Assembly (NCBI GenBank): GCA_004299845.1
Contig: CP036201.1
Location: 2,418,001 to 2,482,000 of the forward strand
Length of the DNA: 64,000 bases
DNA from: Verrucomicrobia bacterium S94
GTDB lineage: Bacteria; Verrucomicrobiota; Kiritimatiellia; Kiritimatiellales; Pontiellaceae
Direction of reading: 5' to 3'
Shown here: piece after piece, positions 1-64,000 of the stretch
Layout: each line of letters begins with the position of its first letter
How positions within the stretch are numbered: position 1 is the first letter of the stretch
Notes under the pieces: generated by a model
Databases searched by the model: none
The model's input: the letters and a program-made list of their open reading frames with translations, nothing else
Told to the model about the DNA's origin: nothing
Position numbers and translations under genes: made by a program

Positions 1-352
1 CCTTTGCACTGAATGCGCGGGCAAAGGCCAGACGAGCCGTGCTCTTGTTGACCTTTTTCCTGTAGCTACGGGGCTTCGGACCATGCGCAACGTAACCGCC
101 GCGCCAGACATTAGACTGCTTATAGCCGGCACGCGCGCGGCCCAGACCCTTCTGTTTCCACGGTTTTTTGCCGGAACCGTTAACTTCAGATTTGCTTTTC
201 GTAGAGGCCGTGCCGGCACGCTGCGCTGCGTTATATGCAACGACCGATTCGTGAACGGCATGGTCACCCTTGTCGAGAACGAGGAGATCATCCGCAACGT
301 CGAAATCGCCGACGCTTTCTCCCTTGATATTTTTAACAGGTACTTTGCTCAT
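1..352 (-). CDS. rplD: 50S ribosomal protein L4 (partial, C-terminus off window)
   Basis: This is the N-terminal 117 codons of ribosomal protein L4, a primary 23S rRNA binder whose long loop lines the exit tunnel. The start MSKVPVKNIKG and the later GSGKKPWKQKGLGRARAG and GPKPRSYRKK segments are the conserved rRNA-binding loop of the family. The ATG at 350-352 lies 12 bases after the rplC stop, so the two are co-transcribed in the usual S10-L3-L4 order. The 3' part lies beyond base 1. No regulatory leader can be judged from this fragment. Confidence 0.95.
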   Translation of the reverse strand, partial: MSKVPVKNIKGESVGDFDVADDLLVLDKGDHAVHESVVAYNAAQRAGTASTKSKSEVNGSGKKPWKQKGLGRARAGYKQSNVWRGGYVAHGPKPRSYRKKVNKSTARLAFARAFSAK

Positions 353-364
353 GATAATCCCCGC

Positions 365-991
365 TTACTTTTTCTTAAGGGCTTCTTTGATCGTAACGAT
401 ACCGCCTTTAGCGCCCGGTACGGATCCTTTAACCAGAATCAGATTTTCTTCAGGACGAACCTGCACAACCTTCAGATTCTGCGTGGTAACGCGCTTGTCC
501 CCCATCTGGCCAGGCATTTTCTTGCCCTTGAAAACACGCGCCGGGAATTCGCACATCCCGATCGAACCGGTACGACGGATCCAGCCGCCGCCATGCGACG
601 CACGGCCACCACCGAAATCATAACGCTTTACAACACCCTGAAAACCGCGGCCTTTACCGGTGGCTACGATATCGACATAGTTAACTTCTTCAAATGCCGC
701 TGCAGTAACTTCATCACCGACATTGACTTCCACTTCATCAACACGGAATTCACGAAGTACTTTTTTCGGCCCAACACCTGCTTTTTTAAGATGACCGAGC
801 GCAGGTTTGTTCATGCGCTGTTCTTTCTGGTCGCCGAAGCCGAGCTGCACCGCTTTGTAGCCGTCTTTGTCTTCGTCCTTAAGCTGAGTCACAACACACG
901 GACCAGCTTCAATAACGGTAACCGGCACAGCAACACCATCTTCAGTATAGATGGAGGTCATGCCCAGTTTTTTACCAATCAAACCTTTCAT
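365..991 (-). CDS. rplC: 50S ribosomal protein L3
   Basis: Ribosomal protein L3 (208 aa) is one of the first proteins to bind 23S rRNA near the peptidyl-transferase centre. The start [11 protein letters not shown] is the family signature, and the central loop has the conserved [10 protein letters not shown] and PGQMGD elements. An upstream in-frame ATG at 1030 would add 13 residues overlapping rpsJ. The start at 991 is preferred because an AGGAGG ribosome-binding site sits 8 bases before it. It lies between rpsJ and rplD as in the classic S10 operon. Confidence 0.96.
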
Positions 992-1004
992 GATTGAAAC
1001 CTCC

Positions 1005-1313
1005 TTAGATCTTAATGGTGATATCCACACCGGCCGGCAGATTCAGCTTTTTCAGCTCATCCACGGTTTTAATGGTGGGATCAATGATATCGAGCAGACG
1101 CTTGTGCGTACGAATCTCGAACTGTTCCATCGACTTTTTATTCACGTGCGGACTTTTGTTCACGGTGAACCGTTCGATACGGGTCGGCAACGGAATCGGG
1201 CCCGCAACGCGGGCGCCGGTACGACGTGCCGTTTCGACAATTTCAGTGGCGGAAACATCGAGGACACGATGGTCAAACGACTTCAGCCGGATTCTGATTC
1301 TCTGGTTTGTCAT
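1005..1313 (-). CDS. rpsJ: 30S ribosomal protein S10 / NusE
   Basis: Ribosomal protein S10 (102 aa, full family length) is a 30S head protein that also acts as NusE in antitermination with NusB and NusG. The start [19 protein letters not shown] and the motifs [13 protein letters not shown] and [19 protein letters not shown] are diagnostic. It follows fusA by 13 bases and precedes rplC. There is no tuf gene between fusA and rpsJ here; the only tuf seen lies with the rpo block near 21 kb. Confidence 0.97.
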
Positions 1314-1326
1314 TATTTTCTCTCTT

Positions 1327-3459
1327 CTAACGGTTAAGGATAGCGTCTGTCATATGCGACGGAACCGGGTCAAACGCTTGCGGTTCCATCGAATAGCTCG
1401 CTCTACCCTTTGTTAAGGAACGCAGACTGGTTGCGTATCCGAAAACTTCGGCAAGCGGAACATCCGCCTGCACGACCTGCAGATCATTTGAAGCCGTAAT
1501 TTCGCGAATTCGTCCGCGGCGGCTGTTGAGGTCACCCATAACATCGCCCAGGTGCTCCTCGGGGGACTCAATTTCCAATAGCATAATCGGTTCAAGCAGA
1601 ACCGGACCGGCATTGCGGACCGCTTCGCGTAACGCCATAACCGCTGCTGAACGGAATGCTACTTCGGTCGAATCTATATCGCGGGTCTGGCCGCCGATCA
1701 CTGTAACTTTTGTATCAATGATGGCAAAATTACCGAGAACACCGGTCAGCAGCGCATCGGCAATCCCCTCTTCAATTCCTTTGCGGAATTCATCGGGAAT
1801 AATTTTAGTGGAAACATCAAACTGAATAACATTGCCCGCTCCGCTTGTATTCGGCTCTACAGCCAGCGTCAGGGCGGCAAAATGATTTTCATCACCGATA
1901 GTGCGTTCAAAGGTAAAGGACCCTTCACCTTTTGCGGAAACCGATTCGCGGTAAGCCACCATCGGCTTACCGGCATTGGCCTGCACTTTATATTCACGCA
2001 GAATGCGGTCCCGGATAATTTCGAGATGGAGCTCACCCATGCCTTCGATAATCGTCTGGCCGGTTTCATCGTGAATCGACGTACGGAACGTGGGATCTTC
2101 GTCGGCCAGATCTTTGAGCGCTTCAACCAGCGCATCTTTGTCAGCCGTTGATTTCGGCTCAATCGCCATAGAAATTACAGGCTCGGGAAATTCGATATTC
2201 TCCAGAACGATCGGATCATTTTCAGCGCAGACCGTATCACCTGTAGTAAACAGTTTCTGACCGACCATGCCGCCGATCTCACCGGCATACAGCACGTCAA
2301 TATCTTCACGGTGGTTCGCATGCAGTCGCAACAGGCGGCCAATGCGCTCGCGTTTTTTGGTGCGCGGATTATAGATATTCTGACCTTTTTTCAACTGACC
2401 GGCATAAACGCGAACAAAGGCGAGCTTCCCGACAAATTTATCGGTCGCCATCTTAAAGACAAGACCGGTCAGCGGTTCAAAATCGGACGCTTCTCGCAAC
2501 AGCTCTTTTCCCGACTTCGGGTTAACCCCTTCCACAGCCGGAATATCCAGCGGAGAGGGCAACAGGGAAACCACGGCATCAAGCAACGGCTGAACCCCTT
2601 TGTTTTTCAAAGAAGAGCCGACCAGCACGGGAACAATGTCGTTGGCAATAGTAGCTCGGCGCAGTGCAGCAATCAGTGCTTCCTCAGAAACCTCCGTATC
2701 TTCCATGTAGGCTTCCAGCAGCTCTTCATCGACCTCGGCCACTTTTTCGATCAGCTCGGCACGATACGCCTCAGCGTCGGCCGCCATATCAGCAGGAATA
2801 TCAACATATTCCACTCTGGCCCCCATGTCGTCTTCAGAGAAGTGCATGGCTTTCATGCTGATAAGGTCGATAAGCCCCACAAAAGTCTCAGCCGCACCGA
2901 TCGGGAGCTGAATAGCAACAGCCGGAGCTTTCAGCTTATTGCGCATCTGATCAATAACGCTGTAAAAGTCCGCTCCCATCCGATCCATTTTATTCACGAA
3001 AGCAAGCCGCGGCACACTGTATTTATTGGCCTGACGCCAGACCGTCTCGGACTGCGGCTGAACACCGCCCACAGCACACAAAACGCCCACTGCGCCGTCA
3101 AGGACTCGAAGTGAGCGTTCCACTTCCACGGTAAAATCAACGTGGCCGGGGGTATCGATAATATTGATCTGATGGTCCTGCCAGAAACAGGTGGTTGCTG
3201 CAGAGGTAATGGTAATGCCGCGCTCCTGCTCCTGAATCATCCAATCCATGGTGGCGGTACCATCGTGCACTTCACCGATTTTGTGCACTTTACCGGAATA
3301 ATACAGAATACGTTCGGAGGTCGTTGTTTTACCCGCGTCGATATGGGCAATGATACCGATATTGCGAACAGACGAAAGCGAATGCGCGCGGCCTTCGGCT
3401 TCCGTACGGGAACCCGAACCGTTAACTGCTTTCTTTTTGTTTTTGCTCACAACACTCAT
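1327..3459 (-). CDS. fusA: Elongation factor G
   Basis: EF-G (710 aa) is the GTPase that drives ribosomal translocation. G1 (AHIDAGKTT), the switch region ([11 protein letters not shown]), DTPGHVDF and NKMDRMGAD are all present, followed by domains II-V of normal length. The ATG at 3459 is chosen over a TTG five codons upstream. Neither has a clear Shine-Dalgarno sequence. The start gives a lysine-rich extension of about 30 residues before the G domain, where E. coli EF-G has about 10. It lies in the rpsL-rpsG-fusA order, separated from rpsG by a palindrome-bearing gap of about 145 bases. Confidence 0.96.
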
Positions 3460-3476
3460 TTTTCTTTTCAACAACC

Positions 3477-3503
3477 GGAAGCTTCCACACGGTGGAAGCT
3501 TCC
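3477..3503. repeat. Extragenic palindrome between rpsG and fusA
   Basis: A perfect 12-bp inverted repeat (GGAAGCTTCCAC / GTGGAAGCTTCC) with a 3-base loop lies just upstream of fusA. It has no T-run on either strand, so it does not look like a terminator. It shares the TTCCAC...GTGGAA core with the triple palindrome at 51153-51201 in the prophage. It could be an mRNA processing or stabilising hairpin in the str operon, or a copy of a dispersed REP-like family. Confidence 0.7.
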
Positions 3504-3605
3504 TTTCAATCGGCGACCCTCCCCCTGGGAAGGTTTCCTATATCTGCAATTTCCTCTTCCTGCTGTTTAATCAGCAGTCGGAAAGCGGCTATCTACCGAG
3601 CCGTA

Positions 3606-4079
3606 TTACCAGCGGTAGTGTGCGAACGCCTTGTTGGCCTGTGCCATCTTATGCGTATCATCACGCTTCTTAATAGCGGCACCCTGCCCTTTGAACGCAT
3701 CAATAACTTCGTTTGCCAGTGCTTTACGCATCGGAACCCCTTTACGGTTTCCGGCATAAGAGATCAGCCAGCGGGTAGCGAGCGCAATCTGGCGTTTGGG
3801 CTTAACTTCAAGCGGAACCTGATAGGTCGCACCACCGACACGACGTGATTTAACCTCAAGGCGCGGGGAAACATTTTCGATCGCTGTAGTAAATACTTCA
3901 ACCGGATCCTCGTCCTTCAGCTGCGCCTGAATGTCTTCCAGTGCTCCGTAAACAATTTTAGCCGCAACCGATTTTTTACCACGCTCCATTACACAGTTGA
4001 TCATGTACGCAACCAACTGATTGTTGTAGCGCGGATCAGGAGTCAGCTCACGTTTTTCAGCTCTATGTCTTCTTGCCAT
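3606..4079 (-). CDS. rpsG: 30S ribosomal protein S7
   Basis: Ribosomal protein S7 (157 aa) nucleates assembly of the 30S head by binding the 3' domain of 16S rRNA. The start MARRHRAEKRELTPDPRY and the motifs INCVMERGKKSVA, VGGATYQVP and KRDDTHKMAQANKAFAHYRW are conserved. It lies 13 bases after rpsL and before fusA. Confidence 0.97.
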   Translation of the reverse strand: MARRHRAEKRELTPDPRYNNQLVAYMINCVMERGKKSVAAKIVYGALEDIQAQLKDEDPVEVFTTAIENVSPRLEVKSRRVGGATYQVPLEVKPKRQIALATRWLISYAGNRKGVPMRKALANEVIDAFKGQGAAIKKRDDTHKMAQANKAFAHYRW

Positions 4080-4092
4080 AGTTCAAATATCC

Positions 4093-4467
4093 TTATGCTT
4101 TCGGGCGCTTCGCACCATATTTCGAACGGCCACGCTTACGCCCGTCCACTCCAAGACAGTCCAGCGCACCGCGTACGATGTGATAACGAACACCCGGAAG
4201 GTCCTTCACACGACCGCCGCGAACCAGAACCATGCTATGCTCCTGCAGATTATGGCCTTCACCGCCGATATAGGCGTTAACTTCACGACCGTTGGTCAGA
4301 CGCACACGGGCAACTTTACGAAGAGCCGAGTTCGGTTTCTTCGGGGTCTGGGTTTTAACCAGCAGACACACACCACGACGCTGCGGACAGGTTGCCAGCG
4401 CGGGCGACTTGCTCTTCTTTTTCTGCAGCGTACGCGGCTTTCTTACCAATTGATTAATAGTCGGCAT
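4093..4467 (-). CDS. rpsL: 30S ribosomal protein S12
   Basis: Ribosomal protein S12 (124 aa) contributes to decoding-centre accuracy. The start [12 protein letters not shown] and the streptomycin-relevant loops [12 protein letters not shown] and [17 protein letters not shown] are intact. The lysines at the classic resistance positions are unchanged, so no resistance substitution is seen. It is the first gene of this str operon. The gap of about 650 bases upstream must hold its promoter. Confidence 0.97.
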
Positions 4468-5121
4468 AATTGCTTTCCTTATTAACTGAAAAACGCACCC
4501 AGTGAGATTTAAGCATTAACTGCGATTTTATTCGCAACCCGCTCATCTCCCCGAACAGCGTCTTCCTTAAATCAAAATGCTGTTCCGATTCATGACAACC
4601 CTTTCGATTGCACAGTCATCCGGTCCAACAAAACCTAAAAAAGACAGGCGGAGGACAGTAGAGATCTACACCCACCACCGCAAGCGAAAGATGATACATT
4701 TTTCGCCTGTATTTTCCCTAGGACCTCCAAACCCTGAAAGTCCCTGTAACCACGAACTGCCCCTAACTTAACTGCAGATGAACATTCCTGCATTTCAGAT
4801 CGGAACCTAATCCGGTTCGGTCTCCCGATTGCCGGTGCATTCATGATCCCCTTATGCGTGCCCGTGAACTGCCAGCCACTTCTGAAATGAAGAAGATGCA
4901 AAGGCAACTGTAGATAAAGCAACTGCCGACTCACACCCTCCTGCAATCCACAGATTGACGCGAAAGGATGGGCAACATAGAGAATCGACAGAAAAAATCC
5001 AGCGAAAAGTTGCGCTTTTTTAACGTCATAAATTTTAACCCCGAAAATATAATTTACGATTTCTTTCGCTATTGTCCGCAGAACAGGGTAGACACACATC
5101 ACATTCAATTAAGGACATACA
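4468..5121. other. Intergenic region between rpsL and the cold-shock gene
   Basis: This stretch of about 650 bases separates the divergent rpsL operon and cold-shock gene. Reading frames here have no recognisable protein character and I regard them as chance. A perfect TATAAT at 5048-5053 lies about 70 bases upstream of the cold-shock ATG and may be its -10 box, but no good -35 box is seen. A small hairpin (GGAACC/GGTTCG-type) lies near 4805. A long leader would fit a cold-shock gene. Confidence 0.5.
4571..4598 (-). promoter_or_regulatory. Candidate promoter for rpsL-rpsG-fusA
   Basis: Read on the minus strand, TTGTCA and TTTGAT are separated by 16 bases, about 105 bases upstream of the rpsL ATG. 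The -35 box matches consensus at 5 of 6 positions and the -10 box at 4 of 6. It is the best pair seen in the gap but is weak. Confidence 0.3.
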
Positions 5122-5325
5122 ATGAATACAGGTACAGTAAAATGGTTCGACGCCGAAAAAGGCTTCGGTTTTATCACTCCGGACGAAGGCGGACAGGACA
5201 TGTTCGTACACCATTCGGAGATTCAGGTTTCCGGATACGCATCCCTCGATGAAGGCCAGAAGGTCTCTTTCGAAGTAGGCGAAGGCCGTAAAGGCCCGTG
5301 CGCGACCAACGTTACTCCAATGTAA
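5122..5325 (+). CDS. Cold-shock protein, CspA family
   Basis: A single OB-fold cold-shock protein of 67 aa, a nucleic-acid chaperone that melts RNA structure. It begins [18 protein letters not shown], which contains RNP1 (KGFGFI), followed by RNP2 (MFVHHSEI). The start has an AAGGACA ribosome-binding site. It is monocistronic: a strong terminator follows at 5353. It is the only plus-strand gene in the first 22 kb and marks the left side of the accessory genes between rpsL and rpoC. Confidence 0.95.
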
Positions 5326-5352
5326 CAACCAGGGGCTTACAAAGCTTTGAAG

Positions 5353-5380
5353 AAGGCGTCCATTCGGACGCCTTTTTTTT
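5353..5380 (+). terminator. Rho-independent terminator of the cold-shock gene
   Basis: A 9-bp stem (AAGGCGTCC / GGACGCCTT) with a 4-base loop is followed by a run of eight T residues. Confidence 0.93.
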
Positions 5381-5495
5381 GCGCTCAATATCCATGGCGG
5401 CCAGAAAACCCGAACAGCAGGATATGCAGCCCCGGATTTATACCAAACGTTAAAACTTATCCGGTATAAATCTGATCCCTCGCAGAGCAACTGTG

Positions 5496-6425
5496 TCATA
5501 ACTCAACCTTTATTTCTGCTTTTCTAAGTTCGGACTGCATGTGGATGAGCATTTTCCTCATCCCTGCGACCATTGCACATTTATAGGGTTTCCCGCGCGA
5601 TTGGAGTCCATCGGTATAGGCTTTGATTACAGGATTATACATCGCTGCAGTTCCGGTCGCCATATACAGAGCTTTTCTGACCTTCGCACGCTCGCTTTTG
5701 ATTTTTCGCTTTCCTTTAAATCTGCCGCTGTCTCTGTTGTAGGGGGCAACGCCGGCGAGAGCAACGAGTTCATTTCTGCTGAGCATCGTGATTTCACCGA
5801 GGAAGGCCATGATCATCCATGCGCTAACTTCGCCAACGCCTTTGATGGCAGTGAGACAGGATAAACAGGCCGACAGACTCTCATCGGATTTGATCAGTTC
5901 CCGGATGCGCTTCTCAATGGCTGTGATTTCTTTTTTCAGGACATTGAGCATGCGTTTGATAGAGGCATGGATGAAGTCCGGGGAGTTCCGGATCCGGTTC
6001 TTTTCCCGTGCACCCTGTTCTTTAAGGTGATCGCGCCTGTCGAGCAGGGCGATCAATTCCCTGCGCCGACTCGATACCGGAGCTGCAGGACGTAATTCCT
6101 TACTTTTTGCGAACTTGAGGATTACATCCGCATCGATCGGATCGGTCTTGGCCTGTATGCCTTCACTGGCCGCAAATGCCCTTATCCGGGCTGGATTGGC
6201 CCTGCAGATCGGTATATCTACTGCATGCATGCTCTCCGGCAACAGGCGTTCGTATCCGCCCGCTGCCTCACAAACAACAAAAGGCAGCTGAGCAGCTCCG
6301 GCTGCTTTAATTAAACGGGCAATGCCTTTTTCAGTGTTCGGGACATCAAAAGATCGTTCATCCGTCTGGATTTCCAGCGATTCTTTGCTAACGTCAACCG
6401 CAATCAGGGTTAATTCATGTTTCAT
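5496..6425 (-). CDS. IS110-family transposase (DEDD recombinase)
   Basis: A 309-aa transposase with both IS110 domains. The N-terminal RuvC-like DEDD domain shows D in LIAVDVSKE, E in VVCEAAGGYE and paired D residues in KTDPIDADVI. A coiled-coil spacer lies around residues 130-180. The C-terminal Transposase_20 domain has IKGVGEVSAW and APYNRDSGRFKGKR, where the serine is the expected second catalytic residue. The start MKHELTLIAVDVS is preferred over an upstream ATG at 6470. No frameshift or missing catalytic residue is seen, so the element may be active. Confidence 0.93.
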   Translation of the reverse strand: MKHELTLIAVDVSKESLEIQTDERSFDVPNTEKGIARLIKAAGAAQLPFVVCEAAGGYERLLPESMHAVDIPICRANPARIRAFAASEGIQAKTDPIDADVILKFAKSKELRPAAPVSSRRRELIALLDRRDHLKEQGAREKNRIRNSPDFIHASIKRMLNVLKKEITAIEKRIRELIKSDESLSACLSCLTAIKGVGEVSAWMIMAFLGEITMLSRNELVALAGVAPYNRDSGRFKGKRKIKSERAKVRKALYMATGTAAMYNPVIKAYTDGLQSRGKPYKCAMVAGMRKMLIHMQSELRKAEIKVEL

Positions 6426-6480
6426 GGTTTTTCTCCGTCTTGTAGAGGTGAGCTCAAAAGGCTCTGTCAACTGTTTGAGA

Positions 6481-6600
6481 TAAAACCGGAGCAGCTTCGG
6501 AGGATCCCTGCTCTGCGATGAACGCTGCCTCCGGCAGGTTCTGGGCGCTGAATGATCTCTTCCGAAACCCCGCCGAGCTTTTCGTCAAAAGCCCGGCGGT
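6481..6600 (-). ncRNA. Candidate IS110 bridge RNA core
   Basis: Read on the minus strand just upstream of the transposase, this segment folds into two consecutive stem-loops. The first (6599-6564) pairs AACCGCCGGGCTTTT with AAAAGCTCGGCGGGGTT around a GACG loop. The second (about 6533-6484) pairs CCGGAGGCAGC with GCTGCTCCGG around an open loop of about 28 bases. Stems carrying large internal loops 5' of the recombinase are what is expected of an IS110 bridge RNA. The open loop contains CGCAGAGCA and GGGATC, both of which recur next to the transposase stop (5474-5489). Expression and the exact RNA ends are inferred. Confidence 0.5.
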
Positions 6601-6631
6601 TCCCTGGTGCTCCTGAGCTTACTTAACTGAG

Positions 6632-6695
6632 GAGCTTTTTTCCTCCCCTTTCTCCGACGAGTAATGGTTCCCATTCTCGAAAGGGGAAAAAGCTC
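6632..6695. repeat. Imperfect inverted repeat near the IS110 left end
   Basis: GAGCTTTTTTCCTCCCCTTT at 6632 is matched by the reverse complement of GAAAGGGGAAAAAGCTC ending at 6695, forming arms of about 20 bp (with a few unpaired bases) around 21 bases. It lies at the outer edge of the structured IS110 leader. It may be part of the bridge RNA, an end structure of the element, or a terminator protecting it from read-through. Confidence 0.55.
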
Positions 6696-6816
6696 AAATG
6701 ATGTCGGGAGAAACCTACAAGACGCTGAGGACTCAGAGAAATTCAGTCATAAACGGCTCCACACTCTTGCGCGGAATAACGCTGTCGTTAAGACCGGAAT
6801 GTTTTAGTAAATGGTA

Positions 6817-8250
6817 TTACACCCCGGCCAGAATGGTATTAATCACATCCGCCGCAGAGAAATCAACTGATCTGTCACGACAGAACTGCCCGATATTCTC
6901 AAGATCGTCGCCCATCGTCACGAGCGGCTTTTCCAGCGAGCCGTCCGGCAGACGCTGTGGATAGCCAATATCAGCCGCTAGGGCATTACAGAGACATTTT
7001 CACCCGACGGTATCTTCTTCCCGTCCCCCTTTAGCGACATAGGCTTTCACCGGCTCAGCCGGACAGCGGTATACGATACTTCCATCCGCCTTTCGACAGG
7101 GCGTACGAAGAAATCCTATATCACAGATACGCCGGCGTTTTTCATAAACCGCAGGTTCGGACAGGCTCCCCTTCACATCAGCCACCTTGAACGGGAATCC
7201 GGTAGGCGAAGCCACTGGATCCGTAAATACACGCGATGTCCCTTCCAACGCCCCGCGCACCAGCTCACGGCGCGTTTCAGCAATAAGCCCGGACTCCTCA
7301 CACAAACCGAAAGCCGTACCCACCTGCACTCCGGCAGCTCCCTGCGCCAGCGCATCTTTTAATCCTTCGGCAGAACCGCGCAACCCCGCCAGCCAGAACG
7401 GAACCCCAAAATCACGAAACTTCGCCAGCTTAGCATCATCGCGCAAACCGTAAACCGGCTCCCCCGCCTCGCTGAGCGCTCCCCGGCCCCGCGGCGGCGC
7501 ATTATGCCCACCGGCCTGATGCGCCTCGACGATAAAACCTTCAATACTGCCATTCGCACGTTTAAGCAGAATTCCGGCAAGCGACTCGGTCGTTACAATC
7601 GGAAAGAAAGCCGGCCGCGGCAAAGGAGCCTGCCCCTCCCCCTCCATCAGCAATTGCGGATCGAATGAAACAGGAACAGTTTCCACATCACCTTCCAACC
7701 CTGTAACGGAAACCGGGTAGACCGTATGCTCGTGCCTCGACAGCGCATCCAGAATGCCGGGAATAGCCAACGGAATCCCCGCCCCCATAATCACAACAGA
7801 AACGCCGGCCAGCATAGCCCCGTAGATAGACGGTAGATGTGGAAGCTGAATCTTTTCGAGATAGTTCACCCCAACCGGCCTGTCATGTCCCTCCCGTGCC
7901 AGGAAAATTTCTACAAAATTACCAACCACACACAGCTCAATCGCCATCCGCGAACCGTCCACCGTGTGCATCGGGATACGTTTATATGGCTTACCTTCCC
8001 CCAGCCCCCCTTCAACAAAATAGGCATCCAGAATACGCTGCGCCATCTGCTGAAAAGGAAAATGTTCCAAAGCACGGCGAACATGCCCTCCGGGATCACC
8101 GTCCTGCAACGTTCGCGCGAGCACAGCATCCAAAGCCGTTCCGGAAACAACACCCAGCTGACCGAGTTTTGATACCGCACGGGCTAAACGCCAGTCCGAT
8201 ATTCCGAAGCCCATTCCTCCCTGAATAATTTTCGGTAAATCCTTAAACAT
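6817..8250 (-). pseudogene. Nitronate monooxygenase (2-nitropropane dioxygenase family), interrupted by in-frame TGA
   Basis: An FMN-dependent nitronate monooxygenase of the COG2070 type. The N-terminus IIQGGMGFGISDWRLA and the flavin-region VEAHQAGGHNAPPRGR are intact. The frame stops with TGA at 7000-7002 after EEDTVG. It then continues in the same frame for 60 codons that read KCLCNALAADIG, PLVTMGDDLENI and FSAADVI before TAA at 6817. That tail is the normal C-terminus of this family, where EDTVGRKCLCNAL is conserved, so an Arg codon CGA has probably mutated to TGA. The truncated product would be 416 aa. It may retain some activity or be a young pseudogene. Confidence 0.85.
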
Positions 8251-8314
8251 AGCACTTAATTATGCCCCATTGCCCTGCAACATGCGACACAAAAAAATAT
8301 CTGTTAGCAGGGCT

Positions 8315-9151
8315 TCAGGACTGTCGGGACATTTCCCGAACCAGCATGGCCCGCTTACGCTCTGCCCCCCAGGCATAACCACCGATTTCTCCGTTTCCCC
8401 GTATAACACGATGACAGGGAATCAGGTAGCCGATTGGATTATGCCCCACGGCCGAACCAATCGCACGCGCAGCATTCGGCTTCCCGACCTGCTCCGCTAA
8501 AGATCCATAACTGACCAGCCAGCCTTCCGGGATTTCCAACAGCGCCTGCCAGACTTTCATCTGAAACTGCGTACCCCGAACAAACAGCCTCAACGGCCGG
8601 ATATTCTCACGCGTAGCATCTGCGGAAGCGAAAATACGGTCCGCCAGCTCCCCGGCCATTCCTTCGTCACGAACCAGCTCCGCATGAGGCCAATCTTCTT
8701 TGAGACGCTTCCACCCCCTGAAATCATCAGATCTTTCAAAAAATGAAAGATGACAGATCCCACGAGGGCTTTCGGCAATCAGACAATCCCCAAAAGGCGA
8801 AGCCACCGTTCCCGCCCTAATCCGTAACCCCGCTCCACCGGAACTGACTTCGTCCGGTGACGCCACCTCCAGACAAACGCGGGAATCCTGCCGTCGCTCC
8901 GACCCCGGCAGTCTCACATCCAGAGCAGCATCCAGTACAGCGCTGCCCTCCCGCAGGTGGTCGCATGCATGCTCCAATGTCAGGCATTTCATAAAATCAT
9001 TCGGTATCAATCCCGCCCAACGCAAAAACAGATGACGGAAATGAATCGGGGTTAAACCGGCCACGGCCGCAAGCGTCTTCAGATTCGGTTGTTCTACGTG
9101 ATGTACCTCGATATAACGAATGACCCGAACGATGTGATCATAATCATTCAT
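8315..9151 (-). CDS. Ada-like protein: AraC-type domain fused to O6-methylguanine-DNA methyltransferase
   Basis: A 278-aa protein that removes alkyl groups from DNA by transfer to its own cysteine. Residues 1-90 form an AraC-type helix-turn-helix (IRYIEVHHVEQPNLKTLA, then FRHLFLRWAGLIPNDF). The C-terminal half has the methyltransferase fold with the active-site PCHRVIRGNGEIGGYAWG. The N-terminal zinc-binding phosphotriester domain of E. coli Ada is absent, so only an Ada-like shortened form is claimed. Start MNDYDHIVRVIRYIE is used because the frame upstream runs back through the rpoC terminator. It shares orientation with rpoC but lies beyond that terminator. Confidence 0.9.
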   Translation of the reverse strand: MNDYDHIVRVIRYIEVHHVEQPNLKTLAAVAGLTPIHFRHLFLRWAGLIPNDFMKCLTLEHACDHLREGSAVLDAALDVRLPGSERRQDSRVCLEVASPDEVSSGGAGLRIRAGTVASPFGDCLIAESPRGICHLSFFERSDDFRGWKRLKEDWPHAELVRDEGMAGELADRIFASADATRENIRPLRLFVRGTQFQMKVWQALLEIPEGWLVSYGSLAEQVGKPNAARAIGSAVGHNPIGYLIPCHRVIRGNGEIGGYAWGAERKRAMLVREMSRQS

Positions 9152-9235
9152 AGAAATACTATGGCCATAGCGACCGAAAACCGCACTCGTTTTTTTCCAT
9201 GAGTTTCCAAAAACGGATCCGAACCATTCAAAAAC

Positions 9236-9265
9236 AAAAAAGCGTCCCATGCGGGACGCTTTTTT
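9236..9265 (-). terminator. Terminator after rpoC (probably bidirectional)
   Basis: An 8-bp GC-rich stem (AGCGTCCC / GGGACGCT) with loop ATGC is flanked by A5 on one side and T5-6 on the other. It can therefore act on both strands. It lies 23 bases after the rpoC stop and closes the tuf-rpo transcript. Confidence 0.9.
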
Positions 9266-9287
9266 CAGAGATTGGATAAACCGATCG

Positions 9288-12200
9288 TCAGGCTTCGTCG
9301 TTGGTCGATTCCTGAGCGAAGGCCAATGGATCGCCCCCAAGGGCATCCTCAACCGAGATTTCCTCGCCGAGTTTCACCGGCTTGATATCGCGGTACATCG
9401 GGAACCCGGTACCGGCCGGAATCAGACGGCCCATAATAACGTTTTCCTTGAAGCCACGCAGTCCATCCACCATGCCCAGCGTTGCAGCCTTGGTGAGTAC
9501 GCGGGTGGTATCCTGGAACGACGCCGCCGAAATAAAGGACTCTGTTTCAAGTGCAGCCTTGGTGATACCCAGCAGCACCGGAGACGCTTCCGCCGGACGA
9601 CGACCTTCAGCTACCGCCTTCTGGTTGACTTCCTGGAAGGTCTGTTTTTCGACCTGTTCGCCCCAAAGAAACTCTGTATCGCCCGGATCGGTAATCTTGA
9701 CCTTACGCAACATCTGGCGAACAATCACTTCAATGTGCTTGTCGTTGATTTCCACACCCTGCAGGCGATAAACAGCCTGCACTTCATTTACGAGGTATTC
9801 CTGCAGATCCTGAGGACCGCAAACTTCCAGCAGTTCCTGCGGGACAATCGGCCCCTCGGTCAGCTGCTGACCTTTATGTACGAAGTCACCCGGGAACACA
9901 ATTACATGTTTGTTCATCGGAATCAGATGTTCTTCTTCCGCACCGGTCACGGTGTCACGAACAATCAGCTTCCGCTTACCTTTGGCAATTCCGCCCAGTT
10001 CAACAATACCTTCAATCTTGGCAATTTCAGCCGCCTCTTTCGGCGTACGGGCTTCCACCAGTTCAGCCACACGCGGCAGACCACCGGTAATATCCTTGGT
10101 ACGTACCGTTTTCCGCGGAGTACGGGCCAGCGTGTAACCCGCAGCAATCGTGTCGCCTTCCTTAATCATCACCTGCGCGCCGGCCGGGATGGAATAATGA
10201 CCGACATTACCGTCATCACCGACAATAAGAATTTCCGGATGAAGGTCTTCCTTATGCTCCATAACCGTCAAACCTTCAACACCGGTTGCCTCATCCACAG
10301 TCTTCTGAACAGTTACCCCTTCAATAAAGTCCTGGAATTCAAGCTTACCATTATGTTCGGAAAGAATCGGAACGGAGTACGGATCCCATTCCACAAAGAC
10401 TTCACCCGCCTCAACGCGGTCTCCGTCATCAATAGATACCTGGGCCCCGATTACCATGGCATAGCGCTCAAGCTCACGTCCTTCCTCGTCTACAACCAGA
10501 ATGTTACCGTTTTTATTCAGCACGATATTCTGATCGTTGACTTTGACCGAACGAATATTTTCATAGCGCACGGTACCACTTGATTTCGCGGTAACTTTCG
10601 GCTGTTTAAACACGGAGGATGCCGTACCACCAATATGGAATGTACGCATCGTCAGCTGTGTACCCGGCTCACCGATGGACTGCGCCGCAATGATACCAAC
10701 CGGCTGGCCGAGCTGAGCCATCTTGCCGGTCGCGAGGTTTTTGCCATAACACTTGGCACAGACCCCACGACGCGACTCACAGGTCAGCACCGAACGGATA
10801 ACAACCTGTTCAACACCGGCACTTTCCACCTTCCGGGCCGAATATTTATCAATCAGCTCTCCGGCGGCAACAATCACCTCCAGCGTATGCGGGTTGCAGA
10901 TATCCTCTGCCGCGGTACGGCCGATAATGCGTGTAGCCAGCGAAACCAGCTCATCATCACCCTCGGAAATCGCCGCAACTTCAATACCGTTAAGCGTATG
11001 GCAGTCCTCTTCGGTAATGATAATATCGTGTGAAACGTCTACCAGTTTACGGGTCAGATAACCGGAGTCCGCCGTTTTCAGCGCGGTATCTGCCAGACCT
11101 TTACGAGCCCCGTGTGTCGAAATGAAGTATTCAAGTACCGACAGCCCCTCTCGGAAATTCGAGAGAATCGGCCGCTCGATAATTTCACCGGAAGGCTTGG
11201 CCATCAGACCGCGCATACCGGCAAGCTGACGGATCTGCTGACGGGAACCACGGGCCCCGGAATCAACCATTACGTAGACCGGATTGAGCTCTTCTTTCGA
11301 CTTCGCATTTTTCGGATCGTCGTTCTCCTCCAGTACAGCGAACAGCTTATTGGTCAGCTTATCGTTCGTGTCAGTCCAGATATCGATGATCATGTTGTAG
11401 CGTTCACCTTCGGTAATCAGACCCTTGCGGTGCTTGGCTTCAACCTCCTCAATTTCTTTACGCGCGGCGGCAACCATAGGCGCTTTATCCTGCGGAATGA
11501 TCATGTCAGTCAAACCGATAGACATACCGGAACGGGTAGCCTGTTCGTAACCCAGGTTTTTCAGCGCATCAAGAACCCCGACTGTGACGTTGTGGCCAGA
11601 GATTTCATAACAGGCCTCAATCAGCTGCCCGACAACCTTTTTCGTGGCGGTTTTATTCACAAAACCAAGCTCATCCGGCCATACTTCATTAAAGAATACG
11701 CGACCGACAGTGGTCGTGATAACCGAGCGTTCCATATCGCCGTAACGTGTTTCACGCTGATAATCCGGGTTCCGGAAACGAATTCGGTCATGCAGTTTAA
11801 CAACCCCTTCGTCATAGGCCGTCTGCACTTCCATAATATCGTTCATCATGCGCAGTTGTTCATCAACCGGCTCACCGTGCTTGCGCTTCATCATGTACGT
11901 CTGCGATTCCGACGTCAGGAAGTAGCATCCCAGAGCGATATCCTGTGTCGGCGTGGTGACCGGTTTACCGGAAGACGGCGAGAAGATGTTGTTGGTCGCG
12001 AGCATAAGACTCTTAGACTCAACCTGTGCTTCGACAGATAACGGTACGTGTACAGCCATCTGGTCACCGTCAAAGTCTGCATTGTATGCTGTACACACGA
12101 GCGGATGCAACTGAATGGCCTCACCCTCAATCAGGATCGGCTCGAACGACTGAATCGAAAGTCTGTGCAACGTCGGCGCACGGTTAAGCATCACCGTATG

Positions 12201-13460
12201 ACCGCGGGTCACTTCATCGAGGATATCCCAGACTTCATCCACTTCACGCTCGATCATTTTCTTCGCACTGCGGACCGTATGCACCACACCACGCTCTTTC
12301 AAACGCCGAATGATAAAAGGTTCAAACAGCACAAGAGCCATCTTTTTCGGCAGACCGCACTGATTCAGTTTAAGCGTCGGACCCACAACAATTACAGAAC
12401 GGCCGGAATAGTCGACACGCTTACCAAGCAGGTTCTGGCGGAAACGGCCCTGTTTACCTTTCAGCATATCGGAAAGGGATTTCAGCGGACGATTGCCCGG
12501 ACCGGTAACCGCACGGCCATGACGACCGTTATCAAACAGTGCATCAACTGACTGCTGCAGCATGCGTTTTTCGTTACGGATAATCACTTCCGGCGTTTTG
12601 AGAGCCAGCAGCGTACGCAGACGGTTGTTCCGGTTGATCACACGGCGATACAGGTCATTCAGATCTGATGTAGCAAACCGGCCGCCTTCGAGCGGAACCA
12701 GCGGGCGCAGGTCCGGCGGAATCACCGGCAGCACTTCCATAACCATCCATTCCGGACGGGATCCGGATTTAATGAACCCTTCCATCACCTTCATCTGGTT
12801 TACCAGCTTCTTGCGGGTCTGTTTGGAACGGGTGTTCATCATTGCTTCTTCAAGTTCCTGAAGCGTCTTGACCGGATCGATTTTACTCAACAGATCACGT
12901 ACACCTTCAGCACCGATTTTGGCAACGAAGCTTTCAGCACCATAGTTATCCAGCGCTTCCCGGTATTCCTCTTCGGAAAGGAGCTGCTTTTCTTTCAGCG
13001 GAGTTTCTCCGGGATCAACAACGATATAATTATCGTAATACAACACACGCTCCAGGTTGCGCATCGTCATATCCAGAATCAAACCCATCCGGCTCGGTGT
13101 GGCTTTGAAAAACCAGATATGTGAAGCCGGCACAGCCAGCTCAATGTGCGCCATACGTTCACGACGAACGCGTGACAGCGTAACTTCAACTCCACAACGG
13201 TCACAGATGACCCCTTTGTGTTTGATACGCTTGTACTTTCCGCATGAACATTCCCAGTCCTTGGTCGGACCGAAAATACGTTCACAGAAAAGTCCGCCTT
13301 TTTCGGGCTTGAAAGTCCGGTAATTGATCGTTTCCGGATTTTTGACTTCACCGTGACTCCACGAACGGATCGCTTCCGGAGAAGCGAGCGTAATGTTCGC
13401 GTAGTCACTTTGTTCCTGCTGCTTGATACCGAAGATGTCGGCTATATTTGAATTTTCCAC
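9288..13460 (-). CDS. rpoC: RNA polymerase beta' subunit
   Basis: The beta' subunit (1390 aa) holds the catalytic magnesium. The N-terminal zinc finger (CSCGKYKR...CDRCGVEV) is near residue 72, [12 protein letters not shown] with the catalytic aspartates is near residue 460, and the bridge-helix/trigger-loop region includes TMRTFHIGG. The C-terminal zinc site uses [13 protein letters not shown]. The length is that of an undivided bacterial subunit with no split. It follows rpoB by 47 bases and ends at the 9236 terminator. Confidence 0.98.
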
Positions 13461-13507
13461 GAGGCATTCCTCCTGCAGTATAATGGATAGGTATCTAAGT
13501 TACGCGA

Positions 13508-16500
13508 CTAGGCCGACAGAATGGGTTCGCCATCCTCGTTCTTCACCTGGAAGTTCAGACCGAGACCCTGCAGCTCCTTAATCAATACGTTAAACGATTC
13601 CGGACGACCGGAGTCGAGGACGTTTTCGCCCTTCACAATCGCTTCGTACATACGGGTACGTCCGGCAATATCGTCGGATTTTACCGTCAGGATTTCCTGC
13701 AGTGCGTGAGCTGCACCATAGGCCTCGAGTGCCCATACTTCCATTTCTCCGAAACGCTGACCGCCATACTGGGCTTTACCACCGAGCGGTTGCTGCGTTA
13801 CAAGTGAGTACGGGCCAACTGCACGGGCGTGAATCTTTTCACTGACCAGATGATGCAGTTTAAGCATATACATCACACCGACCACTACGCGCTGTTCCAT
13901 ACGCTCTCCGGTACGTCCGTCATAAAGCTCGGTTTTACCATCTTCAGAAAGACCGGCTTCTCCGAGCATACTGAAAATCTGCTCTTCGGAAATACCATCA
14001 AAAATCGGCGTCGCCGCATGAATACCCAGATGCTTGCAGGCCCACCCAAGGTGGGTTTCCAATACCTGGCCCACATTCATACGTGAAGGTACACCCAGCG
14101 GGTTCAGAACGATATCCACCGGAGTTCCATCCGGCAGAAACGGCATGTCTTCTTCGGCAACAATCCGGGAAATAACCCCCTTGTTACCATGGCGACCGGC
14201 CATTTTATCCCCGACGGACAGTTTCTTCTTCTCAGCCACATAAACCTTAACGGACTTAACGATACCCGCATCGACTTCCTCACCGCTGCCGGCACGATCC
14301 ATCGAGCGTTCTTTGTCCTGCTTGGCCTCAACGAATTTATTGCGGTATTCGTCAATAATCCCCATAATTTTAATGCGGATCGGAGACGGATCGATTTCAA
14401 CAAATTCATAGTTGGCAGCCAGCTTACGCAGCAGTGTTTTTGTGATTTTGCGGTTAGCCGGAATAATGACATCACCTGTACTGGAATTCATTACATCCAG
14501 CGGAATTTTTTCACCAAGCAGAATATTGGACAGCGCTTCAGTGAGGTCTTCTGTCAGCTGCGCAACCACATCCTCATGGCGCTCAGCGATCTCTCTCTCA
14601 AGCTTTTTAACATCCGTCTGTTTTCCTTTATCGGCCGTCGCACCCATCGCATTGTTTTTGGATGACACTTTAACATCCATCACAATACCGTGCGTTCCCG
14701 AAGGTGCTTTGAGCGATGTATCACGAACATCTGCGGCTTTTTCACCGAAAATAGCGCGTAGCAGGCGCTCTTCAGGAGCCAGCTCTGTTTCACTCTTCGG
14801 TGTGATTTTACCCACAAGGATATCACCCGGTTTCACTTCAGCACCGACCTGAATAATACCGTCATGCGACAGATTTTTCAGAGCTTCTTCTCCAACATTA
14901 GGAATGTCGCGGGTGATTTCTTCCGGACCGAGTTTTGTATCACGGGCACCGCATTCGAACTCTTCAATATGAATCGACGTGTAGACGTCTTCGCGGACCA
15001 GTTTCTGGTTGATCAGAATCGCATCCTCGAAGTTATAACCGGACCACGGCATAAACGCGACAACCACGTTTTTACCCAGTGCCAGTTCGCCCTCATCTGT
15101 ACCCGAACCGTCAGCCAGCACATCACCTGCTTTAACTTTCTGTCCTACTTTTACAATCGGACGCTGATTCAGACAGGTTCCCGCATTGGAGCGCATAAAT
15201 TTGCGCAGTTTATAAATCTGGCATTCATTACCGGATTTTTTAACCGGCATTTTCCCATCTTTCGAAACCACGATACGATCGGCAGAAGCATACGCTACTT
15301 TACCGTCCTCTTTCGCAATTACCAGAACACGGGAGTCGCGGGCCAGTCGACCTTCGATACCGGATCCGACAAACGGACGTTCCGACTTCATCAGCGGAAC
15401 AGCCTGGCGCTGCATGTTCGAACCCATGAGTGCACGGTTGGCATCATCGTGTTCGAGGAACGGGATCAGGCCGGCGGCAATAGACACTACCTGCTTCGGC
15501 GAAACGTCCATATATTCCACTTTTTCCGGAGGAACTTCAATAAAGTCGCCCCGGACACGGACCATAACGTGATCATTCACGAAACAGTTCTTTTCATCAA
15601 GCGGTGCATTCGCCTGTGCAATCACATAGCGCTCTTCTTCGTCTGCGGTAAGCCAGTCAATCGTTTTACTGACTTTGCCCTTCGAACATTTCAAATACGG
15701 CGTAACAATAAAGCCGTATTCGTTCACCTTAGCGAACGTCGAAAGCGAAGAAATCAGTCCGATGTTCGGACCTTCAGGCGTTTCAATCGGACAGATTCGC
15801 CCATAGTGCGAACTGTGCACGTCTCGAACTTCGAAACCGGCACGGTCGCGGTTCAAACCGCCCGGACCGAGTGCAGAAAGACGACGTTTATGCGTCAGTT
15901 CCGAAAGCGGGTTTGTCTGGTCCATAAATTGCGACAGCTGCGAACGACCGAAGAAGTCTTTGATTACCGCAGACAGCGCCTTCGGATTGATCAGTTTCTG
16001 TGAAGAAAGCCGGTCAACCGTCGTATCAAAAATCGTCATTCGTTCTTTAACCAGACGCTGAATACGTGCGAGACCAACACGGCACTGACCTTCGAGCAGC
16101 TCACCGACCGTACGAATACGGCGGGATCCAAGGTGGTCAATATCGTCCAGTGTTCCCTCACCCATACGAACCATCAGAAGGTAACGGAGAGCTTCCACCA
16201 CATCTTCCGTTTCCAGCGTCAGTGATGTGCTTTCAATACCCAGTTTCTGCTGGATTTTATAACGTCCGACGCGGGAAAGACTGAAACGGGCTTCATCAAA
16301 GAAAAGACGCTTTATCATCTGACGGGCGGAAGCAGTGGTCGGCGGATCGCCAGGACGCAGCTTCTGATAGAGATCTTTGAGCGCTTCATCAACCGTACGC
16401 GTCGTGTCGGCCTGAACGGATTTAAGGAACAGTCCCTGGTCCCAGGAAACATCGACAACCGACACTTTCTTATAACCCGCCAGTTTCATACGCTGGATCA

Positions 16501-17275
16501 TATCCACTGTCAGCTGATCATAGCGGCGACCGATGACCGACTCCGAGTCTGCATCAACGATATCGTCAGAAAGAACGAGGTTTTCGAGATCCTCTTCCTT
16601 ATAGTTTTTCTTCGAAAGGGAGAACTCCGCAAACTTGTAATACAGTCCGAGGATTTCTTCATCTTTTTCATAACCGAGCGCACGAAGGAACGTGGAAGCA
16701 AGGAATTTGCGGCGCCGGCGCTTCCGGTCAAGATAGATATAGATCAGATCACTGGTGTCAAACTGGGCTTCGATCCATGAACCATGATCCGGAATGATAC
16801 GGAAAGAATGCAGCGTGGACCCGTTAGCGTGCTGCGAAGATTCGAAGCAGATACCCGGCGAACGGTGCAACTGTGAAACGATAACACGTTCCGCACCGTT
16901 GATGACGAAACTTCCGCTGTCGGTCATGAGAGGAATTTCCCCCATAAACAACGTGTCTTCGCGCAGGTCTTCACCTTCACGAAGCTTGAACGTCACATAC
17001 AAAGGAGCCGAGAAGGTCTCGCCTTCACGGATAGATTCCAAATGATCAAGTTTCGGCTTTTTGATTTCGTAACTGACGAAATCGAGAGCGATCTGTCCAT
17101 CGTAACTTTCAATCGGAAATGCTTCTCCGAGCACTGCCTGCAATCCCATTTTTTTACGACGGGAAGGAGCAACATCCTGCTGCAGAAAGTCGCGATAGGA
17201 GTTAAGTTGGATTTCAATTAAGTCTGGCGCATCAAGCGCGTCTGTGAGTACTCCGAAGTTTTTTCTCTCAGCCAT
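13508..17275 (-). CDS. rpoB: RNA polymerase beta subunit
   Basis: The beta subunit (1255 aa). The rifampicin-pocket segment reads [26 protein letters not shown], with the usual sensitive-type residues. Conserved GYNFEDAI, the C-terminal [10 protein letters not shown] and the [19 protein letters not shown] clamp region are present. The start [19 protein letters not shown] is used. The gene lies about 120 bases after rplL, across a hairpin, and directly before rpoC. Confidence 0.98.
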
Positions 17276-17310
17276 TCCGCACCTTCAAGGGTTGTTGTTG
17301 GATAACGCAT

Positions 17311-17337
17311 GTTCCCCTTTGGGTCTCAAAGGGGAAC
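17311..17337 (-). promoter_or_regulatory. Hairpin in the rplL-rpoB spacer (attenuator or processing site)
   Basis: A perfect 11-bp stem (GTTCCCCTTTG / CAAAGGGGAAC) with a 5-base loop lies between rplL and rpoB. It lacks a U-run. In E. coli this spacer carries a partial attenuator and an RNase III site that make rpoBC expression lower than that of rplJL. The same role is inferred here. Confidence 0.65.
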
Positions 17338-17394
17338 AATACACATGCCGCACACAGGCGGCACTATCTGTCAAAGATCAAGGAAAACAAGGTT

Positions 17395-17811
17395 TTACTT
17401 GAGCTCGATAGATGCTCCAACACCCTCGAGTTTTTCTTTCATGGACTCAGCGTCTTCTTTGGAAACACCAGTTTTGATGCTGCTCGGAGCACCATCAACC
17501 AGCTCTTTTGCTTCCTTCAGGCCCAGACCGGTGATACCGCGGAGCTCTTTGATTACCTGAATTTTGGATCCACCGGCTGCAGTCAGAACAACTTCAAATT
17601 CAGTCTGTTCAGCAGCACCGCCGCCTTCGTCTCCGCCACCGGCCGGCGCTGCAACTGCTACGGCTGCCGGAGCAGCTGCGGTAACACCCAGGCGATCTTC
17701 AAGCGCTTTTACGAGCTGAGAAAGCTCCAGAACGGAAATGGTTTCAACCCAGTCAACGAACTCGGCCATTTTACCTTCGAGTACTACTTCATCTTTTACT
17801 TCTTCGGACAT
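17395..17811 (-). CDS. rplL: 50S ribosomal protein L7/L12
   Basis: The acidic stalk protein L7/L12 (138 aa), which recruits translational GTPases. An N-terminal dimerisation domain ([24 protein letters not shown]) is followed by an alanine/glycine-rich hinge, then the C-terminal domain with [20 protein letters not shown] and VDGAP. It is somewhat longer than the usual 120-130 aa because of its N-terminus ([14 protein letters not shown]) and the GGDEGGG hinge. It lies 45 bases after rplJ. Confidence 0.97.
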
Positions 17812-17856
17812 TTGATACCTCCTAATGAACTGCTATCTGATTCAAATTAATTTTGG

Positions 17857-18387
17857 TTATGCTTCTTGTTCTTTTTTGTCTTTTACCGCGTTCAGCACAT
17901 AAACCAGCGTGGAAACCTTCTGGTTCATTACACCGACCAGCTGACTGCAAGGTGCCTGCAGGGTGCCGAGCAACTGTGCACGCAGGACATCCTTGGAAGG
18001 AAGTTTTGCGAGTGCTACAACGTCTTTGGCAGTTACCGCTTTGCCTTCAACGAATCCACCGGTTACCACCGGCTTTTCATTTTCCGCAGTAAATTTCTTA
18101 ATAATTTTGGCCACTTCCACCACGTCGCCATCGCCGTGGATCATGGCGGTCTGCCCCTGAAGCAGATCTGAGATATCCGCATCAACAGCACGACTGAGCA
18201 TGGTTTTCTTTACAACATTGAAGGAGGCACCGCGTTCCCGCAGCGAATTCTTCAGTGCCGTTGTCGTGGGCATGTCCATGCCGGTATAATCGGCAATGAT
18301 CATGTAGAGAGCACCGGCAACGCGCTGATCTAACTCAGCCGCTTCGGATACTTTTTCCGGCCGTACGCCTTTTTCTTCAGGTTTCAT
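17857..18387 (-). CDS. rplJ: 50S ribosomal protein L10
   Basis: L10 (176 aa) anchors L7/L12 dimers to 23S rRNA. The segments MIIADYTGMDMPTTTALKNSLRE, GASFNVVKKTMLSRA and the C-terminal helix for L12 dimers are present. It lies 19 bases after rplA and is co-transcribed with rplL. Confidence 0.95.
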   Translation of the reverse strand: MKPEEKGVRPEKVSEAAELDQRVAGALYMIIADYTGMDMPTTTALKNSLRERGASFNVVKKTMLSRAVDADISDLLQGQTAMIHGDGDVVEVAKIIKKFTAENEKPVVTGGFVEGKAVTAKDVVALAKLPSKDVLRAQLLGTLQAPCSQLVGVMNQKVSTLVYVLNAVKDKKEQEA

Positions 18388-18406
18388 TTAAATCCCTTCC
18401 CCTTCC

Positions 18407-19099
18407 CTATGCGGAGATTTCCTTCAGGGCGATCCGCAGACCCGGTCCCATCGTGGAGGAAATCGTAACACGTTTAATGTAGGTGCCTTTCGCGCTGGCC
18501 GGTCTTGCTCCGTTAATCGCATCAACGATCGCCTGTGCATTTTCCAGCAATGCGCTTTTCTCGAAAGAACGCTTACCGAAAGGAACGGCAATGTTACCGT
18601 TACGGTCCATACGGAACTCCACACGACCGGCTTTCAGCTGATTAACAGCCGCAGCGGTGTCATCCGTAACAGTACCGGTCTTCGGATTCGGCATGAGGCC
18701 GCGAGGCCCCAAAACACGGGCAACCTTACGGACTTCCTTCATGGCATCCGGTGTGGCAACAGCGGCATCGAAATCGGTCCATCCATCCTGAACTTTTTTA
18801 ATCAGGTCTTCAAAACCCACTTCTGCGGCCCCCGCTTCACGTGCGGCTTCTGCAGCATCACCGGTTGCGAAAACGATTACACGAACATCCTTACCCGTTC
18901 CGTGCGGCAACGCAACGGTAGAACGGATTGCCTGATCCGATTTGGACGGGTCAACACCCATCCGAAACGCGAATTCCAATGTTTCATCAAATTTTGCGGT
19001 CGGATTCTCCTTCAGGAATGAAATTGCACCTTCCATGGTGTAATCCTCCTTCAGAACTTTTTCCGCCACAGCACTGTATTTTTTTCCGTGAGTAGCCAT
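18407..19099 (-). CDS. rplA: 50S ribosomal protein L1
   Basis: L1 (230 aa) forms the mobile L1 stalk at the ribosomal E site and is commonly an autogenous translational repressor of its own m[45 protein letters not shown] and the C-terminal TISSTMGPGLRI are typical. Its ATG overlaps the rplK stop by one base, so translation is probably coupled. Confidence 0.97.
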   Translation of the reverse strand: MATHGKKYSAVAEKVLKEDYTMEGAISFLKENPTAKFDETLEFAFRMGVDPSKSDQAIRSTVALPHGTGKDVRVIVFATGDAAEAAREAGAAEVGFEDLIKKVQDGWTDFDAAVATPDAMKEVRKVARVLGPRGLMPNPKTGTVTDDTAAAVNQLKAGRVEFRMDRNGNIAVPFGKRSFEKSALLENAQAIVDAINGARPASAKGTYIKRVTISSTMGPGLRIALKEISA

Positions 19100-19524
19100 T
19101 ATCCTTCCACCTCGATTCCCATACTGCGCGCAGTGCCTTCAATAATGCGAACGGCGGCTTCCATGTCATTGGCGTTGAGATCATCTTTCTTGGTCTCAAC
19201 AATCTCCTCGATCTGGGCGCGGGTTACTTTGCCTACTTTATCGCGGTTAGGAACACCGGAACCTTTAGCCAGGCCGGCTGCTTTCTTCAGAAGAACCGCG
19301 GCCGGAGGGCTCTTGGTTTCAAATGAGAAGCTGCGATCGTTATATACGGTGATGACCACCGGAATAACCATTCCAGCTTTATCCTGCGTGGCGGCATTGT
19401 ATGCCTTGCAGAATTCCATAATGTTTACGCCGTGCTGACCCAGGGCGGGACCTACCGGCGGTGCAGGGTTTGCTCCCCCTGCCGGGATCTGCAATTTAAT
19501 ATACCCTGTGATTTCCTTAGCCAT
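19099..19524 (-). CDS. rplK: 50S ribosomal protein L11
   Basis: L11 (141 aa, family length) belongs to the GTPase-associated centre. The proline-rich N-terminus [22 protein letters not shown] and the C-terminal RNA-binding domain with [12 protein letters not shown] are conserved. [10 protein letters not shown] at 19524 is taken as the start instead of an ATG four codons upstream, because this is the usual family N-terminus. It follows nusG by 20 bases. Confidence 0.97.
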
Positions 19525-19544
19525 AACTATCCTCAATAAATTTT

Positions 19545-20099
19545 CTATTCGGCCGAACGCTCAACCTGCCAGTATTCCAGCTCAACCGGCGCTTCACGAC
19601 CGAAGACAGAAACAAGCACTTTCAGGACACCGCGTTCAGGATCGACTTCATCGATTATACCGCTGGAACTGGTAAAGGGTCCGTCGGTAACTTTAACGGT
19701 CTCGCCCGGCTCGAACATCACCTTAGGTGCAACAACTTCCTTCTTCTCTTCGATCTGATTGACGATGGCATTCACCTCTTCGTCACTCATCGCCGGCGGT
19801 CTGTCTCCGCCTAGGAAACCGATTACACCCGGGGTGTTCTGAATGAACGTCCAGGCTTCTGCATTAACCGACTTATCATCGTTGTACAGGCTGATATTAA
19901 TCAGCAGGTACCCCGGGAAAAACTTGCGGTTAACCGTTGTCTTTCTGCCTTGTTTAACTTCCGAGACCTTTTCAGAGGGGATCAGAACCTCTCCGATAAG
20001 ATCTTCCATCTCCTCCTGCTGCACGCGGCTGGCAATGTTCTTCTGAACTTTCAGCTCGTGACCGGAAAGCGCGTGTAGGATGAACCATTGTTTTGGCAT
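19545..20099 (-). CDS. nusG: Transcription termination/antitermination factor NusG
   Basis: NusG (184 aa) binds RNA polymerase through its NGN domain and couples it to Rho or ribosomal S10 through a KOW domain. The start [21 protein letters not shown], the central FPGYLLI and GFLGG, and the KOW stretch [24 protein letters not shown] are all visible. It lies between secE and rplK, as in most bacteria. Confidence 0.97.
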
Positions 20100-20121
20100 G
20101 ATTTTATATCCCCGAATAAAC

Positions 20122-20325
20122 TTAATGGATGATGAACTGTAGGAAGTTCACATTGACAAGGTCACAAAGACCCACAAATGCGCCGAGAATAATGACCGAA
20201 ACGATCACTACAATAGACTGACCGACCAGTTCTTTTTTAGTTGGCCATGTGCACTTAAGCAGCTCGACCTTCACTTCCTCAAGAAAAGTCCGCAGACTGC
20301 CGACGCCTTCGTTAAGTTTACTCAT
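20122..20325 (-). CDS. secE: Protein translocase subunit SecE
   Basis: The single-span short form of SecE (67 aa). It has an amphipathic helix (LRTFLEEVKVELLKCTWPTKKEL) followed by one membrane segment (SIVVIVSVIILGAFVGLCDLV). With SecY and SecG it makes the Sec channel. It lies between tRNA-Trp and nusG, which is its usual place. Confidence 0.95.
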   Translation of the reverse strand: MSKLNEGVGSLRTFLEEVKVELLKCTWPTKKELVGQSIVVIVSVIILGAFVGLCDLVNVNFLQFIIH

Positions 20326-20350
20326 TGTATGCTTTCCAGTTTCAAGATAG

Positions 20351-20426
20351 TGGCAGGACGGAAGGGACTCGAACCCCTAACAGCCGGTTTTGGAAACCGG
20401 TGCTCTACCAATTGAACTACCGTCCT
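20351..20426 (-). tRNA. trnW: tRNA-Trp (CCA anticodon), CCA end encoded
   Basis: A 76-nt cloverleaf reads AGGACGGTAGTTCAATTGGT at the 5' end. The anticodon stem CCGGT/ACCGG holds loop TTCCAAA, and the T-arm is GGGGTTCGAGTCCCT. The acceptor stem closes with CCGTCCT, discriminator G and an encoded CCA. It lies between rpmG and secE in the tuf-rpo transcript. Confidence 0.97.
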
Positions 20427-20443
20427 GTCGTCAAATTGATCAA

Positions 20444-20596
20444 CTATTTGGTTTCACGGTGAAGTGTGTGATTACGGCAGCGTGCACAGTATTTTTTTAC
20501 TTCACGACGCTGTGTTTCCAGCTTCTTATTGCGTGTACCGGTGTAGTTGCGCTCTTTGCACTCGGTGCAGGCCAGAGTAATAATATCTCTTGGCAT
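20444..20596 (-). CDS. rpmG: 50S ribosomal protein L33
   Basis: A 50-aa protein starting [20 protein letters not shown]. It has two CxxC pairs (CTEC and CARC), so it is the zinc-binding C+ form of L33. It ends NHTLHRETK. It lies between tuf and tRNA-Trp. Confidence 0.95.
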
Positions 20597-20666
20597 GGTT
20601 TTATCCTGTTAGATGATAAACGGGTCACGGGCGGCATGCACCGCCCGCCCCGGTTAACCACTGATG

Positions 20667-21866
20667 TTATTCAACGATTTCGATAACACGTCCGGCACCA
20701 ACGGTGCGGCCGCCTTCGCGAATTGCGAAGCGCATGTGCTGTTCCATCGCGATCGGGGTGATGAGAGTAACGTCCATAGTGACGTTATCACCAGGCATTA
20801 CCATTTCCACGCCTTCCGGAAGCTGAATGTCCCCGGTTACGTCCGTTGTACGGAAGTAGAACTGCGGACGGTAGCCCTTGAAAAACGGAGTATGACGTCC
20901 ACCTTCTTCTTTGGAAAGAACGTATACTTCGCCCTTGAATTTGGTGTGCGGGTTGATGGTTCCCGGCTTTGCCAGAACCTGACCGCGCTGTACTTCTTCT
21001 TTTTTCGTACCACGCAGCAGAATGCCCACGTTGTCGCCAGCCTGACCCTCATCAAGGATCTTACGGAACATTTCAACACCTGTGCAGGTGGTTTTTGCCG
21101 TATCTCTGATACCGACAATTTCGATTTCGTCGCCGGTATGAATAGTACCACGTTCAACACGACCGGTAACCACTGTACCACGACCTTCAATAGAGAATAC
21201 GTCTTCGATCGGCATCAGGAAGTCCTGATCGGTAACCCGTTCCGGTTCCGGAATCCAGGCGTCGAGTGCATCCATGAGCTCCTGGATGCATTGAGCTTCA
21301 GGACCTTCCGGGTTGTTGATTGCACCCAGTGCAGAACCGCGGATGATCGGAGAATCTTCTTCAAACTCATACTTAGCGAGGAGTTCCTGGATTTCCATTT
21401 CAACCAGCTCAATCAGCTCTTCGTCATCAACGAGGTCACATTTGTTGAGGAAAACAACAATTTTCGGAACACCGACCTGGCGAGCCAGGAGAATGTGCTC
21501 ACGAGTCTGCGGCATCGGACCGGACGGAGCTTCAACCACCAGAATTGCGCCATCCATCTGTGCAGCACCGGTGATCATGTTTTTAACATAGTCAGCATGG
21601 CCCGGGCAGTCAACGTGGGCATAGTGACGATTATCGGATTCGTACTCAACGTGCGAAGTCGCGATGGTCAGAATCTTAGTGGAGTCACGACGACCCTGGG
21701 ATTCCGAAGCTTTTGCAACGCTGTCGTACGCGACGTACTCAGCCAGACCCTTAGCGGCCTGTACACAGGTAATTGCAGCGGTAGTAGTTGTTTTACCATG
21801 GTCAACGTGACCAATCGTGCCCACATTCACGTGGGGCTTTGTCCGTTCGAACTTATCCTTAGCCAT
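20667..21866 (-). CDS. tuf: Elongation factor Tu
   Basis: EF-Tu (399 aa) delivers aminoacyl-tRNA to the ribosome. G1 [29 protein letters not shown] and SALGA are present. Domain II carries the [12 protein letters not shown] element and domain III ends [14 protein letters not shown]. It is the only tuf in the window and follows tRNA-Thr, an arrangement like the E. coli tRNA-tufB operon. The ATG has a GGAGG ribosome-binding site. Confidence 0.98.
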
Positions 21867-21922
21867 TTTGTTTACCTCCTGATATCTCTCAGTTAATTCT
21901 TATATTTAACAAATCGAATAAA

Positions 21923-21998
<76 letters not shown>

Positions 21999-22125
21999 CT
22001 GTTTATCCAAAAAAAACAGACAAACAAGCCTTATGCACACCGGTAAAAGAATGCGCTCGCAAGCTTGTTCCTTCAAAATTGTCCCACCTGCCGCCCGAAG
22101 CGGGATTTGGCAAATAAGACGGCGC

Positions 22126-22153
22126 AATATATAGAACCCCGCGAAAGAGTCAA
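22126..22153 (-). promoter_or_regulatory. Sigma-70-type promoter of the tRNA-Thr-tuf-rpoBC transcript
   Basis: On the minus strand TTGACT (-35) and TATATT (-10) are separated by 16 bases. Each box matches consensus at 5 of 6 positions. The -10 box lies about 128 bases upstream of the tRNA-Thr 5' end, with no gene between, so it is placed to drive the whole block down to rpoC. The divergent PilB/GspE gene starts about 290 bases on the other side. Confidence 0.75.
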
Positions 22154-22445
22154 CCCCGAAGCCGAAAAAACTTTACTAATTTCATCCGGCACAACAAATC
22201 CCTCTTTCCGTCAGATCACTCAACGTCATTCCCGGCTGCATATTATGACACAATTACGCCTCCCCCCGGAAGTTTATCAGAGAACCCCGAAAAATGACCG
22301 CTCCTCAGCTCCGGCGTTATATTTTCTTTCCCCCTTTCGTAAAAACCAAACACAACACCCTCACTTAACGCACCTCGGATCTATCAAGCGGAATATAATA
22401 AACTGTTGCTTTTTCCAAACCCCGAATGGCACATTCATAGATGTG

Positions 22446-24164
22446 ATGCTTACTACAACCCCAAGAATCTACGACCTTTTCGCAGCCACAGGCCTGTTTG
22501 AAAAAACAAAACTTCAGAACACCCTGAATGAGGCCCGCGCTAATGGAGCACCGGTATGCCGGTTTATTATCGACAACACCGGAATCAAGGAAGAGGAACT
22601 CCTTTCCAAACTAGCCGAGGCGATGCAACTGCCCTTTCAGCGCCTCAAAGAGATAGAAATTGAACCCGGTATTCTGGAAAAACTGCCGACCAAAGCCATT
22701 TTCCAATACAACATCATTCCGATTACCGAAGAAAACGGATGCCTGAAGGTTGCGACCAGCGACCCCTTTATCCCCGGCCTGGCTGATGCACTTCGGCTGG
22801 CGGCTGAAACCCGGATTCGTCTGATTCTCAGCCCTTCGGAAGACATCGAAACTGCCGCCAAAAAATTCTACGGCGTCGGCGCCGAAACCCTTGACCGCAT
22901 GATGGAAAACGGCGGTCTGGATTTTGACGACGAGGAGGATCTTCTAAAACAGGACCTGAGTGAGCTTGATCAGGAAGCTTCAGTTGTGAAATTTGTAAAC
23001 CAGATTATCTGGGAAGCCTACAAAGACCGCGCAACTGACATTCATATTGAACCGATGGAAACAGACCTGCGCATTCGCTACCGCATTGACGGCGTCCTGC
23101 ACGAAACGCCTATGCCCCCGCAGCTCAAACGTTTTCAGTCTTCGGTGATTTCGCGCATAAAAGTGATGTCTAACATGGATATTGCCGAAAAACGCCTCCC
23201 GCAGGACGGACGGATCAGTGTCCGCATCAAAGGGGCCGAAATTGATGTCCGGGTATCCACCATGCCTACCGTTTATGGAGAATCCGTCAGCCTTCGTCTT
23301 CTTATGCGGGGCGGCGGCCTTGTTACCATGGCCGATCTGGGACTGAACGGCCACGATTCCGATATGCTGAAAAAAATGATCACCCGCCCCCACGGCATCC
23401 TTTTGGTCACCGGCCCGACCGGCTCCGGAAAATCCACCTCCCTTTACGCCTGGCTTCACACCATCAACTCCGTCGATAAACGAATCATGTCCGCCGAGGA
23501 TCCTATTGAATACGAAATGCCCGGCGTCAATCAGGTGCAGATGCGCCCTGAAATCGGGCTGACTTTCGCCAATACCCTGCGCACCTTTCTGCGTCAGGAT
23601 CCGGACGTCATTATGGTCGGGGAAATCCGCGACAAAGAGACCGCCGAAATCGCCATTCGTGCGGCCCTGACCGGCCACCTGGTATTCAGCACCATTCATA
23701 CAAACGACTCTGCCAGCACCGTCACCCGCCTGCTGGACATGGGCATCGAACCGTTTCTGGTCGCCTCCTCAGTGGAAGGCATTGTCGCACAGCGCCTGGT
23801 GCGCGGGCTATGCAACAACTGCAAGGCTCCCAAAGAATACGATGAAAAATTCCTGAAAGAACACAGCTTCCCAATTGAACGCCTAGTCAATGAAGGCCCG
23901 ATCTACGAAGCCGTCGGCTGCGATGAATGCCGCGGCAGCGGTTACAAGGGCCGAACCGGCATTTTTGAAATTCTGCACGTCACCGATGAAATCCGCCCGC
24001 TGATCATTGCTCACGCGTCTGCCGCCGACATCAAAACCAAAGCCCTGGACCAGGGCGGCATGAGAACGCTGCGCGAAGACGGGTGGGATAAAGTACTCGC
24101 CGGCATCACAACGATCGACGAAATTCTCCGCGTTACGGAAGATGACGAGTTCGAGGAAGTTTAA
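22446..24164 (+). CDS. Type II secretion / type IV pilus assembly ATPase (GspE/PilB family)
   Basis: A 572-aa secretion ATPase that powers pseudopilus or pilus assembly at the inner membrane. The N-terminal MshEN-like domain (residues 15-140) is followed by the ATPase core with Walker A GPTGSGKSTS near residue 325, an Asp box (DPIEYEMPGVNQVQ), Walker B DVIMVGEIRD and a His box (TGHLVFSTIHTND). A tetracysteine zinc site (CNNCKAP...CDECRGSGYKGRTG) is near the C-terminus. ATG 22446 is used; the open frame upstream overlaps the promoter region. It is convergent with the next gene. Confidence 0.93.
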   Translation: MLTTTPRIYDLFAATGLFEKTKLQNTLNEARANGAPVCRFIIDNTGIKEEELLSKLAEAMQLPFQRLKEIEIEPGILEKLPTKAIFQYNIIPITEENGCLKVATSDPFIPGLADALRLAAETRIRLILSPSEDIETAAKKFYGVGAETLDRMMENGGLDFDDEEDLLKQDLSELDQEASVVKFVNQIIWEAYKDRATDIHIEPMETDLRIRYRIDGVLHETPMPPQLKRFQSSVISRIKVMSNMDIAEKRLPQDGRISVRIKGAEIDVRVSTMPTVYGESVSLRLLMRGGGLVTMADLGLNGHDSDMLKKMITRPHGILLVTGPTGSGKSTSLYAWLHTINSVDKRIMSAEDPIEYEMPGVNQVQMRPEIGLTFANTLRTFLRQDPDVIMVGEIRDKETAEIAIRAALTGHLVFSTIHTNDSASTVTRLLDMGIEPFLVASSVEGIVAQRLVRGLCNNCKAPKEYDEKFLKEHSFPIERLVNEGPIYEAVGCDECRGSGYKGRTGIFEILHVTDEIRPLIIAHASAADIKTKALDQGGMRTLREDGWDKVLAGITTIDEILRVTEDDEFEEV

Positions 24165-24173
24165 TTCTTCGCC

Positions 24174-24890
24174 TTACTGTCCAGGAGCAGACGGACCGCT
24201 CGGCGGAAGAATCCCCTCTGCCACCAACTGATCATCCATTTCCTTGGTCAGCGGAATCGGAAGCGGCGGCATACCCTGGCGAATAACCTCCATCTGATAC
24301 TGCCGCAGATTTTCACGCACTTCCTCACGCCTGGCCGCCTGCTCCTCGGGAGTCAATTCCGGCTCAGCCGGCTTTGCCGGCTTCTCCGGCCGGCGGAAAC
24401 CGCTGCCGAATTTGCGTCTCTGCGCGACCGGAGCAGCTGTTTTAGCCGGTGCAGCCGCAACCGCCTGGGTCAGCTCAAAAGTAACCGGCTTTCCATTCAT
24501 TTCAAGCGTAGCACTGCTGTTCAGCACATCAATATCCGTCAGCTTCATCCCCTGAAAACTCTCATTCAAACGCAACATAATACTGCGGGGATCTCCAGCC
24601 TTTGCCCCCTTGTTCTCAAAGCCCGCGCGCAGTTCCCCGTTATCAGCTTCGAGCAGATAGCATAGACGGATTTTCTTTTCCATCTCCTTTGCCAGCTTCG
24701 CCGCCTCAGCAGCCTCTTTCTGACTCTGCGCCTGCTCCCTCGCCAGATCAGCCGCAAGTCCCGGATCTTCACCGAAAGGCGAACGCTCCACAATCACATC
24801 ATAACGTTCGCGCTTATATTCCTCGATATCGGCAGAAACTGTTGCCGTTATTACCAACATCAAAAAGATCTGTATCAGTTTTCCTGCCAT
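24174..24890 (-). CDS. Exported protein of unknown function
   Basis: A 238-aa protein that I do not recognise. The N-terminus (MAGKLIQIFLMLVITATVSA) is a Sec signal peptide. The mature part starts with a basic, acidic-mixed region (DIEEYKRERYDVIVERSPFG), then an alanine/lysine coiled coil (residues 55-85), a small globular segment (LEADNGELRAGFENKG), and a proline/alanine-rich C-terminus. The RYDVIVERSPFG element recalls the linker of periplasmic secretion proteins, and the gene ends 9 bases from the PilB/GspE gene, but they are convergent. A secretion role is only a guess. Confidence 0.75.
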   Translation of the reverse strand: MAGKLIQIFLMLVITATVSADIEEYKRERYDVIVERSPFGEDPGLAADLAREQAQSQKEAAEAAKLAKEMEKKIRLCYLLEADNGELRAGFENKGAKAGDPRSIMLRLNESFQGMKLTDIDVLNSSATLEMNGKPVTFELTQAVAAAPAKTAAPVAQRRKFGSGFRRPEKPAKPAEPELTPEEQAARREEVRENLRQYQMEVIRQGMPPLPIPLTKEMDDQLVAEGILPPSGPSAPGQ

Positions 24891-25027
24891 TGGAAATTCC
24901 TTCGTTCGAATACACAAAACAATGGGCGCTGACCCGCTGTTCGTCAAGCCCGCTTCCAATTCTTGGGAAACAACGTTCCAGGACCAGAAACATTGCCGCT
25001 GACGCCCGTTTCTTCTACCCTCTCTCA

Positions 25028-25936
25028 ATGACCGTAAAAACCATTATTATCACCGGAGCCAATTCCGGCATCGGCAAAGCCGCCGCCAAACATATTGCTG
25101 CGGCCGGCCACCACGTGATTCTTGCCTGCAGAAACCGTGCAAAAGCCGAACAGGCCCGTCGCGAAACAGGAGGAAAAACCATTGCGGCCGAACTCAACCT
25201 GGCTTCCCGGAGCAGCATCCATCAATTCACAGAATGGGCTCACCGCGAACTCGACCAGATCGACGGACTGCTCAACAATGCCGCCGATTTTAATCTATCC
25301 AAAACCGACCGCGAACTGACCCCTGACGGTTTTGAGCGCTTCTGGTTCACCAACCACCTTGCACCGGTTCTGCTGACAGACCGCCTGATGGATCAAATCA
25401 TTGCCAGTCCGCAGGGACGCATTATCAACATCTCCTCAAAAGGATTGCTCGCCCGTCCTTTCCAGACGGTGAATTTGGAAGACCCCATGTTCGGGGAGCG
25501 TCATTTCACCCCGACGGCAGCGTACTACCAGTCCAAAATGGCCCAGAACATCTACACTGTCTGGCTTGCGCAGCAGCTCACCGGAACCATGGCAACCGCC
25601 AACTGCATCCGCGTCTCCAATGTTAAAATCGACATCAGCCGCTATCCGAACCTGCCGCAGTGGATGAAAAATCTATATACCCTGAAATCACAGTTTTCCA
25701 TCACCCCGGAAAAAATGGCGGAAACCTATGCGGCAGCCCTGCTCGACCCCGCCTTCAACAACATCTCCGGTGCCCTCATCGATCACTCCGGGGAACCGGT
25801 TCCGTTCCCGGCTTACGCAAAAGACCCGCTCTGCGTTGAGCGGGTCATGACTCTCACCTACCGACAGTTGGGCATGGCCCCCTCCATCAGCTTCACCGCC
25901 GCTGACGACCAATCGGCACCGACAGGGTTCCATTGA
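25028..25936 (+). CDS. Short-chain dehydrogenase/reductase, retinol-dehydrogenase-like
   Basis: A 302-aa NAD(P)-dependent oxidoreductase of the SDR superfamily. The cofactor-binding TGANSGIGKAAAKH is at residues 8-21, NNAADF near 85, ISSKG near 138 and the catalytic YYQSK motif near 173. The closest look is to the retinol dehydrogenase/WW-domain oxidoreductase branch. The substrate cannot be told from sequence. Its 3' end overlaps the convergent zinc-finger gene by 44 bases. Confidence 0.88.
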   Translation: MTVKTIIITGANSGIGKAAAKHIAAAGHHVILACRNRAKAEQARRETGGKTIAAELNLASRSSIHQFTEWAHRELDQIDGLLNNAADFNLSKTDRELTPDGFERFWFTNHLAPVLLTDRLMDQIIASPQGRIINISSKGLLARPFQTVNLEDPMFGERHFTPTAAYYQSKMAQNIYTVWLAQQLTGTMATANCIRVSNVKIDISRYPNLPQWMKNLYTLKSQFSITPEKMAETYAAALLDPAFNNISGALIDHSGEPVPFPAYAKDPLCVERVMTLTYRQLGMAPSISFTAADDQSAPTGFH

Positions 25937-27176
25937 AAAATTCAATAAGATGCCCGCGCTCAACCAGCCAGCTGATCGGTTTCAGCGCCTCCTTGGCCTC
26001 CGGCGATTTCGGATCAAGCGAAGGATGAAGAACCTCCAGCAGCTGCTGACGCGTTGACCCCGGGTTCTCCTTCAGAAACATCAGCACTTCGGCAATATTC
26101 GGCACCGTGTCCTGCGGCTTGATCGGATGAGGCTTAATATGCGTCACAAAATTGATTTTCCCGGCTTTAAACAAATGCAGATGCATATGCCGGAATGCAG
26201 CGCGCATCGAAAACGACAACGTTAACGGAAAACGGCTCTCTTTGCTCCAGACCCGCTTGATGGCAAATGTAACATCCCGGTCATCCAGCACCCGCGCAAT
26301 TTTGGAAGGAACAATGGCCCGGTGCGTTTTCTCGATCATGGAAGGCAGCTCTTTTTTAAACTCGAGTTCAGCTTTTTTCAAATCCACCGCTTCCGCTTCG
26401 GGATCAGACTTCAGCCGATAAACCGTCTGCTTCCGACTCTCTTCCCGCCACTGCTCCACAAGAGCCTCATCTTTCACCGTTTCAACAAATCGCTTATAGT
26501 CCTCCAGCGACATATTCGAAAAGTGTGCAGCATGCACTTCAGCCACCTTGTCGTTATAACTGTGGTGATTCGGCGGCCCCAGCAGCGTTCCGGTTTTCGT
26601 ACATCGCGCAACCCCGGGAAAATTTCCGGCCGGCGGCTCGGTCTCAACCTCTTCCTTTTCATACAGATCTTCCAGATGACTCGAAAGAATATGCTGTTCA
26701 ATCAGCTCTTCCGATGCAGCAACTGATTTACACTTTTTGCACTGGTAGAGATAAAAATCCGGCGCATCCTTATTGACTTCAATTTTAACCAGATACCCCT
26801 CCTCATCATGAATCAGCAGATTGGCCAGATCCATCAGCGGATAGGCGCGGCGCGAATGATGAATCTGCCGAACCAGCGAAGCCAGCCGCTTCTGCTCCGG
26901 AAGAAACGAAACACTGATCGGCAGTTCCTTGGCCGGTTCGCGCGACTCCCGGCGCGGGCGGTCATCGCGGCGAGGCCGCCCTGAACGCTCCCGATCGTCC
27001 CGCCGTCCCTCACGGCGAGGCCGCTCCTCTCGCCTCGGGCGTTCATCAAAATCCTTTCTGGAATAATGATTTTCTCCCGGAGGCTTCCTGGCCCACTGCG
27101 GAACAAAGTTCAGGTCCAAAATCACGTCGCGGGCATCCTGCTTATCCTGGGAATGTATTTTATCTTCCATGGCCAT
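25893..27176 (-). CDS. Zinc-finger protein with basic arginine-rich N-terminus, unknown function
   Basis: A 427-aa protein. Residues 45-85 are a low-complexity run of RPRREERPRRE-type repeats. A C2H2-like finger (CKKCKSVAASEELIEQHILSSH) lies near residues 148-170. The C-terminal part has an RVWSKESRFPLTLSFSMRAAFRHMHLHLF segment and ends in a winged-helix-like stretch (VLMFLKENPGSTRQQLLEVLHP). Such composition suggests RNA or DNA binding. I know no named family for it. It is divergent from dinB, with a 98-base gap. Confidence 0.75.
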   Translation of the reverse strand: MAMEDKIHSQDKQDARDVILDLNFVPQWARKPPGENHYSRKDFDERPRREERPRREGRRDDRERSGRPRRDDRPRRESREPAKELPISVSFLPEQKRLASLVRQIHHSRRAYPLMDLANLLIHDEEGYLVKIEVNKDAPDFYLYQCKKCKSVAASEELIEQHILSSHLEDLYEKEEVETEPPAGNFPGVARCTKTGTLLGPPNHHSYNDKVAEVHAAHFSNMSLEDYKRFVETVKDEALVEQWREESRKQTVYRLKSDPEAEAVDLKKAELEFKKELPSMIEKTHRAIVPSKIARVLDDRDVTFAIKRVWSKESRFPLTLSFSMRAAFRHMHLHLFKAGKINFVTHIKPHPIKPQDTVPNIAEVLMFLKENPGSTRQQLLEVLHPSLDPKSPEAKEALKPISWLVERGHLIEFFNGTLSVPIGRQRR

Positions 27177-27274
27177 AACCGTGTGTTTTAATAATAAGTG
27201 AATTGCAAATCAGTTTAAATGATATTCGCTCTATGAAAAGCATTAACCCGATGTAGATTTCCACCTCAGGAAAA

Positions 27275-28462
27275 ATGAAACCGACCACCCAGACCTTTCT
27301 ACACGTGGATATGGACGCCTTTTTCGCTTCCGTGGAACAGCGCGATCATCCGGAACTCCGCGGTAAACCCGTAATTGTCGGGGCCGCCGCCGACCGGCGC
27401 GGCGTTGTGGCCGCCGCCTCCTACGAAGCACGCAGGTACGGCATTCATTCCGCCATGCCCTCCCGTATCGCCAAACAGAAATGCCCGCATGCTGTTTTTG
27501 TTTCCAGCAACATGGCCAACTACAAAGCCGTCTCACGGGAAATCATGCAGATCTTCGAATCGTACACCCCCCACGTCATGCCCCTGTCGATCGATGAAGC
27601 TTTTCTCGATGTTACGGGCTCACAGCACCTTTTCGGCGACGGAAAAACGATTGCCGAAAAAATTCGCAACGACATTAAAGAACAAACACAGCTGACCGCC
27701 TCCGTCGGCGTCGCTCCGAATATGTTTCTCGCAAAACTGGCTTCCGATATGAATAAACCCGATGGCCTCACCGTGGTTCCGTTCGAACAGGACGCCATCG
27801 AAAAAATGCTCGCCCCCATGCCCATCGGCCGCATGTGGGGCGTCGGAAAAGTAACGCAGAAAAAGCTGCTTTCCCTCGGCATCTCCACCATCGGCGACCT
27901 GCAGCAATTCGATATTCAAAGGCTGGAAGAAACTCTCGGAAGAAAAGCCGCCTACAGTTTCTCCAGACTTTGCCGCGGAATCGACGAACGGCAAATCGGC
28001 TCGGAAACCGATGAAAAAAGCATTTCCAATGAAACCACATTCCGGCACGACGTCATTGACCGCGAACAGATTGAAGCAACCTATAAACACCTGATCGATA
28101 AAGTCGGCGCCCGGCTTCGTAAAGCCGGTTTTTTTGCCACTACCATTCATCTGCGGTTACGCTGGAGCGACTTCTCCACCATCACCCGACAGACCAGAAT
28201 ATCCATTCCGGCCAACGACGACATCACCCTGCGCGAAGTCGGCATGGAACTGCTCAACAAGCATCTGCGTCACCGTCCTGTCCGTCTCATCGGCTTCGGA
28301 ACCAGCGGCCTCACCGAAACCGACCAGCCGCAGACCCTTCAGATGAATCTGTTCGCCCCCCCGACACAGCCGTACACGAAAAGCGAAGCCGCCTCAGCCG
28401 GGCTGCAGACGCCATCCGGGAAAAGTACGGTGCCGGCAGCCTCCGCCGGGGATCAGAGTTAG
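27275..28462 (+). CDS. dinB: DNA polymerase IV (Y-family, translesion)
   Basis: A 395-aa error-prone polymerase. The palm residues appear in HVDMDAFFASVEQRD and in SIDEAFLDVTGS (both metal-binding acidic sites). The fingers include GVVAAASYEARRYGIHSAMPS, and the thumb has the HhH GRMWGVGKVTQKKLLSLGI. The little-finger domain follows, and the C-terminus carries a beta-clamp-binding motif (QMNLFAPP). No LexA-type box was recognised in the short upstream gap. Confidence 0.95.
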   Translation: MKPTTQTFLHVDMDAFFASVEQRDHPELRGKPVIVGAAADRRGVVAAASYEARRYGIHSAMPSRIAKQKCPHAVFVSSNMANYKAVSREIMQIFESYTPHVMPLSIDEAFLDVTGSQHLFGDGKTIAEKIRNDIKEQTQLTASVGVAPNMFLAKLASDMNKPDGLTVVPFEQDAIEKMLAPMPIGRMWGVGKVTQKKLLSLGISTIGDLQQFDIQRLEETLGRKAAYSFSRLCRGIDERQIGSETDEKSISNETTFRHDVIDREQIEATYKHLIDKVGARLRKAGFFATTIHLRLRWSDFSTITRQTRISIPANDDITLREVGMELLNKHLRHRPVRLIGFGTSGLTETDQPQTLQMNLFAPPTQPYTKSEAASAGLQTPSGKSTVPAASAGDQS

Positions 28463-28553
28463 ACTGAATGATGATTCAAAACCTTTTTTGTCCAATACAC
28501 TTCATATACACGCGTTCCATGCTCCGGAGACTTTACTGGTTTCTTCTTCCTAT

Positions 28554-28590
28554 GGGCGCCGCAGGATATACCCCTCTTCCTGCGGCGCCC
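28554..28590 (+). terminator. Probable terminator of dinB
   Basis: A 13-bp GC-rich stem (GGGCGCCGCAGGA / TCCTGCGGCGCCC) with an 11-base loop is followed by CTCTTTATTC. The T-tract is poor, but the stem is very strong. It lies about 90 bases after the dinB stop and before the prophage end repeats. Confidence 0.7.
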
Positions 28591-28667
28591 CTCTTTATTC
28601 CTGCTCTGTCGCAGATGCCCTGCAACGGCGGACCGCCCCCGAAAAACCTCCCTCCTCAAATCACAGT

Positions 28668-28711
28668 ATTCGCGAAAACGGTTTGAACCAGATTCGAAAC
28701 GGTTTGAACCA
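28668..28711 (+). repeat. Left-hand prophage end: two transposase-binding-like repeats
   Basis: Two tandem copies share ACGGTTTGAACCAGATT. The first is at 28668-28690 (ATTCGCG then AAAACGGTTTGAACCA). The second is at 28692-28711 (ATTCGAAACGGTTTGAACCA). The second matches the inverted copy at the other end in 18 of 20 positions. Mu ends carry such multiple sites for the transposase. Confidence 0.75.
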
Positions 28712-28756
28712 GATTTTAGATATGCAGCACTTCTGCACGTGAACTGCATGTGGTTG

Positions 28757-30331
28757 TCAGGTTGCCGATTTCCATGTTCTTCGCAGAGGTTTTGATACTG
28801 ATCGGTTGGCGCGCAGCATGTCGATGAAGTCGCTGACACCGGCCTGCTCTGGGAAACCGAATTTGATCTGCTCGATCTCGGCCAGCCAATTCCGCGTCAC
28901 CTGCTGGACGGGTGCCCGCATGTCCTTAAGTTCTTCTTTCCCTCCGTGCAGGCTGATGTTGTGCTGAGGGCTCGCCAGTCGGGATGTCGAGGTTATCTCC
29001 TGCGGCACAGTTCCTGAGTAAATAGGCCAGTGACGTGCTTTGTAGATAGCCTCGGCCACTCCGGTCGGAATACTCTCTCCAGGAACGACAATCTGCTCGG
29101 TGCTCTCATAATTACCACTCGGAGATGATGTAAACAGAAATGATCGAGACACTCTCTTGGTTATCTTGAGCGGTGAGGGCCATGTGCCGCAAGCGACTCT
29201 GTAATCAGGGATCCCAAGCAACGGATGCATCACCCAGTGTTCGACGACGTCCCACCAGACGGTTACCTCGACGGCTGATACGCCGTATCCTTCCTTGTAG
29301 CCGGACTCGATGTAGTTCACCGCCGGAGAGCCGCCCTCTGAACCTGAATCAACGATACTGCAGAAATAGTCATCGTTCCCGGGGAACAGGTATTTAACCC
29401 ACGCCAGATTCGTCGCCCAATCCGTCGGCCAACTCCTGCACACAAGATCAATAGAGCTGTCATTGTTAACCACATAACTACCCTCAACACTGACCGTCTG
29501 GACAAGCACATTCTTGCCTGATGTATTGCCGTATGAATCTACCTGTATCTCCTGTGTGGTGCCATCAATCAGTTCGTTTTCGATCTCGTAATAAATAACA
29601 ACGCCATCAAGCGCCTGATCATCATTCCGCTTCACCGTAACAGATCCGCCGGACGTCAACACCTCGGTCATATCAACCGACAGCGCGACCTCGGAGTCCG
29701 CATCGAGGAATCTTATGGTTGCCGGGGAGGTGGAGTAATCGAACCGGGTGAAGACATCCATCTGAAGACGCAGGCATTTAAGCAATGCCTCTGCGCAGGT
29801 TAGATCAGTTACTTCGTCCGCCGGCGGCTCGACCGTTAACGCCTCAAGATCAGATGCGATATACTGAATATCGGCGCCCTGACTTATCGCATAATCGAGG
29901 ATTTCTTTTGCCTGATCACCGCATGTCATGCGCTCACCGGAACTGTCCCGGAAAAGAATAACATGAGATCTGTTGTAGGCTGATGCGGAGAATACCGTGC
30001 GCTGGAAAGGGACTGACAGATCAGCCCAGGCATCAACCGCTGTCACAGTATCAAGCGCACGGCCTGACTGCATGGTGCGCTCAGGAGAACCCGATACACG
30101 TCCTCGGAAAAGCATTGTCCAACTATCGTCGTCTGCGTCATCATCACGACCGCGCAGCAGAACAATGTCTCCATGGTCATATCGAAACTCGGCATCCACC
30201 GCCGTTTCGTAGGACCACGTCAGCTCACCGGCCGCCTGACTGGTTACCGTCTGGTTAAGCGAAAGGAACTCAAGCTCACCGATTGGCGTCCACGAATCTC
30301 CCTGTCGAAAGAACTCCAGCTGCACACTCAT
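28757..30331 (-). CDS. Phage tail hub/baseplate-like protein
   Basis: A 524-aa protein at the end of the late operon. Its start (MSVQLEFFRQGDSWTPIGEL), the N-terminal beta domain with LFRGRVSG and the later LTCAEALLKCLRLQMDVFTRFDY region resemble the hub proteins that follow the tape measure in long-tailed phages. Identification rests mainly on position, size and this beta-rich layout. Its ATG overlaps the tape-measure stop by 4 bases. Its stop lies about 45 bases from the left end repeats, so it is the terminal gene of the element. Confidence 0.6.
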   Translation of the reverse strand: MSVQLEFFRQGDSWTPIGELEFLSLNQTVTSQAAGELTWSYETAVDAEFRYDHGDIVLLRGRDDDADDDSWTMLFRGRVSGSPERTMQSGRALDTVTAVDAWADLSVPFQRTVFSASAYNRSHVILFRDSSGERMTCGDQAKEILDYAISQGADIQYIASDLEALTVEPPADEVTDLTCAEALLKCLRLQMDVFTRFDYSTSPATIRFLDADSEVALSVDMTEVLTSGGSVTVKRNDDQALDGVVIYYEIENELIDGTTQEIQVDSYGNTSGKNVLVQTVSVEGSYVVNNDSSIDLVCRSWPTDWATNLAWVKYLFPGNDDYFCSIVDSGSEGGSPAVNYIESGYKEGYGVSAVEVTVWWDVVEHWVMHPLLGIPDYRVACGTWPSPLKITKRVSRSFLFTSSPSGNYESTEQIVVPGESIPTGVAEAIYKARHWPIYSGTVPQEITSTSRLASPQHNISLHGGKEELKDMRAPVQQVTRNWLAEIEQIKFGFPEQAGVSDFIDMLRANRSVSKPLRRTWKSAT

Positions 30332-31977
30332 GACTTAAGACTCCTGATCTGAAACTCAAGCGCGCTGATTCGATCGGCCTGCATCTGCACCTTTGACAAT
30401 AGCTGAGCGGTAGCATCAAGCTGCTGTTCGCCAATAGATATCGACCGTTCCGCCACTCGCTTCGACTGCTGCCAGTCTGCCGATACCTGTTCCATCGATG
30501 TACGCAGCGCAGCGCTTGCCTGCGTCGCTGCGTCCAACGTCTTTCCAGCGGCGGTCTGCATCTCTTCCACGGCCTTTGCTGATGCGTCCGCCGAATCCAC
30601 CGCAGACGCCGAGGCATCGGCTGAATCGCCGAGGGAATCCATCAGTGCAGCCAAATCCTCCTGATTCAGCTCCCAACTCCTGATCACCGCATCAATTTCA
30701 TCGGCACTCATACCACTGGCCAGCATACTCGCCAGTTCATCAACCCTCGCCGCCTGATCACTCTTTGCCAGATTTGAATAGAAGATGTCGGCAAAACTCT
30801 GCATTGAATTCTCAGACAACTCAACGGTAGACGATAACGCTCGCCCTTCTGCCTCTAACCGTTCCGCCCGAACGATCTCCAGGTTCTCCGCTTTACGTTC
30901 GCGGTATTCCCTCGAAAAGAACCCTCCCGATCTTGTTCCGAGTTCCGCATTCGTTCGTGCGGCCGCCTCCTTGTTATCCTGCGACCTGTTAAATATCGCA
31001 TCCTTAACCGCGTTTCCAATAGTTGCTCCGATGGAAGGAGCCTTCGACAGTATAAACTTAGCCGCTTCAACGCCGCCCTCTTTGAGCTTAATTTTAAGCC
31101 AGTCGCCAATCGACTCCGCCAGCACCTTGAGATCCTGCAGTGAGTTTATCTCCTGGACGATGCCCGCGATCAGTTCAGCGAACTCTCGCACCCGTTCCGC
31201 CGCAGCCTTAATGATCTCATGAATTTTCCCGGTTTTGGCACTTTCCTGCCACTCCCCGAATTTGGCAATCACCGCATCAAGGCCGTCTTTCAGACCCAGC
31301 GACTCCGCCAACGTGCGGCCCACTTCCTCGCGGAAATCGCCGACCGCATTTTTCAGCGCCGCAAACCGGCCTGAGAGCGTCTGGGCGCGGGCCTCCAGTA
31401 AACCGCCCCCTTTTTCCGAAAGGGCGGTCATGAGCGAATCCAGGTCCTTAACCTTATCGCCCGTCAAATCAAGGGTTATGCCGTAACGGGAGAACATCGA
31501 GAATTCCCCCTCAAGCGCACGCTGCATCGCCAGAGCCGCACCCTGAAGGTTGCCATCCATCAGGGCAGCAAGATTCTTTGTTGCCTCGGCCACCTGGTCA
31601 ATATTGTCCGACGTCGCGCCGAAGCGCGTCAGCTGCGCGAATGTCTTAAGCCAAACCTCATCACCGATATTGGTCAGCGTCTGATACTGATTGGCCAGCT
31701 CCACCAGCTTCTGCCGATACCCATCCGTATCCTGCCCCATCTGCTTCAGCGCCGAAGACAGATCGGTTTCGCCCAGCTCCTGCGCCGCGAAATCCTTCAC
31801 CGATTTGGTCAGCTGCCAGAACGCCGCCGTCAGCCCGGCCACCGCACCCAGCGCCAGCGCATTGAACGCCCCTTTGATGCGCTGCGTGACACTGTTGACC
31901 ACATCAGGCAAGCTCTTCAATCCGGAGATCGACAGCTTGTCCTTAATATAGATGAGCACTTCCGACGCTTTAGCCAT
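30328..31977 (-). CDS. Tail tape measure protein
   Basis: A 549-aa protein. It has a membrane-active segment near residues 50-75 (AFNALALGAVAGLTAAFWQL), then long helical, alanine-rich coiled coil through to the C-terminus (QADRISALEFQIRSLKS). The segments TLTNIGDEVWLKTFAQLTRFG and MDGNLQGAALAMQRALEGEFS are typical of prophage tape-measure proteins. It is short for the family, implying a short tail if intact. Start ATG 31977 forms a TAATG overlap with the preceding gene and has an AGGGGG ribosome-binding site. Confidence 0.85.
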   Translation of the reverse strand: MAKASEVLIYIKDKLSISGLKSLPDVVNSVTQRIKGAFNALALGAVAGLTAAFWQLTKSVKDFAAQELGETDLSSALKQMGQDTDGYRQKLVELANQYQTLTNIGDEVWLKTFAQLTRFGATSDNIDQVAEATKNLAALMDGNLQGAALAMQRALEGEFSMFSRYGITLDLTGDKVKDLDSLMTALSEKGGGLLEARAQTLSGRFAALKNAVGDFREEVGRTLAESLGLKDGLDAVIAKFGEWQESAKTGKIHEIIKAAAERVREFAELIAGIVQEINSLQDLKVLAESIGDWLKIKLKEGGVEAAKFILSKAPSIGATIGNAVKDAIFNRSQDNKEAAARTNAELGTRSGGFFSREYRERKAENLEIVRAERLEAEGRALSSTVELSENSMQSFADIFYSNLAKSDQAARVDELASMLASGMSADEIDAVIRSWELNQEDLAALMDSLGDSADASASAVDSADASAKAVEEMQTAAGKTLDAATQASAALRTSMEQVSADWQQSKRVAERSISIGEQQLDATAQLLSKVQMQADRISALEFQIRSLKS

Positions 31978-32531
31978 TAGCCGCGATCCCCCTGCATATC
32001 TGTCCACACTCTCAAGTCATCAACCACCTGCTCGCGGATATCCTTATCTGTCGGAAGGACAGACGGGTCCGGGCGATGCACCGCCTGCGTCGTCACGGCG
32101 TACAGGACGCGCGAACCCAGCGTCACCACCCCTTTGCCGCTGCGGCGGTTGATGACCCAACTCGCGCTATCGCCAAATTCGCGCACCCGGCGGCCATGCG
32201 CCGCAGGGTCCACCGGAATAGTCAGATACTTCGCAATGCGCGGACGCACTGTTCCGCCGAAGCGGCGCAGTCCGATCCCCACATGGTCGATATTTACGAC
32301 AGCCTGACGTCCCCGCACCTCGCCCTTGGTTGAGCTCGCCGCCTGCCGGTAAAAATGAAACGGGGAAGTCCCGCGATGCCGCTCCTTTTCCAGTTTAAGG
32401 AAATGCGCCTTCACCACATTCGCGCCGGATGCCGCCATAATTTTCCGGTGCGTTCCTTTTTCATACGCCCGGCGAAGCGCCTCGGTCTTCGGTATCGCGG
32501 AATCTTTGACGGTTACATCAAAATTAATCAC
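31977..32531 (-). CDS. Virion morphogenesis protein, Mu G-like
   Basis: A 184-aa protein resembling the Mu gpG family of virion/tail morphogenesis proteins. It has an N-terminal helix with ASGANVVKAHFLKLEKER, then FHFYRQAASSTKG, a beta segment (VNIDHVGIGLRRFGGTVRP) and a basic middle. It overlaps the F-like gene by 4 bases and the tape measure by 1. In Mu, F and G are next to the portal; here they lie after the tail cassette. Confidence 0.65.
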   Translation of the reverse strand: MINFDVTVKDSAIPKTEALRRAYEKGTHRKIMAASGANVVKAHFLKLEKERHRGTSPFHFYRQAASSTKGEVRGRQAVVNIDHVGIGLRRFGGTVRPRIAKYLTIPVDPAAHGRRVREFGDSASWVINRRSGKGVVTLGSRVLYAVTTQAVHRPDPSVLPTDKDIREQVVDDLRVWTDMQGDRG

Positions 32532-33343
32532 CGCAACGCCTCCATAACAATTCGTCCTGCCTGCACCTTGAACATATCCATCAACGTCTTTTTGAGCCCC
32601 TCCGAAATCCCCGAAGGCATCGCAACCGACACCTCCTCATTAATAAGGTTGCGCTGATCCGGCTGCACCACCGTACTGTGCCTGATCACGCCCAGCCGTT
32701 CGGCCTCATCGCGGCGAACATCGCGGACGCCCATCCCGGAATTATAATCGAACGGCGGATAAGGAACGCCAAAGGCCGACAGCTTTGACCACACCGTATC
32801 ATCCTTCCGGGCAATCATCCGGCCGCCGTAAAACGACCCGCCGGCCGCCGACCAGCGCTGCTCCCAATCGAGGCGAGGATCATTGCGGGCTTCCGTGCGA
32901 ACGAACTCCTGACACGGCCAAAGGTCAAGCAGGTCTGGATCCTGCGCGGCCATATGCTGGCCGTATCCGTGCGCAAATTTTTCCTGCATGTCCGCAATCA
33001 GATTAAGCCGGGCATCGCTTCCAAGATCCTGAACCGACCCCGGCCGCTCCGGCTCATAACCCAGTTTTGCCAGCTCATCGCGCATCTGCAAACGGAACTG
33101 CGCCACATCAACCGCCATTTCTCCGCGCTGCTTCCGCGCCGCCGGCGAGATCATATCCGACAGCATTCGGTCCATCTTCGCCAGATAGCCGGCGTTCGTT
33201 GTGCGCGCCGAAAACAACGCTCTTTCACGAATATCAGCCCCTAACGACGCAAGTTCAGCCGATCCTGCCGAGGTCGGCAGCACCCGCTGCGCGGCCCGAT
33301 ACTCAAGTGCTTCCGCAAAAGGAATTGGCTTATCAAAGATCAT
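32528..33343 (-). CDS. Minor head protein, Mu F-like
   Basis: A 271-aa head morphogenesis protein of the Mu F/SPP1 gp7 kind. The C-terminal part has the characteristic PYPPFDYNSGMGVRDVRRDEAERLG, preceded by a helical N-terminus. Such proteins bind portal and DNA inside the capsid. It overlaps its neighbours at both ends. It lies about 13 kb downstream of the portal gene, which is unusual. Confidence 0.75.
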   Translation of the reverse strand: MIFDKPIPFAEALEYRAAQRVLPTSAGSAELASLGADIRERALFSARTTNAGYLAKMDRMLSDMISPAARKQRGEMAVDVAQFRLQMRDELAKLGYEPERPGSVQDLGSDARLNLIADMQEKFAHGYGQHMAAQDPDLLDLWPCQEFVRTEARNDPRLDWEQRWSAAGGSFYGGRMIARKDDTVWSKLSAFGVPYPPFDYNSGMGVRDVRRDEAERLGVIRHSTVVQPDQRNLINEEVSVAMPSGISEGLKKTLMDMFKVQAGRIVMEALR

Positions 33344-33939
33344 CAGCGCAGTCCCTCTTTAAGCTGGATGACCGGCCTGCCGTTGCGGACCCATGGCGTT
33401 CCCGTCTTCCATTTTCCCGCCGACATCTGCACAGGAGAATGACTCATATCAACAGGACTTGTCTGGTAAGGCATGATATTCTTTAGGAACAGATAGCCGA
33501 TCTGCCTGAACCCCTGCATTATCAGCTGAGAGCAGAATACAGAATCCCGCCCGTGCGCATGATCGGCCCGCAGGGTAAATCCAGAGATAACGCCGCGAAA
33601 ACCGTACTTCGCCTTTGGATCAGCCGCCTTGCGTTCAAAGTAAAGAATGAGTTCAATGTATTTGGCGTCAGACAACGGAATGGCCTCTAAATCGACCTCC
33701 GTACCCGGCGTGTGCAGATCACCTGCAACCCCCTTGCGAACGCCTCGCCGCGATGCGCCCTTAGCCTTGCGATGCCAGCTCTCATAAATGGTGCCGGCAG
33801 GGATGAAATAATGACGACCGTGATGCATGAACGAAAAATCGCGATCAACAATCCATGCAACGTGAGAGTAATCTCCCCAGGTCCGCCACTTGATCAGGCG
33901 CGACACCAAGCTCTTTCCTTTAAAATATGCAATCATCAA
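33343..33939 (-). CDS. Papain-like (permuted NlpC/P60, YiiX-type) peptidase
   Basis: A 198-aa protein. The histidine motif GDYSHVAWIVD lies near residue 25 and the cysteine motif SVFCSQLIMQGFRQIGY near residue 140, followed by SPVDMSHSP. This His-then-Cys order matches permuted papain-fold hydrolases. In a phage late operon the likely role is peptidoglycan or peptide cleavage during entry or lysis. No other clear lysis enzyme is seen in the prophage. No signal peptide is present, unlike its upstream neighbours. Confidence 0.8.
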   Translation of the reverse strand: MMIAYFKGKSLVSRLIKWRTWGDYSHVAWIVDRDFSFMHHGRHYFIPAGTIYESWHRKAKGASRRGVRKGVAGDLHTPGTEVDLEAIPLSDAKYIELILYFERKAADPKAKYGFRGVISGFTLRADHAHGRDSVFCSQLIMQGFRQIGYLFLKNIMPYQTSPVDMSHSPVQMSAGKWKTGTPWVRNGRPVIQLKEGLR

Positions 33940-34103
33940 TCGAACTCCCCCTCAAAACCGATCGTCGGCAGCTCAATTGCCTTGTACGTCATCGGGATAT
34001 CAAAATATTTCCATTTGTATTCAACGGTTAAACGGGCTGAAGAACAGCCGGACAGCAGAGCCGCCAGCAGCGGAAGTAAAAATAGATTTTTTTTATTTTT
34101 CAT
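33936..34103 (-). CDS. Small phage lipoprotein
   Basis: A 55-aa protein starting MKNKKNLFLLPLLAALLSGC. It has a basic n-region, a hydrophobic core and a lipobox LLSGC, so it is a likely lipoprotein of about 36 residues after cleavage. The mature part (SSARLTVEYKWKYFD then IELPTIGFEGEFD) is not recognised. It overlaps the genes on both sides by a few bases. It is the last member of the exported cassette and could be an outer-membrane spanin or an anchor for the cassette. Confidence 0.75.
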   Translation of the reverse strand: MKNKKNLFLLPLLAALLSGCSSARLTVEYKWKYFDIPMTYKAIELPTIGFEGEFD

Positions 34104-34485
34104 TATCTTCTCCAGGTAAGGCCGGCGGCGCGTTGGTTGTGGCGGCCGCGAGGGTGTTGGTCGTGGCTTCGATCAGCGGCTTTGTGGCGGTGTATTTTAT
34201 GCGGAAAAACTCGGCGTCTTTTACCTCCGGCAGATAAATCAATACGCTTTCCGACCGGTTGCTCGCCGCGCCGAAAACCTTCCAGTCGTTGGAAGTCAGG
34301 TTGGTGCATTGTTCGACGTGCCAGGGGTGCAGGCTCTTATCCACCTTAATCTCAACGACTACTTGCGGAATAATCGTAATCTCCGGCTCAGATTGATTTG
34401 CGGCCGCCGCCGGGAGGATGCATGAAAGAGAGGAGAAAAAACCTGCTGCGGCGACCGCAAAAGTGATTGACATAAAACGACTCAT
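34093..34485 (-). CDS. Exported protein with PVC-type FFR domain, late-operon cassette
   Basis: A 130-aa protein with a Sec signal peptide (MSRFMSITFAVAAAGFF...AAAA). The mature part reads PWHVEQCTNLTSNDWKVFG and DAEFFRIKYTATKP. This is the 'E.stnL..W...fFR' pattern common in exported proteins of Verrucomicrobia-like bacteria. The C-terminus is Thr/Ala-rich. A GGGGGAG ribosome-binding site precedes the ATG. It overlaps the end of the upstream gene by 98 bases, probably because of a frameshift in that gene. Confidence 0.75.
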   Translation of the reverse strand: MSRFMSITFAVAAAGFFSSLSCILPAAAANQSEPEITIIPQVVVEIKVDKSLHPWHVEQCTNLTSNDWKVFGAASNRSESVLIYLPEVKDAEFFRIKYTATKPLIEATTNTLAAATTNAPPALPGEDNEK

Positions 34486-35176
34486 TCGGACTCCCCCAAA
34501 CCGTACTCAAACTGCCTGACCCGGCATTAAAAAACAGGTTCGCACTTACGCGGTCATAGAAGCCGCCGTTGGCGGTGGGGATTAGTACAACACTGTCGTC
34601 TATCGTGATGCTGTAAATTACACCAACAAACGATTGCCAGCTACTAGAAAAATCATTGCCAAATAGGACACGCAACCTGTTGAGGTTAGATGTATTAAAA
34701 GAACCATTGATTATAGTCTCGACTAACGTGCTGTCTCGGTAAAACCTCACGGAAGTTCCGTCTACCTCTATGCGATATACGTGTCGTCCTGCGGTGAAAT
34801 AAATATTATTAGACAATTCCCCGGACACACCATTACGCTGTATAAATACTCTACCGACAGCATCGGCAACTATACGATCAGAGGAGCCAGCAGATGTTAG
34901 ATATCTGTTGATGCCATCAAACATGGCCGGATCACATACCATATCAAATTCAATCGTCGTCCACTCTTTTTTAAAACCAAGCTCAACATACTGCCCCGAC
35001 CCATCACTCTGAACGGCCGCATCATAGCCGGCGAACGTCGCAACACACGCGGCATTGGTGAACGGATCGCTGAATCCGCTGAACGTCTCAACCCCGTTGG
35101 TGGAAATACGCATCTGCAGCGTATCCGCAAAGGCGCTGCAGGCCATGAAAAGAATAATCAGCAAGCGAATCATCAT
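34388..35176 (-). CDS. Exported LamG/concanavalin-like protein, late-operon cassette (probably frameshifted near its end)
   Basis: The 262-aa frame starts with a Sec signal peptide (MMIRLLIILFMACSAFADT). The body is a beta-sandwich of the LamG/concanavalin type (GQYVELGFKKEWTTIEFD, VYRIEVDGTSVRFYRDSTLV, TIDDSVVLIPTANGGFYDRV). It reaches NLFFNAGSGS, which in related proteins is followed by a few residues and the stop. Here the frame continues about 100 bases into the next gene. Adding one T in the TTT near 34524 would end it at GLGESE with the stop overlapping the next ATG. A carbohydrate- or surface-binding role is likely. Confidence 0.75.
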   Translation of the reverse strand: MMIRLLIILFMACSAFADTLQMRISTNGVETFSGFSDPFTNAACVATFAGYDAAVQSDGSGQYVELGFKKEWTTIEFDMVCDPAMFDGINRYLTSAGSSDRIVADAVGRVFIQRNGVSGELSNNIYFTAGRHVYRIEVDGTSVRFYRDSTLVETIINGSFNTSNLNRLRVLFGNDFSSSWQSFVGVIYSITIDDSVVLIPTANGGFYDRVSANLFFNAGSGSLSTVWGSPNESFYVNHFCGRRSRFFLLSFMHPPGGGRKSI

Positions 35177-35976
35177 GGCGTGTAGAACTCCCATACGCCG
35201 TTTGTGGCGGTAATCGACATGCCCGACGGCCAGGTGACCGTATCACCGTCAAATGAGTAACCGTTAATCGTGACATCCCGGCTCGTAACACTCAGGCAAC
35301 GGAAAAATGCCGTTTCCGCGTCCGGCGGCTCTATCGTAATCGAATAACGATTAGATGATGCCGTCGGCCAGTCCTCATCAATCACCGTCACCGGCCGCCA
35401 CTCTAAATGACCGTCCGCCGCGCACCACTCAATCTCGGGGCGATAGCTCACCCCGTTGGTGCTGACGGACATCACGATATTTGTGGATGACGCAGCATCG
35501 ATCTGCACCTCATGCGCCGCCACCTCAATGTCAAGACCGATCATATCAAAGCCGCCGAAGTTGATGGTTGCGCTGCTGCTGTTGGTCGTCTGCGCCGTCT
35601 CAAAATGCCAGTTGTTCCCCAGCTGCACGATCGATCCGCGCACGACCTTGGCGGCATCATTGCCGTAATCCTCAATCCTGGTCACCGCGTATTCCGTCGC
35701 ATTGGTGTAATATTCCCGCACGGTATCAAGGCGCGCCGCATGCAGCGAATAGGTCGGCGGAGATACGATATAGTTGTTGGGGACATAATACCCGCCCGAC
35801 AGCAGTTCCGGATTTTCGAAACCGGTAATCACTATATTGGTCGGGATGCGGATTTCATCCTCCCAGTCAAAACCGGGCACCGAAAAAAAACCGCTGCGCG
35901 CAATCCGAAGCCTGGCATCGGTGCCGAAATAGGGAAGATCAACCGGCGTTTGCGTGGAGTTGGTATAGACCGTCAC
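35173..35976 (-). CDS. Late-operon cassette protein without signal peptide, beta-rich
   Basis: A 267-aa protein starting MTVYTNSTQTPVDLPYFG. It is the only member of the nine-gene cassette without a signal peptide. It is rich in Asn/Thr and beta structure. The middle resembles a distal-tail or fibre carbohydrate-binding fold (IDAASSTNIVMSVSTNGVSY). It contains EWCAADGHLEWRPVTVI and ETAFFRCLSV, echoing the FFR element of the 34093 gene. It overlaps both neighbours by 4 bases, so translation is coupled. Function unknown. Confidence 0.7.
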   Translation of the reverse strand: MTVYTNSTQTPVDLPYFGTDARLRIARSGFFSVPGFDWEDEIRIPTNIVITGFENPELLSGGYYVPNNYIVSPPTYSLHAARLDTVREYYTNATEYAVTRIEDYGNDAAKVVRGSIVQLGNNWHFETAQTTNSSSATINFGGFDMIGLDIEVAAHEVQIDAASSTNIVMSVSTNGVSYRPEIEWCAADGHLEWRPVTVIDEDWPTASSNRYSITIEPPDAETAFFRCLSVTSRDVTINGYSFDGDTVTWPSGMSITATNGVWEFYTP

Positions 35977-36392
35977 CGACCACTGATTACCCCATCATGA
36001 TCAATTCCTGTCAGATCATAGCTGTTTATCCCGGCAGTCAGCGGTGGCGACTCCAGCCACGCGCCCGCCCCCTGCAACGCAATCGCGCCGTTTGTCAGCA
36101 GCTCAACATCACCATAGACCGACCAGCCCAGCCAGTCAGCATCCGGACTCATATCAACCGTTTCAACACGCGGAACACCGCCGTCTGTTCCCAGCGCACG
36201 GACAAGCCGCTCCCCATCGCTAACAGCGATCGGTACGGACGCATCGCCGGTTACCGCATAGACGGTGCCGGTAGCGGGAACCGCCATGTGATCAAGCATA
36301 TCTTTTGTCACATACTGCACCTGCAGCGCAGAGGCAGACACGGCAAATAACATGATCGACGCCAGCAGAGCTGGAATGGGGTAATCGCTCAT
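35973..36392 (-). CDS. Exported protein, late-operon cassette
   Basis: A 139-aa protein with a Sec signal peptide (MSDYPIPALLASIMLFAVSA then SALQV). ATG 36392 is chosen because a GGAGGTAGG ribosome-binding site lies upstream. The frame extends to 36482 but that part lacks coding character. The mature part is not recognised; it contains TVYAVTGDASVPIAVSDGER and ends DGVISGR. It lies between the 653-aa protein and the unsigned member and overlaps the latter by 4 bases. Confidence 0.7.
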   Translation of the reverse strand: MSDYPIPALLASIMLFAVSASALQVQYVTKDMLDHMAVPATGTVYAVTGDASVPIAVSDGERLVRALGTDGGVPRVETVDMSPDADWLGWSVYGDVELLTNGAIALQGAGAWLESPPLTAGINSYDLTGIDHDGVISGR

Positions 36393-36486
36393 AATTATCA
36401 ACCTACCTCCGCCGGACCCATTCCGGCGCGAGGGAACCACTCTGCCGACGCCGATCAAATCAAATCGATTAAACATACCCATCTCC

Positions 36487-38448
36487 TCAGAACTCCGTGA
36501 ATCCGCTCAGATCAACCGTTTCCCACTCGTTGGTGTCGCCAATGGCCCGCGCTCCGGCCATAATCGCATCATAGTGCCACACGGCCGAACTCCATGGAGC
36601 ACCTGCTCCGGCAAACGTGGCCGTAGCCGTCAGCGCCAAATCATCGCCGATCTTTATCAGCGTCGGACTGCTTGAATCACCGACAATCTTTGCCCGATAG
36701 AAATCAACATACGTATCCCTGCGCTGGAAATAGAACCCTCCAGGAGGATTGAAAAGATGCGGCTCACTGTAATTCGGATAGTCGGAATTATAACTGCGAC
36801 CATAAAGCCCGATATAATAACTCTCAACAATGCTCAGGCGCTCTAGATGATCGGTAATGACCATCGGATAATTCACCTGATACCTCTTGTTATTAAGTAA
36901 ATTTGTAAACCCCTGATCATACGGAATATAATCAAGCCAGTCTTCCGGCAGACGCTTAACCGGCGTGATCGAGTCCGGCAACGGGGAGTCCAAATGGAAT
37001 ACAATGTAATCAGGACTTAGATTTGTCGGAACAAAATGCCACGTTTCTGGATCAATCTGATATGCCGCCATCATATTGGTAACCGACCAATCCGCATTGG
37101 TGATCACCAGATGATCCACACAGCGCCTGATAACCACATCGTTATCATTATCGACGAAACGTATCTCGAAATCGCCATACACTTTATTAGTATCAGACCA
37201 CCAGCTACTGTCCTGACTCGGATAATAGTGTGCCGATCCAATCACTGTCTGCGGTGTTATCGCCGTCAGAGCGCGGAACTGACCGCTCGGCACCCCATAC
37301 TTATTCGCCAGCGATCCATCGCCGATCTCATTCCACGGGCTCAGGCCGGTAAGGTCCATCTGTCCATACGCCCAGCAGTTCGTGTTGCGAACATAATTGG
37401 TATTCGCGTGATCCTGCAGAGAGAATACCTCGAGCACGGAATCATCCGTACCGTCAAAACCGGCAATCATGGCGGCCATGTTCGTATTAACGTACTCCTT
37501 CACCGACCCGGCAATGTAGGTGTGATTGCTCAGCACCTCGACATACCCTTCATCACCAATCGCAGTTGCCGCCGCCGTCAGCGTCTGCGTCCGCGTCAGA
37601 CTGTCAGACACCAGCGCTATCTTCCCGACGCCATCCACCACACTCACCGCATAGCCGTTCGTCTCGTTAACGTCGAAATAACCATCAAGCGAATAAAACC
37701 GCACCGTCTCCGGCGCATCGCCGACAACAACATCATAACCCGATGTATATGCAAGAGGCGTCAGCTCCGCATAATACGTAATAACGTCAGCATTGTTCGT
37801 AATCGTCGTTTCCGGCGTAACCGTCTGCGCCATCCGCGCCAGCCCGCCGACCGTCGGTTCAAACCACCATTCCATCGGATACCCGCTGGAATCAGCACCT
37901 CCATCCTCAAGCTCGGCAACTTTCGAGCTCAGCAGATCGATCCTCGCCGCATTATCAGCAATCGCTCCCGGAACCTCAGTCGACAGTATAATCTGCCATG
38001 GATCAACAAGATCCAAACCGTCGGACGACGGCGACCATCGAACATCGGCATTAATCCAGGCCAGCACGGTCTGACTCCCGCCTGATACCGCCAACGCATA
38101 GGCGTTATAGGTACCCTCAGGCAGGTTGGCCTGTTCCGGGCTCAGCCTCCAGCTGGCTGTGGTCCCGCTAACCGTCCCGGTGGCCGACAGATAGGCATTG
38201 GTGCCGCTCCAGTCGGTCACCTCGAAAATAACACTCGATCCGTCCAGATCAAATGCATCCCGACCGATGACCGGCCGAAGATCAATCTGCACCGACTCTC
38301 CAGCGAACCACTGCATCGGCAGCCGCCGGTTCGGTCCGTTTCGAACATCCCATTTAACATCGATCGGACGATTGGCAGACCATGCTGCAGCACTCGCTGC
38401 AAGCACCATGCAAATCATTAACCTGCTCACCGTTCTCATATCATTCAT
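36487..38448 (-). CDS. Large exported fibre-like protein, BppU-like N-terminal domain
   Basis: The largest cassette member (653 aa). The signal peptide is MNDMRTVSRLMICMVLAASA followed by AAWSA. An Ig-like domain (about residues 25-150) with FAGESVQIDLRPVIGRDAFD and GTYNAYALAVSGGS recalls the N-terminal domain of baseplate upper proteins. A short trimeric coiled-coil stretch follows (NAARIDLLSSKVAELEDGG, near 175). The rest is a long beta-rich body of unknown fold with many Asn, Asp and Thr. By layout it looks like a receptor-binding or tail-fibre protein, but the signal peptide contradicts cytoplasmic assembly. Confidence 0.7.
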   Translation of the reverse strand: MNDMRTVSRLMICMVLAASAAAWSANRPIDVKWDVRNGPNRRLPMQWFAGESVQIDLRPVIGRDAFDLDGSSVIFEVTDWSGTNAYLSATGTVSGTTASWRLSPEQANLPEGTYNAYALAVSGGSQTVLAWINADVRWSPSSDGLDLVDPWQIILSTEVPGAIADNAARIDLLSSKVAELEDGGADSSGYPMEWWFEPTVGGLARMAQTVTPETTITNNADVITYYAELTPLAYTSGYDVVVGDAPETVRFYSLDGYFDVNETNGYAVSVVDGVGKIALVSDSLTRTQTLTAAATAIGDEGYVEVLSNHTYIAGSVKEYVNTNMAAMIAGFDGTDDSVLEVFSLQDHANTNYVRNTNCWAYGQMDLTGLSPWNEIGDGSLANKYGVPSGQFRALTAITPQTVIGSAHYYPSQDSSWWSDTNKVYGDFEIRFVDNDNDVVIRRCVDHLVITNADWSVTNMMAAYQIDPETWHFVPTNLSPDYIVFHLDSPLPDSITPVKRLPEDWLDYIPYDQGFTNLLNNKRYQVNYPMVITDHLERLSIVESYYIGLYGRSYNSDYPNYSEPHLFNPPGGFYFQRRDTYVDFYRAKIVGDSSSPTLIKIGDDLALTATATFAGAGAPWSSAVWHYDAIMAGARAIGDTNEWETVDLSGFTEF

Positions 38449-39151
38449 AACCAACAGACCCCTGATAAACGACCATATCCAGCGTGGCGGTAACCTTCTC
38501 TGCCGACTCAAAGGTCTCAAATACCACTCGGCCCTTCGAATCCGTACGCTCACAGAGCACGAACTGTGCAGCGGCGGCCGGCTTAACCTTCCGATACGCC
38601 ACCCCTGGACCGCGCGCAGGGTGTGAAAATGCACGTTCCTCCTGAATGGTTATAATATCCGACACATAAGCCGGGATGAAATAACCCGGCGACATCTTAA
38701 AGGTGTAGTATCGTTCAGTACCCGCCGAATATCCATACGGCGTGACATCGAACCGTACAACCACCAGACACCGGCGCTCGCCGACCACGGAACTGAAATC
38801 AATTGTTTTCGGCGTTCCGACCGTACATAACCCCAGATCAAACGATACATCCGGGAAAGACACAATCCCGGCCTCAACATCGAGATCCTCGACGGCCGAA
38901 ATCTGACTCTGAGCATTCGAAAGCGCAATCCCAGTCTCTAATGCAGCATTCAGATCGGCGAGCGTCCAGCCGCTCGATCCAAGACTTCCCGACCAACTCT
39001 CCAGCACATCAAGCCGATCAACCGTGTTTGAATTATCCAAACCAATACCCAGCGCGATGTTAATTTCCGCCGGCGTCAGAACCGTCTCCACCGCCGCATT
39101 CGACCCAAAAGCGACCTGCAGCAGCAATGTAATTATTAAAGGCCTCATCAT
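38441..39151 (-). CDS. Exported cassette protein, paralogue C (two NxxxR repeats)
   Basis: A 236-aa protein with signal peptide MMRPLIITLLLQVAFGSNAA. Two repeats follow (TPAEINIALGIGLDNSN and TLADLNAALETGIALSNAQ), each leading into a short coiled-coil-like VDRLDVLES or ISAVEDL stretch. Next comes a domain starting KTIDFSSVVGERRCLVVVRFD that is shared with the two upstream genes. A GGGAGGGGG ribosome-binding site precedes the double ATG. It overlaps the previous gene by 92 bases and the next by 8. Confidence 0.75.
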   Translation of the reverse strand: MMRPLIITLLLQVAFGSNAAVETVLTPAEINIALGIGLDNSNTVDRLDVLESWSGSLGSSGWTLADLNAALETGIALSNAQSQISAVEDLDVEAGIVSFPDVSFDLGLCTVGTPKTIDFSSVVGERRCLVVVRFDVTPYGYSAGTERYYTFKMSPGYFIPAYVSDIITIQEERAFSHPARGPGVAYRKVKPAAAAQFVLCERTDSKGRVVFETFESAEKVTATLDMVVYQGSVGYE

Positions 39152-39809
39152 TCCCCCTCCCGATAAACCCAATAACCCGTATGTTTCCGGTTCCCCATCG
39201 ATCAGACACTTCGATTACACCGTTTGTGTCAGTTATTGCCGATATGATATAGGGATAACTTCCGCCATCATCTGTCCATAGCGTGGTCTCGGAAATTCCG
39301 CCATAAACAGCACCGACAGTCCCCGGCGTGCGGGCCGACAGATAGCTGTAGGAGAAAGGGCCGCGCGCAACCGGTTCGTACTCAAGCAGCACAAATGCTT
39401 TATTCGATCCGACAACTGAGCTCAAATCAATAGACTGATATGCGTACTCATTGCTACTGACCAGCACATCTGACGATGAGATCAACGAGAACACACCGGC
39501 CGACCCCACCGCACTCTGCGCAAGATCATCATCAATAGCATCAAGCCGCTCAGGCGCATCGGCATTGACAAGCAGATTGTTGAGCGCTGAGTCAATCTGC
39601 TCTGTGTCATATAGGATGTTTGACGCTCCGTCGGTATCAGACATGAACACCTCCAACTTAGTCAGCCGCTCAGGCGCATTCGACACAGCCATCCCGGTCT
39701 GCAGCGCGGAAAGAATATCCGCTGCACTGTAATTAAGGTTTGTCACCGCCCCCAACGAAAGAGAAGAGGAGGCGCAGCACAACAGCATCAACCAAAAGAA
39801 TCGCATCAT
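39060..39809 (-). CDS. Exported cassette protein, paralogue B (two NxxxR repeats)
   Basis: A 249-aa protein with signal peptide MMRFFWLMLLCCASSSLSLG. Its repeats are YSAADILSALQTGMAVSNAP leading into ERLTKLEVF, and YDTEQIDSALNNLLVNADAP leading into ERLDAIDDD. The two copies also share the DNA run AGCCGCTCAGGCGCAT (minus-strand complement), so the duplication is visible at base level. The shared domain starts SIDLSSVVGSNKAFVLLEYE. The C-terminal 92 bases overlap the next gene, which may reflect an indel in a G-run near 39155. An AAGGAG ribosome-binding site is present. Confidence 0.75.
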   Translation of the reverse strand: MMRFFWLMLLCCASSSLSLGAVTNLNYSAADILSALQTGMAVSNAPERLTKLEVFMSDTDGASNILYDTEQIDSALNNLLVNADAPERLDAIDDDLAQSAVGSAGVFSLISSSDVLVSSNEYAYQSIDLSSVVGSNKAFVLLEYEPVARGPFSYSYLSARTPGTVGAVYGGISETTLWTDDGGSYPYIISAITDTNGVIEVSDRWGTGNIRVIGFIGRGNDEAFNNYIAAAGRFWVECGGGDGSDAGGN

Positions 39810-40498
39810 TCATCTCCTTTATTTATGACCGCCGCAAGAAGCCTGAACTCCACGCGATCAGGATCAGCATTCCTGTAATTAACCCACAGCCAGCCGTCCT
39901 CTCCGGTAAACCCGAGAAGTCGGTAATTACCTCCAACCTCAACGCCGGAAGACACCGCGATTCCGTCGTACCAGATCGGTGAGTTAGTCTCTAAGACCGG
40001 CGACACACGGAACGTACCCACATCAGGCGTATCGAGCGGCTTAAGCTGAACAAGCACAATGGCAGAATTATTCGTGCCTACATAACTGCTCAAATCATAT
40101 CTCATCCAGTGAGCGGAATTGGTACTGATAACCGCCGAGCTGATCACCGCATTCGGGTAGATGACCGAATATATATTTGTTGCGGAAACGTTATCTGTAT
40201 AATTCGTCAGAGCCGCCGCACGAGCTGCCGTGTTCGTATTGCGGGCGGCGGAATCAAGAGCGAGGGCAACATAATCATCACTGTAAGCCGTCTCGCTCAA
40301 TCCGGTAAGGCTTCCGTCAATCATAGCATAGAGCGCATCGGTCCGGCTCACACTGTTGCTGTTCTGCAGCAGCCAGTTAAGCGACGGGTTAACATCATCG
40401 GGGCTGAAATCGAAATTAACATTCGTTGTCCCCGACACTTCCTGTGCCTGTACCCGGCACAACAAGACCACCATCAAAATCAATAGTTTCCTCATCAT
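39806..40498 (-). CDS. Exported cassette protein, paralogue A (two NxxxR repeats)
   Basis: A 230-aa protein with signal peptide MMRKLLILMVVLLCRVQAQ. Its repeats are FSPDDVNPSLNWLLQNSNS leading into VSRTDALYA, and YSDDYVALALDSAARNTNTA leading into ARAAALTNY. The shared domain starts MRYDLSSYVGTNNSAIVLVQ. This is the first gene of the exported cassette. Its ATG overlaps the stop of the 163-aa tail-region gene, so it belongs to the same late transcript. Confidence 0.75.
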   Translation of the reverse strand: MMRKLLILMVVLLCRVQAQEVSGTTNVNFDFSPDDVNPSLNWLLQNSNSVSRTDALYAMIDGSLTGLSETAYSDDYVALALDSAARNTNTAARAAALTNYTDNVSATNIYSVIYPNAVISSAVISTNSAHWMRYDLSSYVGTNNSAIVLVQLKPLDTPDVGTFRVSPVLETNSPIWYDGIAVSSGVEVGGNYRLLGFTGEDGWLWVNYRNADPDRVEFRLLAAVINKGDE

Positions 40499-40986
40499 AT
40501 CAGCTCTCCTGAGACTCCTTCCGTCGACACCCATTGCTCCCCGCCGAAGCTGATGGTCACTCCATCCTCGTCAGCAAGCACGGTCTGCGCAGGAATCGGC
40601 TTAATTCCGCCGAAGGTGAGTGTCCAGGCAACCGTGGTAAGCACACCGACAGGGGCTGATGCGGAGAATTCAATGACGCATTCGGGAAGAAGGTATCGGG
40701 TTTCTCCGTCAGACAGCTCCACATCAACATCAGCCTGCAACGGAACCAGCGTGTGCAGCTCGATCAGATACTGCTCAGCATCTTTCTGAGAGTCATGCTC
40801 TGTCTGGATCGTAAACGTCCAGGTGCGGTAGGTATTGCCGCGCGCCTTAGGTTTGGCAAATTCTCCCTGCACAAACGTCAGCACATCCTTGTTCCGCACC
40901 ACCTGCGGAACGAAGTTTGATGGGCCGCCGCGACCGTGATCGCAGAGAACCACCTCTTCTTCGCCGTTGTTTGTCCAGATCTTCAA
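40495..40986 (-). CDS. Tail-region protein of unknown function
   Basis: A 163-aa protein starting MKIWTNNGEEEVVLCDHGRG. It is beta-rich with RTWTFTIQTEHDSQKDAEQY and VGVLTTVAWTLTFGGIKPIP. It lies 5 bases after the tail tube gene and overlaps the first cassette gene. It is in the usual place of tail assembly or chaperone genes, but nothing in the sequence identifies it. Confidence 0.65.
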   Translation of the reverse strand: MKIWTNNGEEEVVLCDHGRGGPSNFVPQVVRNKDVLTFVQGEFAKPKARGNTYRTWTFTIQTEHDSQKDAEQYLIELHTLVPLQADVDVELSDGETRYLLPECVIEFSASAPVGVLTTVAWTLTFGGIKPIPAQTVLADEDGVTISFGGEQWVSTEGVSGELI

Positions 40987-40991
40987 CGCCG

Positions 40992-41930
40992 TTACTCCTC
41001 GATCAATCCGAGGCTGAATACCTGTGAGTTCATCCCGTTAAGGCTAACGAGCGAGAGTTCGCCAACGCGGTTAGACTCCGCACCGAAATTTGAGACGTTG
41101 TTGCTGATCACTGCCTTGCTGAGCGTAAAGGTAGGATCGCCGGCCTGCTCACCGGCCAGCACCAGATCCTTCGCCAGGCCGTACATGCTGCGGCCGCGCC
41201 GTGCGCCGATTCCCTGAACTCCGAGAGCGGTAAGCACCTGTTCCGGAGTAATTCCCTGCGGAACAAAGGTGGCCGTAACGCTCAGGCCGGTGATCTTCTT
41301 GTCGGCAATGCCGTAGGCATCGTTCATCTTGTCGGCAAGCTCCAGATTGAACGACACGACCACACCGCCTTCGGTTTCGATATCATCCCACGGCGCAGAT
41401 TCTCCCCATGCCGCTGCATAATGAAGACGAAGATCTTTGGTCCGATCAAAGCTCGTATCAGTAAATACCTTTGACTGCACAGCGGAAAAGTGATCGGTTC
41501 CCGACCATGCTTCGGTGCAGTCACCCAGACAGGTAAACACCGCCTCTCCGTCATAAAGCGGGAGGTCGGCCCCGAAGGCCAGCCCCGGCATCTGGGTCAG
41601 TGCGCCGTGTTTATAGGTGTACTCCTTCCCGTCAACAGACCAGACCACAATGTCGTCAGGCGTTGCGCCGTAGATCGAGGATCCAAGCACCGGCGTGTGA
41701 TATGGGAAGAGGACGTCGAAATAGGCCTGCGTGGCCATCGGAGCAGGCTTAAAAGATACGGTGTGCAACACACTCGATTGAAACTCATCATATTTTCCCA
41801 TCACCGAGTTCCGGCCCTCAACGGTGGCCACCTCTGCGGTAACGACTACATTCTCTTCGGTGTAAAGGATTGTTGACCCCTTTTTAATTACGGCCGGGCC
41901 TGTGATAATATCTGTTCTGCTGTCAAGCAT
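40992..41930 (-). CDS. Major tail (tube) protein, putative
   Basis: A 312-aa protein starting MLDSRTDIITGPAVIKKGST. It has tube-protein-like features: an N-terminal GPAVIKKGSTILYTEENVVV, a central beta region, and ISVTATFVPQGI-type text (KITGLSVTATFVPQGITPEQ) seen in phage structural proteins. No sheath-like ATPase or long sheath domain is present. It follows the gp37-like gene by 14 bases, the position expected for tube or sheath in Mu-like phages. Size and absence of a separate sheath favour a non-contractile tail. Confidence 0.65.
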   Translation of the reverse strand: MLDSRTDIITGPAVIKKGSTILYTEENVVVTAEVATVEGRNSVMGKYDEFQSSVLHTVSFKPAPMATQAYFDVLFPYHTPVLGSSIYGATPDDIVVWSVDGKEYTYKHGALTQMPGLAFGADLPLYDGEAVFTCLGDCTEAWSGTDHFSAVQSKVFTDTSFDRTKDLRLHYAAAWGESAPWDDIETEGGVVVSFNLELADKMNDAYGIADKKITGLSVTATFVPQGITPEQVLTALGVQGIGARRGRSMYGLAKDLVLAGEQAGDPTFTLSKAVISNNVSNFGAESNRVGELSLVSLNGMNSQVFSLGLIEE

Positions 41931-41944
41931 CGCTGTCTCCTGTA

Positions 41945-42394
41945 TTAGGTGGTTCCTAATTTAAAATTGGCATCAAAAGTAAGAAGGTCTTCCGAGTTAC
42001 CGGGCTCAATGGCATTCCTGGCAGAGTAGATCGTATAGTTCGAAAATCCGGTATCAACAGGCCGCCAATGGTGCAACCGGCGATGTGCCTGCATGGCCAG
42101 CGACAGCGCATCAAGTTGACTGCTTCCCGGCGTTCGGTTAAGCATCACGTTTTCCGCAACGCTCACCACAAAGGTAAGCCCGTCAAACTGCGGGCCTGGA
42201 AGGTTCGGATTATTTACGGCCGCCGTCGCCACACCGACCACCATACATGCGCCAAGCTTCGCCATGGCGATCTCGATACGATTGCTCAGATCCTGTTCAT
42301 CCTCGGCAATGATCTCCACCCGGCTCAGCAGGGGATCACCTTTAAGGCGTTCAACCACCGCCCCCTGCAGTGTGGTTAATTCATTCCCCCTCAT
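41945..42394 (-). CDS. Mu gp37-like head-tail connector/terminator protein
   Basis: A 149-aa protein starting MRGNELTTLQGAVVERLKGD. The stretch CMVVGVATAAVNNPNLPGPQFDG and a C-terminal LHHWRPVDTGFSNYTIYSAR match the layout of Mu gp37/tail-terminator proteins. It lies between the gp36-like pair and the tail protein, as expected. Overlap with the 95-aa gene is 14 bases. Confidence 0.6.
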   Translation of the reverse strand: MRGNELTTLQGAVVERLKGDPLLSRVEIIAEDEQDLSNRIEIAMAKLGACMVVGVATAAVNNPNLPGPQFDGLTFVVSVAENVMLNRTPGSSQLDALSLAMQAHRRLHHWRPVDTGFSNYTIYSARNAIEPGNSEDLLTFDANFKLGTT

Positions 42395-42668
42395 CAGCAG
42401 CCTCCAGCATGACCGTCAGCACCAGCAGATCTGCAGGCACACAGGGAAAGATTCTGCAGTCCGCCTGCAAGCCGAGTGCAGAGCACACCTCAGCGGCACG
42501 GAATTCGCCGTCGTCGGATTTCAGCCCGGCCGGTTTAAGCAGCAGTTTAACGGTTCCGTCCTTGCGAACAGCGGCTTTAATCAGTAGATAACCGGCCCGT
42601 TCAAGCTCTTCGCTGATGCGCTCATCCGTCAATGGTTCGGTACGGATATTTTCCTGCAGATTTTCCAT
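42381..42668 (-). CDS. Small late-operon protein, unknown
   Basis: A 95-aa protein starting MENLQENIRTEPLTDERISE. It has no membrane segment or known motif; LIKAAVRKDGTVKLLLKPAG forms a likely beta hairpin. It is placed between the gp36-like and gp37-like genes with a 1-base gap and a 14-base overlap. A connector or chaperone role is possible, but I do not recognise it. Confidence 0.6.
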   Translation of the reverse strand: MENLQENIRTEPLTDERISEELERAGYLLIKAAVRKDGTVKLLLKPAGLKSDDGEFRAAEVCSALGLQADCRIFPCVPADLLVLTVMLEAADEGE

Positions 42669-42669
42669 A

Positions 42670-43092
42670 TCAGAGTCCTCTCATCGTATCGCGAGTTACG
42701 CGCGGCGATCGACGGCCGACAACCGACACCCCGCCATCAACCGACTGCTCGACACCGGTCACCGGATCATCGACCGAAAACTTTCCGGCCGCCACATCGC
42801 GCAACCGCTGCAGGGCTTCGTCTTTGGCATCCTTGCGATGCCCTTTGGGGTCAACAAGCGTGCCGCCAAGCGAGATGTACGCATCAACCAGGATGATCGC
42901 GCAGGCCGAACCGATGAGACGGTCGGGAATGGTCGTCGGATCCTCATCCATCTCCGCGCCGGAGCTGGCCACATAACCGCGCACCATATCGGTAACGGTG
43001 GTCATGACGTCATAGACCACATTGCTGACCGCGCTAAGCTCTGCCTCGGTCATTTTCTGCAGCAGATCATCTTCTGTAATTGCTCGCCACAT
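42670..43092 (-). CDS. Mu gp36-like protein (DUF1320)
   Basis: A 140-aa protein of the gp36/DUF1320 family of head-tail connector proteins. MWRAITEDDLLQKMTEAELS and the following helices with VVYDVMTTVTDMVRGYVA and IPDRLIGSACAIILVDAYISLGG are typical. It follows the capsid gene by 60 bases, as in Mu. Confidence 0.8.
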   Translation of the reverse strand: MWRAITEDDLLQKMTEAELSAVSNVVYDVMTTVTDMVRGYVASSGAEMDEDPTTIPDRLIGSACAIILVDAYISLGGTLVDPKGHRKDAKDEALQRLRDVAAGKFSVDDPVTGVEQSVDGGVSVVGRRSPRVTRDTMRGL

Positions 43093-43152
43093 GATTTGCC
43101 TGATGTTGAGGGTTAAGCGCAGCCCGCATCAGATCGGGCTGCGCTGTGGTCA

Positions 43153-44121
43153 TCAGCTGTCCGAAACTGTGAATTTCCGAATGCCGGTTGTGTCTGTCGC
43201 GGCAATGGTTGAATACTGCTCAACCACCACCTCAACCGTCTTGGCCTTGGAATCGTCCACATAAACGCGGAACTGCTCGCCGCCGTCGCAGGGCGTCCAG
43301 AAGCGTTTGATGTTAGAGGCATCGTCCTTTGAGACCACATCATCCGTATAGTACGCATAGATGAGATTGCTCATGAAGGCCGTCTTGCTGCCGGACTTCG
43401 TCGGCTTGGTGACGGTCTTGGACACATGGAATTTATCCACCCCAAGCACACCTGCCACATCAGACGGAGTCATTGCGGCCAGCGAGAGCGATCCCGCTTT
43501 GGTAGATGCGCGATAGGCGGCTTTCCGGTAGGCCCACGCTGTCATGCCGGAAACCACAATGTTCGGATAGATACCGCGTGCTCCGTGCGCCGCGAGAAGA
43601 CCGGTCTCAATCAGACCGTCAGGATCAGTCGAGCTGGAGAATGTCACATTGGTATTCGTTGCGGCGGCAGCAAGCACCGCATTGACGCGCAGCAGATCGT
43701 TGCGCAGCAGAATGGCGGTCAGCCACTTGGCGGTCTGCTCGAGCGAGCCGTCAACCATCTCATCGCGGTCCAGCGTATAGCTCAGACCTCGGTTTGCGGT
43801 CTTGGCACTCACCGTCGTGCCACGAGCATCGAGCTTGCGGAAGTCGGCGCCGATAGCGCGTTCGTCGTCCTGGTCGGCAAGGAAAGACAGCCCGGCCGGC
43901 GATGTCATGTATTCAAAGCGCCGAGCTGTACGCACCGGCGGAGCCAGCATATCCAGCTCGGTCTGCAGCGGCATCAGATCGGAACCAAGTACGCCGACCA
44001 CGAATTCAGTGACCGCCTCACTGTAGGTAGATCCTTCCAGGCGGTTTTCATTGGCCAGCGCAAGCACGCCGGACTGACCGGCCTGCGATGCGGGGGCAAC
44101 TGCGTGTTCGAGTGATTTCAT
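43153..44121 (-). CDS. Major capsid protein
   Basis: A 322-aa protein starting MKSLEHAVAPASQAGQSGVL. It has HK97-like composition: an N-terminal arm, TELDMLAPPVRTARRFEYMT, a long helix region around LEQTAKWLTAILLRNDLLRV, and GIYPNIVVSGMTAWAYRK. The C-terminal part ends with YVDDSKAKTVEVVVEQYSTI. Position between decoration and gp36 and the fold-like layout support major capsid rather than decoration. Confidence 0.85.
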   Translation of the reverse strand: MKSLEHAVAPASQAGQSGVLALANENRLEGSTYSEAVTEFVVGVLGSDLMPLQTELDMLAPPVRTARRFEYMTSPAGLSFLADQDDERAIGADFRKLDARGTTVSAKTANRGLSYTLDRDEMVDGSLEQTAKWLTAILLRNDLLRVNAVLAAAATNTNVTFSSSTDPDGLIETGLLAAHGARGIYPNIVVSGMTAWAYRKAAYRASTKAGSLSLAAMTPSDVAGVLGVDKFHVSKTVTKPTKSGSKTAFMSNLIYAYYTDDVVSKDDASNIKRFWTPCDGGEQFRVYVDDSKAKTVEVVVEQYSTIAATDTTGIRKFTVSDS

Positions 44122-44146
44122 ATTTCTATCTCCTTAAATGTTATGG

Positions 44147-44533
44147 TTAGGAACCGGACACGGTGACGGTGAACGGGACGCACGAATCAACCTCGATCTC
44201 ATCGCCGTCGCCACCTCCGGTGAGCGCAACGCCTACGCAGAAATAATCGCCATTGGCCTCCGGCAGGGTGGACACCTCGCCGCCTGCGGCGGCGAATACG
44301 CGCTCGCCGGCTTCGATCGTCTCCGAAGCTACCATGGTGATGGAGCCGGGGAAGGACCCAAGAAGATGCACGGCTGCGGAATCATCCGCTGCGGGGGTAT
44401 CGGCACAGGTGCCGATCGGTGCGTCAGACGCTCCGGCCACCGCAATGTGATCGGCATCGCTGCCGAATTTAACGAGCAAATGCTGTGTCGACAGCGCAGC
44501 ATCTGCGATCTTGGTCATGGAACCTTGGTACAT
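44147..44533 (-). CDS. Capsid decoration/cement-like protein (DUF2190-type)
   Basis: A 128-aa small protein rich in Ala, Gly and Val. Segments such as GASDAPIGTCADTPAADDSA, the LGSFPGSITMVASETIEAGE stretch and AAGGEVSTLPEANGDYFCVGVALT resemble DUF2190/decoration proteins. It directly precedes the major capsid gene. Confidence 0.75.
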   Translation of the reverse strand: MYQGSMTKIADAALSTQHLLVKFGSDADHIAVAGASDAPIGTCADTPAADDSAAVHLLGSFPGSITMVASETIEAGERVFAAAGGEVSTLPEANGDYFCVGVALTGGGDGDEIEVDSCVPFTVTVSGS

Positions 44534-44557
44534 AATTATCTCCTAATTTAGGTTCAT

Positions 44558-45763
44558 TTACTGCGCGTCGGCCTGTTCCGCCGGGAACAGGTGCGCAAAT
44601 TCGTCGGTACTCTTGAGCGAGGCATAGGCGGTCTCGTAGCTCATTGACTTCTCATTGGCCAGCTGCGTGGCCGCACGGCGCAGATCAGCGTGCGTGGCCG
44701 CGATGTTGCTTTCCGGCCGCTTGCCTTTAGTCACCGACCCGGTCTTCATGATCGGGTCGATGGAATCGAGTTCATTGGCCAGCGCTTCGAAATCGGCATC
44801 TTCGGCGGCAAACCGACTTTCCCACTTCCCGCGAGTGGCCGGTGTAATTCGTCCGTCGGCCAGTGCCACATCAAGCAGCACATTCTTCAGCCGGGATTCC
44901 CGTGCGGCCAGAGCTTCGTTCGCCAGCTCCATCTCAGCACTCAGCTGCTCAATGGTTGCCGTTGCTGACTCGGGCACCGTCTCGTTGGCCAGCTGCAGCT
45001 CTGCCGCATTGGCTTCGGCCAGAACTCCGAGGTATGCGGCCAACCCGGCTACCGGATCTTCATTTTCCAGTGCCATATAGGCGGCGTCTTCCGCCTTCCA
45101 TCGCTCCTGCTGGGAGTCGCGTAGCGCCTTAAGCCCCTCCAGCATCTTCTGGAAGATAGAGACAAGCTCGTCTTCCGTTTTCACATTTTCCTGCACCTTT
45201 TCGGGCAGCAGCGCTTTCAAACGCTCAAGCAGCTTATTCATGCTGTCTCCTTGGTTAATGATTTCCTGATCATCGCCGCCGTCTTCGCAGGCCAGCGCTA
45301 AATATTCGATCATCGGGGTATGGGTCAGCCCGACGCTGATCATTTTAAACGGCAGTGCTTCGCCTGCGCCGCCTTTTACGGCCAGCCAGTTCGGCGAAAA
45401 ATAAGCGAAGTGTTCGTTGGTCAGCAGTTGCCGGCCCGGCTCGTTCCATTCGACCGTCAGTTCCAGCTTCCGGTCGGCATCGTTGGCGATCATATCGACG
45501 ACCCATCCGTAGGCTCGATGATCCTGATACTTGTCACGGAAACTTTTCACATCCGGATGACCTATATATACGGGCAGGCCGCGAAATCCGTCTTTAACCG
45601 ATGCTGTCATGAATTCATCAACCATCATGGCGGCGGTCTTGGAGTTGATCAGCTGCGTCACTCTGCCGACCTTGTGTGGGTATGAGCCATAAGGGATCAC
45701 CAGCGGCCGGTCGGCGGCAGTCAGTTCGTTGCTCAGGCCTATAAATCTAAGATGTTCTTTCAT
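44558..45763 (-). CDS. Mu I-like prohead protease with scaffold domain
   Basis: A 401-aa protein of the Mu gpI/Z type. The N-terminal protease half has IPYGSYPHKVGRVTQLI, VYIGHPDVKSFRDKYQDHRAYGWV and WNEPGRQLLTNEHFAYFSPNW. The C-terminal half (residues 200-400) is a helical, Ala/Glu-rich scaffold that ends LKSTDEFAHLFPAEQADAQ. ATG 45763 is used because a GGAG site precedes it. Cleavage of the scaffold and capsid arm is the expected job. Confidence 0.87.
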   Translation of the reverse strand: MKEHLRFIGLSNELTAADRPLVIPYGSYPHKVGRVTQLINSKTAAMMVDEFMTASVKDGFRGLPVYIGHPDVKSFRDKYQDHRAYGWVVDMIANDADRKLELTVEWNEPGRQLLTNEHFAYFSPNWLAVKGGAGEALPFKMISVGLTHTPMIEYLALACEDGGDDQEIINQGDSMNKLLERLKALLPEKVQENVKTEDELVSIFQKMLEGLKALRDSQQERWKAEDAAYMALENEDPVAGLAAYLGVLAEANAAELQLANETVPESATATIEQLSAEMELANEALAARESRLKNVLLDVALADGRITPATRGKWESRFAAEDADFEALANELDSIDPIMKTGSVTKGKRPESNIAATHADLRRAATQLANEKSMSYETAYASLKSTDEFAHLFPAEQADAQ

Positions 45764-46010
45764 GCCGCTCATTCTCCAGAAAATGAATATCGATGTACGG
45801 TTGCGGTTTGCTCGGTTCGGATAAAAGATGATGCGATTTCCGCACAGCATCACTGATCTTCCCGATAGAACTTGCGGCGACGTTATAAATGCGCCTGCAA
45901 ATCACCGGAACCGTGTTGCAAAGCTCGAAACAAATCACCGGCGAGCAATAAGGTGCATTTGCCGATAAACAGCTCAGACGCAAAATACGGGCGTTTTTAT
46001 AATTAAGCAT
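45747..46010 (-). CDS. Small cysteine-containing late-operon protein, unknown
   Basis: An 87-aa frame starting MLNYKNARILRLSCLSANAP. It has SPVICFELCNTVPVICRRIY with several Cys, then VAASSIGKISDAVRKSHH. It sits exactly in the gap between portal and protease, overlaps both by a few bases, and has a GGGAGGG site upstream, all of which favour a real gene. I do not recognise the family. The frame contains one copy of a 19-bp repeat also found at 50615. Confidence 0.55.
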   Translation of the reverse strand: MLNYKNARILRLSCLSANAPYCSPVICFELCNTVPVICRRIYNVAASSIGKISDAVRKSHHLLSEPSKPQPYIDIHFLENERHERTS

Positions 46011-47517
46011 CACGACCCTCCCTTACCTCACTCATACCGTTGAACAGATTGGCAGACATGGCATCGGAGATAGCATCAGCGGCGGACGGGTCGGTCAGCA
46101 CATCAGCGGCCAGCGCCGGAAGCTCATCAACCTGGAAACGCTCCAGCGCATCCAGCAGCGCATCGTAGTCATCGTGGTCATCGAGAATCTGCTCGAGCCG
46201 CCTGACGACCGGGGACAGATCATCGGCAATCGCAACCGCAAGCGCACTGCGCGTGGCAGCTCGAAGCCCGGCGGCACGGTCATCGACCGCATCCTCATTC
46301 GCCAGCGGCGTCGACGGAAGTGCCTGTCGGCGCAGCGTTGAGCGATTGTATCGCCGCTGCAGATCTGACTCGTCCTGCTCATAACCCATCTCATGCAGGC
46401 CACGGTCTATTTCAAGATCATGTTTTATATCATCGCGCGCACCGGTCTTAATTTTCACCCAAGCCTTCGGCTCGGTGTCGCCGGTGGCGTAATAGATCGC
46501 CCATCGGTCGAGCTGCTCGTTCAACACATCGGTAATATTCTGCGCGTCGTCATCTTCCAGCAGATCGGTCTCATCGGCCTGCAGACTCGCCCCCTGATTA
46601 TCGGCCGAGATGGTGCTCAGATCAGCACCGCGCCAAACGGTGGCAATCGATCTATCCATTCGCTCAACGAGTGCCGGCTGCGGCAGGTTGGTCATTGTTC
46701 CAACGTTTGGAAATTCGACAGAGCCGCTGGCACTGATCACCACGCCGTCGCAATTCCCCAGCGCGGCGGCGGCATCTTCTGCGGCTTTCCAGTTGTCATC
46801 GCCGGGATTCCCGGTCGTCTTCACCACCGGTATCGGGATGCCGTATTTTTCCGACACGAGCAGCCAGTCCTGCAGCGGAAGGTGTTTGTACATATAGGCC
46901 ACCGCGACCGATTCCATCACGCCGCTTCCCGCGTTAACGATCCACTCTCCCGGTTGCAGCTCCTCTCCGGTCAGATCGCCGATACCGTTCAGCAGGCGCA
47001 GTTCGCCGGTGGTGTTGGAGAAATACCAGAGCGGCACAAAGACCAGCTCGGCGGTCAACCCGTTCGGCGTCGGTTTCCAGATGATCTCGTGAGCGGCATA
47101 GCGTTTGCCCTCCGCGTCCATCATGTTGCGTATAGCCAGGGGCAGCCCCCCGCGAATATTACGGTCATCGCACCGGGTAGCCACCAGCTGGTCGTAAAAG
47201 TACTTCAGCACCTCTGCGTGCTGCCTGGCCTTTGGCGAGTCATCATCAGTAATGATCTCGAACCCATGCCGGCTTACCGCCTTCTTCCGCTTCTGTGCGG
47301 CAACCAGACAAACATCGTCGGTGCGCTCGATCGCATCCCAAAGCTTTGCCGCTTCTTTAAGCCGGCCGGCGTTGAACTCCTCATGCACCCGGACAATATA
47401 ACCAGGCTCCACCCGCCGAAGCGGATTAAAGCGGCTCATCCGTTCAATCGCCACGCGCCGGGCATCAACCGAACTCCCGGGCTTCCGTTTAAATCGTTTT
47501 GCAAATTTCTTAATCAT
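46003..47517 (-). CDS. Portal protein (Mu gp29-like, DUF935)
   Basis: A 504-aa portal. Characteristic segments include MMDAEGKRYAAHEIIWKPTP, LQPGEWIVNAGSGVMESVAV, LPLQDWLLVSEKYGIPIPVVKTTG and TVWRGADLSTISADNQGASLQ. These are conserved in Mu-type portals. Portal forms the dodecameric ring at one capsid vertex. It shares a base with the terminase stop and follows it directly. Confidence 0.93.
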   Translation of the reverse strand: MIKKFAKRFKRKPGSSVDARRVAIERMSRFNPLRRVEPGYIVRVHEEFNAGRLKEAAKLWDAIERTDDVCLVAAQKRKKAVSRHGFEIITDDDSPKARQHAEVLKYFYDQLVATRCDDRNIRGGLPLAIRNMMDAEGKRYAAHEIIWKPTPNGLTAELVFVPLWYFSNTTGELRLLNGIGDLTGEELQPGEWIVNAGSGVMESVAVAYMYKHLPLQDWLLVSEKYGIPIPVVKTTGNPGDDNWKAAEDAAAALGNCDGVVISASGSVEFPNVGTMTNLPQPALVERMDRSIATVWRGADLSTISADNQGASLQADETDLLEDDDAQNITDVLNEQLDRWAIYYATGDTEPKAWVKIKTGARDDIKHDLEIDRGLHEMGYEQDESDLQRRYNRSTLRRQALPSTPLANEDAVDDRAAGLRAATRSALAVAIADDLSPVVRRLEQILDDHDDYDALLDALERFQVDELPALAADVLTDPSAADAISDAMSANLFNGMSEVREGRDA

Positions 47518-49022
47518 TATCCGATGGCTCCTGTTCGTTTGCGGGCGCGGCGGCCGAACAGGCCGCCATCTCGGCGCTTATCCCTCCCCGGAACCGTAAC
47601 CGAAAACGGGCCGGCATTTGTTTCCGCCGCATAGATAGCCAGCGCTTTTGCCCAGAAATGGTCGGCGTGGTCCTCCGAATTGCGACTGGCAGCGATACTT
47701 ACACGGCCGCCGGGCGACACAATGCGTTCGGGCAGGCGGAGGTCGTCGCGCATGCGCTGGTCATAGACATGCTCAATCAGGCCATCTTCGTAAACACGCA
47801 AAAGCAATGTGGCCATGTGCTCCGTGACCTTGATAGTCTCACCCTTGCGGCCGGTCCTCTGCACCTCGGCAGAGATTGGCACCGTGCTTGAAAAGTTGAC
47901 GCCCTGAATACGGAGGTATCCATATTTCTCCTGGGTGTACTCGGTCACGCCAAGCCCGATGCCGGTCATATCTATCTTTGCACAGCGGAAGCAGGGGTGC
48001 TGCACAATAACTTCAAGGCGTGCCTGCTGGGCAGGCAGCCGCATATCAGCGAGGCGCAGCGTTACTCGTTCACGGAAGATCGGCCCGACCTTTTCCATTA
48101 CGCTGATCACGGAGATATCGCGCTTGCGGCCGACATCATATCCGACATAGATCGGGTTTGTTATTTCCGCCAGTTTATCCAGCGCGGCTCTGCTCCACTC
48201 CTGTTCACAGATAACTCCGACGCCCTCACGTTCAGCCTTGCCTATCAACTCGTAGGTGAGCAGGTTCGAATTTTCATCAGCCCACTTCAGTTCATAGTTC
48301 TGGTCATAGGCCTTCTTATCGATGGCGGCGGCGCGGGCTTCATCCGGCGTGATCTCTTTTCGCGTTGTCGGGTGATAAATCTTAAGCCCCTGCTTATAAG
48401 CATCGGAGCGGCGCACTTTGACCACCTTATATTGCCCGCAGGTAACCATGACGTAGAACATATTCTGCGTGCCGTTCGGAGTTGATGCGATGCGGCAAAG
48501 AAAATCCGGGTTAGATGAAAGTATTGGTTCCGCTGCTTCCCAGATCGCTTTGCCATTTTCGTGGAAGGCAAACTCATCCAGCACCAGGTCGCCGGAGAAC
48601 CCGCGCGCCGTTCGCGGGTTGGCTGCAAGCACCTTGCATCGGCTCACTTTGCCGTCAACCTCGATGCGACTCTCCATATTCATATTTTCGTACTTCAGAT
48701 CTTCGGAAAGATCTTCCTGCTGAACCACCTCTCCGAGGAGGTCACATATTTCGCGCACTTTCTGGTTGAGCTCTGCCCCGTTGTCTCGGCTGTTCGACAA
48801 TACTGTGATCAGCCGACCAGGCCGGGTCAACATGCGGTCAACAATCCAGCAGGCCAGGGTGAAGGATTTCCCGATCTGGCGGGACCAGAACCAAATGCAG
48901 ATGCCACTGGTGCGGTCAAGAAACGGTTCCTCCTGATATGCGCGAAATCTGATTTTTGCGATTCTCGCGACCTTCTCAGGATCCTGCGCGACATCATGCG
49001 CCTGCTTTGCAAAAGGAGCCAT
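47517..49022 (-). CDS. Terminase large subunit (Mu gp28-like)
   Basis: A 501-aa DNA-packaging ATPase/nuclease. Walker A-like SRQIGKSFTLACWIVDRML is near residue 50, Walker B VLDEFAFHE near 140 and a coupling-motif region (IASTPNGTQNMFYV) near 170. The nuclease half includes YVGYDVGRKRDISVI. It follows the gp27-like gene by one base. Confidence 0.93.
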   Translation of the reverse strand: MAPFAKQAHDVAQDPEKVARIAKIRFRAYQEEPFLDRTSGICIWFWSRQIGKSFTLACWIVDRMLTRPGRLITVLSNSRDNGAELNQKVREICDLLGEVVQQEDLSEDLKYENMNMESRIEVDGKVSRCKVLAANPRTARGFSGDLVLDEFAFHENGKAIWEAAEPILSSNPDFLCRIASTPNGTQNMFYVMVTCGQYKVVKVRRSDAYKQGLKIYHPTTRKEITPDEARAAAIDKKAYDQNYELKWADENSNLLTYELIGKAEREGVGVICEQEWSRAALDKLAEITNPIYVGYDVGRKRDISVISVMEKVGPIFRERVTLRLADMRLPAQQARLEVIVQHPCFRCAKIDMTGIGLGVTEYTQEKYGYLRIQGVNFSSTVPISAEVQRTGRKGETIKVTEHMATLLLRVYEDGLIEHVYDQRMRDDLRLPERIVSPGGRVSIAASRNSEDHADHFWAKALAIYAAETNAGPFSVTVPGRDKRRDGGLFGRRARKRTGAIG

Positions 49023-49579
49023 TACTCGCCATCCTCCGGAATTACGCTGAACAGTTTGCGGCGGGCAGCAGTAATTTTATCATCCGACGACATCGATCGA
49101 TCTGACTGAATTGATTTAAGCGTTGCGACATTATCCAGAGCAGCTTTGGCTGCATCAAACTGAAAGCGGTCAATCTGCAACTCCAGCTGCTTCTCATCCA
49201 GCGCGGCCTTCTGAATGCGCAGCAGCACGTTGGTGAGTTTGGTTAAGCCGTCTTCGTCTTTCGTAAGCACCGCTTCAAACGCCGCCTGCTTGAGGGCGGC
49301 CTCCATAGCCTGGTCAATGCGCGGCAGGTTATCGGCTGCAGCGCCGAGAATTGCATCAGCACCGGTTACGGCCTGGAGAATGCGATTCTCGCTCTCCTGC
49401 TGCGCCCAATACTGATAGGCTGCATGGAGCGCGCCGGTGCTGACCTTTACGCCGAGATTTTCCGCAATCCACAGCCGCGCCTTGGTGTAACCAAGACGCT
49501 TAACGGCATCATAGGCCTGCGCCTGATCTTCGTCGGGCAGGTTAAGCAGCTTGCTGTCTGATCGTGGTTTTCTGCTCAT
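49022..49579 (-). CDS. Small terminase-like protein (Mu gp27-like, DUF3486)
   Basis: A 185-aa helical protein starting MSRKPRSDSKLLNLPDEDQA. The helix-turn-helix-like part (GYTKARLWIAENLGVKVSTG) is followed by a long coiled coil. This is the DUF3486 layout, thought to be the small terminase of Mu-like phages. It lies next to the large terminase. Confidence 0.85.
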   Translation of the reverse strand: MSRKPRSDSKLLNLPDEDQAQAYDAVKRLGYTKARLWIAENLGVKVSTGALHAAYQYWAQQESENRILQAVTGADAILGAAADNLPRIDQAMEAALKQAAFEAVLTKDEDGLTKLTNVLLRIQKAALDEKQLELQIDRFQFDAAKAALDNVATLKSIQSDRSMSSDDKITAARRKLFSVIPEDGE

Positions 49580-49648
49580 TATTGATCTCAGTAAAATTAA
49601 ATTGGCCGGGCGGCGGCAACGGAGGAACCGCCGCCCGGCCGGGTGCTG

Positions 49649-49984
49649 TTATGGAGAAACCGGCGCGGATTCCGCGCCCTCAGTTCTTCGCCTGATGCGC
49701 ACTTTTGTGCCGTCGGGCGCAGTAATCAGAAACCCACCTTCTTCGGTAAGCTCGTAGATTATTCCGGTCTGCAGAGATCGGTATGTCGCTTCGGTAATCG
49801 AGCCGTCAACCATCACGAACCGATTGCCGAAATTGTCCTGCCATTCGACGGAGACGTCGACAGGAAGGTCGATCTTCCCGTTTCCTAAGGTGTCACAGCC
49901 GGTGATAAAGAATGCGGCCAAAAAAACCAGCACAGAGACAGCCACAATGTACAGCATCTTCAGCGCTCTCTTAAATGATCTCAT
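49649..49984 (-). CDS. Putative phage lipoprotein
   Basis: A 111-aa protein with a hydrophobic N-terminus (MLYIVAVSVLVFLAAFFITGC) ending in a lipobox-like ITGC. The mature part is small and beta-rich (EWQDNFGNRFVMVDGSI, then FLITAPDGTKVRIRRRTEG). It may be a spanin-like or superinfection-exclusion protein; position before the packaging genes is similar to Mu's lysis region. The function is not certain. Confidence 0.65.
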   Translation of the reverse strand: MRSFKRALKMLYIVAVSVLVFLAAFFITGCDTLGNGKIDLPVDVSVEWQDNFGNRFVMVDGSITEATYRSLQTGIIYELTEEGGFLITAPDGTKVRIRRRTEGAESAPVSP

Positions 49985-49997
49985 AATTACTCCTAGG

Positions 49998-50237
49998 TTA
50001 GTTGTTGAGGTAGGCCTTGCCGGGGCCGGTGATGCGGTAGCGTTTATCGAGCGTGATCTGATCTACCTCGTAGTCGATCATGCCCTTGGACAGCAGGGAC
50101 TTCAGGGCCGCCTGATATTCGGCATCGCCGACCGGGGCGCGATGCCTGGTTTCGATTTCAGTGCGCAGCACATCGTGTGGCATCATGTAGGGGTCTGATG
50201 CGTTGCAGATCTGTAGTATAGAGGTTTTTATATTCAT
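49998..50237 (-). CDS. Small winged-helix-like phage protein
   Basis: A 79-aa protein starting MNIKTSILQICNASDPYMMP. The pattern EYQAALKSLLSKGMIDYEVD followed by LDKRYRITGPGKAYL looks like a winged helix with a tyrosine-rich wing, as in small Mu-like gp26-region proteins. It overlaps the upstream gene by 4 bases. A regulatory or head-assembly role cannot be distinguished. Confidence 0.65.
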   Translation of the reverse strand: MNIKTSILQICNASDPYMMPHDVLRTEIETRHRAPVGDAEYQAALKSLLSKGMIDYEVDQITLDKRYRITGPGKAYLNN

Positions 50238-50548
50238 TTGATCTTCTCCACGTGCGCCTTAAGAATTCCGGACAATTCGCGTAGTTCTCCAAACACATCA
50301 TTGATGCGTGCATGCAGCGCGCCGATCTGTCGTGAGATCTTGTCCTCGTGATCCGACAGTCGTGACTTCGTGGCGTCCAGGTCTTTTTCGATATTGTCCA
50401 GCCTGGTGTTTAATGTGCCCAGGTCGGTATCGACCGATGGATTCCGCCGTGTTGCTGCAATCGTCCTTTTCCAGCTCAGCCCGAACAGCCCAAGCTGCAG
50501 CAGAATAATGATAACTGCCCAGCCGACGCTGGGATCAATCGTTCCCAT
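50234..50548 (-). CDS. Membrane-anchored coiled-coil phage protein (DUF2730-like)
   Basis: A 104-aa protein with one N-terminal membrane segment (WAVIIILLQLGLFGLSW) followed by a long coiled coil (LNTRLDNIEKDLDATKSRLS through to the end). This layout fits the DUF2730 gp25-like proteins found just upstream of Mu packaging genes. It is the first gene of the packaging/late series after the terminator at 50633. Confidence 0.75.
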   Translation of the reverse strand: MGTIDPSVGWAVIIILLQLGLFGLSWKRTIAATRRNPSVDTDLGTLNTRLDNIEKDLDATKSRLSDHEDKISRQIGALHARINDVFGELRELSGILKAHVEKIK

Positions 50549-50614
50549 TCTTAACCCCTGTTCTCGTGTTCATGGGGCTTATCTAAACAAAATCATGCCG
50601 AAAAGATCCGCACA

Positions 50615-50633
50615 CGGTTCGCTTGGTTTGGAT
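50615..50633. repeat. 19-bp repeat copy 1 (second copy at 45804-45822)
   Basis: CGGTTCGCTTGGTTTGGAT here matches CGGTTTGCTCGGTTCGGAT at 45804-45822 in 16 of 19 positions, all three changes being transitions. The spacing is about 4.8 kb and both are on the same strand. One copy is intergenic, the other inside the 87-aa frame. A binding site for a phage protein is possible. Confidence 0.45.
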
Positions 50634-50663
50634 AAAAAAAAGACCCTGAAAACAGGGTCTTTG
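50633..50663 (-). terminator. Rho-independent terminator after the small DNA-binding-like gene
   Basis: On the minus strand AAAGACCCTG, loop TTTT, CAGGGTCTTT is followed by a run of eight T residues. It ends the short transcript of the gene at 50687-50857 and separates it from the packaging genes. Confidence 0.9.
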
Positions 50664-50686
50664 GTCAAACAATATGTGCAAACGAT

Positions 50687-50857
50687 CTATTCAAGACCGG
50701 TCTTCTTCCGAAGCCATGACGTCAGCTTCATGCCGTCGGCCGACGCCGACCGGACCAGCTGCGCCTTTTCGCGCGGACGCAGCTTCCAGGTGATGCGTGC
50801 GGTCTTTGCCTCTCCCTCCGGCTTCTTCGCGTTTTTATTGCCAATTCTTCCTGACAT
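50687..50857 (-). CDS. Small basic protein, possible ribbon-helix-helix regulator
   Basis: A 56-aa protein starting MSGRIGNKNAKKPEGEAKTA. It is basic, with ARITWKLRPREKAQLVRSAS followed by GMKLTSWLRKKTGL, which fits a ribbon-helix-helix or arc-like fold. ATG 50857 is chosen because AGGAGAT precedes it. The frame extends much further upstream in low-complexity text. It has its own terminator, so it is probably separately expressed and could control the late genes. Confidence 0.65.
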   Translation of the reverse strand: MSGRIGNKNAKKPEGEAKTARITWKLRPREKAQLVRSASADGMKLTSWLRKKTGLE

Positions 50858-51152
50858 TGCAAATCTCCTGTTACCCCGCAGAGGCGGGGTTGGTTGCGAT
50901 TGGTTATCTTGCGATGTCGCCGGTTGAGATGAGCTGATCTCCTGCGACGTCGTAGACCTCGCCGGTGTTATCGATGATCTTGTGGCTTCCCGGTTCCGCC
51001 GGGTCGGTGGCACTGCTGCCCTTTCGATGGTTTATAAGCTAAATCTCTCTTTTCGTTTTGGCAACCCTAAACGAAAGAAAAAAGCATTTTATTTTCAAAA
51101 AACATCAAAAACCCAATAAAAACGGCCATTTTACGTGGTGGAAAAACGAAAC

Positions 51153-51201
51153 TTCCACCAGGTGGAAATTTCCACCATGGTGGAAGTTCCACCTGGTGGA
51201 A
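51153..51201. repeat. Triple TTCCACC palindrome cluster
   Basis: Three adjacent palindromes share arms TTCCACC / GGTGGAA: 51153-51167 (centre A), 51170-51185 (centre AT) and 51187-51201 (centre T). Together they can form either three small hairpins or alternative longer pairings. The core matches the palindrome upstream of fusA in the host. No T-run follows. They lie between the exported moron-like gene and the small basic gene, where both minus-strand transcripts could be affected. Confidence 0.85.
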
Positions 51202-51217
51202 CATTCTGCGCAGCGCA

Positions 51218-51664
51218 TTAGAGATCGACGTTGGCGTCTTCCGGTCCCCATAAATGTGAGGAGTATGCCGCGAGATACAGCGACATCTTTCCGGTTGCAG
51301 CATCGAATACAGCAACAGCGTCATCACTGCGCAACCAGATCTCCTTACCGGAAAACCGATCGGCGAACACCGGCGGTATATCCATCTTCGACCATTGCTG
51401 TCCATCAGCATTAGCCGCCAGGATTGCCGGCTTATCATCGTCATATATGCGGCCGGTGCGTTTCTCGTAGACCACCGCAACAGCAAGACCATGTCGGAAA
51501 ACGCAAATGAGGTCATAATGGCGGGTGCTGTATACAGATCCGCCGTCAAATTCTGACACGGCTTTCCCGTAGCGTTGATCGCACTCGGGTTCTGACTCTC
51601 CCAACCTTGCGTGCAGGTTAAGTGCAGCGGCCATACAGGCCGCAAGAACGATTGTTTTTTTCAT
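51218..51664 (-). CDS. Exported protein co-transcribed with the repressor (moron-like)
   Basis: A 148-aa protein with a signal peptide (MKKTIVLAACMAAALNLHA). The mature part (YGKAVSEFDGGSVYSTRHYD and VYEKRTGRIYDDDKPAIL) is not recognised. Its ATG overlaps the repressor stop by 4 bases, so it is probably expressed in the lysogen. Such placement is typical of lysogenic-conversion genes. A host-surface or exclusion effect is possible but not shown. Confidence 0.75.
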   Translation of the reverse strand: MKKTIVLAACMAAALNLHARLGESEPECDQRYGKAVSEFDGGSVYSTRHYDLICVFRHGLAVAVVYEKRTGRIYDDDKPAILAANADGQQWSKMDIPPVFADRFSGKEIWLRSDDAVAVFDAATGKMSLYLAAYSSHLWGPEDANVDL

Positions 51665-52038
51665 ACCTTTTCCCTCTTTCTTATCTCATAGGCAATAGCT
51701 TCAACCGCCGGCCAGTCGCGCAGCGCACGTGCGGCATCAAGCATTGCCTCAAGCGTCTCTACCCTGCATGCCGGTAGGCCGCGCGTGTGATAACCGGTCA
51801 GCTCTTCACCAAGAGTGGAATTCCCCTGATAATTCTCGTCGAATTCCTCGATTGAATCCACATTCACTGAGAAGAATTCAGCTATAGCTTTTTGCTTGGC
51901 AGGGTCAGCAATTCTCCGTTTACCCTTTTCTGCGGCGCTTATATGCGATACGGAGATTCCTGTGGATTTTGACACATCACCCTGTGTAATTCCTCGGCTT
52001 TTCCGCAATGTTTTCAAACTATATGTGGAATTCTTCAA
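51661..52038 (-). CDS. Phage repressor, XRE-type helix-turn-helix
   Basis: A 125-aa DNA-binding protein. LKTLRKSRGITQGDVSKSTGISVSHISAAEKGKR is a clear XRE/Cro-CI helix-turn-helix. The C-terminal part (AMLDAARALRDWPAVEAIAY) is helical and may oligomerise. The frame is open to an ATG at 52131, but that would translate the operator region, so a TTG at 52038 is preferred. This lacks a strong ribosome-binding site, and the start is uncertain. It faces the Ner-like gene across tandem palindromes. Confidence 0.8.
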   Translation of the reverse strand: MKNSTYSLKTLRKSRGITQGDVSKSTGISVSHISAAEKGKRRIADPAKQKAIAEFFSVNVDSIEEFDENYQGNSTLGEELTGYHTRGLPACRVETLEAMLDAARALRDWPAVEAIAYEIRKREKV

Positions 52039-52053
52039 TTTTCTACCTGCCGC

Positions 52054-52096
52054 CTGTGTAAATTCTACTAAATTTCGCTGTGTAAAACCTACACAG
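52054..52096. promoter_or_regulatory. Tandem operator candidates between repressor and Ner-like gene
   Basis: CTGTGTA-AAACC-TACACAG at 52078-52096 is a perfect 7-bp-arm palindrome. A second CTGTGTA-AATTC-TACTA copy starts exactly 24 bases earlier at 52054 with a degenerate right arm. Repeated half-sites in the gap between divergent HTH genes are what a lysis-lysogeny switch looks like. Confidence 0.75.
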
Positions 52097-52118
52097 GGCA
52101 ATACACCCGGAGAATTTA

Positions 52119-52319
52119 ATGAGCAAGACAAAAACCGATCTGAAATTAAGCCCGCCTGAATACCGGGGGGAACTAATCAAGCGCGGAATGACGGTATCCG
52201 GCTGGGCGCGCAAGCATGGCTACCGCCCGACAACCGTGTTCGAGGCGATTAAAGGAAACCGGCACGGAAAGATCTCAAAACAGATAATTAATAAGATCAA
52301 TAGGGAGGTGGACGCATGA
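52119..52319 (+). CDS. Ner-like small HTH regulator
   Basis: A 66-aa protein starting MSKTKTDLKLSPPEYRGELI. The stretch GMTVSGWARKHGYRPTTVFEAIKGNR is a helix-turn-helix of the Ner/Nlp kind that in Mu shuts down early and repressor promoters. It is the first early gene, right after the tandem palindromes, and overlaps the next gene by 4 bases. Confidence 0.75.
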   Translation: MSKTKTDLKLSPPEYRGELIKRGMTVSGWARKHGYRPTTVFEAIKGNRHGKISKQIINKINREVDA

Positions 52320-52603
52320 AGCAGAATCCGCAGCTGGAATTCGTTGATTTGCGACGGGATCGAGCAAGGCCGGCCGGCGGCGGCCAGCTTGTCGACGGCG
52401 CATTCGTTTTCGACGCCATTGTTCAGCGCGTCGATCAGGTCGCATACACAATCGGCTGCGACCCCGTACATATCTACCACCTCATTCAGGAGGGGGCTTT
52501 CCCTAACGCACGAGACATATCATCAACTAGCGCTAAACGCGCTCATTATCGAATCCCTCGATGCGATGTAATCGCCTACCTCGACAACACGAAGCTTAAC
52601 TAG
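52316..52603 (+). CDS. Excisionase-like / HTH_17 DNA-binding protein
   Basis: A 95-aa protein. The C-terminal half (CDPVHIYHLIQEGAFPNARD, then HYRIPRCDVIAYLDN) has the winged-helix pattern of excisionase/AlpA-type proteins. The N-terminal 35 residues are not recognised. It may set the early programme or bind the element ends. It is coupled to the Ner-like gene. Confidence 0.65.
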   Translation: MKQNPQLEFVDLRRDRARPAGGGQLVDGAFVFDAIVQRVDQVAYTIGCDPVHIYHLIQEGAFPNARDISSTSAKRAHYRIPRCDVIAYLDNTKLN

Positions 52604-52613
52604 GAGAACAGAC

Positions 52614-52763
52614 ATGCTCATCATCATCGGAGCAATAACCCTTTATATCGGAATTGCGCTCGGAATTATAACCCTGGTTGCCCGCAGCCGCATGATGCTC
52701 ATCACGTCGGCCGTGCTTGGCCTCCTGATCGGCCCGGCACTCATCATTATCGGCACCATTTAA
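52614..52763 (+). CDS. Small membrane protein, two segments
   Basis: A 49-aa protein made of two membrane helices (LIIIGAITLYIGIALGIITL and LITSAVLGLLIGPALIIIGT) joined by a short basic loop (ARSRMM). AGGAGAACAGAC before the ATG is a good ribosome-binding site. It is placed among early genes, so it is a candidate inner-membrane early protein such as superinfection exclusion. Confidence 0.65.
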   Translation: MLIIIGAITLYIGIALGIITLVARSRMMLITSAVLGLLIGPALIIIGTI

Positions 52764-52787
52764 CTTAACCAAAACGGAGAAAAGAAC

Positions 52788-53042
52788 ATGCTAAATGCAA
52801 TAACACACGGAATTGAGGTTGATATTGACAGTGTACGTCAATACCTCGATCTAGCATCACGCACTCTCAATCGTGCCATGGGCTCGGCCCAGGCCGAACG
52901 CTTCCGGGCTACGACGGAAGAGCGCGAAGAACTTGACCGGCTGATTGATCAGTGCAAGGCCGAACAACAGCTGATCTCTCACGCCTGCGACGCTCACCAG
53001 GGTATTGACATCTCATTCATCAAGAATGCGAGGGCCTGCTGA
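52788..53042 (+). CDS. Small early protein, unknown
   Basis: An 84-aa helical protein starting MLNAITHGIEVDIDSVRQYL. A helix-rich region RTLNRAMGSAQAERFRATTE is followed by REELDRLIDQCKAEQQLISH. No known motif. A GGAG-type site precedes the ATG, and its stop overlaps the next ATG. Confidence 0.6.
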   Translation: MLNAITHGIEVDIDSVRQYLDLASRTLNRAMGSAQAERFRATTEEREELDRLIDQCKAEQQLISHACDAHQGIDISFIKNARAC

Positions 53043-54061
53043 TGCACTTCCTTGATCTAACATCTGATCAGCAGCTCGAGAGTGTCGACCGTATGAGCAG
53101 GTGCGAACTTGTTGAAATATGCAGTATGGATCTTGACCATCCCGTCAGATTCTGCGCCGAAAAGAAGCTCTACGCCGATCTCGATGTCGGTGACGATACC
53201 TACCGCTGGAACGTCGGCTACGCCGATACTGTGACCATCAAACGCCGTACATTCGGAAAAGACGGGAAAAGCTACGGCGGTTGGTCTACGGTCGCCAAAT
53301 TCTCAGCAGAAGAGCGGGATAATGCATACAACACCTGGTCGGATCTCTGCTTCAGGTCGGAGAATCCAATGCTGCCTGGAACAGAGAGTGTCGACATCGA
53401 CACTGAAGACATGCAGCCGATAGAAACAGGTTCCGACCATTACCGAACGCCGATGGATATTGCTGTTCAGCGTGCGATCGAACTCGTTGATCTATCTAAA
53501 AAATTCGCAAAAGTATCCGTCATCTGTGCCGCTCAGGCCGGAGCTGAGTTCGCACGGATAAAAGATCACTGCGAGCGCGGCGAGTGGATGAAGGTCCTGA
53601 ACGAACTGCCGTTCGGTAAATCAACGGTCTATAAATACATACGCGTTGCAGATGAGATGCAGACTCGTCTTGCTGAGGGTGAGACCGCTATTGACCTGCA
53701 TCACCTTCCTTCTCCCGAAGAATTGATATCAGGCGATCATGCCGATGTTATCGACCGCATCAATGCGGTTACCGGCGAGCAGAGCCTGCGGCAGCTCTAT
53801 TTCGACTGGGGGATCCTTAAATCCCCGGAGAAGACCGCCGTAAAAAAACCGGCACAGGACAATAATACGCCGGCACAGCTGGCGGAAATCCGCCGGCGAG
53901 ATGCAAACGAGGCGATAGGTTCTCTTTGCGTTGACCTGCAGAACATCTGCATCAACGAAAAGCGATGTATCGAGCGTGCCGACCTTGACCATATAAGGAC
54001 GTTGGAGGGAGACCTCATAGACGCGCTGAAGAACGTAAGAACCATCATAACCGCAGGATAA
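53042..54061 (+). CDS. DUF3102-like early protein
   Basis: A 339-aa protein. The middle (residues 150-200) reads AGAEFARIKDHCERGEWMKV followed by LPFGKSTVYKYIRVADEMQ, the DUF3102 pattern seen in phage and plasmid proteins. The N-terminus (LDHPVRFCAEKKLYADLDVG and YRWNVGYADTVTIKRRTFG) is not recognised. The C-terminal 60 residues are helical. It lies directly before the transposase with a 4-base gap. A DNA-binding accessory role is possible. Confidence 0.65.
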   Translation: MHFLDLTSDQQLESVDRMSRCELVEICSMDLDHPVRFCAEKKLYADLDVGDDTYRWNVGYADTVTIKRRTFGKDGKSYGGWSTVAKFSAEERDNAYNTWSDLCFRSENPMLPGTESVDIDTEDMQPIETGSDHYRTPMDIAVQRAIELVDLSKKFAKVSVICAAQAGAEFARIKDHCERGEWMKVLNELPFGKSTVYKYIRVADEMQTRLAEGETAIDLHHLPSPEELISGDHADVIDRINAVTGEQSLRQLYFDWGILKSPEKTAVKKPAQDNNTPAQLAEIRRRDANEAIGSLCVDLQNICINEKRCIERADLDHIRTLEGDLIDALKNVRTIITAG

Positions 54062-54065
54062 TATC

Positions 54066-56132
54066 ATGAATTCGCCCGCAACCCTTTCAACCACCGACAT
54101 TGACGAAATGGCCCAGCTGCCGCTGGAGGTAAGAGATGAGATCTTTGAACTCATAGCGGTATGCGAGCAGATCGACGCAGCGGCCAGCGTGAGTGCCGGT
54201 ATTCGGGAGGCGCGGGCGAATGGTTATAAGGAAAGCACCATCAAACGGAAATACTACCGCTGGAAAAAATTCGGTTGGCGCGGTCTGGTAAACAACGCCA
54301 AGGTTGGAAAACAGAAGGCCGCCATCGACATCGGCGATGTTTACAAGTCGTATTGCGAACAGAATCAGCGCTCATCACGTGAGGCCTGGCGCCAGATGAT
54401 GCGCGACTTCCGCAACGGAAAGTTGTTCCCGGAAGTTGGCACCTGGCGGGAGGTCTGGGCCGCTGAACATCCTGACATTGCCACTCCTGAGCGGTGTCCG
54501 AATGACTACACTCCGAGGGGTTGGACCTATTCAAACCTGCAGAAGAGCTGCGGACTGTCAAAATATGAGATCTTCGCCAGCCGTATCGGACGCGGACGGG
54601 CCAAAGATCTCCTGCCGTCAGTATACTCAACACGCGTAGGTCTTCAGGTCGGAGCCATCTACATGTTCGACGACATGTGGTGGGATATGAAAGTCAACTA
54701 CCCGGGCAATGCCAGAGCTCAGCGGGTGATCGAGCTGGCGGCGGTTGATGTGGCCAGTGCCTGCCGTTTTGCATGGGGCGCAAAGCCAAGACGGGAGGAC
54801 CTGGACACGGGAAAAATGAAGAACCTTAACGAGTGCGACATGCGCCAGATGCTTGCACACGTTTTGATAAATGTCGGCTTTCACCCGGATGGGTGCAGAT
54901 TGATCGTCGAACACGGAACAGCAGCCGCGTCTGATGATCTTGAGGGCCTGATCGGCCGACTGTCTCAGGGCCGTGTGACCTTTGAGCGGTCAGGAATTAT
55001 ATCAGCGCCTGTACATAAGGGCCTCTATTGCGGCCAGCCGCGCGGGAACTACAAACGCAAGGCGGCGCTGGAGTCGCAGCACAGTCTATGTCACACGGTA
55101 GCCGCCGCGCTCCAGGGACAGATCGGCAAAGATCGTGACCACGCGCCAGAACATATGTACGGACTGGAGCAGTACAACACCTCTCTGCTTAAGGTGGCAG
55201 CAGCGCTGCCGCCTGAACGCGCGAAGCTGCTGATGATGCCGGTGCTTGATTTCAACCGTGCGGTGGCGGTGATGGGAGACCTGTATCGAGAAATGAATCT
55301 CCGCACATGGCACAACTTAGAGGGTTGGGAGGAATGCGGATACACAGCAACGGAATTCAGGCTAAGCCCGATGTCCGATGAGTGGCTTCCGATGGAGAGC
55401 ATCACCGACCTTCCGGCTGATGAGTACCTTATGATTTACAATGCCATTCATTCAATGCCGGAAAAGTTAAGCAGGACAGTAAATCTATCACCACAGCATG
55501 TGTTCGACAGCGGCCGTTCGGATTTCGTTCGGCTCCCTAAATCATGCATGCCGCAGATATTAGGGAATAGGCTGGCAGTCATGAAAACAATACGCGAAGA
55601 CGGCCTGATCACGTATTCGAACCAGGAATTCGGACCGAACGAATTCCGCTATCTGGCACGATCGGTACGTGATGTTAACGGCTTTTCCATCGCGCTCAAT
55701 CCCGGTCGAAAGGTGGCTGTTCACATCAACCCGTTCAACACCGACGAATGTTTTATATCAGACCCTGATTCCGGTGCTTACATAGGGCTTGCTGAACGGT
55801 GGCAGACGGTCGGCAAGTTGGACGTCGAAGCCCTTGAACGGCAGGCCGGAAGACAGGCAAAAATTGAAAGTAAGTTGCGCGCTCCGATGGCGCGGCGCGG
55901 CGCGAAGATAATCAAGGAGCGCACGGAGATGCTGCGTAACAATCTTTCCGTGATGCGTGGAGAGCCGATCACAGAAGAGGATAAAAGCGAACTTGTGCGC
56001 ATCAGGAAAAACAAGGAATCGGCGGACTCTTTCCTGACCGAACCAGATCCCGACATGCTTGCGGAAGAGATGACGATTGACGATTCAGGCGAAGGCTTCT
56101 GCGACATATTCGGGAGTGAATTTGACAACTAA
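54066..56132 (+). CDS. MuA-like transposase
   Basis: A 688-aa transposase (MuA is 663 aa). The N-terminal region has a basic helical DNA-binding part (ESTIKRKYYRWKKFGWRGLV). The core begins at YMFDDMWWDMKV near residue 199, giving the first Asp (D202 or D203). The second acidic position is E282 in LIVEHGTAAAS, where an Asp is usual. The third is E336 in KRKAALESQHS. The spacings of about 80 and 54 fit the RNase H-like DDE fold. The C-terminus after residue 580 is basic and helical, as for the MuB-interacting tail. It starts 4 bases after the preceding gene. Confidence 0.9.
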   Translation: MNSPATLSTTDIDEMAQLPLEVRDEIFELIAVCEQIDAAASVSAGIREARANGYKESTIKRKYYRWKKFGWRGLVNNAKVGKQKAAIDIGDVYKSYCEQNQRSSREAWRQMMRDFRNGKLFPEVGTWREVWAAEHPDIATPERCPNDYTPRGWTYSNLQKSCGLSKYEIFASRIGRGRAKDLLPSVYSTRVGLQVGAIYMFDDMWWDMKVNYPGNARAQRVIELAAVDVASACRFAWGAKPRREDLDTGKMKNLNECDMRQMLAHVLINVGFHPDGCRLIVEHGTAAASDDLEGLIGRLSQGRVTFERSGIISAPVHKGLYCGQPRGNYKRKAALESQHSLCHTVAAALQGQIGKDRDHAPEHMYGLEQYNTSLLKVAAALPPERAKLLMMPVLDFNRAVAVMGDLYREMNLRTWHNLEGWEECGYTATEFRLSPMSDEWLPMESITDLPADEYLMIYNAIHSMPEKLSRTVNLSPQHVFDSGRSDFVRLPKSCMPQILGNRLAVMKTIREDGLITYSNQEFGPNEFRYLARSVRDVNGFSIALNPGRKVAVHINPFNTDECFISDPDSGAYIGLAERWQTVGKLDVEALERQAGRQAKIESKLRAPMARRGAKIIKERTEMLRNNLSVMRGEPITEEDKSELVRIRKNKESADSFLTEPDPDMLAEEMTIDDSGEGFCDIFGSEFDN

Positions 56133-56151
56133 CACGGAGGAACAGTAAGAA

Positions 56152-57204
56152 ATGAATAACGGACCGAAACAGAAGCCTGACTACATCAGAAAGATGCACA
56201 ACATCGCGATGCGCGATTACGGCGTATCTGAAGCTGATGCAGAGTTAGTTTTCTGGCTTTACTCTTATGCCTGCGATAAGGGGCTGAACAACACCGAAGT
56301 CGCCCGATTAACAGGCATCGATGCATCAAACATCACCCGCATTTATGAGCTTACCTATAACGGAGGAAAGCTTGGTAAAGAGGTATTGGGCAAGATACAG
56401 CGAACGAAGGATGATGCAGAGGTTGAGCTTGAGCGCGAACTCTATGGACATGCCGGATTTGTCGAAACACGCCTTTCAAAAGGCATCTTTGAAGCATGTC
56501 ATGCGTGCAGGGTGTCTCAGGAGATCTCTCAGATCTGGGGGGAGCCTCAGACCGGTAAGAGTGAGGCGCTGAAGCGATACGCACAGCTAAACAACTCCGG
56601 CCGCACGCGCTACATTGAGCTGAAGTCCGGCATGTCTCATCGCCACTTCATGCAGTACGTAGCCGAATGCTGCCATGTATCAACGTCAGGCGATGTCAAT
56701 GTTCTGCGCCATGCGATCAACCGAGTGCTAACGCCGAACACGCTGCTGATTTTCGACGAACTTCATAAGCCGATACTGCATGCGACCAAAGGCACACGTC
56801 TTAAGATCATGGACTCGATTCGCGATTTCAACGACGAGATAGGATGCGGAATCATGATCTGCGGGACCAACACCCTGCGCGATGAAATTACCCAAGGCAA
56901 CATGAAGGACTTCCTCGATCAGCTTAATAGACGTGGAGTCATCAAGGTTCAATGCCCGGACACGCTGCCTTTGCCTGACCTGTGGCGGTTCGCTGCATCA
57001 TACGGCCTGCCTCAGCCAAAAGCTGGAACTACCGAACATCAGCTATGCCAGCGCATCATCAGAAACAACGGCATCGGCGTGTTCTCAAAGTTCCTTAAAA
57101 ACGGAATGAAATACGCGAAGAATCAAAAGGAGAGGTACGGCTGGAAGCATTTCATTTCCGCTCACGACATCATCGTTAAACGCAACCGGCCGGGCTGGTG
57201 CTGA
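56152..57204 (+). CDS. MuB-like AAA+ target-DNA activator
   Basis: A 350-aa protein. An N-terminal helix-turn-helix (LNNTEVARLTGIDASNITRI) precedes an AAA ATPase core with Walker A WGEPQTGKSEALKR near residue 128 and Walker B TLLIFDELHKP near 200, then MICGTNTLRDE as sensor-like. This is the MuB design, in which ATP-bound filaments on target DNA attract the transposase. It lies 19 bases after the transposase gene. Confidence 0.92.
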   Translation: MNNGPKQKPDYIRKMHNIAMRDYGVSEADAELVFWLYSYACDKGLNNTEVARLTGIDASNITRIYELTYNGGKLGKEVLGKIQRTKDDAEVELERELYGHAGFVETRLSKGIFEACHACRVSQEISQIWGEPQTGKSEALKRYAQLNNSGRTRYIELKSGMSHRHFMQYVAECCHVSTSGDVNVLRHAINRVLTPNTLLIFDELHKPILHATKGTRLKIMDSIRDFNDEIGCGIMICGTNTLRDEITQGNMKDFLDQLNRRGVIKVQCPDTLPLPDLWRFAASYGLPQPKAGTTEHQLCQRIIRNNGIGVFSKFLKNGMKYAKNQKERYGWKHFISAHDIIVKRNRPGWC

Positions 57205-57229
57205 AAAACATAAAAAGGAGATATAAATT

Positions 57230-57670
57230 ATGATCAAACAATGGGCAGAATGGAAAGTAGGACAGGCTGGAGCCCGAAAGGCGATGGCGAGAATAAAGCT
57301 GTCAACAAAGGGAACGCTTACATGCTCTAAGTGCCAGGCTCCGGCTCAGCATGTACTCTTCGAAGGAGGAAGGTGCGCGAAGTGCTTCCGGCCAAAACGG
57401 ATTTCCGAGTCACAGCTTCCGCTTAACACAACGGCCGCGCCGTCTGAAGTGGTGGTCCATCCGGAAACAGAAGCGCTGAAAACACGGTTCTCAATACTGA
57501 TGAACACGCTTGATGTTGATTCAGTCAGCACGATCGCAGGCATCCTTCAGCTTCCTGTTGCGTCAACGTATAAATGGTATAATGACGAACTGCATTCGCT
57601 AGGTCAGCATCGAATGAATGCGCGTATCACGAACGCTATCGACCGGTTTGAACGGGGAGCGGTTGCATAA
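57230..57670 (+). CDS. Zinc-ribbon early protein
   Basis: A 146-aa protein starting MIKQWAEWKVGQAGARKAMA. A C-x2-C...C-x2-C zinc ribbon (CSKCQAPAQHVLFEGGRCAKCF) is at residues 28-49. The C-terminal half contains a helix-turn-helix-like LDVDSVSTIAGILQLPVAST and ends FERGAVA. A DNA-binding role is likely; the target is unknown. Its stop overlaps the ATG of the sigma-like gene by 1 base. Confidence 0.7.
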   Translation: MIKQWAEWKVGQAGARKAMARIKLSTKGTLTCSKCQAPAQHVLFEGGRCAKCFRPKRISESQLPLNTTAAPSEVVVHPETEALKTRFSILMNTLDVDSVSTIAGILQLPVASTYKWYNDELHSLGQHRMNARITNAIDRFERGAVA

Positions 57671-57885
57671 TGGCCACCAAAGCCGATCAGCGCCGTAAGG
57701 TCGACAGTTCCCTCGCGATCATGCACGCCGTGCGTGATCGAGAGGGCGTGCATCGGCCTTTTTCAATAGCCGAGATTGCCGACGTCTGCGACTGCAGCAT
57801 CCAGTTGATCAGAGAGATCGAGCAGCGTGCGCTGCGAAAACTTCGCCACCCAGCACGGGCTGAGATCCTCAAGGAGATGATTTAA
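57670..57885 (+). CDS. Stand-alone sigma-70 region 4-like protein
   Basis: A 71-aa protein. IAEIADVCDCSIQLIREIEQ followed by RALRKLRHPARAEILKEM closely follows the region 4.2 pattern of primary sigma factors, including the RALRKLRHP end that is diagnostic. No region 1-3 sequence is present, so it cannot replace a sigma factor. It may be a late-gene activator or bind core polymerase. It overlaps both neighbours by one base in a translationally coupled run. Confidence 0.75.
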   Translation: MATKADQRRKVDSSLAIMHAVRDREGVHRPFSIAEIADVCDCSIQLIREIEQRALRKLRHPARAEILKEMI

Positions 57886-58082
57886 TGACTTACCGCACGG
57901 TAACCGCCGAAAACAACACCTTCCATGTGATATGGAAAGGTAATCTTACCGCCCCGGTCTGCGCCTGCAACGACATTCGCGATGCCCACCGCATCACCGC
58001 AGCGCTGAACCTGTTGCAGCGACTGCTCGACTCAGGGCTGACCCCGAACGACATCACAGACATGATAAAGGAGATCAAATGA
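57885..58082 (+). CDS. Small early protein, unknown
   Basis: A 65-aa protein starting MTYRTVTAENNTFHVIWKGN. It ends with a helical HRITAALNLLQRLLDSGLTP followed by NDITDMIKEIK. No known motif. Its stop overlaps the next ATG, so it belongs to the same early operon. Confidence 0.6.
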   Translation: MTYRTVTAENNTFHVIWKGNLTAPVCACNDIRDAHRITAALNLLQRLLDSGLTPNDITDMIKEIK

Positions 58083-58231
58083 AATACATCGCACGAAGCA
58101 TCGTCACCGCCGTATGCATTGCCGGAAGCATTGCGGCGGCAGAACTGGAAAACCCGAAGACCGGAGCGGTCCTGCTGACGCTCGGGGTCATTGCCGCACT
58201 GGTGGCGCTGTCCGGAGGAAAGGAAGCATGA
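58079..58231 (+). CDS. Small membrane/exported early protein
   Basis: A 50-aa protein starting MKYIARSIVTAVCIAGSIAA. It has a signal-like N-terminus, a short polar stretch (AELENPKTGA), then a second hydrophobic segment (VLLTLGVIAALVALSGG). Two membrane helices are likely. It overlaps both neighbours by 4 bases. Confidence 0.65.
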   Translation: MKYIARSIVTAVCIAGSIAAAELENPKTGAVLLTLGVIAALVALSGGKEA

Positions 58232-58728
58232 AGCGCATCGACGACCAACGTATTGCCACCGCAGAAGAGGCTGACCAGGTGATGGCTCAGATCAATACCC
58301 GCGAGGCTAGAAAAGCCAAGATCACTGCCGTGGCGGAATCAAAAATCGCCACCATAAAATCACAGCTGGTGAAGGATCTGGCCCGCTACGACGAAGACCT
58401 GCAGCCGCTCTACGAACGGATGAAGACATTTATCAATGCCAACCCCGGATTGTTCCAACGTCCGAAAAAACGGAAGACCCCGGCCGGCGAGTATGGACTG
58501 CAGGCGGCCACCGAGCTGATCATATCAAACGAAGAGGATCTGATCGCATGGCTGAAAAAAGAGGAACTCACTGACTGCATCAAGGTGACGGAAGCGCCGA
58601 TCAAAAAAGAAGTCACCAAGCTGCTGAAAAATAAACAGCAGGTGCCCGGCTGCACCCTTAAAACGGGCGACACCGCCGTCATTAAGCCGGACCCGGACAC
58701 CATTCGTTACGCGAAGGAGATCGACTGA
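58228..58728 (+). CDS. gam: Mu Gam-like DNA-end-binding (host-nuclease inhibitor) protein
   Basis: A 166-aa Gam protein, a prokaryotic Ku relative that binds double-strand ends and shields phage DNA from RecBCD. The typical helical core AKITAVAESKIATIKSQLVK, then DEDLQPLYERMKTFINANPG, and the beta part (RKTPAGEYGLQAATELIIS) is seen. ATG 58228 is used rather than 58114, because it forms an ATGA overlap with the previous gene and gives the usual Gam length. Confidence 0.9.
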   Translation: MKRIDDQRIATAEEADQVMAQINTREARKAKITAVAESKIATIKSQLVKDLARYDEDLQPLYERMKTFINANPGLFQRPKKRKTPAGEYGLQAATELIISNEEDLIAWLKKEELTDCIKVTEAPIKKEVTKLLKNKQQVPGCTLKTGDTAVIKPDPDTIRYAKEID

Positions 58729-58919
58729 TGCACACGCTTAAAAGCAGAATAAAGAACCTCTTCACCGTGGCCGACCTGAAAAAAGCTATCGCTGAAATCG
58801 ACCCGAAGTACGACCACGCACCAATTCAATGCAACCTGGAGAACACCGTCTGCATCGAGCACTGGGTGCCTGATGAGGATACGGAGTTCCCTGAATATTT
58901 CGAAATCGACGGACAGTAA
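58728..58919 (+). CDS. Small early protein, unknown
   Basis: A 63-aa protein starting MHTLKSRIKNLFTVADLKKA. It is acidic toward the end (HWVPDEDTEFPEYFEIDGQ). No known motif. It overlaps gam by 1 base. Confidence 0.6.
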   Translation: MHTLKSRIKNLFTVADLKKAIAEIDPKYDHAPIQCNLENTVCIEHWVPDEDTEFPEYFEIDGQ

Positions 58920-58963
58920 TTGTGCGGGCGGCAATCGTGCCGCCCAAGCCACGGAGGATAACA

Positions 58964-59533
58964 ATGCCGATAAGCAGAGGACAACAGGGAAAATACCGAA
59001 CACTGGTCGACGCGGCCTACATGGCCGAGGCCCAGCGGCTGCGCGGAGAAATACCGAGAAAAGACGAATGGCGCAGACAACTCAACGTCAGGACCACCGG
59101 AAAGTATTCCACCAAACAAATGAACAGCACAACGGACTTCGATGCGGTGATGCTTGAGCTCGCCATCATCGCCGACGACTATTACTGGATAAACCGCCTC
59201 AGCACCGCCGCTGAACGGCGCCTACGACACATCATCGAATGGTTTATCTATGACCTCGAATACCTCACCAAGCAGACGATCACCTGGAAATATATACAGG
59301 GAATATGCAAACAGGCCGGCTATGCGGACTCCCTTATGGATTGCCCCGCTGAACACCTTGCAAAGGTAATGCAGATGACCGACACGCACGTAAGGCGCCT
59401 CGCAAATAAAGTCGATATAGCACGGTCAGACCTGCCCAGTGCCTATATGCGAAAAGGCCTGTCCGACGCCGAAGCCATCGCCCGTTTCCGCCACGACCAC
59501 CATCACCACATCAACCACAGGAGCGCAGCGTGA
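58964..59533 (+). CDS. GemA/gp16-like early protein, tentative
   Basis: A 189-aa protein starting MPISRGQQGKYRTLVDAAYM. The segment LNVRTTGKYSTKQMNSTTDF followed by DAVMLELAII, and the later TITWKYIQGICKQAGYAD with a helical end, recall the DUF1018/GemA regulators of Mu-like phages. ATG 58964 has a GGAGGA site and is preferred over 58922. The match is by eye and not strong. Confidence 0.55.
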   Translation: MPISRGQQGKYRTLVDAAYMAEAQRLRGEIPRKDEWRRQLNVRTTGKYSTKQMNSTTDFDAVMLELAIIADDYYWINRLSTAAERRLRHIIEWFIYDLEYLTKQTITWKYIQGICKQAGYADSLMDCPAEHLAKVMQMTDTHVRRLANKVDIARSDLPSAYMRKGLSDAEAIARFRHDHHHHINHRSAA

Positions 59534-59904
59534 GAAATATCTCATTCCTTATGACCACTGATCAGATCTTGGACAGATCGAAGTCAGTTACCCGCCGCCT
59601 CGGGTGGAAATTCCTGGAGCCCGGCGACACCCTTCAGGGCGTTGTTAAATGTCAGGGACTCAAGAAGGGGGAGAAAATTCAAACCCTGCGCAAAGTGCGC
59701 GTTGTCTCCGTGCGACGAGAACGGCTATCCGCCATGCTGCACGAACCATACGGCACAAATGAAGCCGCGCGGGAAGTATTCCCTGGAATGAGAGGCCGCG
59801 AATTCGTTTCAATGTTCGCAAAAAACATGCGGTGTTTTGTTAACAGAACCAAAGGCGCGGGCGTTTTTGCGATAGCCTCTAGCCGCTGGTTCGATTTTTA
59901 TTAG
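59530..59904 (+). CDS. ASCH-domain-like phage protein
   Basis: A 124-aa protein starting MRNISFLMTTDQILDRSKSV. TRRLGWKFLEPGDTLQGVVK followed by CQGLKKGEKIQTLRKVRVVS is the ASCH (PUA-like) pattern that binds RNA or modified nucleotides. Similar small proteins are common in phage early regions. It overlaps the preceding gene by 4 bases. Confidence 0.8.
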   Translation: MRNISFLMTTDQILDRSKSVTRRLGWKFLEPGDTLQGVVKCQGLKKGEKIQTLRKVRVVSVRRERLSAMLHEPYGTNEAAREVFPGMRGREFVSMFAKNMRCFVNRTKGAGVFAIASSRWFDFY

Positions 59905-59915
59905 GAGATAATATC

Positions 59916-60128
59916 ATGCCATCAAGCGTATCCAGTAACATCGAAATCCCGCTCTTTGCATATCGCCGGAAGTCCGACGGAGCTATTTGGTGTTGCGATG
60001 ATGATAACAAAGAATCATGGGCAATTCCTGCGACGTATAGCGACGATAAACTTTTCCCGAAGGATGGATGCGAGATCATTGTAATTCAATCGAACGACCA
60101 AGATGAGACGCGGGGAACAGAAACATGA
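59916..60128 (+). CDS. Small early protein, unknown
   Basis: A 70-aa protein starting MPSSVSSNIEIPLFAYRRKS. It has a short beta region with GAIWCCDDDNKESWAIPATY, perhaps a WW-like or small binding fold. No family recognised. It overlaps the next gene by 4 bases. Confidence 0.55.
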   Translation: MPSSVSSNIEIPLFAYRRKSDGAIWCCDDDNKESWAIPATYSDDKLFPKDGCEIIVIQSNDQDETRGTET

Positions 60129-60457
60129 TTGAGGATGAAAGTGGAATGCAGTTCGTTGAATGCACCAGAAAGCGTTGCCCGGCCTTTGATGGAAGCAGAC
60201 TTTGTACGGCGTTAGAATGTACTCAACGCATTCCGCCGAACTCCGAACAACTGGCGACGGCCCCCGTCGAACCTCAATCGGCTGGTTGGGATGAGTCGCT
60301 CGAACGCGAGCTGAGAGATCGGTTTCGGCATTTTTTTATGCGAGTTGATGGAACATATGTTTTCCCTAATTCGATGGAGGGCGACTTGCTTAAGATGACT
60401 CACAAACTGCTTCAAGGGAAGAATCCCAACAGAGTGTTAGACATAAATATAATTTAA
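60125..60457 (+). CDS. Last early gene, Cys-containing N-terminus, unknown
   Basis: A 110-aa protein starting MIEDESGMQFVECTRKRCPA. Several Cys in the first 35 residues (ECTRKRCPAFDGSRLCTALEC) may bind zinc. The rest (ELRDRFRHFFMRVDGTYVFP) is not recognised. It ends 33 bases before a terminator and close to the right prophage end, so it closes the early operon. Confidence 0.6.
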   Translation: MIEDESGMQFVECTRKRCPAFDGSRLCTALECTQRIPPNSEQLATAPVEPQSAGWDESLERELRDRFRHFFMRVDGTYVFPNSMEGDLLKMTHKLLQGKNPNRVLDINII

Positions 60458-60490
60458 TATCATATTCACAACGTTGCGATTGCTCCGTCT

Positions 60491-60521
60491 ACGCTGTCAG
60501 CATTTGTCAGCGTTTTTTTTT
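60491..60521 (+). terminator. Terminator of the prophage early operon
   Basis: ACGCTG and CAGCGT form a 6-bp stem around an 11-base loop, followed by T9. It lies 33 bases after the last early gene. Confidence 0.85.
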
Positions 60522-60575
60522 GCCGACACATCGTTTGCAAGCTATTCGCACGTCCTGTGCAAATGTATTGCGCAT

Positions 60576-60595
60576 TGGTTCAAACCTATTCGAAT
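60576..60595 (-). repeat. Right-hand prophage end repeat, inverted
   Basis: On the minus strand this reads ATTCGAATAGGTTTGAACCA, matching 28692-28711 in 18 of 20 positions and in opposite orientation. Only one clear copy is seen at this end. A TG..CA terminus could lie at 60601-60602 (ATATATGCA), 7 bases outside it, but this was not proven by a target duplication. Confidence 0.75.
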
Positions 60596-60843
60596 ATATG
60601 CAGATTGATGACAATTTGGCTCAATCCGTAATAACGCATATTATCCATTCATGATCCACATTATACCCCCTGTTTTCAGTGTCTTTCGGGATGTTTCATC
60701 ATTTTTCATGCTGGCTCAATCCTTCTTCCTCATCTGCTCACCGCTTAAAAACCCGTATTTTAATTGCATGCCGCTTTTATATTGCAATATCCGGATAAAC
60801 GGATATACACCCTTTCAATCTTTGAAATTCGAGGTCTTCTGTT
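60596..60843. other. Gap between prophage end and metH
   Basis: About 250 bases, the start of which is the prophage edge. A hairpin ATATCCG...CGGATAT (60787-60806) lies about 40 bases upstream of the metH ATG, and TTTCAA...TTGAAA lies just after it. I could not recognise a known SAM, SAH or cobalamin riboswitch in it. The metH promoter must lie here or be interrupted by the prophage. Confidence 0.45.
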
Positions 60844-63800
60844 ATGAAAGAAACTGCATACACATCCGACGCCGGCAACCGCTTTGCTCAACTGCTGAAA
60901 AAACAGCACCTGATGCTCGATGGCGCCATGGGCACCATGATTCAGCAGCATAAACTCGAAGAGGCGGACTTTCGCGGTGAACGCTTCGCCGACCACCCCT
61001 CCGATCTGAAGGGCAACAACGATCTGCTGGTGATTACCAAGCCGCAGATCATTGAAGATATTCATGTAAAGTTTATCGAAGCCGGCGCTGACATCATTGA
61101 AACCAACACCTTCAGTTCCACCACCATTTCCCAGGCCGATTACGGCCTCGAACCGCTCGTCCGCGAACTGAATATTGCGGCCGCCCAGGTGGCGCGCAAA
61201 GCCGTGAACCGGGTGCTTGAAAAAAATCCGGAACGCTCCCTGTTTGTTGCCGGCTCCATCGGTCCGACCAACCGGACGGCATCCATTTCACCGGACGTGA
61301 ACGACCCGGGCTATCGCGCCGTCACTTTTGATGACCTCGTCACCGCCTATGCTGAACAGACCGAAGCCCTGATTGAAGGCGGTGTGGACATCCTGCTGGT
61401 TGAAACCATTTTCGATACCCTTAACGCCAAGGCCGCCCTCTTCGCCATTGAGGAGGTTTTTGAAAAAACCGGAACCCGGCTTCCCGTGATGATTTCCGTG
61501 ACCATTACCGACAAATCCGGCCGGACGCTTTCCGGTCAGACGCCGGAGGCATTCTGGTATTCCATCGAACATGCCAATCCGATTTCGGTGGGTCTTAACT
61601 GCGCGCTGGGCGCCGCAGATATGCGCCCCTATCTCGAAGAGCTTTCCAATGCGGCCCACTGCTTTATCAGCATTTATGCAAACGCCGGCCTGCCCAATGC
61701 GTTCGGCGGCTATGACGATACCCCTGAAGATATGGCCCGAGTCTACGACGACTTTGCAAAGCACGGCCTCGCCAATATCTGGGGCGGATGCTGCGGTACG
61801 ACCCCCGACCATATTCGGGAGCTGGCCGCTGCGGTAAAAAAATATCCGCCGCGTGTTCCTCCCGCACGATCCACCACACCGCGGTTCAGCGGACTTGAAC
61901 CCCTGCGGATCACCCCCGAAATGAATCTGGTGATGGTGGGCGAACGGTCCAACATTACCGGTTCACCGAAATTTGCCCGACTGATCCGTGAAGGAAATCT
62001 CGACGAAGCCCTTCAGATTGCCCGTCATCAGGTGGAAAACGGGGCCAACCTCATTGATATCAATATGGATGAAGGTCTCATTGATTCCAAAGATATGATG
62101 GTCAGATTTCTGAATCTGGTCGCTTCCGAACCCGACATCTGCCGCGTTCCGATCATGATCGATTCATCCAAATGGGAGGTCATTGAAGCCGGTCTTAAAT
62201 GCATTCAGGGCAAAGGAATCGTCAACTCGATCAGCCTTAAAGAAGGCGAAGATCAGTTCCGCGAACACGCACGCAAAATCCAGCGCTACGGTGCCGGCAT
62301 GGTGGTTATGGCTTTTGACGAAAAGGGGCAGGCCGACACCACCGAGCGGCGTATCGCAATCTGTACACGGGCCTACCGCATTCTCGTGGATGAAATCGGA
62401 ATCGATCCGACCGATATTATTTTCGACCCCAACGTTTTTCCGGTCGGCACCGGCATGGAAGAGCACCGCATCAATGCCGTCTCCTTCTTTGAAGCCACCA
62501 AAGTCATACGCGAAACCCTGCCCGGCGTTTCCGTAAGCGGCGGCATCAGCAATGTCTCATTCTCCTTCCGCGGCAACAACCGGGTACGCGAAGCCATCCA
62601 CGCCGCCTTCCTCTATCACGGCATGGAGGCCGGCCTGAATATGGGCATCGTTAATCCAGGGATGCTCGAAGTGTATGATGAAGTACCTAAAGAACTGATG
62701 ACACTCGTAGAAGACGTAGTGCTGAACCGCAGCGAAGAGGCCACAGAAAAACTGATTGACTATGCCGAACAGATCAAAGCCGAAGGCAACGGCGCAAAAA
62801 AAGAGGTTGAAACCCAGGCCTGGCGTGAGGAAAGCGTGGAAAAACGGCTTAAACATGCTCTAGTGAAAGGCATCGTCGAATATGTTGAAGACGACGTCGA
62901 GGAGGCCCGGCAGAAATACGACCGCCCGCTGCATGTGATTGAAGGACCGCTGATGGCTGGAATGGATGTGGTCGGCGACCTGTTCGGTTCCGGTAAAATG
63001 TTCCTCCCGCAGGTTGTGAAAAGCGCGCGCGTCATGAAAAAGGCCGTCGCCTATCTCCTCCCCTACATGGAGGAGGAAAAAGAAGACGGCGAAGTCACCA
63101 CCGCCGGAAAAGTCCTGCTCGCCACGGTGAAAGGCGATGTACACGACATCGGCAAAAATATCGTCGGCGTCGTTCTGGCCTGCAACAACTTCGAGGTCAA
63201 AGATATCGGCGTCATGGTGCCATGCGAAACCATCCTGAAAGAAGCCCGCGAATGGGGAGCCGATATCATCGGCCTCTCCGGCCTGATCACGCCGTCGCTC
63301 GATGAAATGGTGCACGTGGCCAAAGAGATGGAACGCGAAGGCCTGAAAACGCCCCTGCTGATCGGCGGCGCCACCACCAGCAAAAAACATACGGCGGTGA
63401 AAATCGCCCCCGAATTCAGCGGACTCTCCATGCATGTGCTCGATGCATCCCGTGCGGTTACGGTCGTGCAGTCCATCCTGAGTAATGATGAAAAATTCCG
63501 GAAGGCCGTGAAGTTTGAATACAACGCCATCAAAGAACAGCACGAAGCCTCGCAGGAGGTTCGCGAATTCCAGACGCTTGAAAATGCGCGGGCACGTGCC
63601 CTGCCCTTCGACTGGGAAAACTATACACCGCCCACGCCGGAATTCATCGGTATTCGCGAGGTGAATGTAACCCTGAAAGAGCTGGCCGAATGGATCGACT
63701 GGACACCGTTTTTCTGGACCTGGGAACTGGAAGGCAAATATCCGACCATCCTGGAAAAACCCGGCGAACCCGGTGCCCGCGCCCGCGAGGTTTTTGACGA

Positions 63801-64000
63801 TGCCCAGGCTATGCTCAAACAGATTATTGAAGAGGACTGGTTTACCCCGAAGGGTGTTCACGCCTTTTTCCCGGCGGCGCGTGTCGGCGACAGCATCGAA
63901 GTTTATGCCGATGAATCGCGTACCGAAAAAATAAATACCCTTCATTTTCTGCGACAGCAGATGATTAAAAAAGACAAAACACCGAATCGCAGCCTGTGCG
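60844..64000 (+). CDS. metH: Cobalamin-dependent methionine synthase (partial, C-terminus off window)
   Basis: The first 1052 codons of MetH (full proteins are about 1200-1250 aa). It transfers methyl from methyltetrahydrofolate to homocysteine through cobalamin. The homocysteine domain starts [12 protein letters not shown], with zinc cysteines in VGLNCALG (about 252) and GGCCGTTP (about 316). The pterin domain follows ([19 protein letters not shown]). The cobalamin module has [14 protein letters not shown], whose His (about 766) ligates cobalt, and [15 protein letters not shown]. The activation domain begins [14 protein letters not shown] and is cut at the window edge. It reads cleanly, so the prophage has not broken it. 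Confidence 0.97.

What the first reader, a model, noticed from the sequence alone, without database searches (positions are those of the whole stretch)
33936..40498. Nine-gene cassette of mostly exported proteins inside a phage late operon
Seven consecutive-cassette proteins carry good Sec signal peptides and an eighth is a lipoprotein; only the 35173-35976 member lacks export. All are joined to the tail genes by 4-base to 100-base overlaps in one transcript. Tail fibres and baseplate parts normally assemble in the cytoplasm, and tail fibre genes are otherwise missing from this phage. The proteins show BppU-like, coiled-coil, LamG-like and FFR-type features expected of receptor-binding parts. 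One possibility is that they are exported, assembled at the cell surface and picked up at or after lysis; another is that they coat the host or cell debris. This may be an undescribed way of making or using adhesion proteins.
Basis: partly seen in the sequence, partly recalled or inferred. Interest (0 to 1): 0.85.

Follow-up and report, generated by a model that had tools for sequence, protein, structure and literature searches.

The report
Phage tail fibres carrying export signals
A virus dormant in a little-studied bacterium encodes its host-gripping tail parts with "send me out of the cell" tags, and dozens of related viruses do the same, which does not fit the textbook picture that such parts are finished inside the cell.

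Summary
Between the tail-tube genes and the minor-head, tape-measure and tip genes of a Mu-like prophage lie nine short-overlap genes. Six have clear Sec signal peptides, one a probable one (g5, start uncertain), and one is a lipoprotein. None of 16 other phage genes in the operon scores. The exception, g6 (35173-35976), looks like the frame-shifted continuation of g5.

Relatives show a rule, not an oddity. The first mature domain of g4 folds like the baseplate adaptor BppU of phage TP901-1. Its family has an export signal directly before it in 27 of 35 non-redundant members; five of the six clear exceptions are one gut clade. A second, cytoplasmic adaptor family lacks signals (28 of 29). Where that adaptor is a separate gene, the next gene is a fibre with a signal peptide in 13-14 of 17 cases; elsewhere adaptor and fibre are one cytoplasmic chain. 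Exported members carry known tail modules (Collar, Phage_fiber_2, BNR, collagen, LamG). g4 also ends in a trypsin-like domain.

Most likely these are tail adhesins exported by Sec that join the tail outside the cytoplasm, probably at lysis. Export is well supported by sequence; attachment is inferred. No precedent was found in the library searched.

The parts
39806..40498 (-). g1: Sec signal peptide (MMRKLLILMVVLLCRVQA|QE), short helical/coiled stretch, C-terminal beta domain
   Evidence: homologues L223_10 (E 4.6e-5) and L084_13 have signal peptides too
39060..39809 (-). g2: Sec signal peptide, coiled coil, C-terminal beta domain; apparent paralogue of g1 and g3
   Evidence: AF2 model poor, pLDDT 42
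38441..39151 (-). g3: Sec signal peptide (MMRPLIITLLLQVAFGSNA), same architecture as g1 and g2; overlaps g2 by 92 bases
36487..38448 (-). g4: signal peptide (..RLMICMVLAASAAA), BppU-fold beta-sandwich (residues 26-137), linker, trypsin-like C-terminal domain (about 332-653; His in GSAHYYP, Asp in PDYIVFHL, Ser in GDSSSP)
   Evidence: AF2; Foldseek top hits 4v96, 6v8i, 3uh8 and viral BppU proteins; domain-family searches; PDB profile search
35973..36482 (-). g5: N-terminal half of a fibre-like protein, probably exported (start 36482, 36392 ATG or a TTG)
35173..35976 (-). g6: no signal peptide, GTG start, -1 frame relative to g5; probably the continuation of g5 after a frameshift near GATGGGGTAATC
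   Evidence: frame translations; no intact homologue found, so inferred
34388..35176 (-). g7: signal peptide (MMIRLLIILFMACSAFA|D), LamG-like by eye, with a 'GGFYDRVSANLFFNAGSG' ending
   Evidence: no profile match and no match in known phages
34093..34485 (-). g8: small secreted protein (signal ..LPAAA|ANQSE), function unknown
33936..34103 (-). g9: 55-aa lipoprotein (LLSG|C); weak match to Rz-like spanin profiles (E 0.0016), may belong to lysis rather than adhesion
40495..40986 (-). tail2: small cytoplasmic tail protein next to the tube; the gene on the upstream side of the cassette
40992..41930 (-). tail tube protein (by position and family), no signal peptide
32528..33343 (-). hmor: minor head/morphogenesis protein used as the anchor to find relatives; flanks the cassette downstream
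28757..32007 (-). tape measure (30328-32007) and tail-tip protein (28757-30331), no signal peptides
46003..47517 (-). Mu-type portal protein (Pfam Portal_Mu E 1e-55), places the prophage among transposable phages

Best explanation
The cassette encodes the adhesion apparatus of a Mu-like, long-tailed phage with a probably non-contractile tail, and these proteins are sent through the Sec machinery out of the cytoplasm. Tube, tape measure, tip, head and (in relatives) a baseplate adaptor are made in the cytoplasm. Fibre proteins are made with cleavable signal peptides, mature in the periplasm (or on the surface, for lipidated members), and attach to the finished tail when virions and periplasm mix, most simply when the lysis proteins destroy the inner membrane and wall. 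In g4 the first mature domain has the BppU fold, which in phage TP901-1 is the piece that docks on the tail tip; its far end carries a trypsin-like domain that could cut a surface protein during adsorption. Shown by sequence: signal peptides, their conservation, fibre and baseplate domains, position in the late operon. Inferred: actual export and cleavage, presence in virions, timing and site of attachment, protease activity.
For: Signal peptides in 7 (8 with g5) of 9 cassette genes against 0 of 16 other phage genes. In relatives with the tube-to-hmor order, 20 of 41 inserted genes of 150 aa or more score against 3 of 188 core genes, Fisher p about 1e-14. The g4 N-domain family, defined without its signal, has a signal peptide immediately before it in 27 of 35 non-redundant members after correcting two calls by hand. 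g4 itself folds as BppU at its N-terminus: 4v96, 6v8i and 3uh8 are among the best PDB matches, and BppU or baseplate proteins among the viral ones. Exported relatives hold Pfam Collar (2e-19), Phage_fiber_2, BNR_2, Laminin_G_3, collagen and BppU_N (1.4e-4), plus many PHROG tail-fibre families. The g4 relative L223_12, on a viral contig, has a signal peptide, the BppU-like domain and tail-fibre-type repeats. A cytoplasmic adaptor family (28 of 29 signal-negative) is followed directly by a signal-peptide fibre in 13-14 of 17 split cases, while seven relatives hold adaptor and fibre in one cytoplasmic chain. Tail proteins of two proteobacterial transposable phages score none. T4 long tail fibres attach to otherwise complete fibreless particles, a reaction studied in vitro (PMC3004832), so late joining is physically plausible.
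Against: No virion proteomics or localisation data. BppU and fibres of known phages are made and attached in the cytoplasm, so a signal peptide on a docking domain is a topological paradox. Exported fibres are not richer in cysteine than core proteins (0.72% against 0.69%), so disulfide formation does not explain the export. Five members from one gut clade, and at least one other, keep the same domain without a signal. g8 and g9 have no fibre-like features.
Confidence: 0.62

Rival explanations
1. The proteins are exported but never join the virion: they stay in the periplasm or on the surface of the producing cell, or are released, to block re-adsorption to the host and its debris, to exclude other phages or to process the cell surface.
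For: Signal peptides and a lipoprotein; enzyme-like domains in exported members (trypsin-like, BNR, FGE-sulfatase/C-type-lectin-like by eye); lipidated exported members in relatives.
Against: Position inside the tail module rather than at its edge; a virion-docking BppU fold at the mature N-terminus; the adaptor-fibre gene pair and its single-chain cytoplasmic counterpart; no alternative fibre gene elsewhere in this prophage was recognised.
Confidence: 0.25
2. The hydrophobic N-termini are not cleaved but serve as membrane anchors, so that fibres wait on the inner membrane and virions finish assembly there.
For: In many Verrucomicrobiota relatives a DUF2190-like head protein has an uncleaved-looking N-terminal transmembrane segment followed by basic residues, so some structural proteins of these phages may be membrane-bound.
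Against: Cassette N-termini mostly have typical small-residue cleavage motifs and the folded domain begins within a few residues of them.
Confidence: 0.08
3. Prediction artefact: hydrophobic N-termini arising from wrong start codons or chance.
For: g5 depends on the start chosen; the scorer is home-made and its cut-off was set during the work.
Against: Chance of about 3e-8 within the window, family-wide conservation, near absence in core genes.
Confidence: 0.04

Closest known systems
BppU, baseplate upper protein of Lactococcus phage TP901-1 (PDB 4v96, 3uh8)
   Same: Fold of the first mature domain of g4; an adaptor that holds receptor-binding proteins at the tail end
   Different: g4 has a signal peptide, is fused to a trypsin-like domain and lies before the tape-measure gene; TP901-1 BppU has no signal (own knowledge) and its gene follows the tape measure
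Tail collar and tail-fibre proteins (Pfam Collar, Phage_fiber_2)
   Same: Domains or repeats found in exported members of the same kind of cassette in relatives (L096_9, L042_12, L223_12)
   Different: Known members (T4 gp12, Mu-like fibres) are cytoplasmic; tail genes of MP29 and SuMu have no signal peptide
Coat proteins of filamentous phages such as M13 (own knowledge)
   Same: Virion proteins made with signal peptides and added outside the cytoplasm
   Different: Inovirus extrusion at the membrane; here a tailed phage whose head and tail are cytoplasmic
Exported phage morons (Lom, Bor, Cor; own knowledge)
   Same: Phage-encoded exported surface proteins
   Different: Those sit outside the core structural gene order and carry no virion-docking or fibre modules

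Membership tests
BppU_N (Pfam PF10651) baseplate upper proteins | match to the Pfam profile | tested here: not met
   g4 has no hit at E<=1; one of 81 relatives hits at 1.4e-4
BppU_N (Pfam PF10651) baseplate upper proteins | BppU N-terminal beta-sandwich fold | tested here: met
   4v96, 6v8i and 3uh8 at E 1e-5 to 1e-3, prob 1.00; residues 26-137 at pLDDT about 70-90
BppU_N (Pfam PF10651) baseplate upper proteins | part of the virion baseplate | not testable with these tools
   needs virion proteomics or cryo-EM
Chymotrypsin/trypsin-like serine peptidases (S1) | His/Asp/Ser triad in the right order | tested here: met
   H, D and S invariant in the 5-member alignment A4 and aligned to the triad of factor Xa
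Chymotrypsin/trypsin-like serine peptidases (S1) | match to a trypsin profile or structure | tested here: inconclusive
   no Pfam Trypsin hit; PDB profile search E 0.003 at best, hits shown are S1 proteases; weak thrombin/chymase/granzyme fold hits; g4 has GDSSSP for GDSGGP
Chymotrypsin/trypsin-like serine peptidases (S1) | proteolytic activity | not testable with these tools
   needs a purified protein
Sec-exported proteins | n-, h- and c-region signal peptide | tested here: met
   (heuristic scorer with controls; SignalP not available)
Sec-exported proteins | cleavage and location outside the cytoplasm | not testable with these tools
   needs fractionation or N-terminal sequencing
Lysogenic-conversion moron | own promoter and terminator, separable from the structural operon | tested here: inconclusive
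   genes overlap by 4-98 bases inside the tail operon; promoter-like sites no more than in shuffles (10 against 10.7)
Transposable (Mu-like) phage | Mu-type portal, protease, MuB-like ATPase | tested here: met
   Portal_Mu 1e-55, Mu-like_Pro 3e-16, TniB/AAA_22

The most novel reading that the evidence does not exclude
Tailed phages of Kiritimatiellia and other bacteria of the Verrucomicrobiota phylum use two-compartment virion assembly: head, tail tube and a docking adaptor are built in the cytoplasm, while fibres (and in many relatives a small head-side protein with a signal peptide) are built outside the inner membrane and added at or after lysis.
Probability: 0.5. Interest if true: 0.9.

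Novelty: new variant of a known kind. Interest (0 to 1): 0.8.

Why it matters
If the fibres really join the virion from outside, tailed-phage assembly would not be purely cytoplasmic, adhesins could be modified or screened in the periplasm, and phages from neighbouring cells could in principle exchange fibres at lysis. It also gives a simple genomic signature (a signal peptide directly before a baseplate or fibre domain) for finding receptor-binding proteins in phages of the poorly known PVC bacteria, where profile databases fail (g1-g8 have no convincing Pfam or PHROG match).

Tried and rejected
Close relatives of g4 or the tail tube in IMG/VR by single protein: none. g7 against annotated phages: none. 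AF2 of g2: too poor to use (pLDDT 42), so no fold search was run on it. The C-terminal half of g4 is poorly modelled, so the protease call rests on sequence, with weak fold support. Disulfide rationale for export: no cysteine enrichment. Profile-profile link between the exported and the cytoplasmic adaptor families: not significant (prob 8.8), so they are treated as separate families. Single origin of the adaptor split: the tree is too weak to say. Collar-domain search of 334 class genomes found 17 carriers, but signals were not tallied there. Intact g5+g6 homologue: not found. Ten literature searches found no report of signal peptides on tailed-phage fibres, but subscription papers are mostly missing from that library. 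The signal-peptide cut-off was adjusted while working (4.7, 4.3, 3.7 or 3.6 in different counts) and the anchor gene was chosen after seeing the first relatives, so the family-wide counts are descriptive rather than pre-planned tests.
Full report
WHAT IS THERE. The window lies in a single-contig genome of 4.1 Mb. A genome of the same class (G165) is the MAG titled Kiritimatiellaeota bacterium, as matching contig lengths show, so the host belongs to the Kiritimatiellia. The prophage is Mu-like: Mu portal, Mu-like protease and a MuB-like ATPase, with tube, tape measure and tip but no recognised sheath, so probably a non-contractile tail. On the minus strand the late operon runs capsid, adaptor, tube, tail2, then nine genes g1-g9, then a small protein, minor head protein (hmor), k32, tape measure, tip.

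CHECK OF THE OBSERVATION. A simple scorer for signal peptides (basic n-region, hydrophobic core, small-residue cleavage site, lipobox) calls g1, g2, g3, g4, g7 and g8 as Sec type I and g9 as a lipoprotein; g5 is probable by eye, g6 negative. None of 16 other phage genes of the window and none of 13 host proteins passes; ORFs of shuffled DNA pass at 5%. g6 is not a clean exception: it starts with GTG in the -1 frame at the end of g5, and the junction reads '..SYDLTGIDHDG|NQWSVTVYTNST..' across a GGGG. I read g5+g6 as one exported fibre broken by a frameshift, real or from sequencing; this is inference.

RELATIVES. Portal homologues were found in 28 of 388 genomes of the phylum and hmor homologues in 62 of 346 of the class, the window's own genome included in both. 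With 79 loci from these, 80 named genome contigs and 80 viral contigs, the order tube - tail2 - [cassette] - hmor - k32 - tape measure - tip recurs. In eleven such loci of the class, 20 of 41 inserted genes of at least 150 aa carry a signal, against 3 of 188 core genes; the scorer misses some because of wrong starts, for example in L108. Multi-gene exported cassettes are common (L101: four in a row; L371: six in a row).

THREE LINES ON WHAT THEY ARE. (1) Domains: of 81 exported proteins, some match Collar (2e-19), Phage_fiber_2, BNR_2, Laminin_G_3, BppU_N and collagen, and many PHROG tail-fibre families. (2) The g4 N-domain: a profile built from mature N-termini finds 35 non-redundant members. 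Counting by script and then correcting two by hand (L126_3 is a false call, L118_15 a missed one), 27 have a signal immediately before the domain, 6 have none (five of them one gut clade, plus L124_21) and 2 are unclear. The AF2 model of g4 is confident only for residues 26-137; its best PDB matches include TP901-1 BppU and the 80alpha baseplate, and viral matches include BppU and baseplate components. (3) Gene split: a second adaptor family has no signal (28 of 29; the one positive is an internal-start artefact in my judgement) and in seven relatives is fused to its fibre in one cytoplasmic chain. In 17 relatives it is a separate gene; the next gene then has a signal peptide in 13 cases, a weak one in a 14th, and none or no suitable gene in three. 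Several pairs overlap by 4 bases. The route of the fibre seems to change while its place in the operon does not.

PROTEASE. The C-terminal 320 residues of g4 share invariant His, Asp and Gly-Asp-Ser with relatives, two of them on genomes titled Verrucomicrobia and two on viral contigs. A profile of this region finds S1 serine proteases in the PDB (E 0.003 at best), with the triad in register; thrombin, chymase and granzyme appear weakly in the fold search. No Pfam trypsin match, so I claim resemblance, not membership. One homologue (L041_13) lacks a signal, so the module also occurs in a protein made without export.

CONTROLS AND NEGATIVES. Tail proteins of Pseudomonas phage MP29 and Haemophilus phage SuMu have no signals. 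Cysteine is not enriched. Of about 65 places of the N-domain family in 334 genomes, roughly 30 share a contig with hmor or portal. Twenty of the rest were fetched: four show genes of this phage group (L368, L373, L376, L381), and one (L372) has portal and head proteins of other families, so the exported cassette is not confined to transposable phages. Eight genes tested beside L362, L363 and L371 gave no PHROG match, so the phage nature of those three is unproven.

MECHANISM AND LIMITS. Best reading: Sec-exported adhesins that meet the tail when the envelope is breached. Late attachment of fibres has a precedent in T4 (PMC3004832). The rival, exported proteins that never join the virion, remains open at about one in four. 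Ten full-text searches found no description of the phenomenon; that library lacks most subscription journals.

Noticed in passing
window 35960-36010: g5 and g6 are adjacent reading frames that read as one fibre protein across a GGGG; probable frameshift (mutation, sequencing error or programmed).
   Followed up: partly
window 36490-37455 (g4 C-terminus): Trypsin-like domain with conserved His/Asp/Ser on an exported phage tail protein; relatives on genomes titled Verrucomicrobia and on viral contigs.
   Followed up: partly
L084:5504-5893, L096:2060-2452, L101:3156-3536, L108:15315-15728, L038:13024-13356 (between capsid and head-tail adaptor): Many Kiritimatiellia relatives have a small (about 110-225 aa) signal-peptide protein directly after the major capsid gene, possibly an exported head decoration; absent in the window phage.
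   Followed up: partly
L042:2280-2780, and the 'deco' genes of L041, L044, L049, L194, L232 and others: DUF2190-like head proteins of many Verrucomicrobiota relatives start with a transmembrane segment followed by basic residues, as if tethered to the inner membrane with the domain in the cytoplasm.
   Followed up: partly
L226:4190-5629, L224:5059-6456: Exported cassette proteins with an FGE-sulfatase/C-type-lectin-like domain (read by eye), the type often diversified by retroelements; no reverse transcriptase was looked for.
   Followed up: no
L090:9344-11242: Exported fibre with collagen-like repeats and BNR (sialidase-type) repeats.
   Followed up: no
window 33343-33936: Small protein with a PHROG match of 1e-10 to a family named enoyl-CoA hydratase-like (probably misnamed); by eye it resembles NlpC/P60-type cysteine peptidases and might be a lysis enzyme.
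   Followed up: no

Follow-up and report, generated by a model that had tools for sequence, protein, structure and literature searches.

What role do three tandem genes with signal peptides have in the late operon of a tailed prophage? Cytoplasmic assembly is the accepted picture for tailed phages, and a tail fibre made there needs no export signal. Since the tails of such viruses are normally built within the cell, exported fibre genes are unusual, and the point of interest of this locus is the presence of export signals on the fibre-module proteins of a tailed phage. The three genes (g1, g2 and g3) were analysed within the window, that is, the whole 64-kb stretch of DNA, together with their neighbours and with the corresponding loci of related prophages.

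Genomic context of g1-g3 in a Mu-like prophage

The prophage in the window is Mu-like, with Mu-type transposase, MuB, Gam, portal and protease I all present. The transposition module (54066..58728, plus strand) encodes a transposase (phrog_310), a MuB-like ATPase and a Gam-like protein, and the head module (43156..49579, minus strand) encodes gp27-like, terminase, Mu portal, protease I, cement and major head proteins, with a gp36-like protein also found among the minus-strand head genes. Elsewhere by eye, rpoB- and rpoC-like genes were seen at 9.3-17.3 kb of the window.

Downstream of the head genes, the order is a 312-aa protein (40995..41930, minus strand), a 163-aa protein (40498..40986, minus strand), g3, g2, g1, a 653-aa protein, several more, a minor-head-like protein (32531..33343, minus strand), a 184-aa protein and finally two large tail proteins. 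The 312-aa protein, for which an HMM search of PHROG and Pfam returned no match, is a putative tail tube by its place in the gene order, and it served as the anchor for finding related prophages. The cassette that holds g1-g3 is bordered upstream by the 163-aa protein, which has no signal peptide and is conserved in related prophages, and downstream by the minor-head-like protein, whose homologue in the related locus L033 matches phrog_220 (1.3e-5). The three genes lie among the late tail genes of this tailed phage, between the putative tail-tube gene and the minor-head gene.

Paralogy and internal repeats of g1, g2 and g3

As the sequence-only reading had proposed, three tandem genes with signal peptides are present on the minus strand. 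They are transcribed in the order g3 (39809..40498; 230 aa; stop codon ending at 39806), g2 (39063..39809; 249 aa; stop codon ending at 39060) and g1 (38444..39151; 236 aa; stop codon ending at 38441), with a Shine-Dalgarno-like sequence upstream of each start (40498, 39809 and 39151, respectively) and the start of g1 overlapped by the last 30 residues of g2. By inspection, the N termini are canonical Sec-type signal peptides, in which MMR leads into a hydrophobic segment and then a small-x-small site; the candidate cleavage sites are VQA (g3), LGA (g2) and SNA (g1), and g3 is likely cut after VQA, at residue 18.

Paralogy was assessed by comparing the alignment scores of mature sequences with those of 500 shuffles per pair. 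Scores of 87 for g1/g2 (shuffle mean 35.6; Z 8.4), 95 for g2/g3 (38.7; Z 7.7) and 66 for g1/g3 (33.7; Z 5.9) were reached by none of the shuffles, hence the similarity is significant outside the signal peptide. For the C-terminal half of g1 versus g3 alone, the similarity is not significant (Z 0.8; 105 of 500 shuffles). The three genes are true paralogues that have long diverged.

Each gene was said to hold two copies of a motif, which were located at 40331-40408 and 40208-40285 in g3, 39651-39731 and 39531-39611 in g2, and 38999-39079 and 38888-38968 in g1 (all minus strand), with a motif length of 26-27 residues and offsets of 41, 40 and 37 residues, respectively. The best ungapped self-match within the first 100 mature residues was attained by none of 300 shuffles for g2, two for g1 and eight for g3; given these results the six copies are real, and weakest in g3. 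A 16-base DNA string described as common to both copies in the middle gene was found at two positions of the window, 39544 and 39664, and nowhere else in it; the spacing of 120 bases is in register with the 40-residue repeat of g2. The proposed common domain start, DLSS(V/Y)VG, holds for g2 (DLSSVVG; 39408-39428, minus strand) and g3 (DLSSYVG; 40076-40096, minus strand), but g1 reads DFSSVVG (38780-38800, minus strand); in all three it belongs to a C-terminal beta domain.

The tandem array had also been read as duplication with divergence for host-range variation. That the locus carries a recently expanded, variable fibre set for host-range switching would agree with the variation in copy number among four loci (3, 2, 1 and 1), but these differences lie between diverged phages, the other copies are 25-29% identical to g3, and there are no long DNA repeats, the longest exact one found being 16 bases. 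Such switching is very unlikely, and the earlier suggestion is not supported.

Relatives of the g family

Family copies at the same place number three in the window, two in L028, one in L032/L033 and one in L049, the last a viral contig. In a seven-row alignment (the window plus three other loci) they have a common C-terminal layout, which opens with a DLSS.VG-like motif and shows T-D-x-x-G-like residues towards the end; cleavage-type sites are GRA in L049 and VFA in L033. The L049 and L032 proteins match a profile of g1-g3 at 3.2e-5 and 7.2e-4, respectively, both better than any of 8000 shuffles. In the reverse direction, a profile of the four outside proteins places g2 first in the window, but at an E of 0.05, with g3 fifth among shuffles and g1 missed, and hhalign of the window group against the outside group gives a probability of 8.7%. 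Place, the common trait and the weak, above-shuffle match of the g1-g3 profile to L049 and L032 suggest that g1-g3 belong to the fibre cassette. No direct relatives of g3 or of g1-g3 were confirmed in viral contigs. Genome searches with the family gave matches in 2 of 97 and 3 of 288 genomes (own genome included); the match in G029 (L006) is syntenic, and those at L004 and L007 were judged from their surroundings to be chance.

PHROG and Pfam returned no match for g1 and g2 at E up to 1 and, for g3, a single match (0.024) to a family of unknown function. Because their sequences match no known fibre family, g1-g3 were assigned to the fibre cassette by place and by their siblings.

The 653-aa neighbour and other genes of the cassette

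The signal-peptide-bearing 653-aa protein (36490..38448, minus strand) had been reported to hold a stretch similar to the repeats, yet it is not a fourth paralogue: its similarity to g1-g3 is not significant (Z 0.0 to 1.6), so its short helix NAARIDLLSSKVAELE (37906-37953, minus strand) is a heptad-like resemblance only. The protein would begin, after the signal peptide, with a beta-sandwich-like domain at about residues 27-140. BppU/LtfC-like beta-sandwiches are a feature of tail adsorption proteins; residues 69-109 hit Pfam LtfC at 0.046, which is below the cut-off and not significant, and here, unlike in those proteins, a signal peptide precedes the domain. The predicted model of the whole protein has a pLDDT of 30.7.

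By sequence, the C-terminal domain is a chymotrypsin-like protease, with the putative catalytic His (37222-37236), Asp (36991-37017) and Ser (GDSSSP; 36664-36681) in order on the minus strand and a GDSG-like motif at the Ser. The His, Asp and Gly-Asp-Ser are invariant in all 10 aligned sequences, which come from four phage-type loci (the window, L033, L034 and L048) and six other proteins of the phylum; the window protein is 33% identical to that of L033 when aligned. The 10-member profile is related to solved S1 proteases; its PDB matches include chains of coagulation factor IX (factor IXa; 1.4e-5), the serine protease chain 7uxg (1.3e-4) and trypsins (~0.002). A PDB search with the window protein alone found no S1 protease. 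Compared with known S1 (PA clan) proteases, the invariant residues and PDB matches are alike, whereas none of the 10 members matched a Pfam model at 0.1 and the domain forms part of a fibre-like protein in this prophage.

Host-type-looking proteins of other genomes (L052, L053, L062 and L064) share the protease domain, as they might if these genes were lysogen cargo of host origin (morons) with no link to tails. However, the gene order is tight and overlapping with tail genes, and the same place is kept in diverged prophages, so that a cargo origin is hardly credible.

Three further signal-peptide genes lie in the window cassette, all on the minus strand. The one starting MSDYPIPALLAS (35976..36392) could form a single gene with 35176-35976, of which it would be the 5' portion; the second (34391..35176) encodes a 262-aa protein, whose match at the L049 place, a likeness by position alone, has a concanavalin/laminin-G domain; and the third (34096..34485) encodes a 130-aa protein.

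Signal peptides are concentrated in the cassettes of related prophages

Of 387 genomes from the phylum, 17 (the source genome among them) match the profile of the 312-aa protein, as do four viral contigs and CAIKGD010000007.1 (uncultured Verrucomicrobia bacterium). Gene order was read downstream of the 312-aa homologue in the loci reaching far enough, plus L049, which had been found via the g family. In most of them, one to several signal-peptide genes stand between the 312-aa homologue and the minor-head gene.

Under a strict rule, signal peptides were called by a crude home-made procedure (not SignalP) on genes of at least 150 aa in the 13 of 21 loci with an end marker, and hence both borders; 12 of the 13 have a cassette. 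L032, L033 and L050 are the same place, and L033 alone was counted. Signal peptides were called in 25 of 46 cassette genes versus 5 of 128 flanking genes (5/82 on the head side and 0/46 on the tail side), with shuffled N termini passing at 1-3% (Fisher P=4e-13, a value that overstates independence because the loci are related). At least one signal-peptide gene is found in 11 of the 12 loci having a cassette; the exception is L044 (none of three cassette genes), and the thirteenth locus, L030, has no cassette. The window itself scored 3/7, with caller errors retained, because the gene caller missed g1 and mis-set the starts of the 653-aa and 169-aa genes. A looser rule, with all gene lengths and three open-ended loci added, gave 40/67 cassette genes versus 30/261 elsewhere, and 17.6% of shuffled cassette N termini pass it.

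Several of these signal-peptide-bearing siblings are recognisable fibre proteins. A 445-aa protein (L049:8544-9878) matches a tail collar fibre family at 6.4e-22 and consists of a signal peptide, a beta-like domain and repeats of the NPHAVTKAQVGLG type; a 657-aa protein (L035:6977-8947) matches another tail collar fibre family (1.6e-28); and the 655-aa protein of L033 matches a tail-fibre family (1.4e-22), the matching region starting within its collagen part. At these loci, signal peptides thus do head proteins whose fibre domains are recognised. In addition, a Pfam Collagen match (1.7e-8) was found in a signal-peptide-bearing sibling and a laminin-G domain (2.4e-7) in a 251-aa protein of L049. 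The 655-aa and tube proteins of L033 had no match in a phage collection, and a jackhmmer linkage of the 655-aa family was set aside as probably inflated by low-complexity stalks. The 655-aa sequence is cysteine-rich, which would suit disulphides outside the cytoplasm; g1-g3 (3, 3 and 1 cysteines, respectively) and the 653-aa protein (3) have few.

Could the hydrophobic N terminus instead be an uncleaved anchor helix that docks the fibre on the tail tip in the cytoplasm? Most proteins with such an N terminus belong to one virion module, and the signal peptides were called without a validated predictor. Nevertheless, the g-family members inspected have an n-h-c arrangement in which small residues occupy -3 and -1 (VQA, LGA, SNA, GRA and VFA), and the same kind of segment stands ahead of unrelated architectures (collagen, collar, protease and laminin-G). 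Both speak against an anchor, which we consider improbable.

At least five BppU-like proteins in other cassettes are without a signal peptide, which shows that not all cassette adsorption proteins are predicted to be exported; in L042, a signal-peptide-bearing BppU-like protein sits after the large tail proteins instead.

Structural comparison of g3 with fibre tips

In the single-chain predicted model of g3 (mean pLDDT 51.5), helices pair as 33-45/51-64 and 74-87/91-106, and a beta domain spans 109-227. Confidence is low over the helices, with block means of no more than 44, and runs from 42 to 81 over the beta domain. The predicted tip is nearest to fibre tips, with the trimeric fibre tip of Bdellovibrio Bd2133 first (Z 6.8; rmsd 3.8 over 107 residues) and phage SU10 tail proteins close behind (Z 6.3), both below the Z of 8 under which a common arrangement is frequent and scores can be reached by unrelated folds. 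As these values fall within the unrelated-fold range, g3 may be said to work like an exported fibre, but not to be a mosaic adhesive trimer (MAT) protein. Foldseek comparisons of g3 with PDB (mixed CBM, lectin and haemagglutinin rows, TM < 0.4) and with viral models (low-TM rows, some of them tail fibres) were not taken as main evidence. With the fibre HMM matches of the siblings and a tip nearest to fibre tips at Z < 8, the fibre context first suggested for these genes was upheld.

Discussion

The preferred reading, on which our confidence is evenly divided, is that the tail-adsorption cassette encodes, in g1-g3, short proteins of fibres or their tips, which are Sec-exported and join tails at lysis or at the cell surface; that they are fibres is probably right. 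It draws on paralogy, signal-peptide-like N termini, position, a trait kept in relatives, siblings with fibre domains and the catalytic triad. Each protein would be made with a Sec signal peptide, leave the cytoplasm and fold in the periplasm into an oligomer with a helical stalk, in which the two motif copies form predicted helical hairpins, and a beta-sandwich tip. The exported proteins would then, most likely, join cytoplasm-assembled tails at lysis or at the cell surface, and may bind the receptor. The 653-aa fibre would contribute a trypsin-like protease, which export would keep away from cytoplasmic proteins.

Compared with the tail and tail-collar fibres of PHROG, the late-operon place, the predicted beta tip, the collagen, collar or repeat stalks and the fibre HMM matches in siblings are alike; the N-terminal Sec-type signal peptides of the cassette proteins are unlike, as is the failure of g1-g3 themselves to match a fibre family. 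Among the open-licence papers listed by the literature searches, none was recognised that reports signal peptides on tail fibres, the addition of fibres outside the cytoplasm or the use of phage fibre genes for envelope proteins, and no paper was found on Kiritimatiellota and prophages; in the relevant passages of PMC3556154 and PMC12989515, export refers to lysis proteins.

Among the sources drawn on here, the MAT proteins of Bdellovibrio bacteriovorus come closest as a precedent for phage-like fibres that are exported; they are described as host-encoded, phage-fibre-like and bearing a signal peptide (PMC10769870). There, all 21 MATs have a beta-rich domain of ~130 aa directly after the signal peptide, and 13 are described with an S74 autoprotease. 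Set against that description, signal peptides are likewise found on g1-g3 (by inspection) and on cassette genes (by the home-made rule), the 653-aa protein has a comparable layout in its signal peptide and putative beta domain, and the tip of Bd2133 is the top structural match of g3 (at a Z below 8, as above). On the other hand, MATs are encoded by the predator and g1-g3 by a prophage, the MAT protease is an S74 autoprotease and the one here chymotrypsin-like, and in g1-g3 the signal peptide is followed by predicted helical repeats rather than by a ~130-aa beta domain.

The signal peptides and the Bd2133 tip, which belongs to a MAT protein (PMC10769870), would also suit proteins that are exported and never virion-bound. 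Their target would be the envelope, whether of the lysogen or of the cell undergoing lysis, and they would serve there as adhesins of the MAT kind or would shield receptors, thereby blocking superinfection and the sticking of progeny to debris. The BppU-like proteins without a signal peptide in some cassettes could then be the virion-bound part. Yet the genes are part of the late structural operon, with tail genes on one side and head genes on the other, the siblings that bear signal peptides are tail-fibre and collar proteins of the ordinary kind, and no other fibre gene was recognised among the scanned late genes of the window, which leaves such an envelope role somewhat unlikely.

Extending the preferred reading of export followed by joining to tails, we tentatively propose, with more doubt than confidence, that a whole lineage of tailed, Mu-like phages in this phylum builds head and tail in the cytoplasm and fibres, Sec-exported, in the periplasm, the parts being joined at lysis. 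A conserved signal-peptide fibre cassette in many related prophages allows a direct test: either fibres are added outside the cytoplasm, or phage fibre genes serve as envelope proteins of the infected cell, and either outcome would link phage fibres to exported bacterial adhesins. If the proposal is true, exported host adhesins of the fibre type, such as the MAT proteins, would have a natural origin in exported fibres encoded by phages.

The final 30 residues of g2 (39063-39809, minus strand), the middle one of three paralogous fibre-like genes bearing signal peptides, overlap the start of its neighbour g1 (38444-39151, minus strand) at 39063-39151, and the other members of the g1-g3 family stop near the position equivalent to g2 residue 219. 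The extra stretch of g2 could reflect an extension read out of frame, or an error in the assembly. Elsewhere in the window, at 35973-35976, the stop codon of a 169-aa reading frame overlaps the GTG of a 267-aa one; as the second frame of the pair, that of 267 aa, carries neither a signal peptide nor a ribosome site, the two may constitute a single interrupted fibre gene.

In the cassettes of five loci (L035, L036, L039, L041 and L029), a signal-peptide-bearing fibre gene immediately follows a BppU-like protein without a signal peptide, an order that reads as if adaptor and fibre were produced in separate compartments. One gene on the head-gene flank is also headed by a signal peptide in each of two of these loci, both related prophages (the 225-aa gene of L036, and L035:3559-3951).

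The 198-aa protein at 33346-33939 matched phrog_1128 (6.8e-11), annotated as enoyl-CoA hydratase-like, although on visual inspection its sequence looks more like that of a papain-like amidase.

The C-terminal trypsin-like domain of the 653-aa protein (36490-38448, minus strand) was also found in proteins from other genomes of the phylum (L052, L053, L054, L055, L058, L061, L062 and L064). Scanned members of this group had no match in Pfam, and these proteins look like an undescribed family of secreted proteases.
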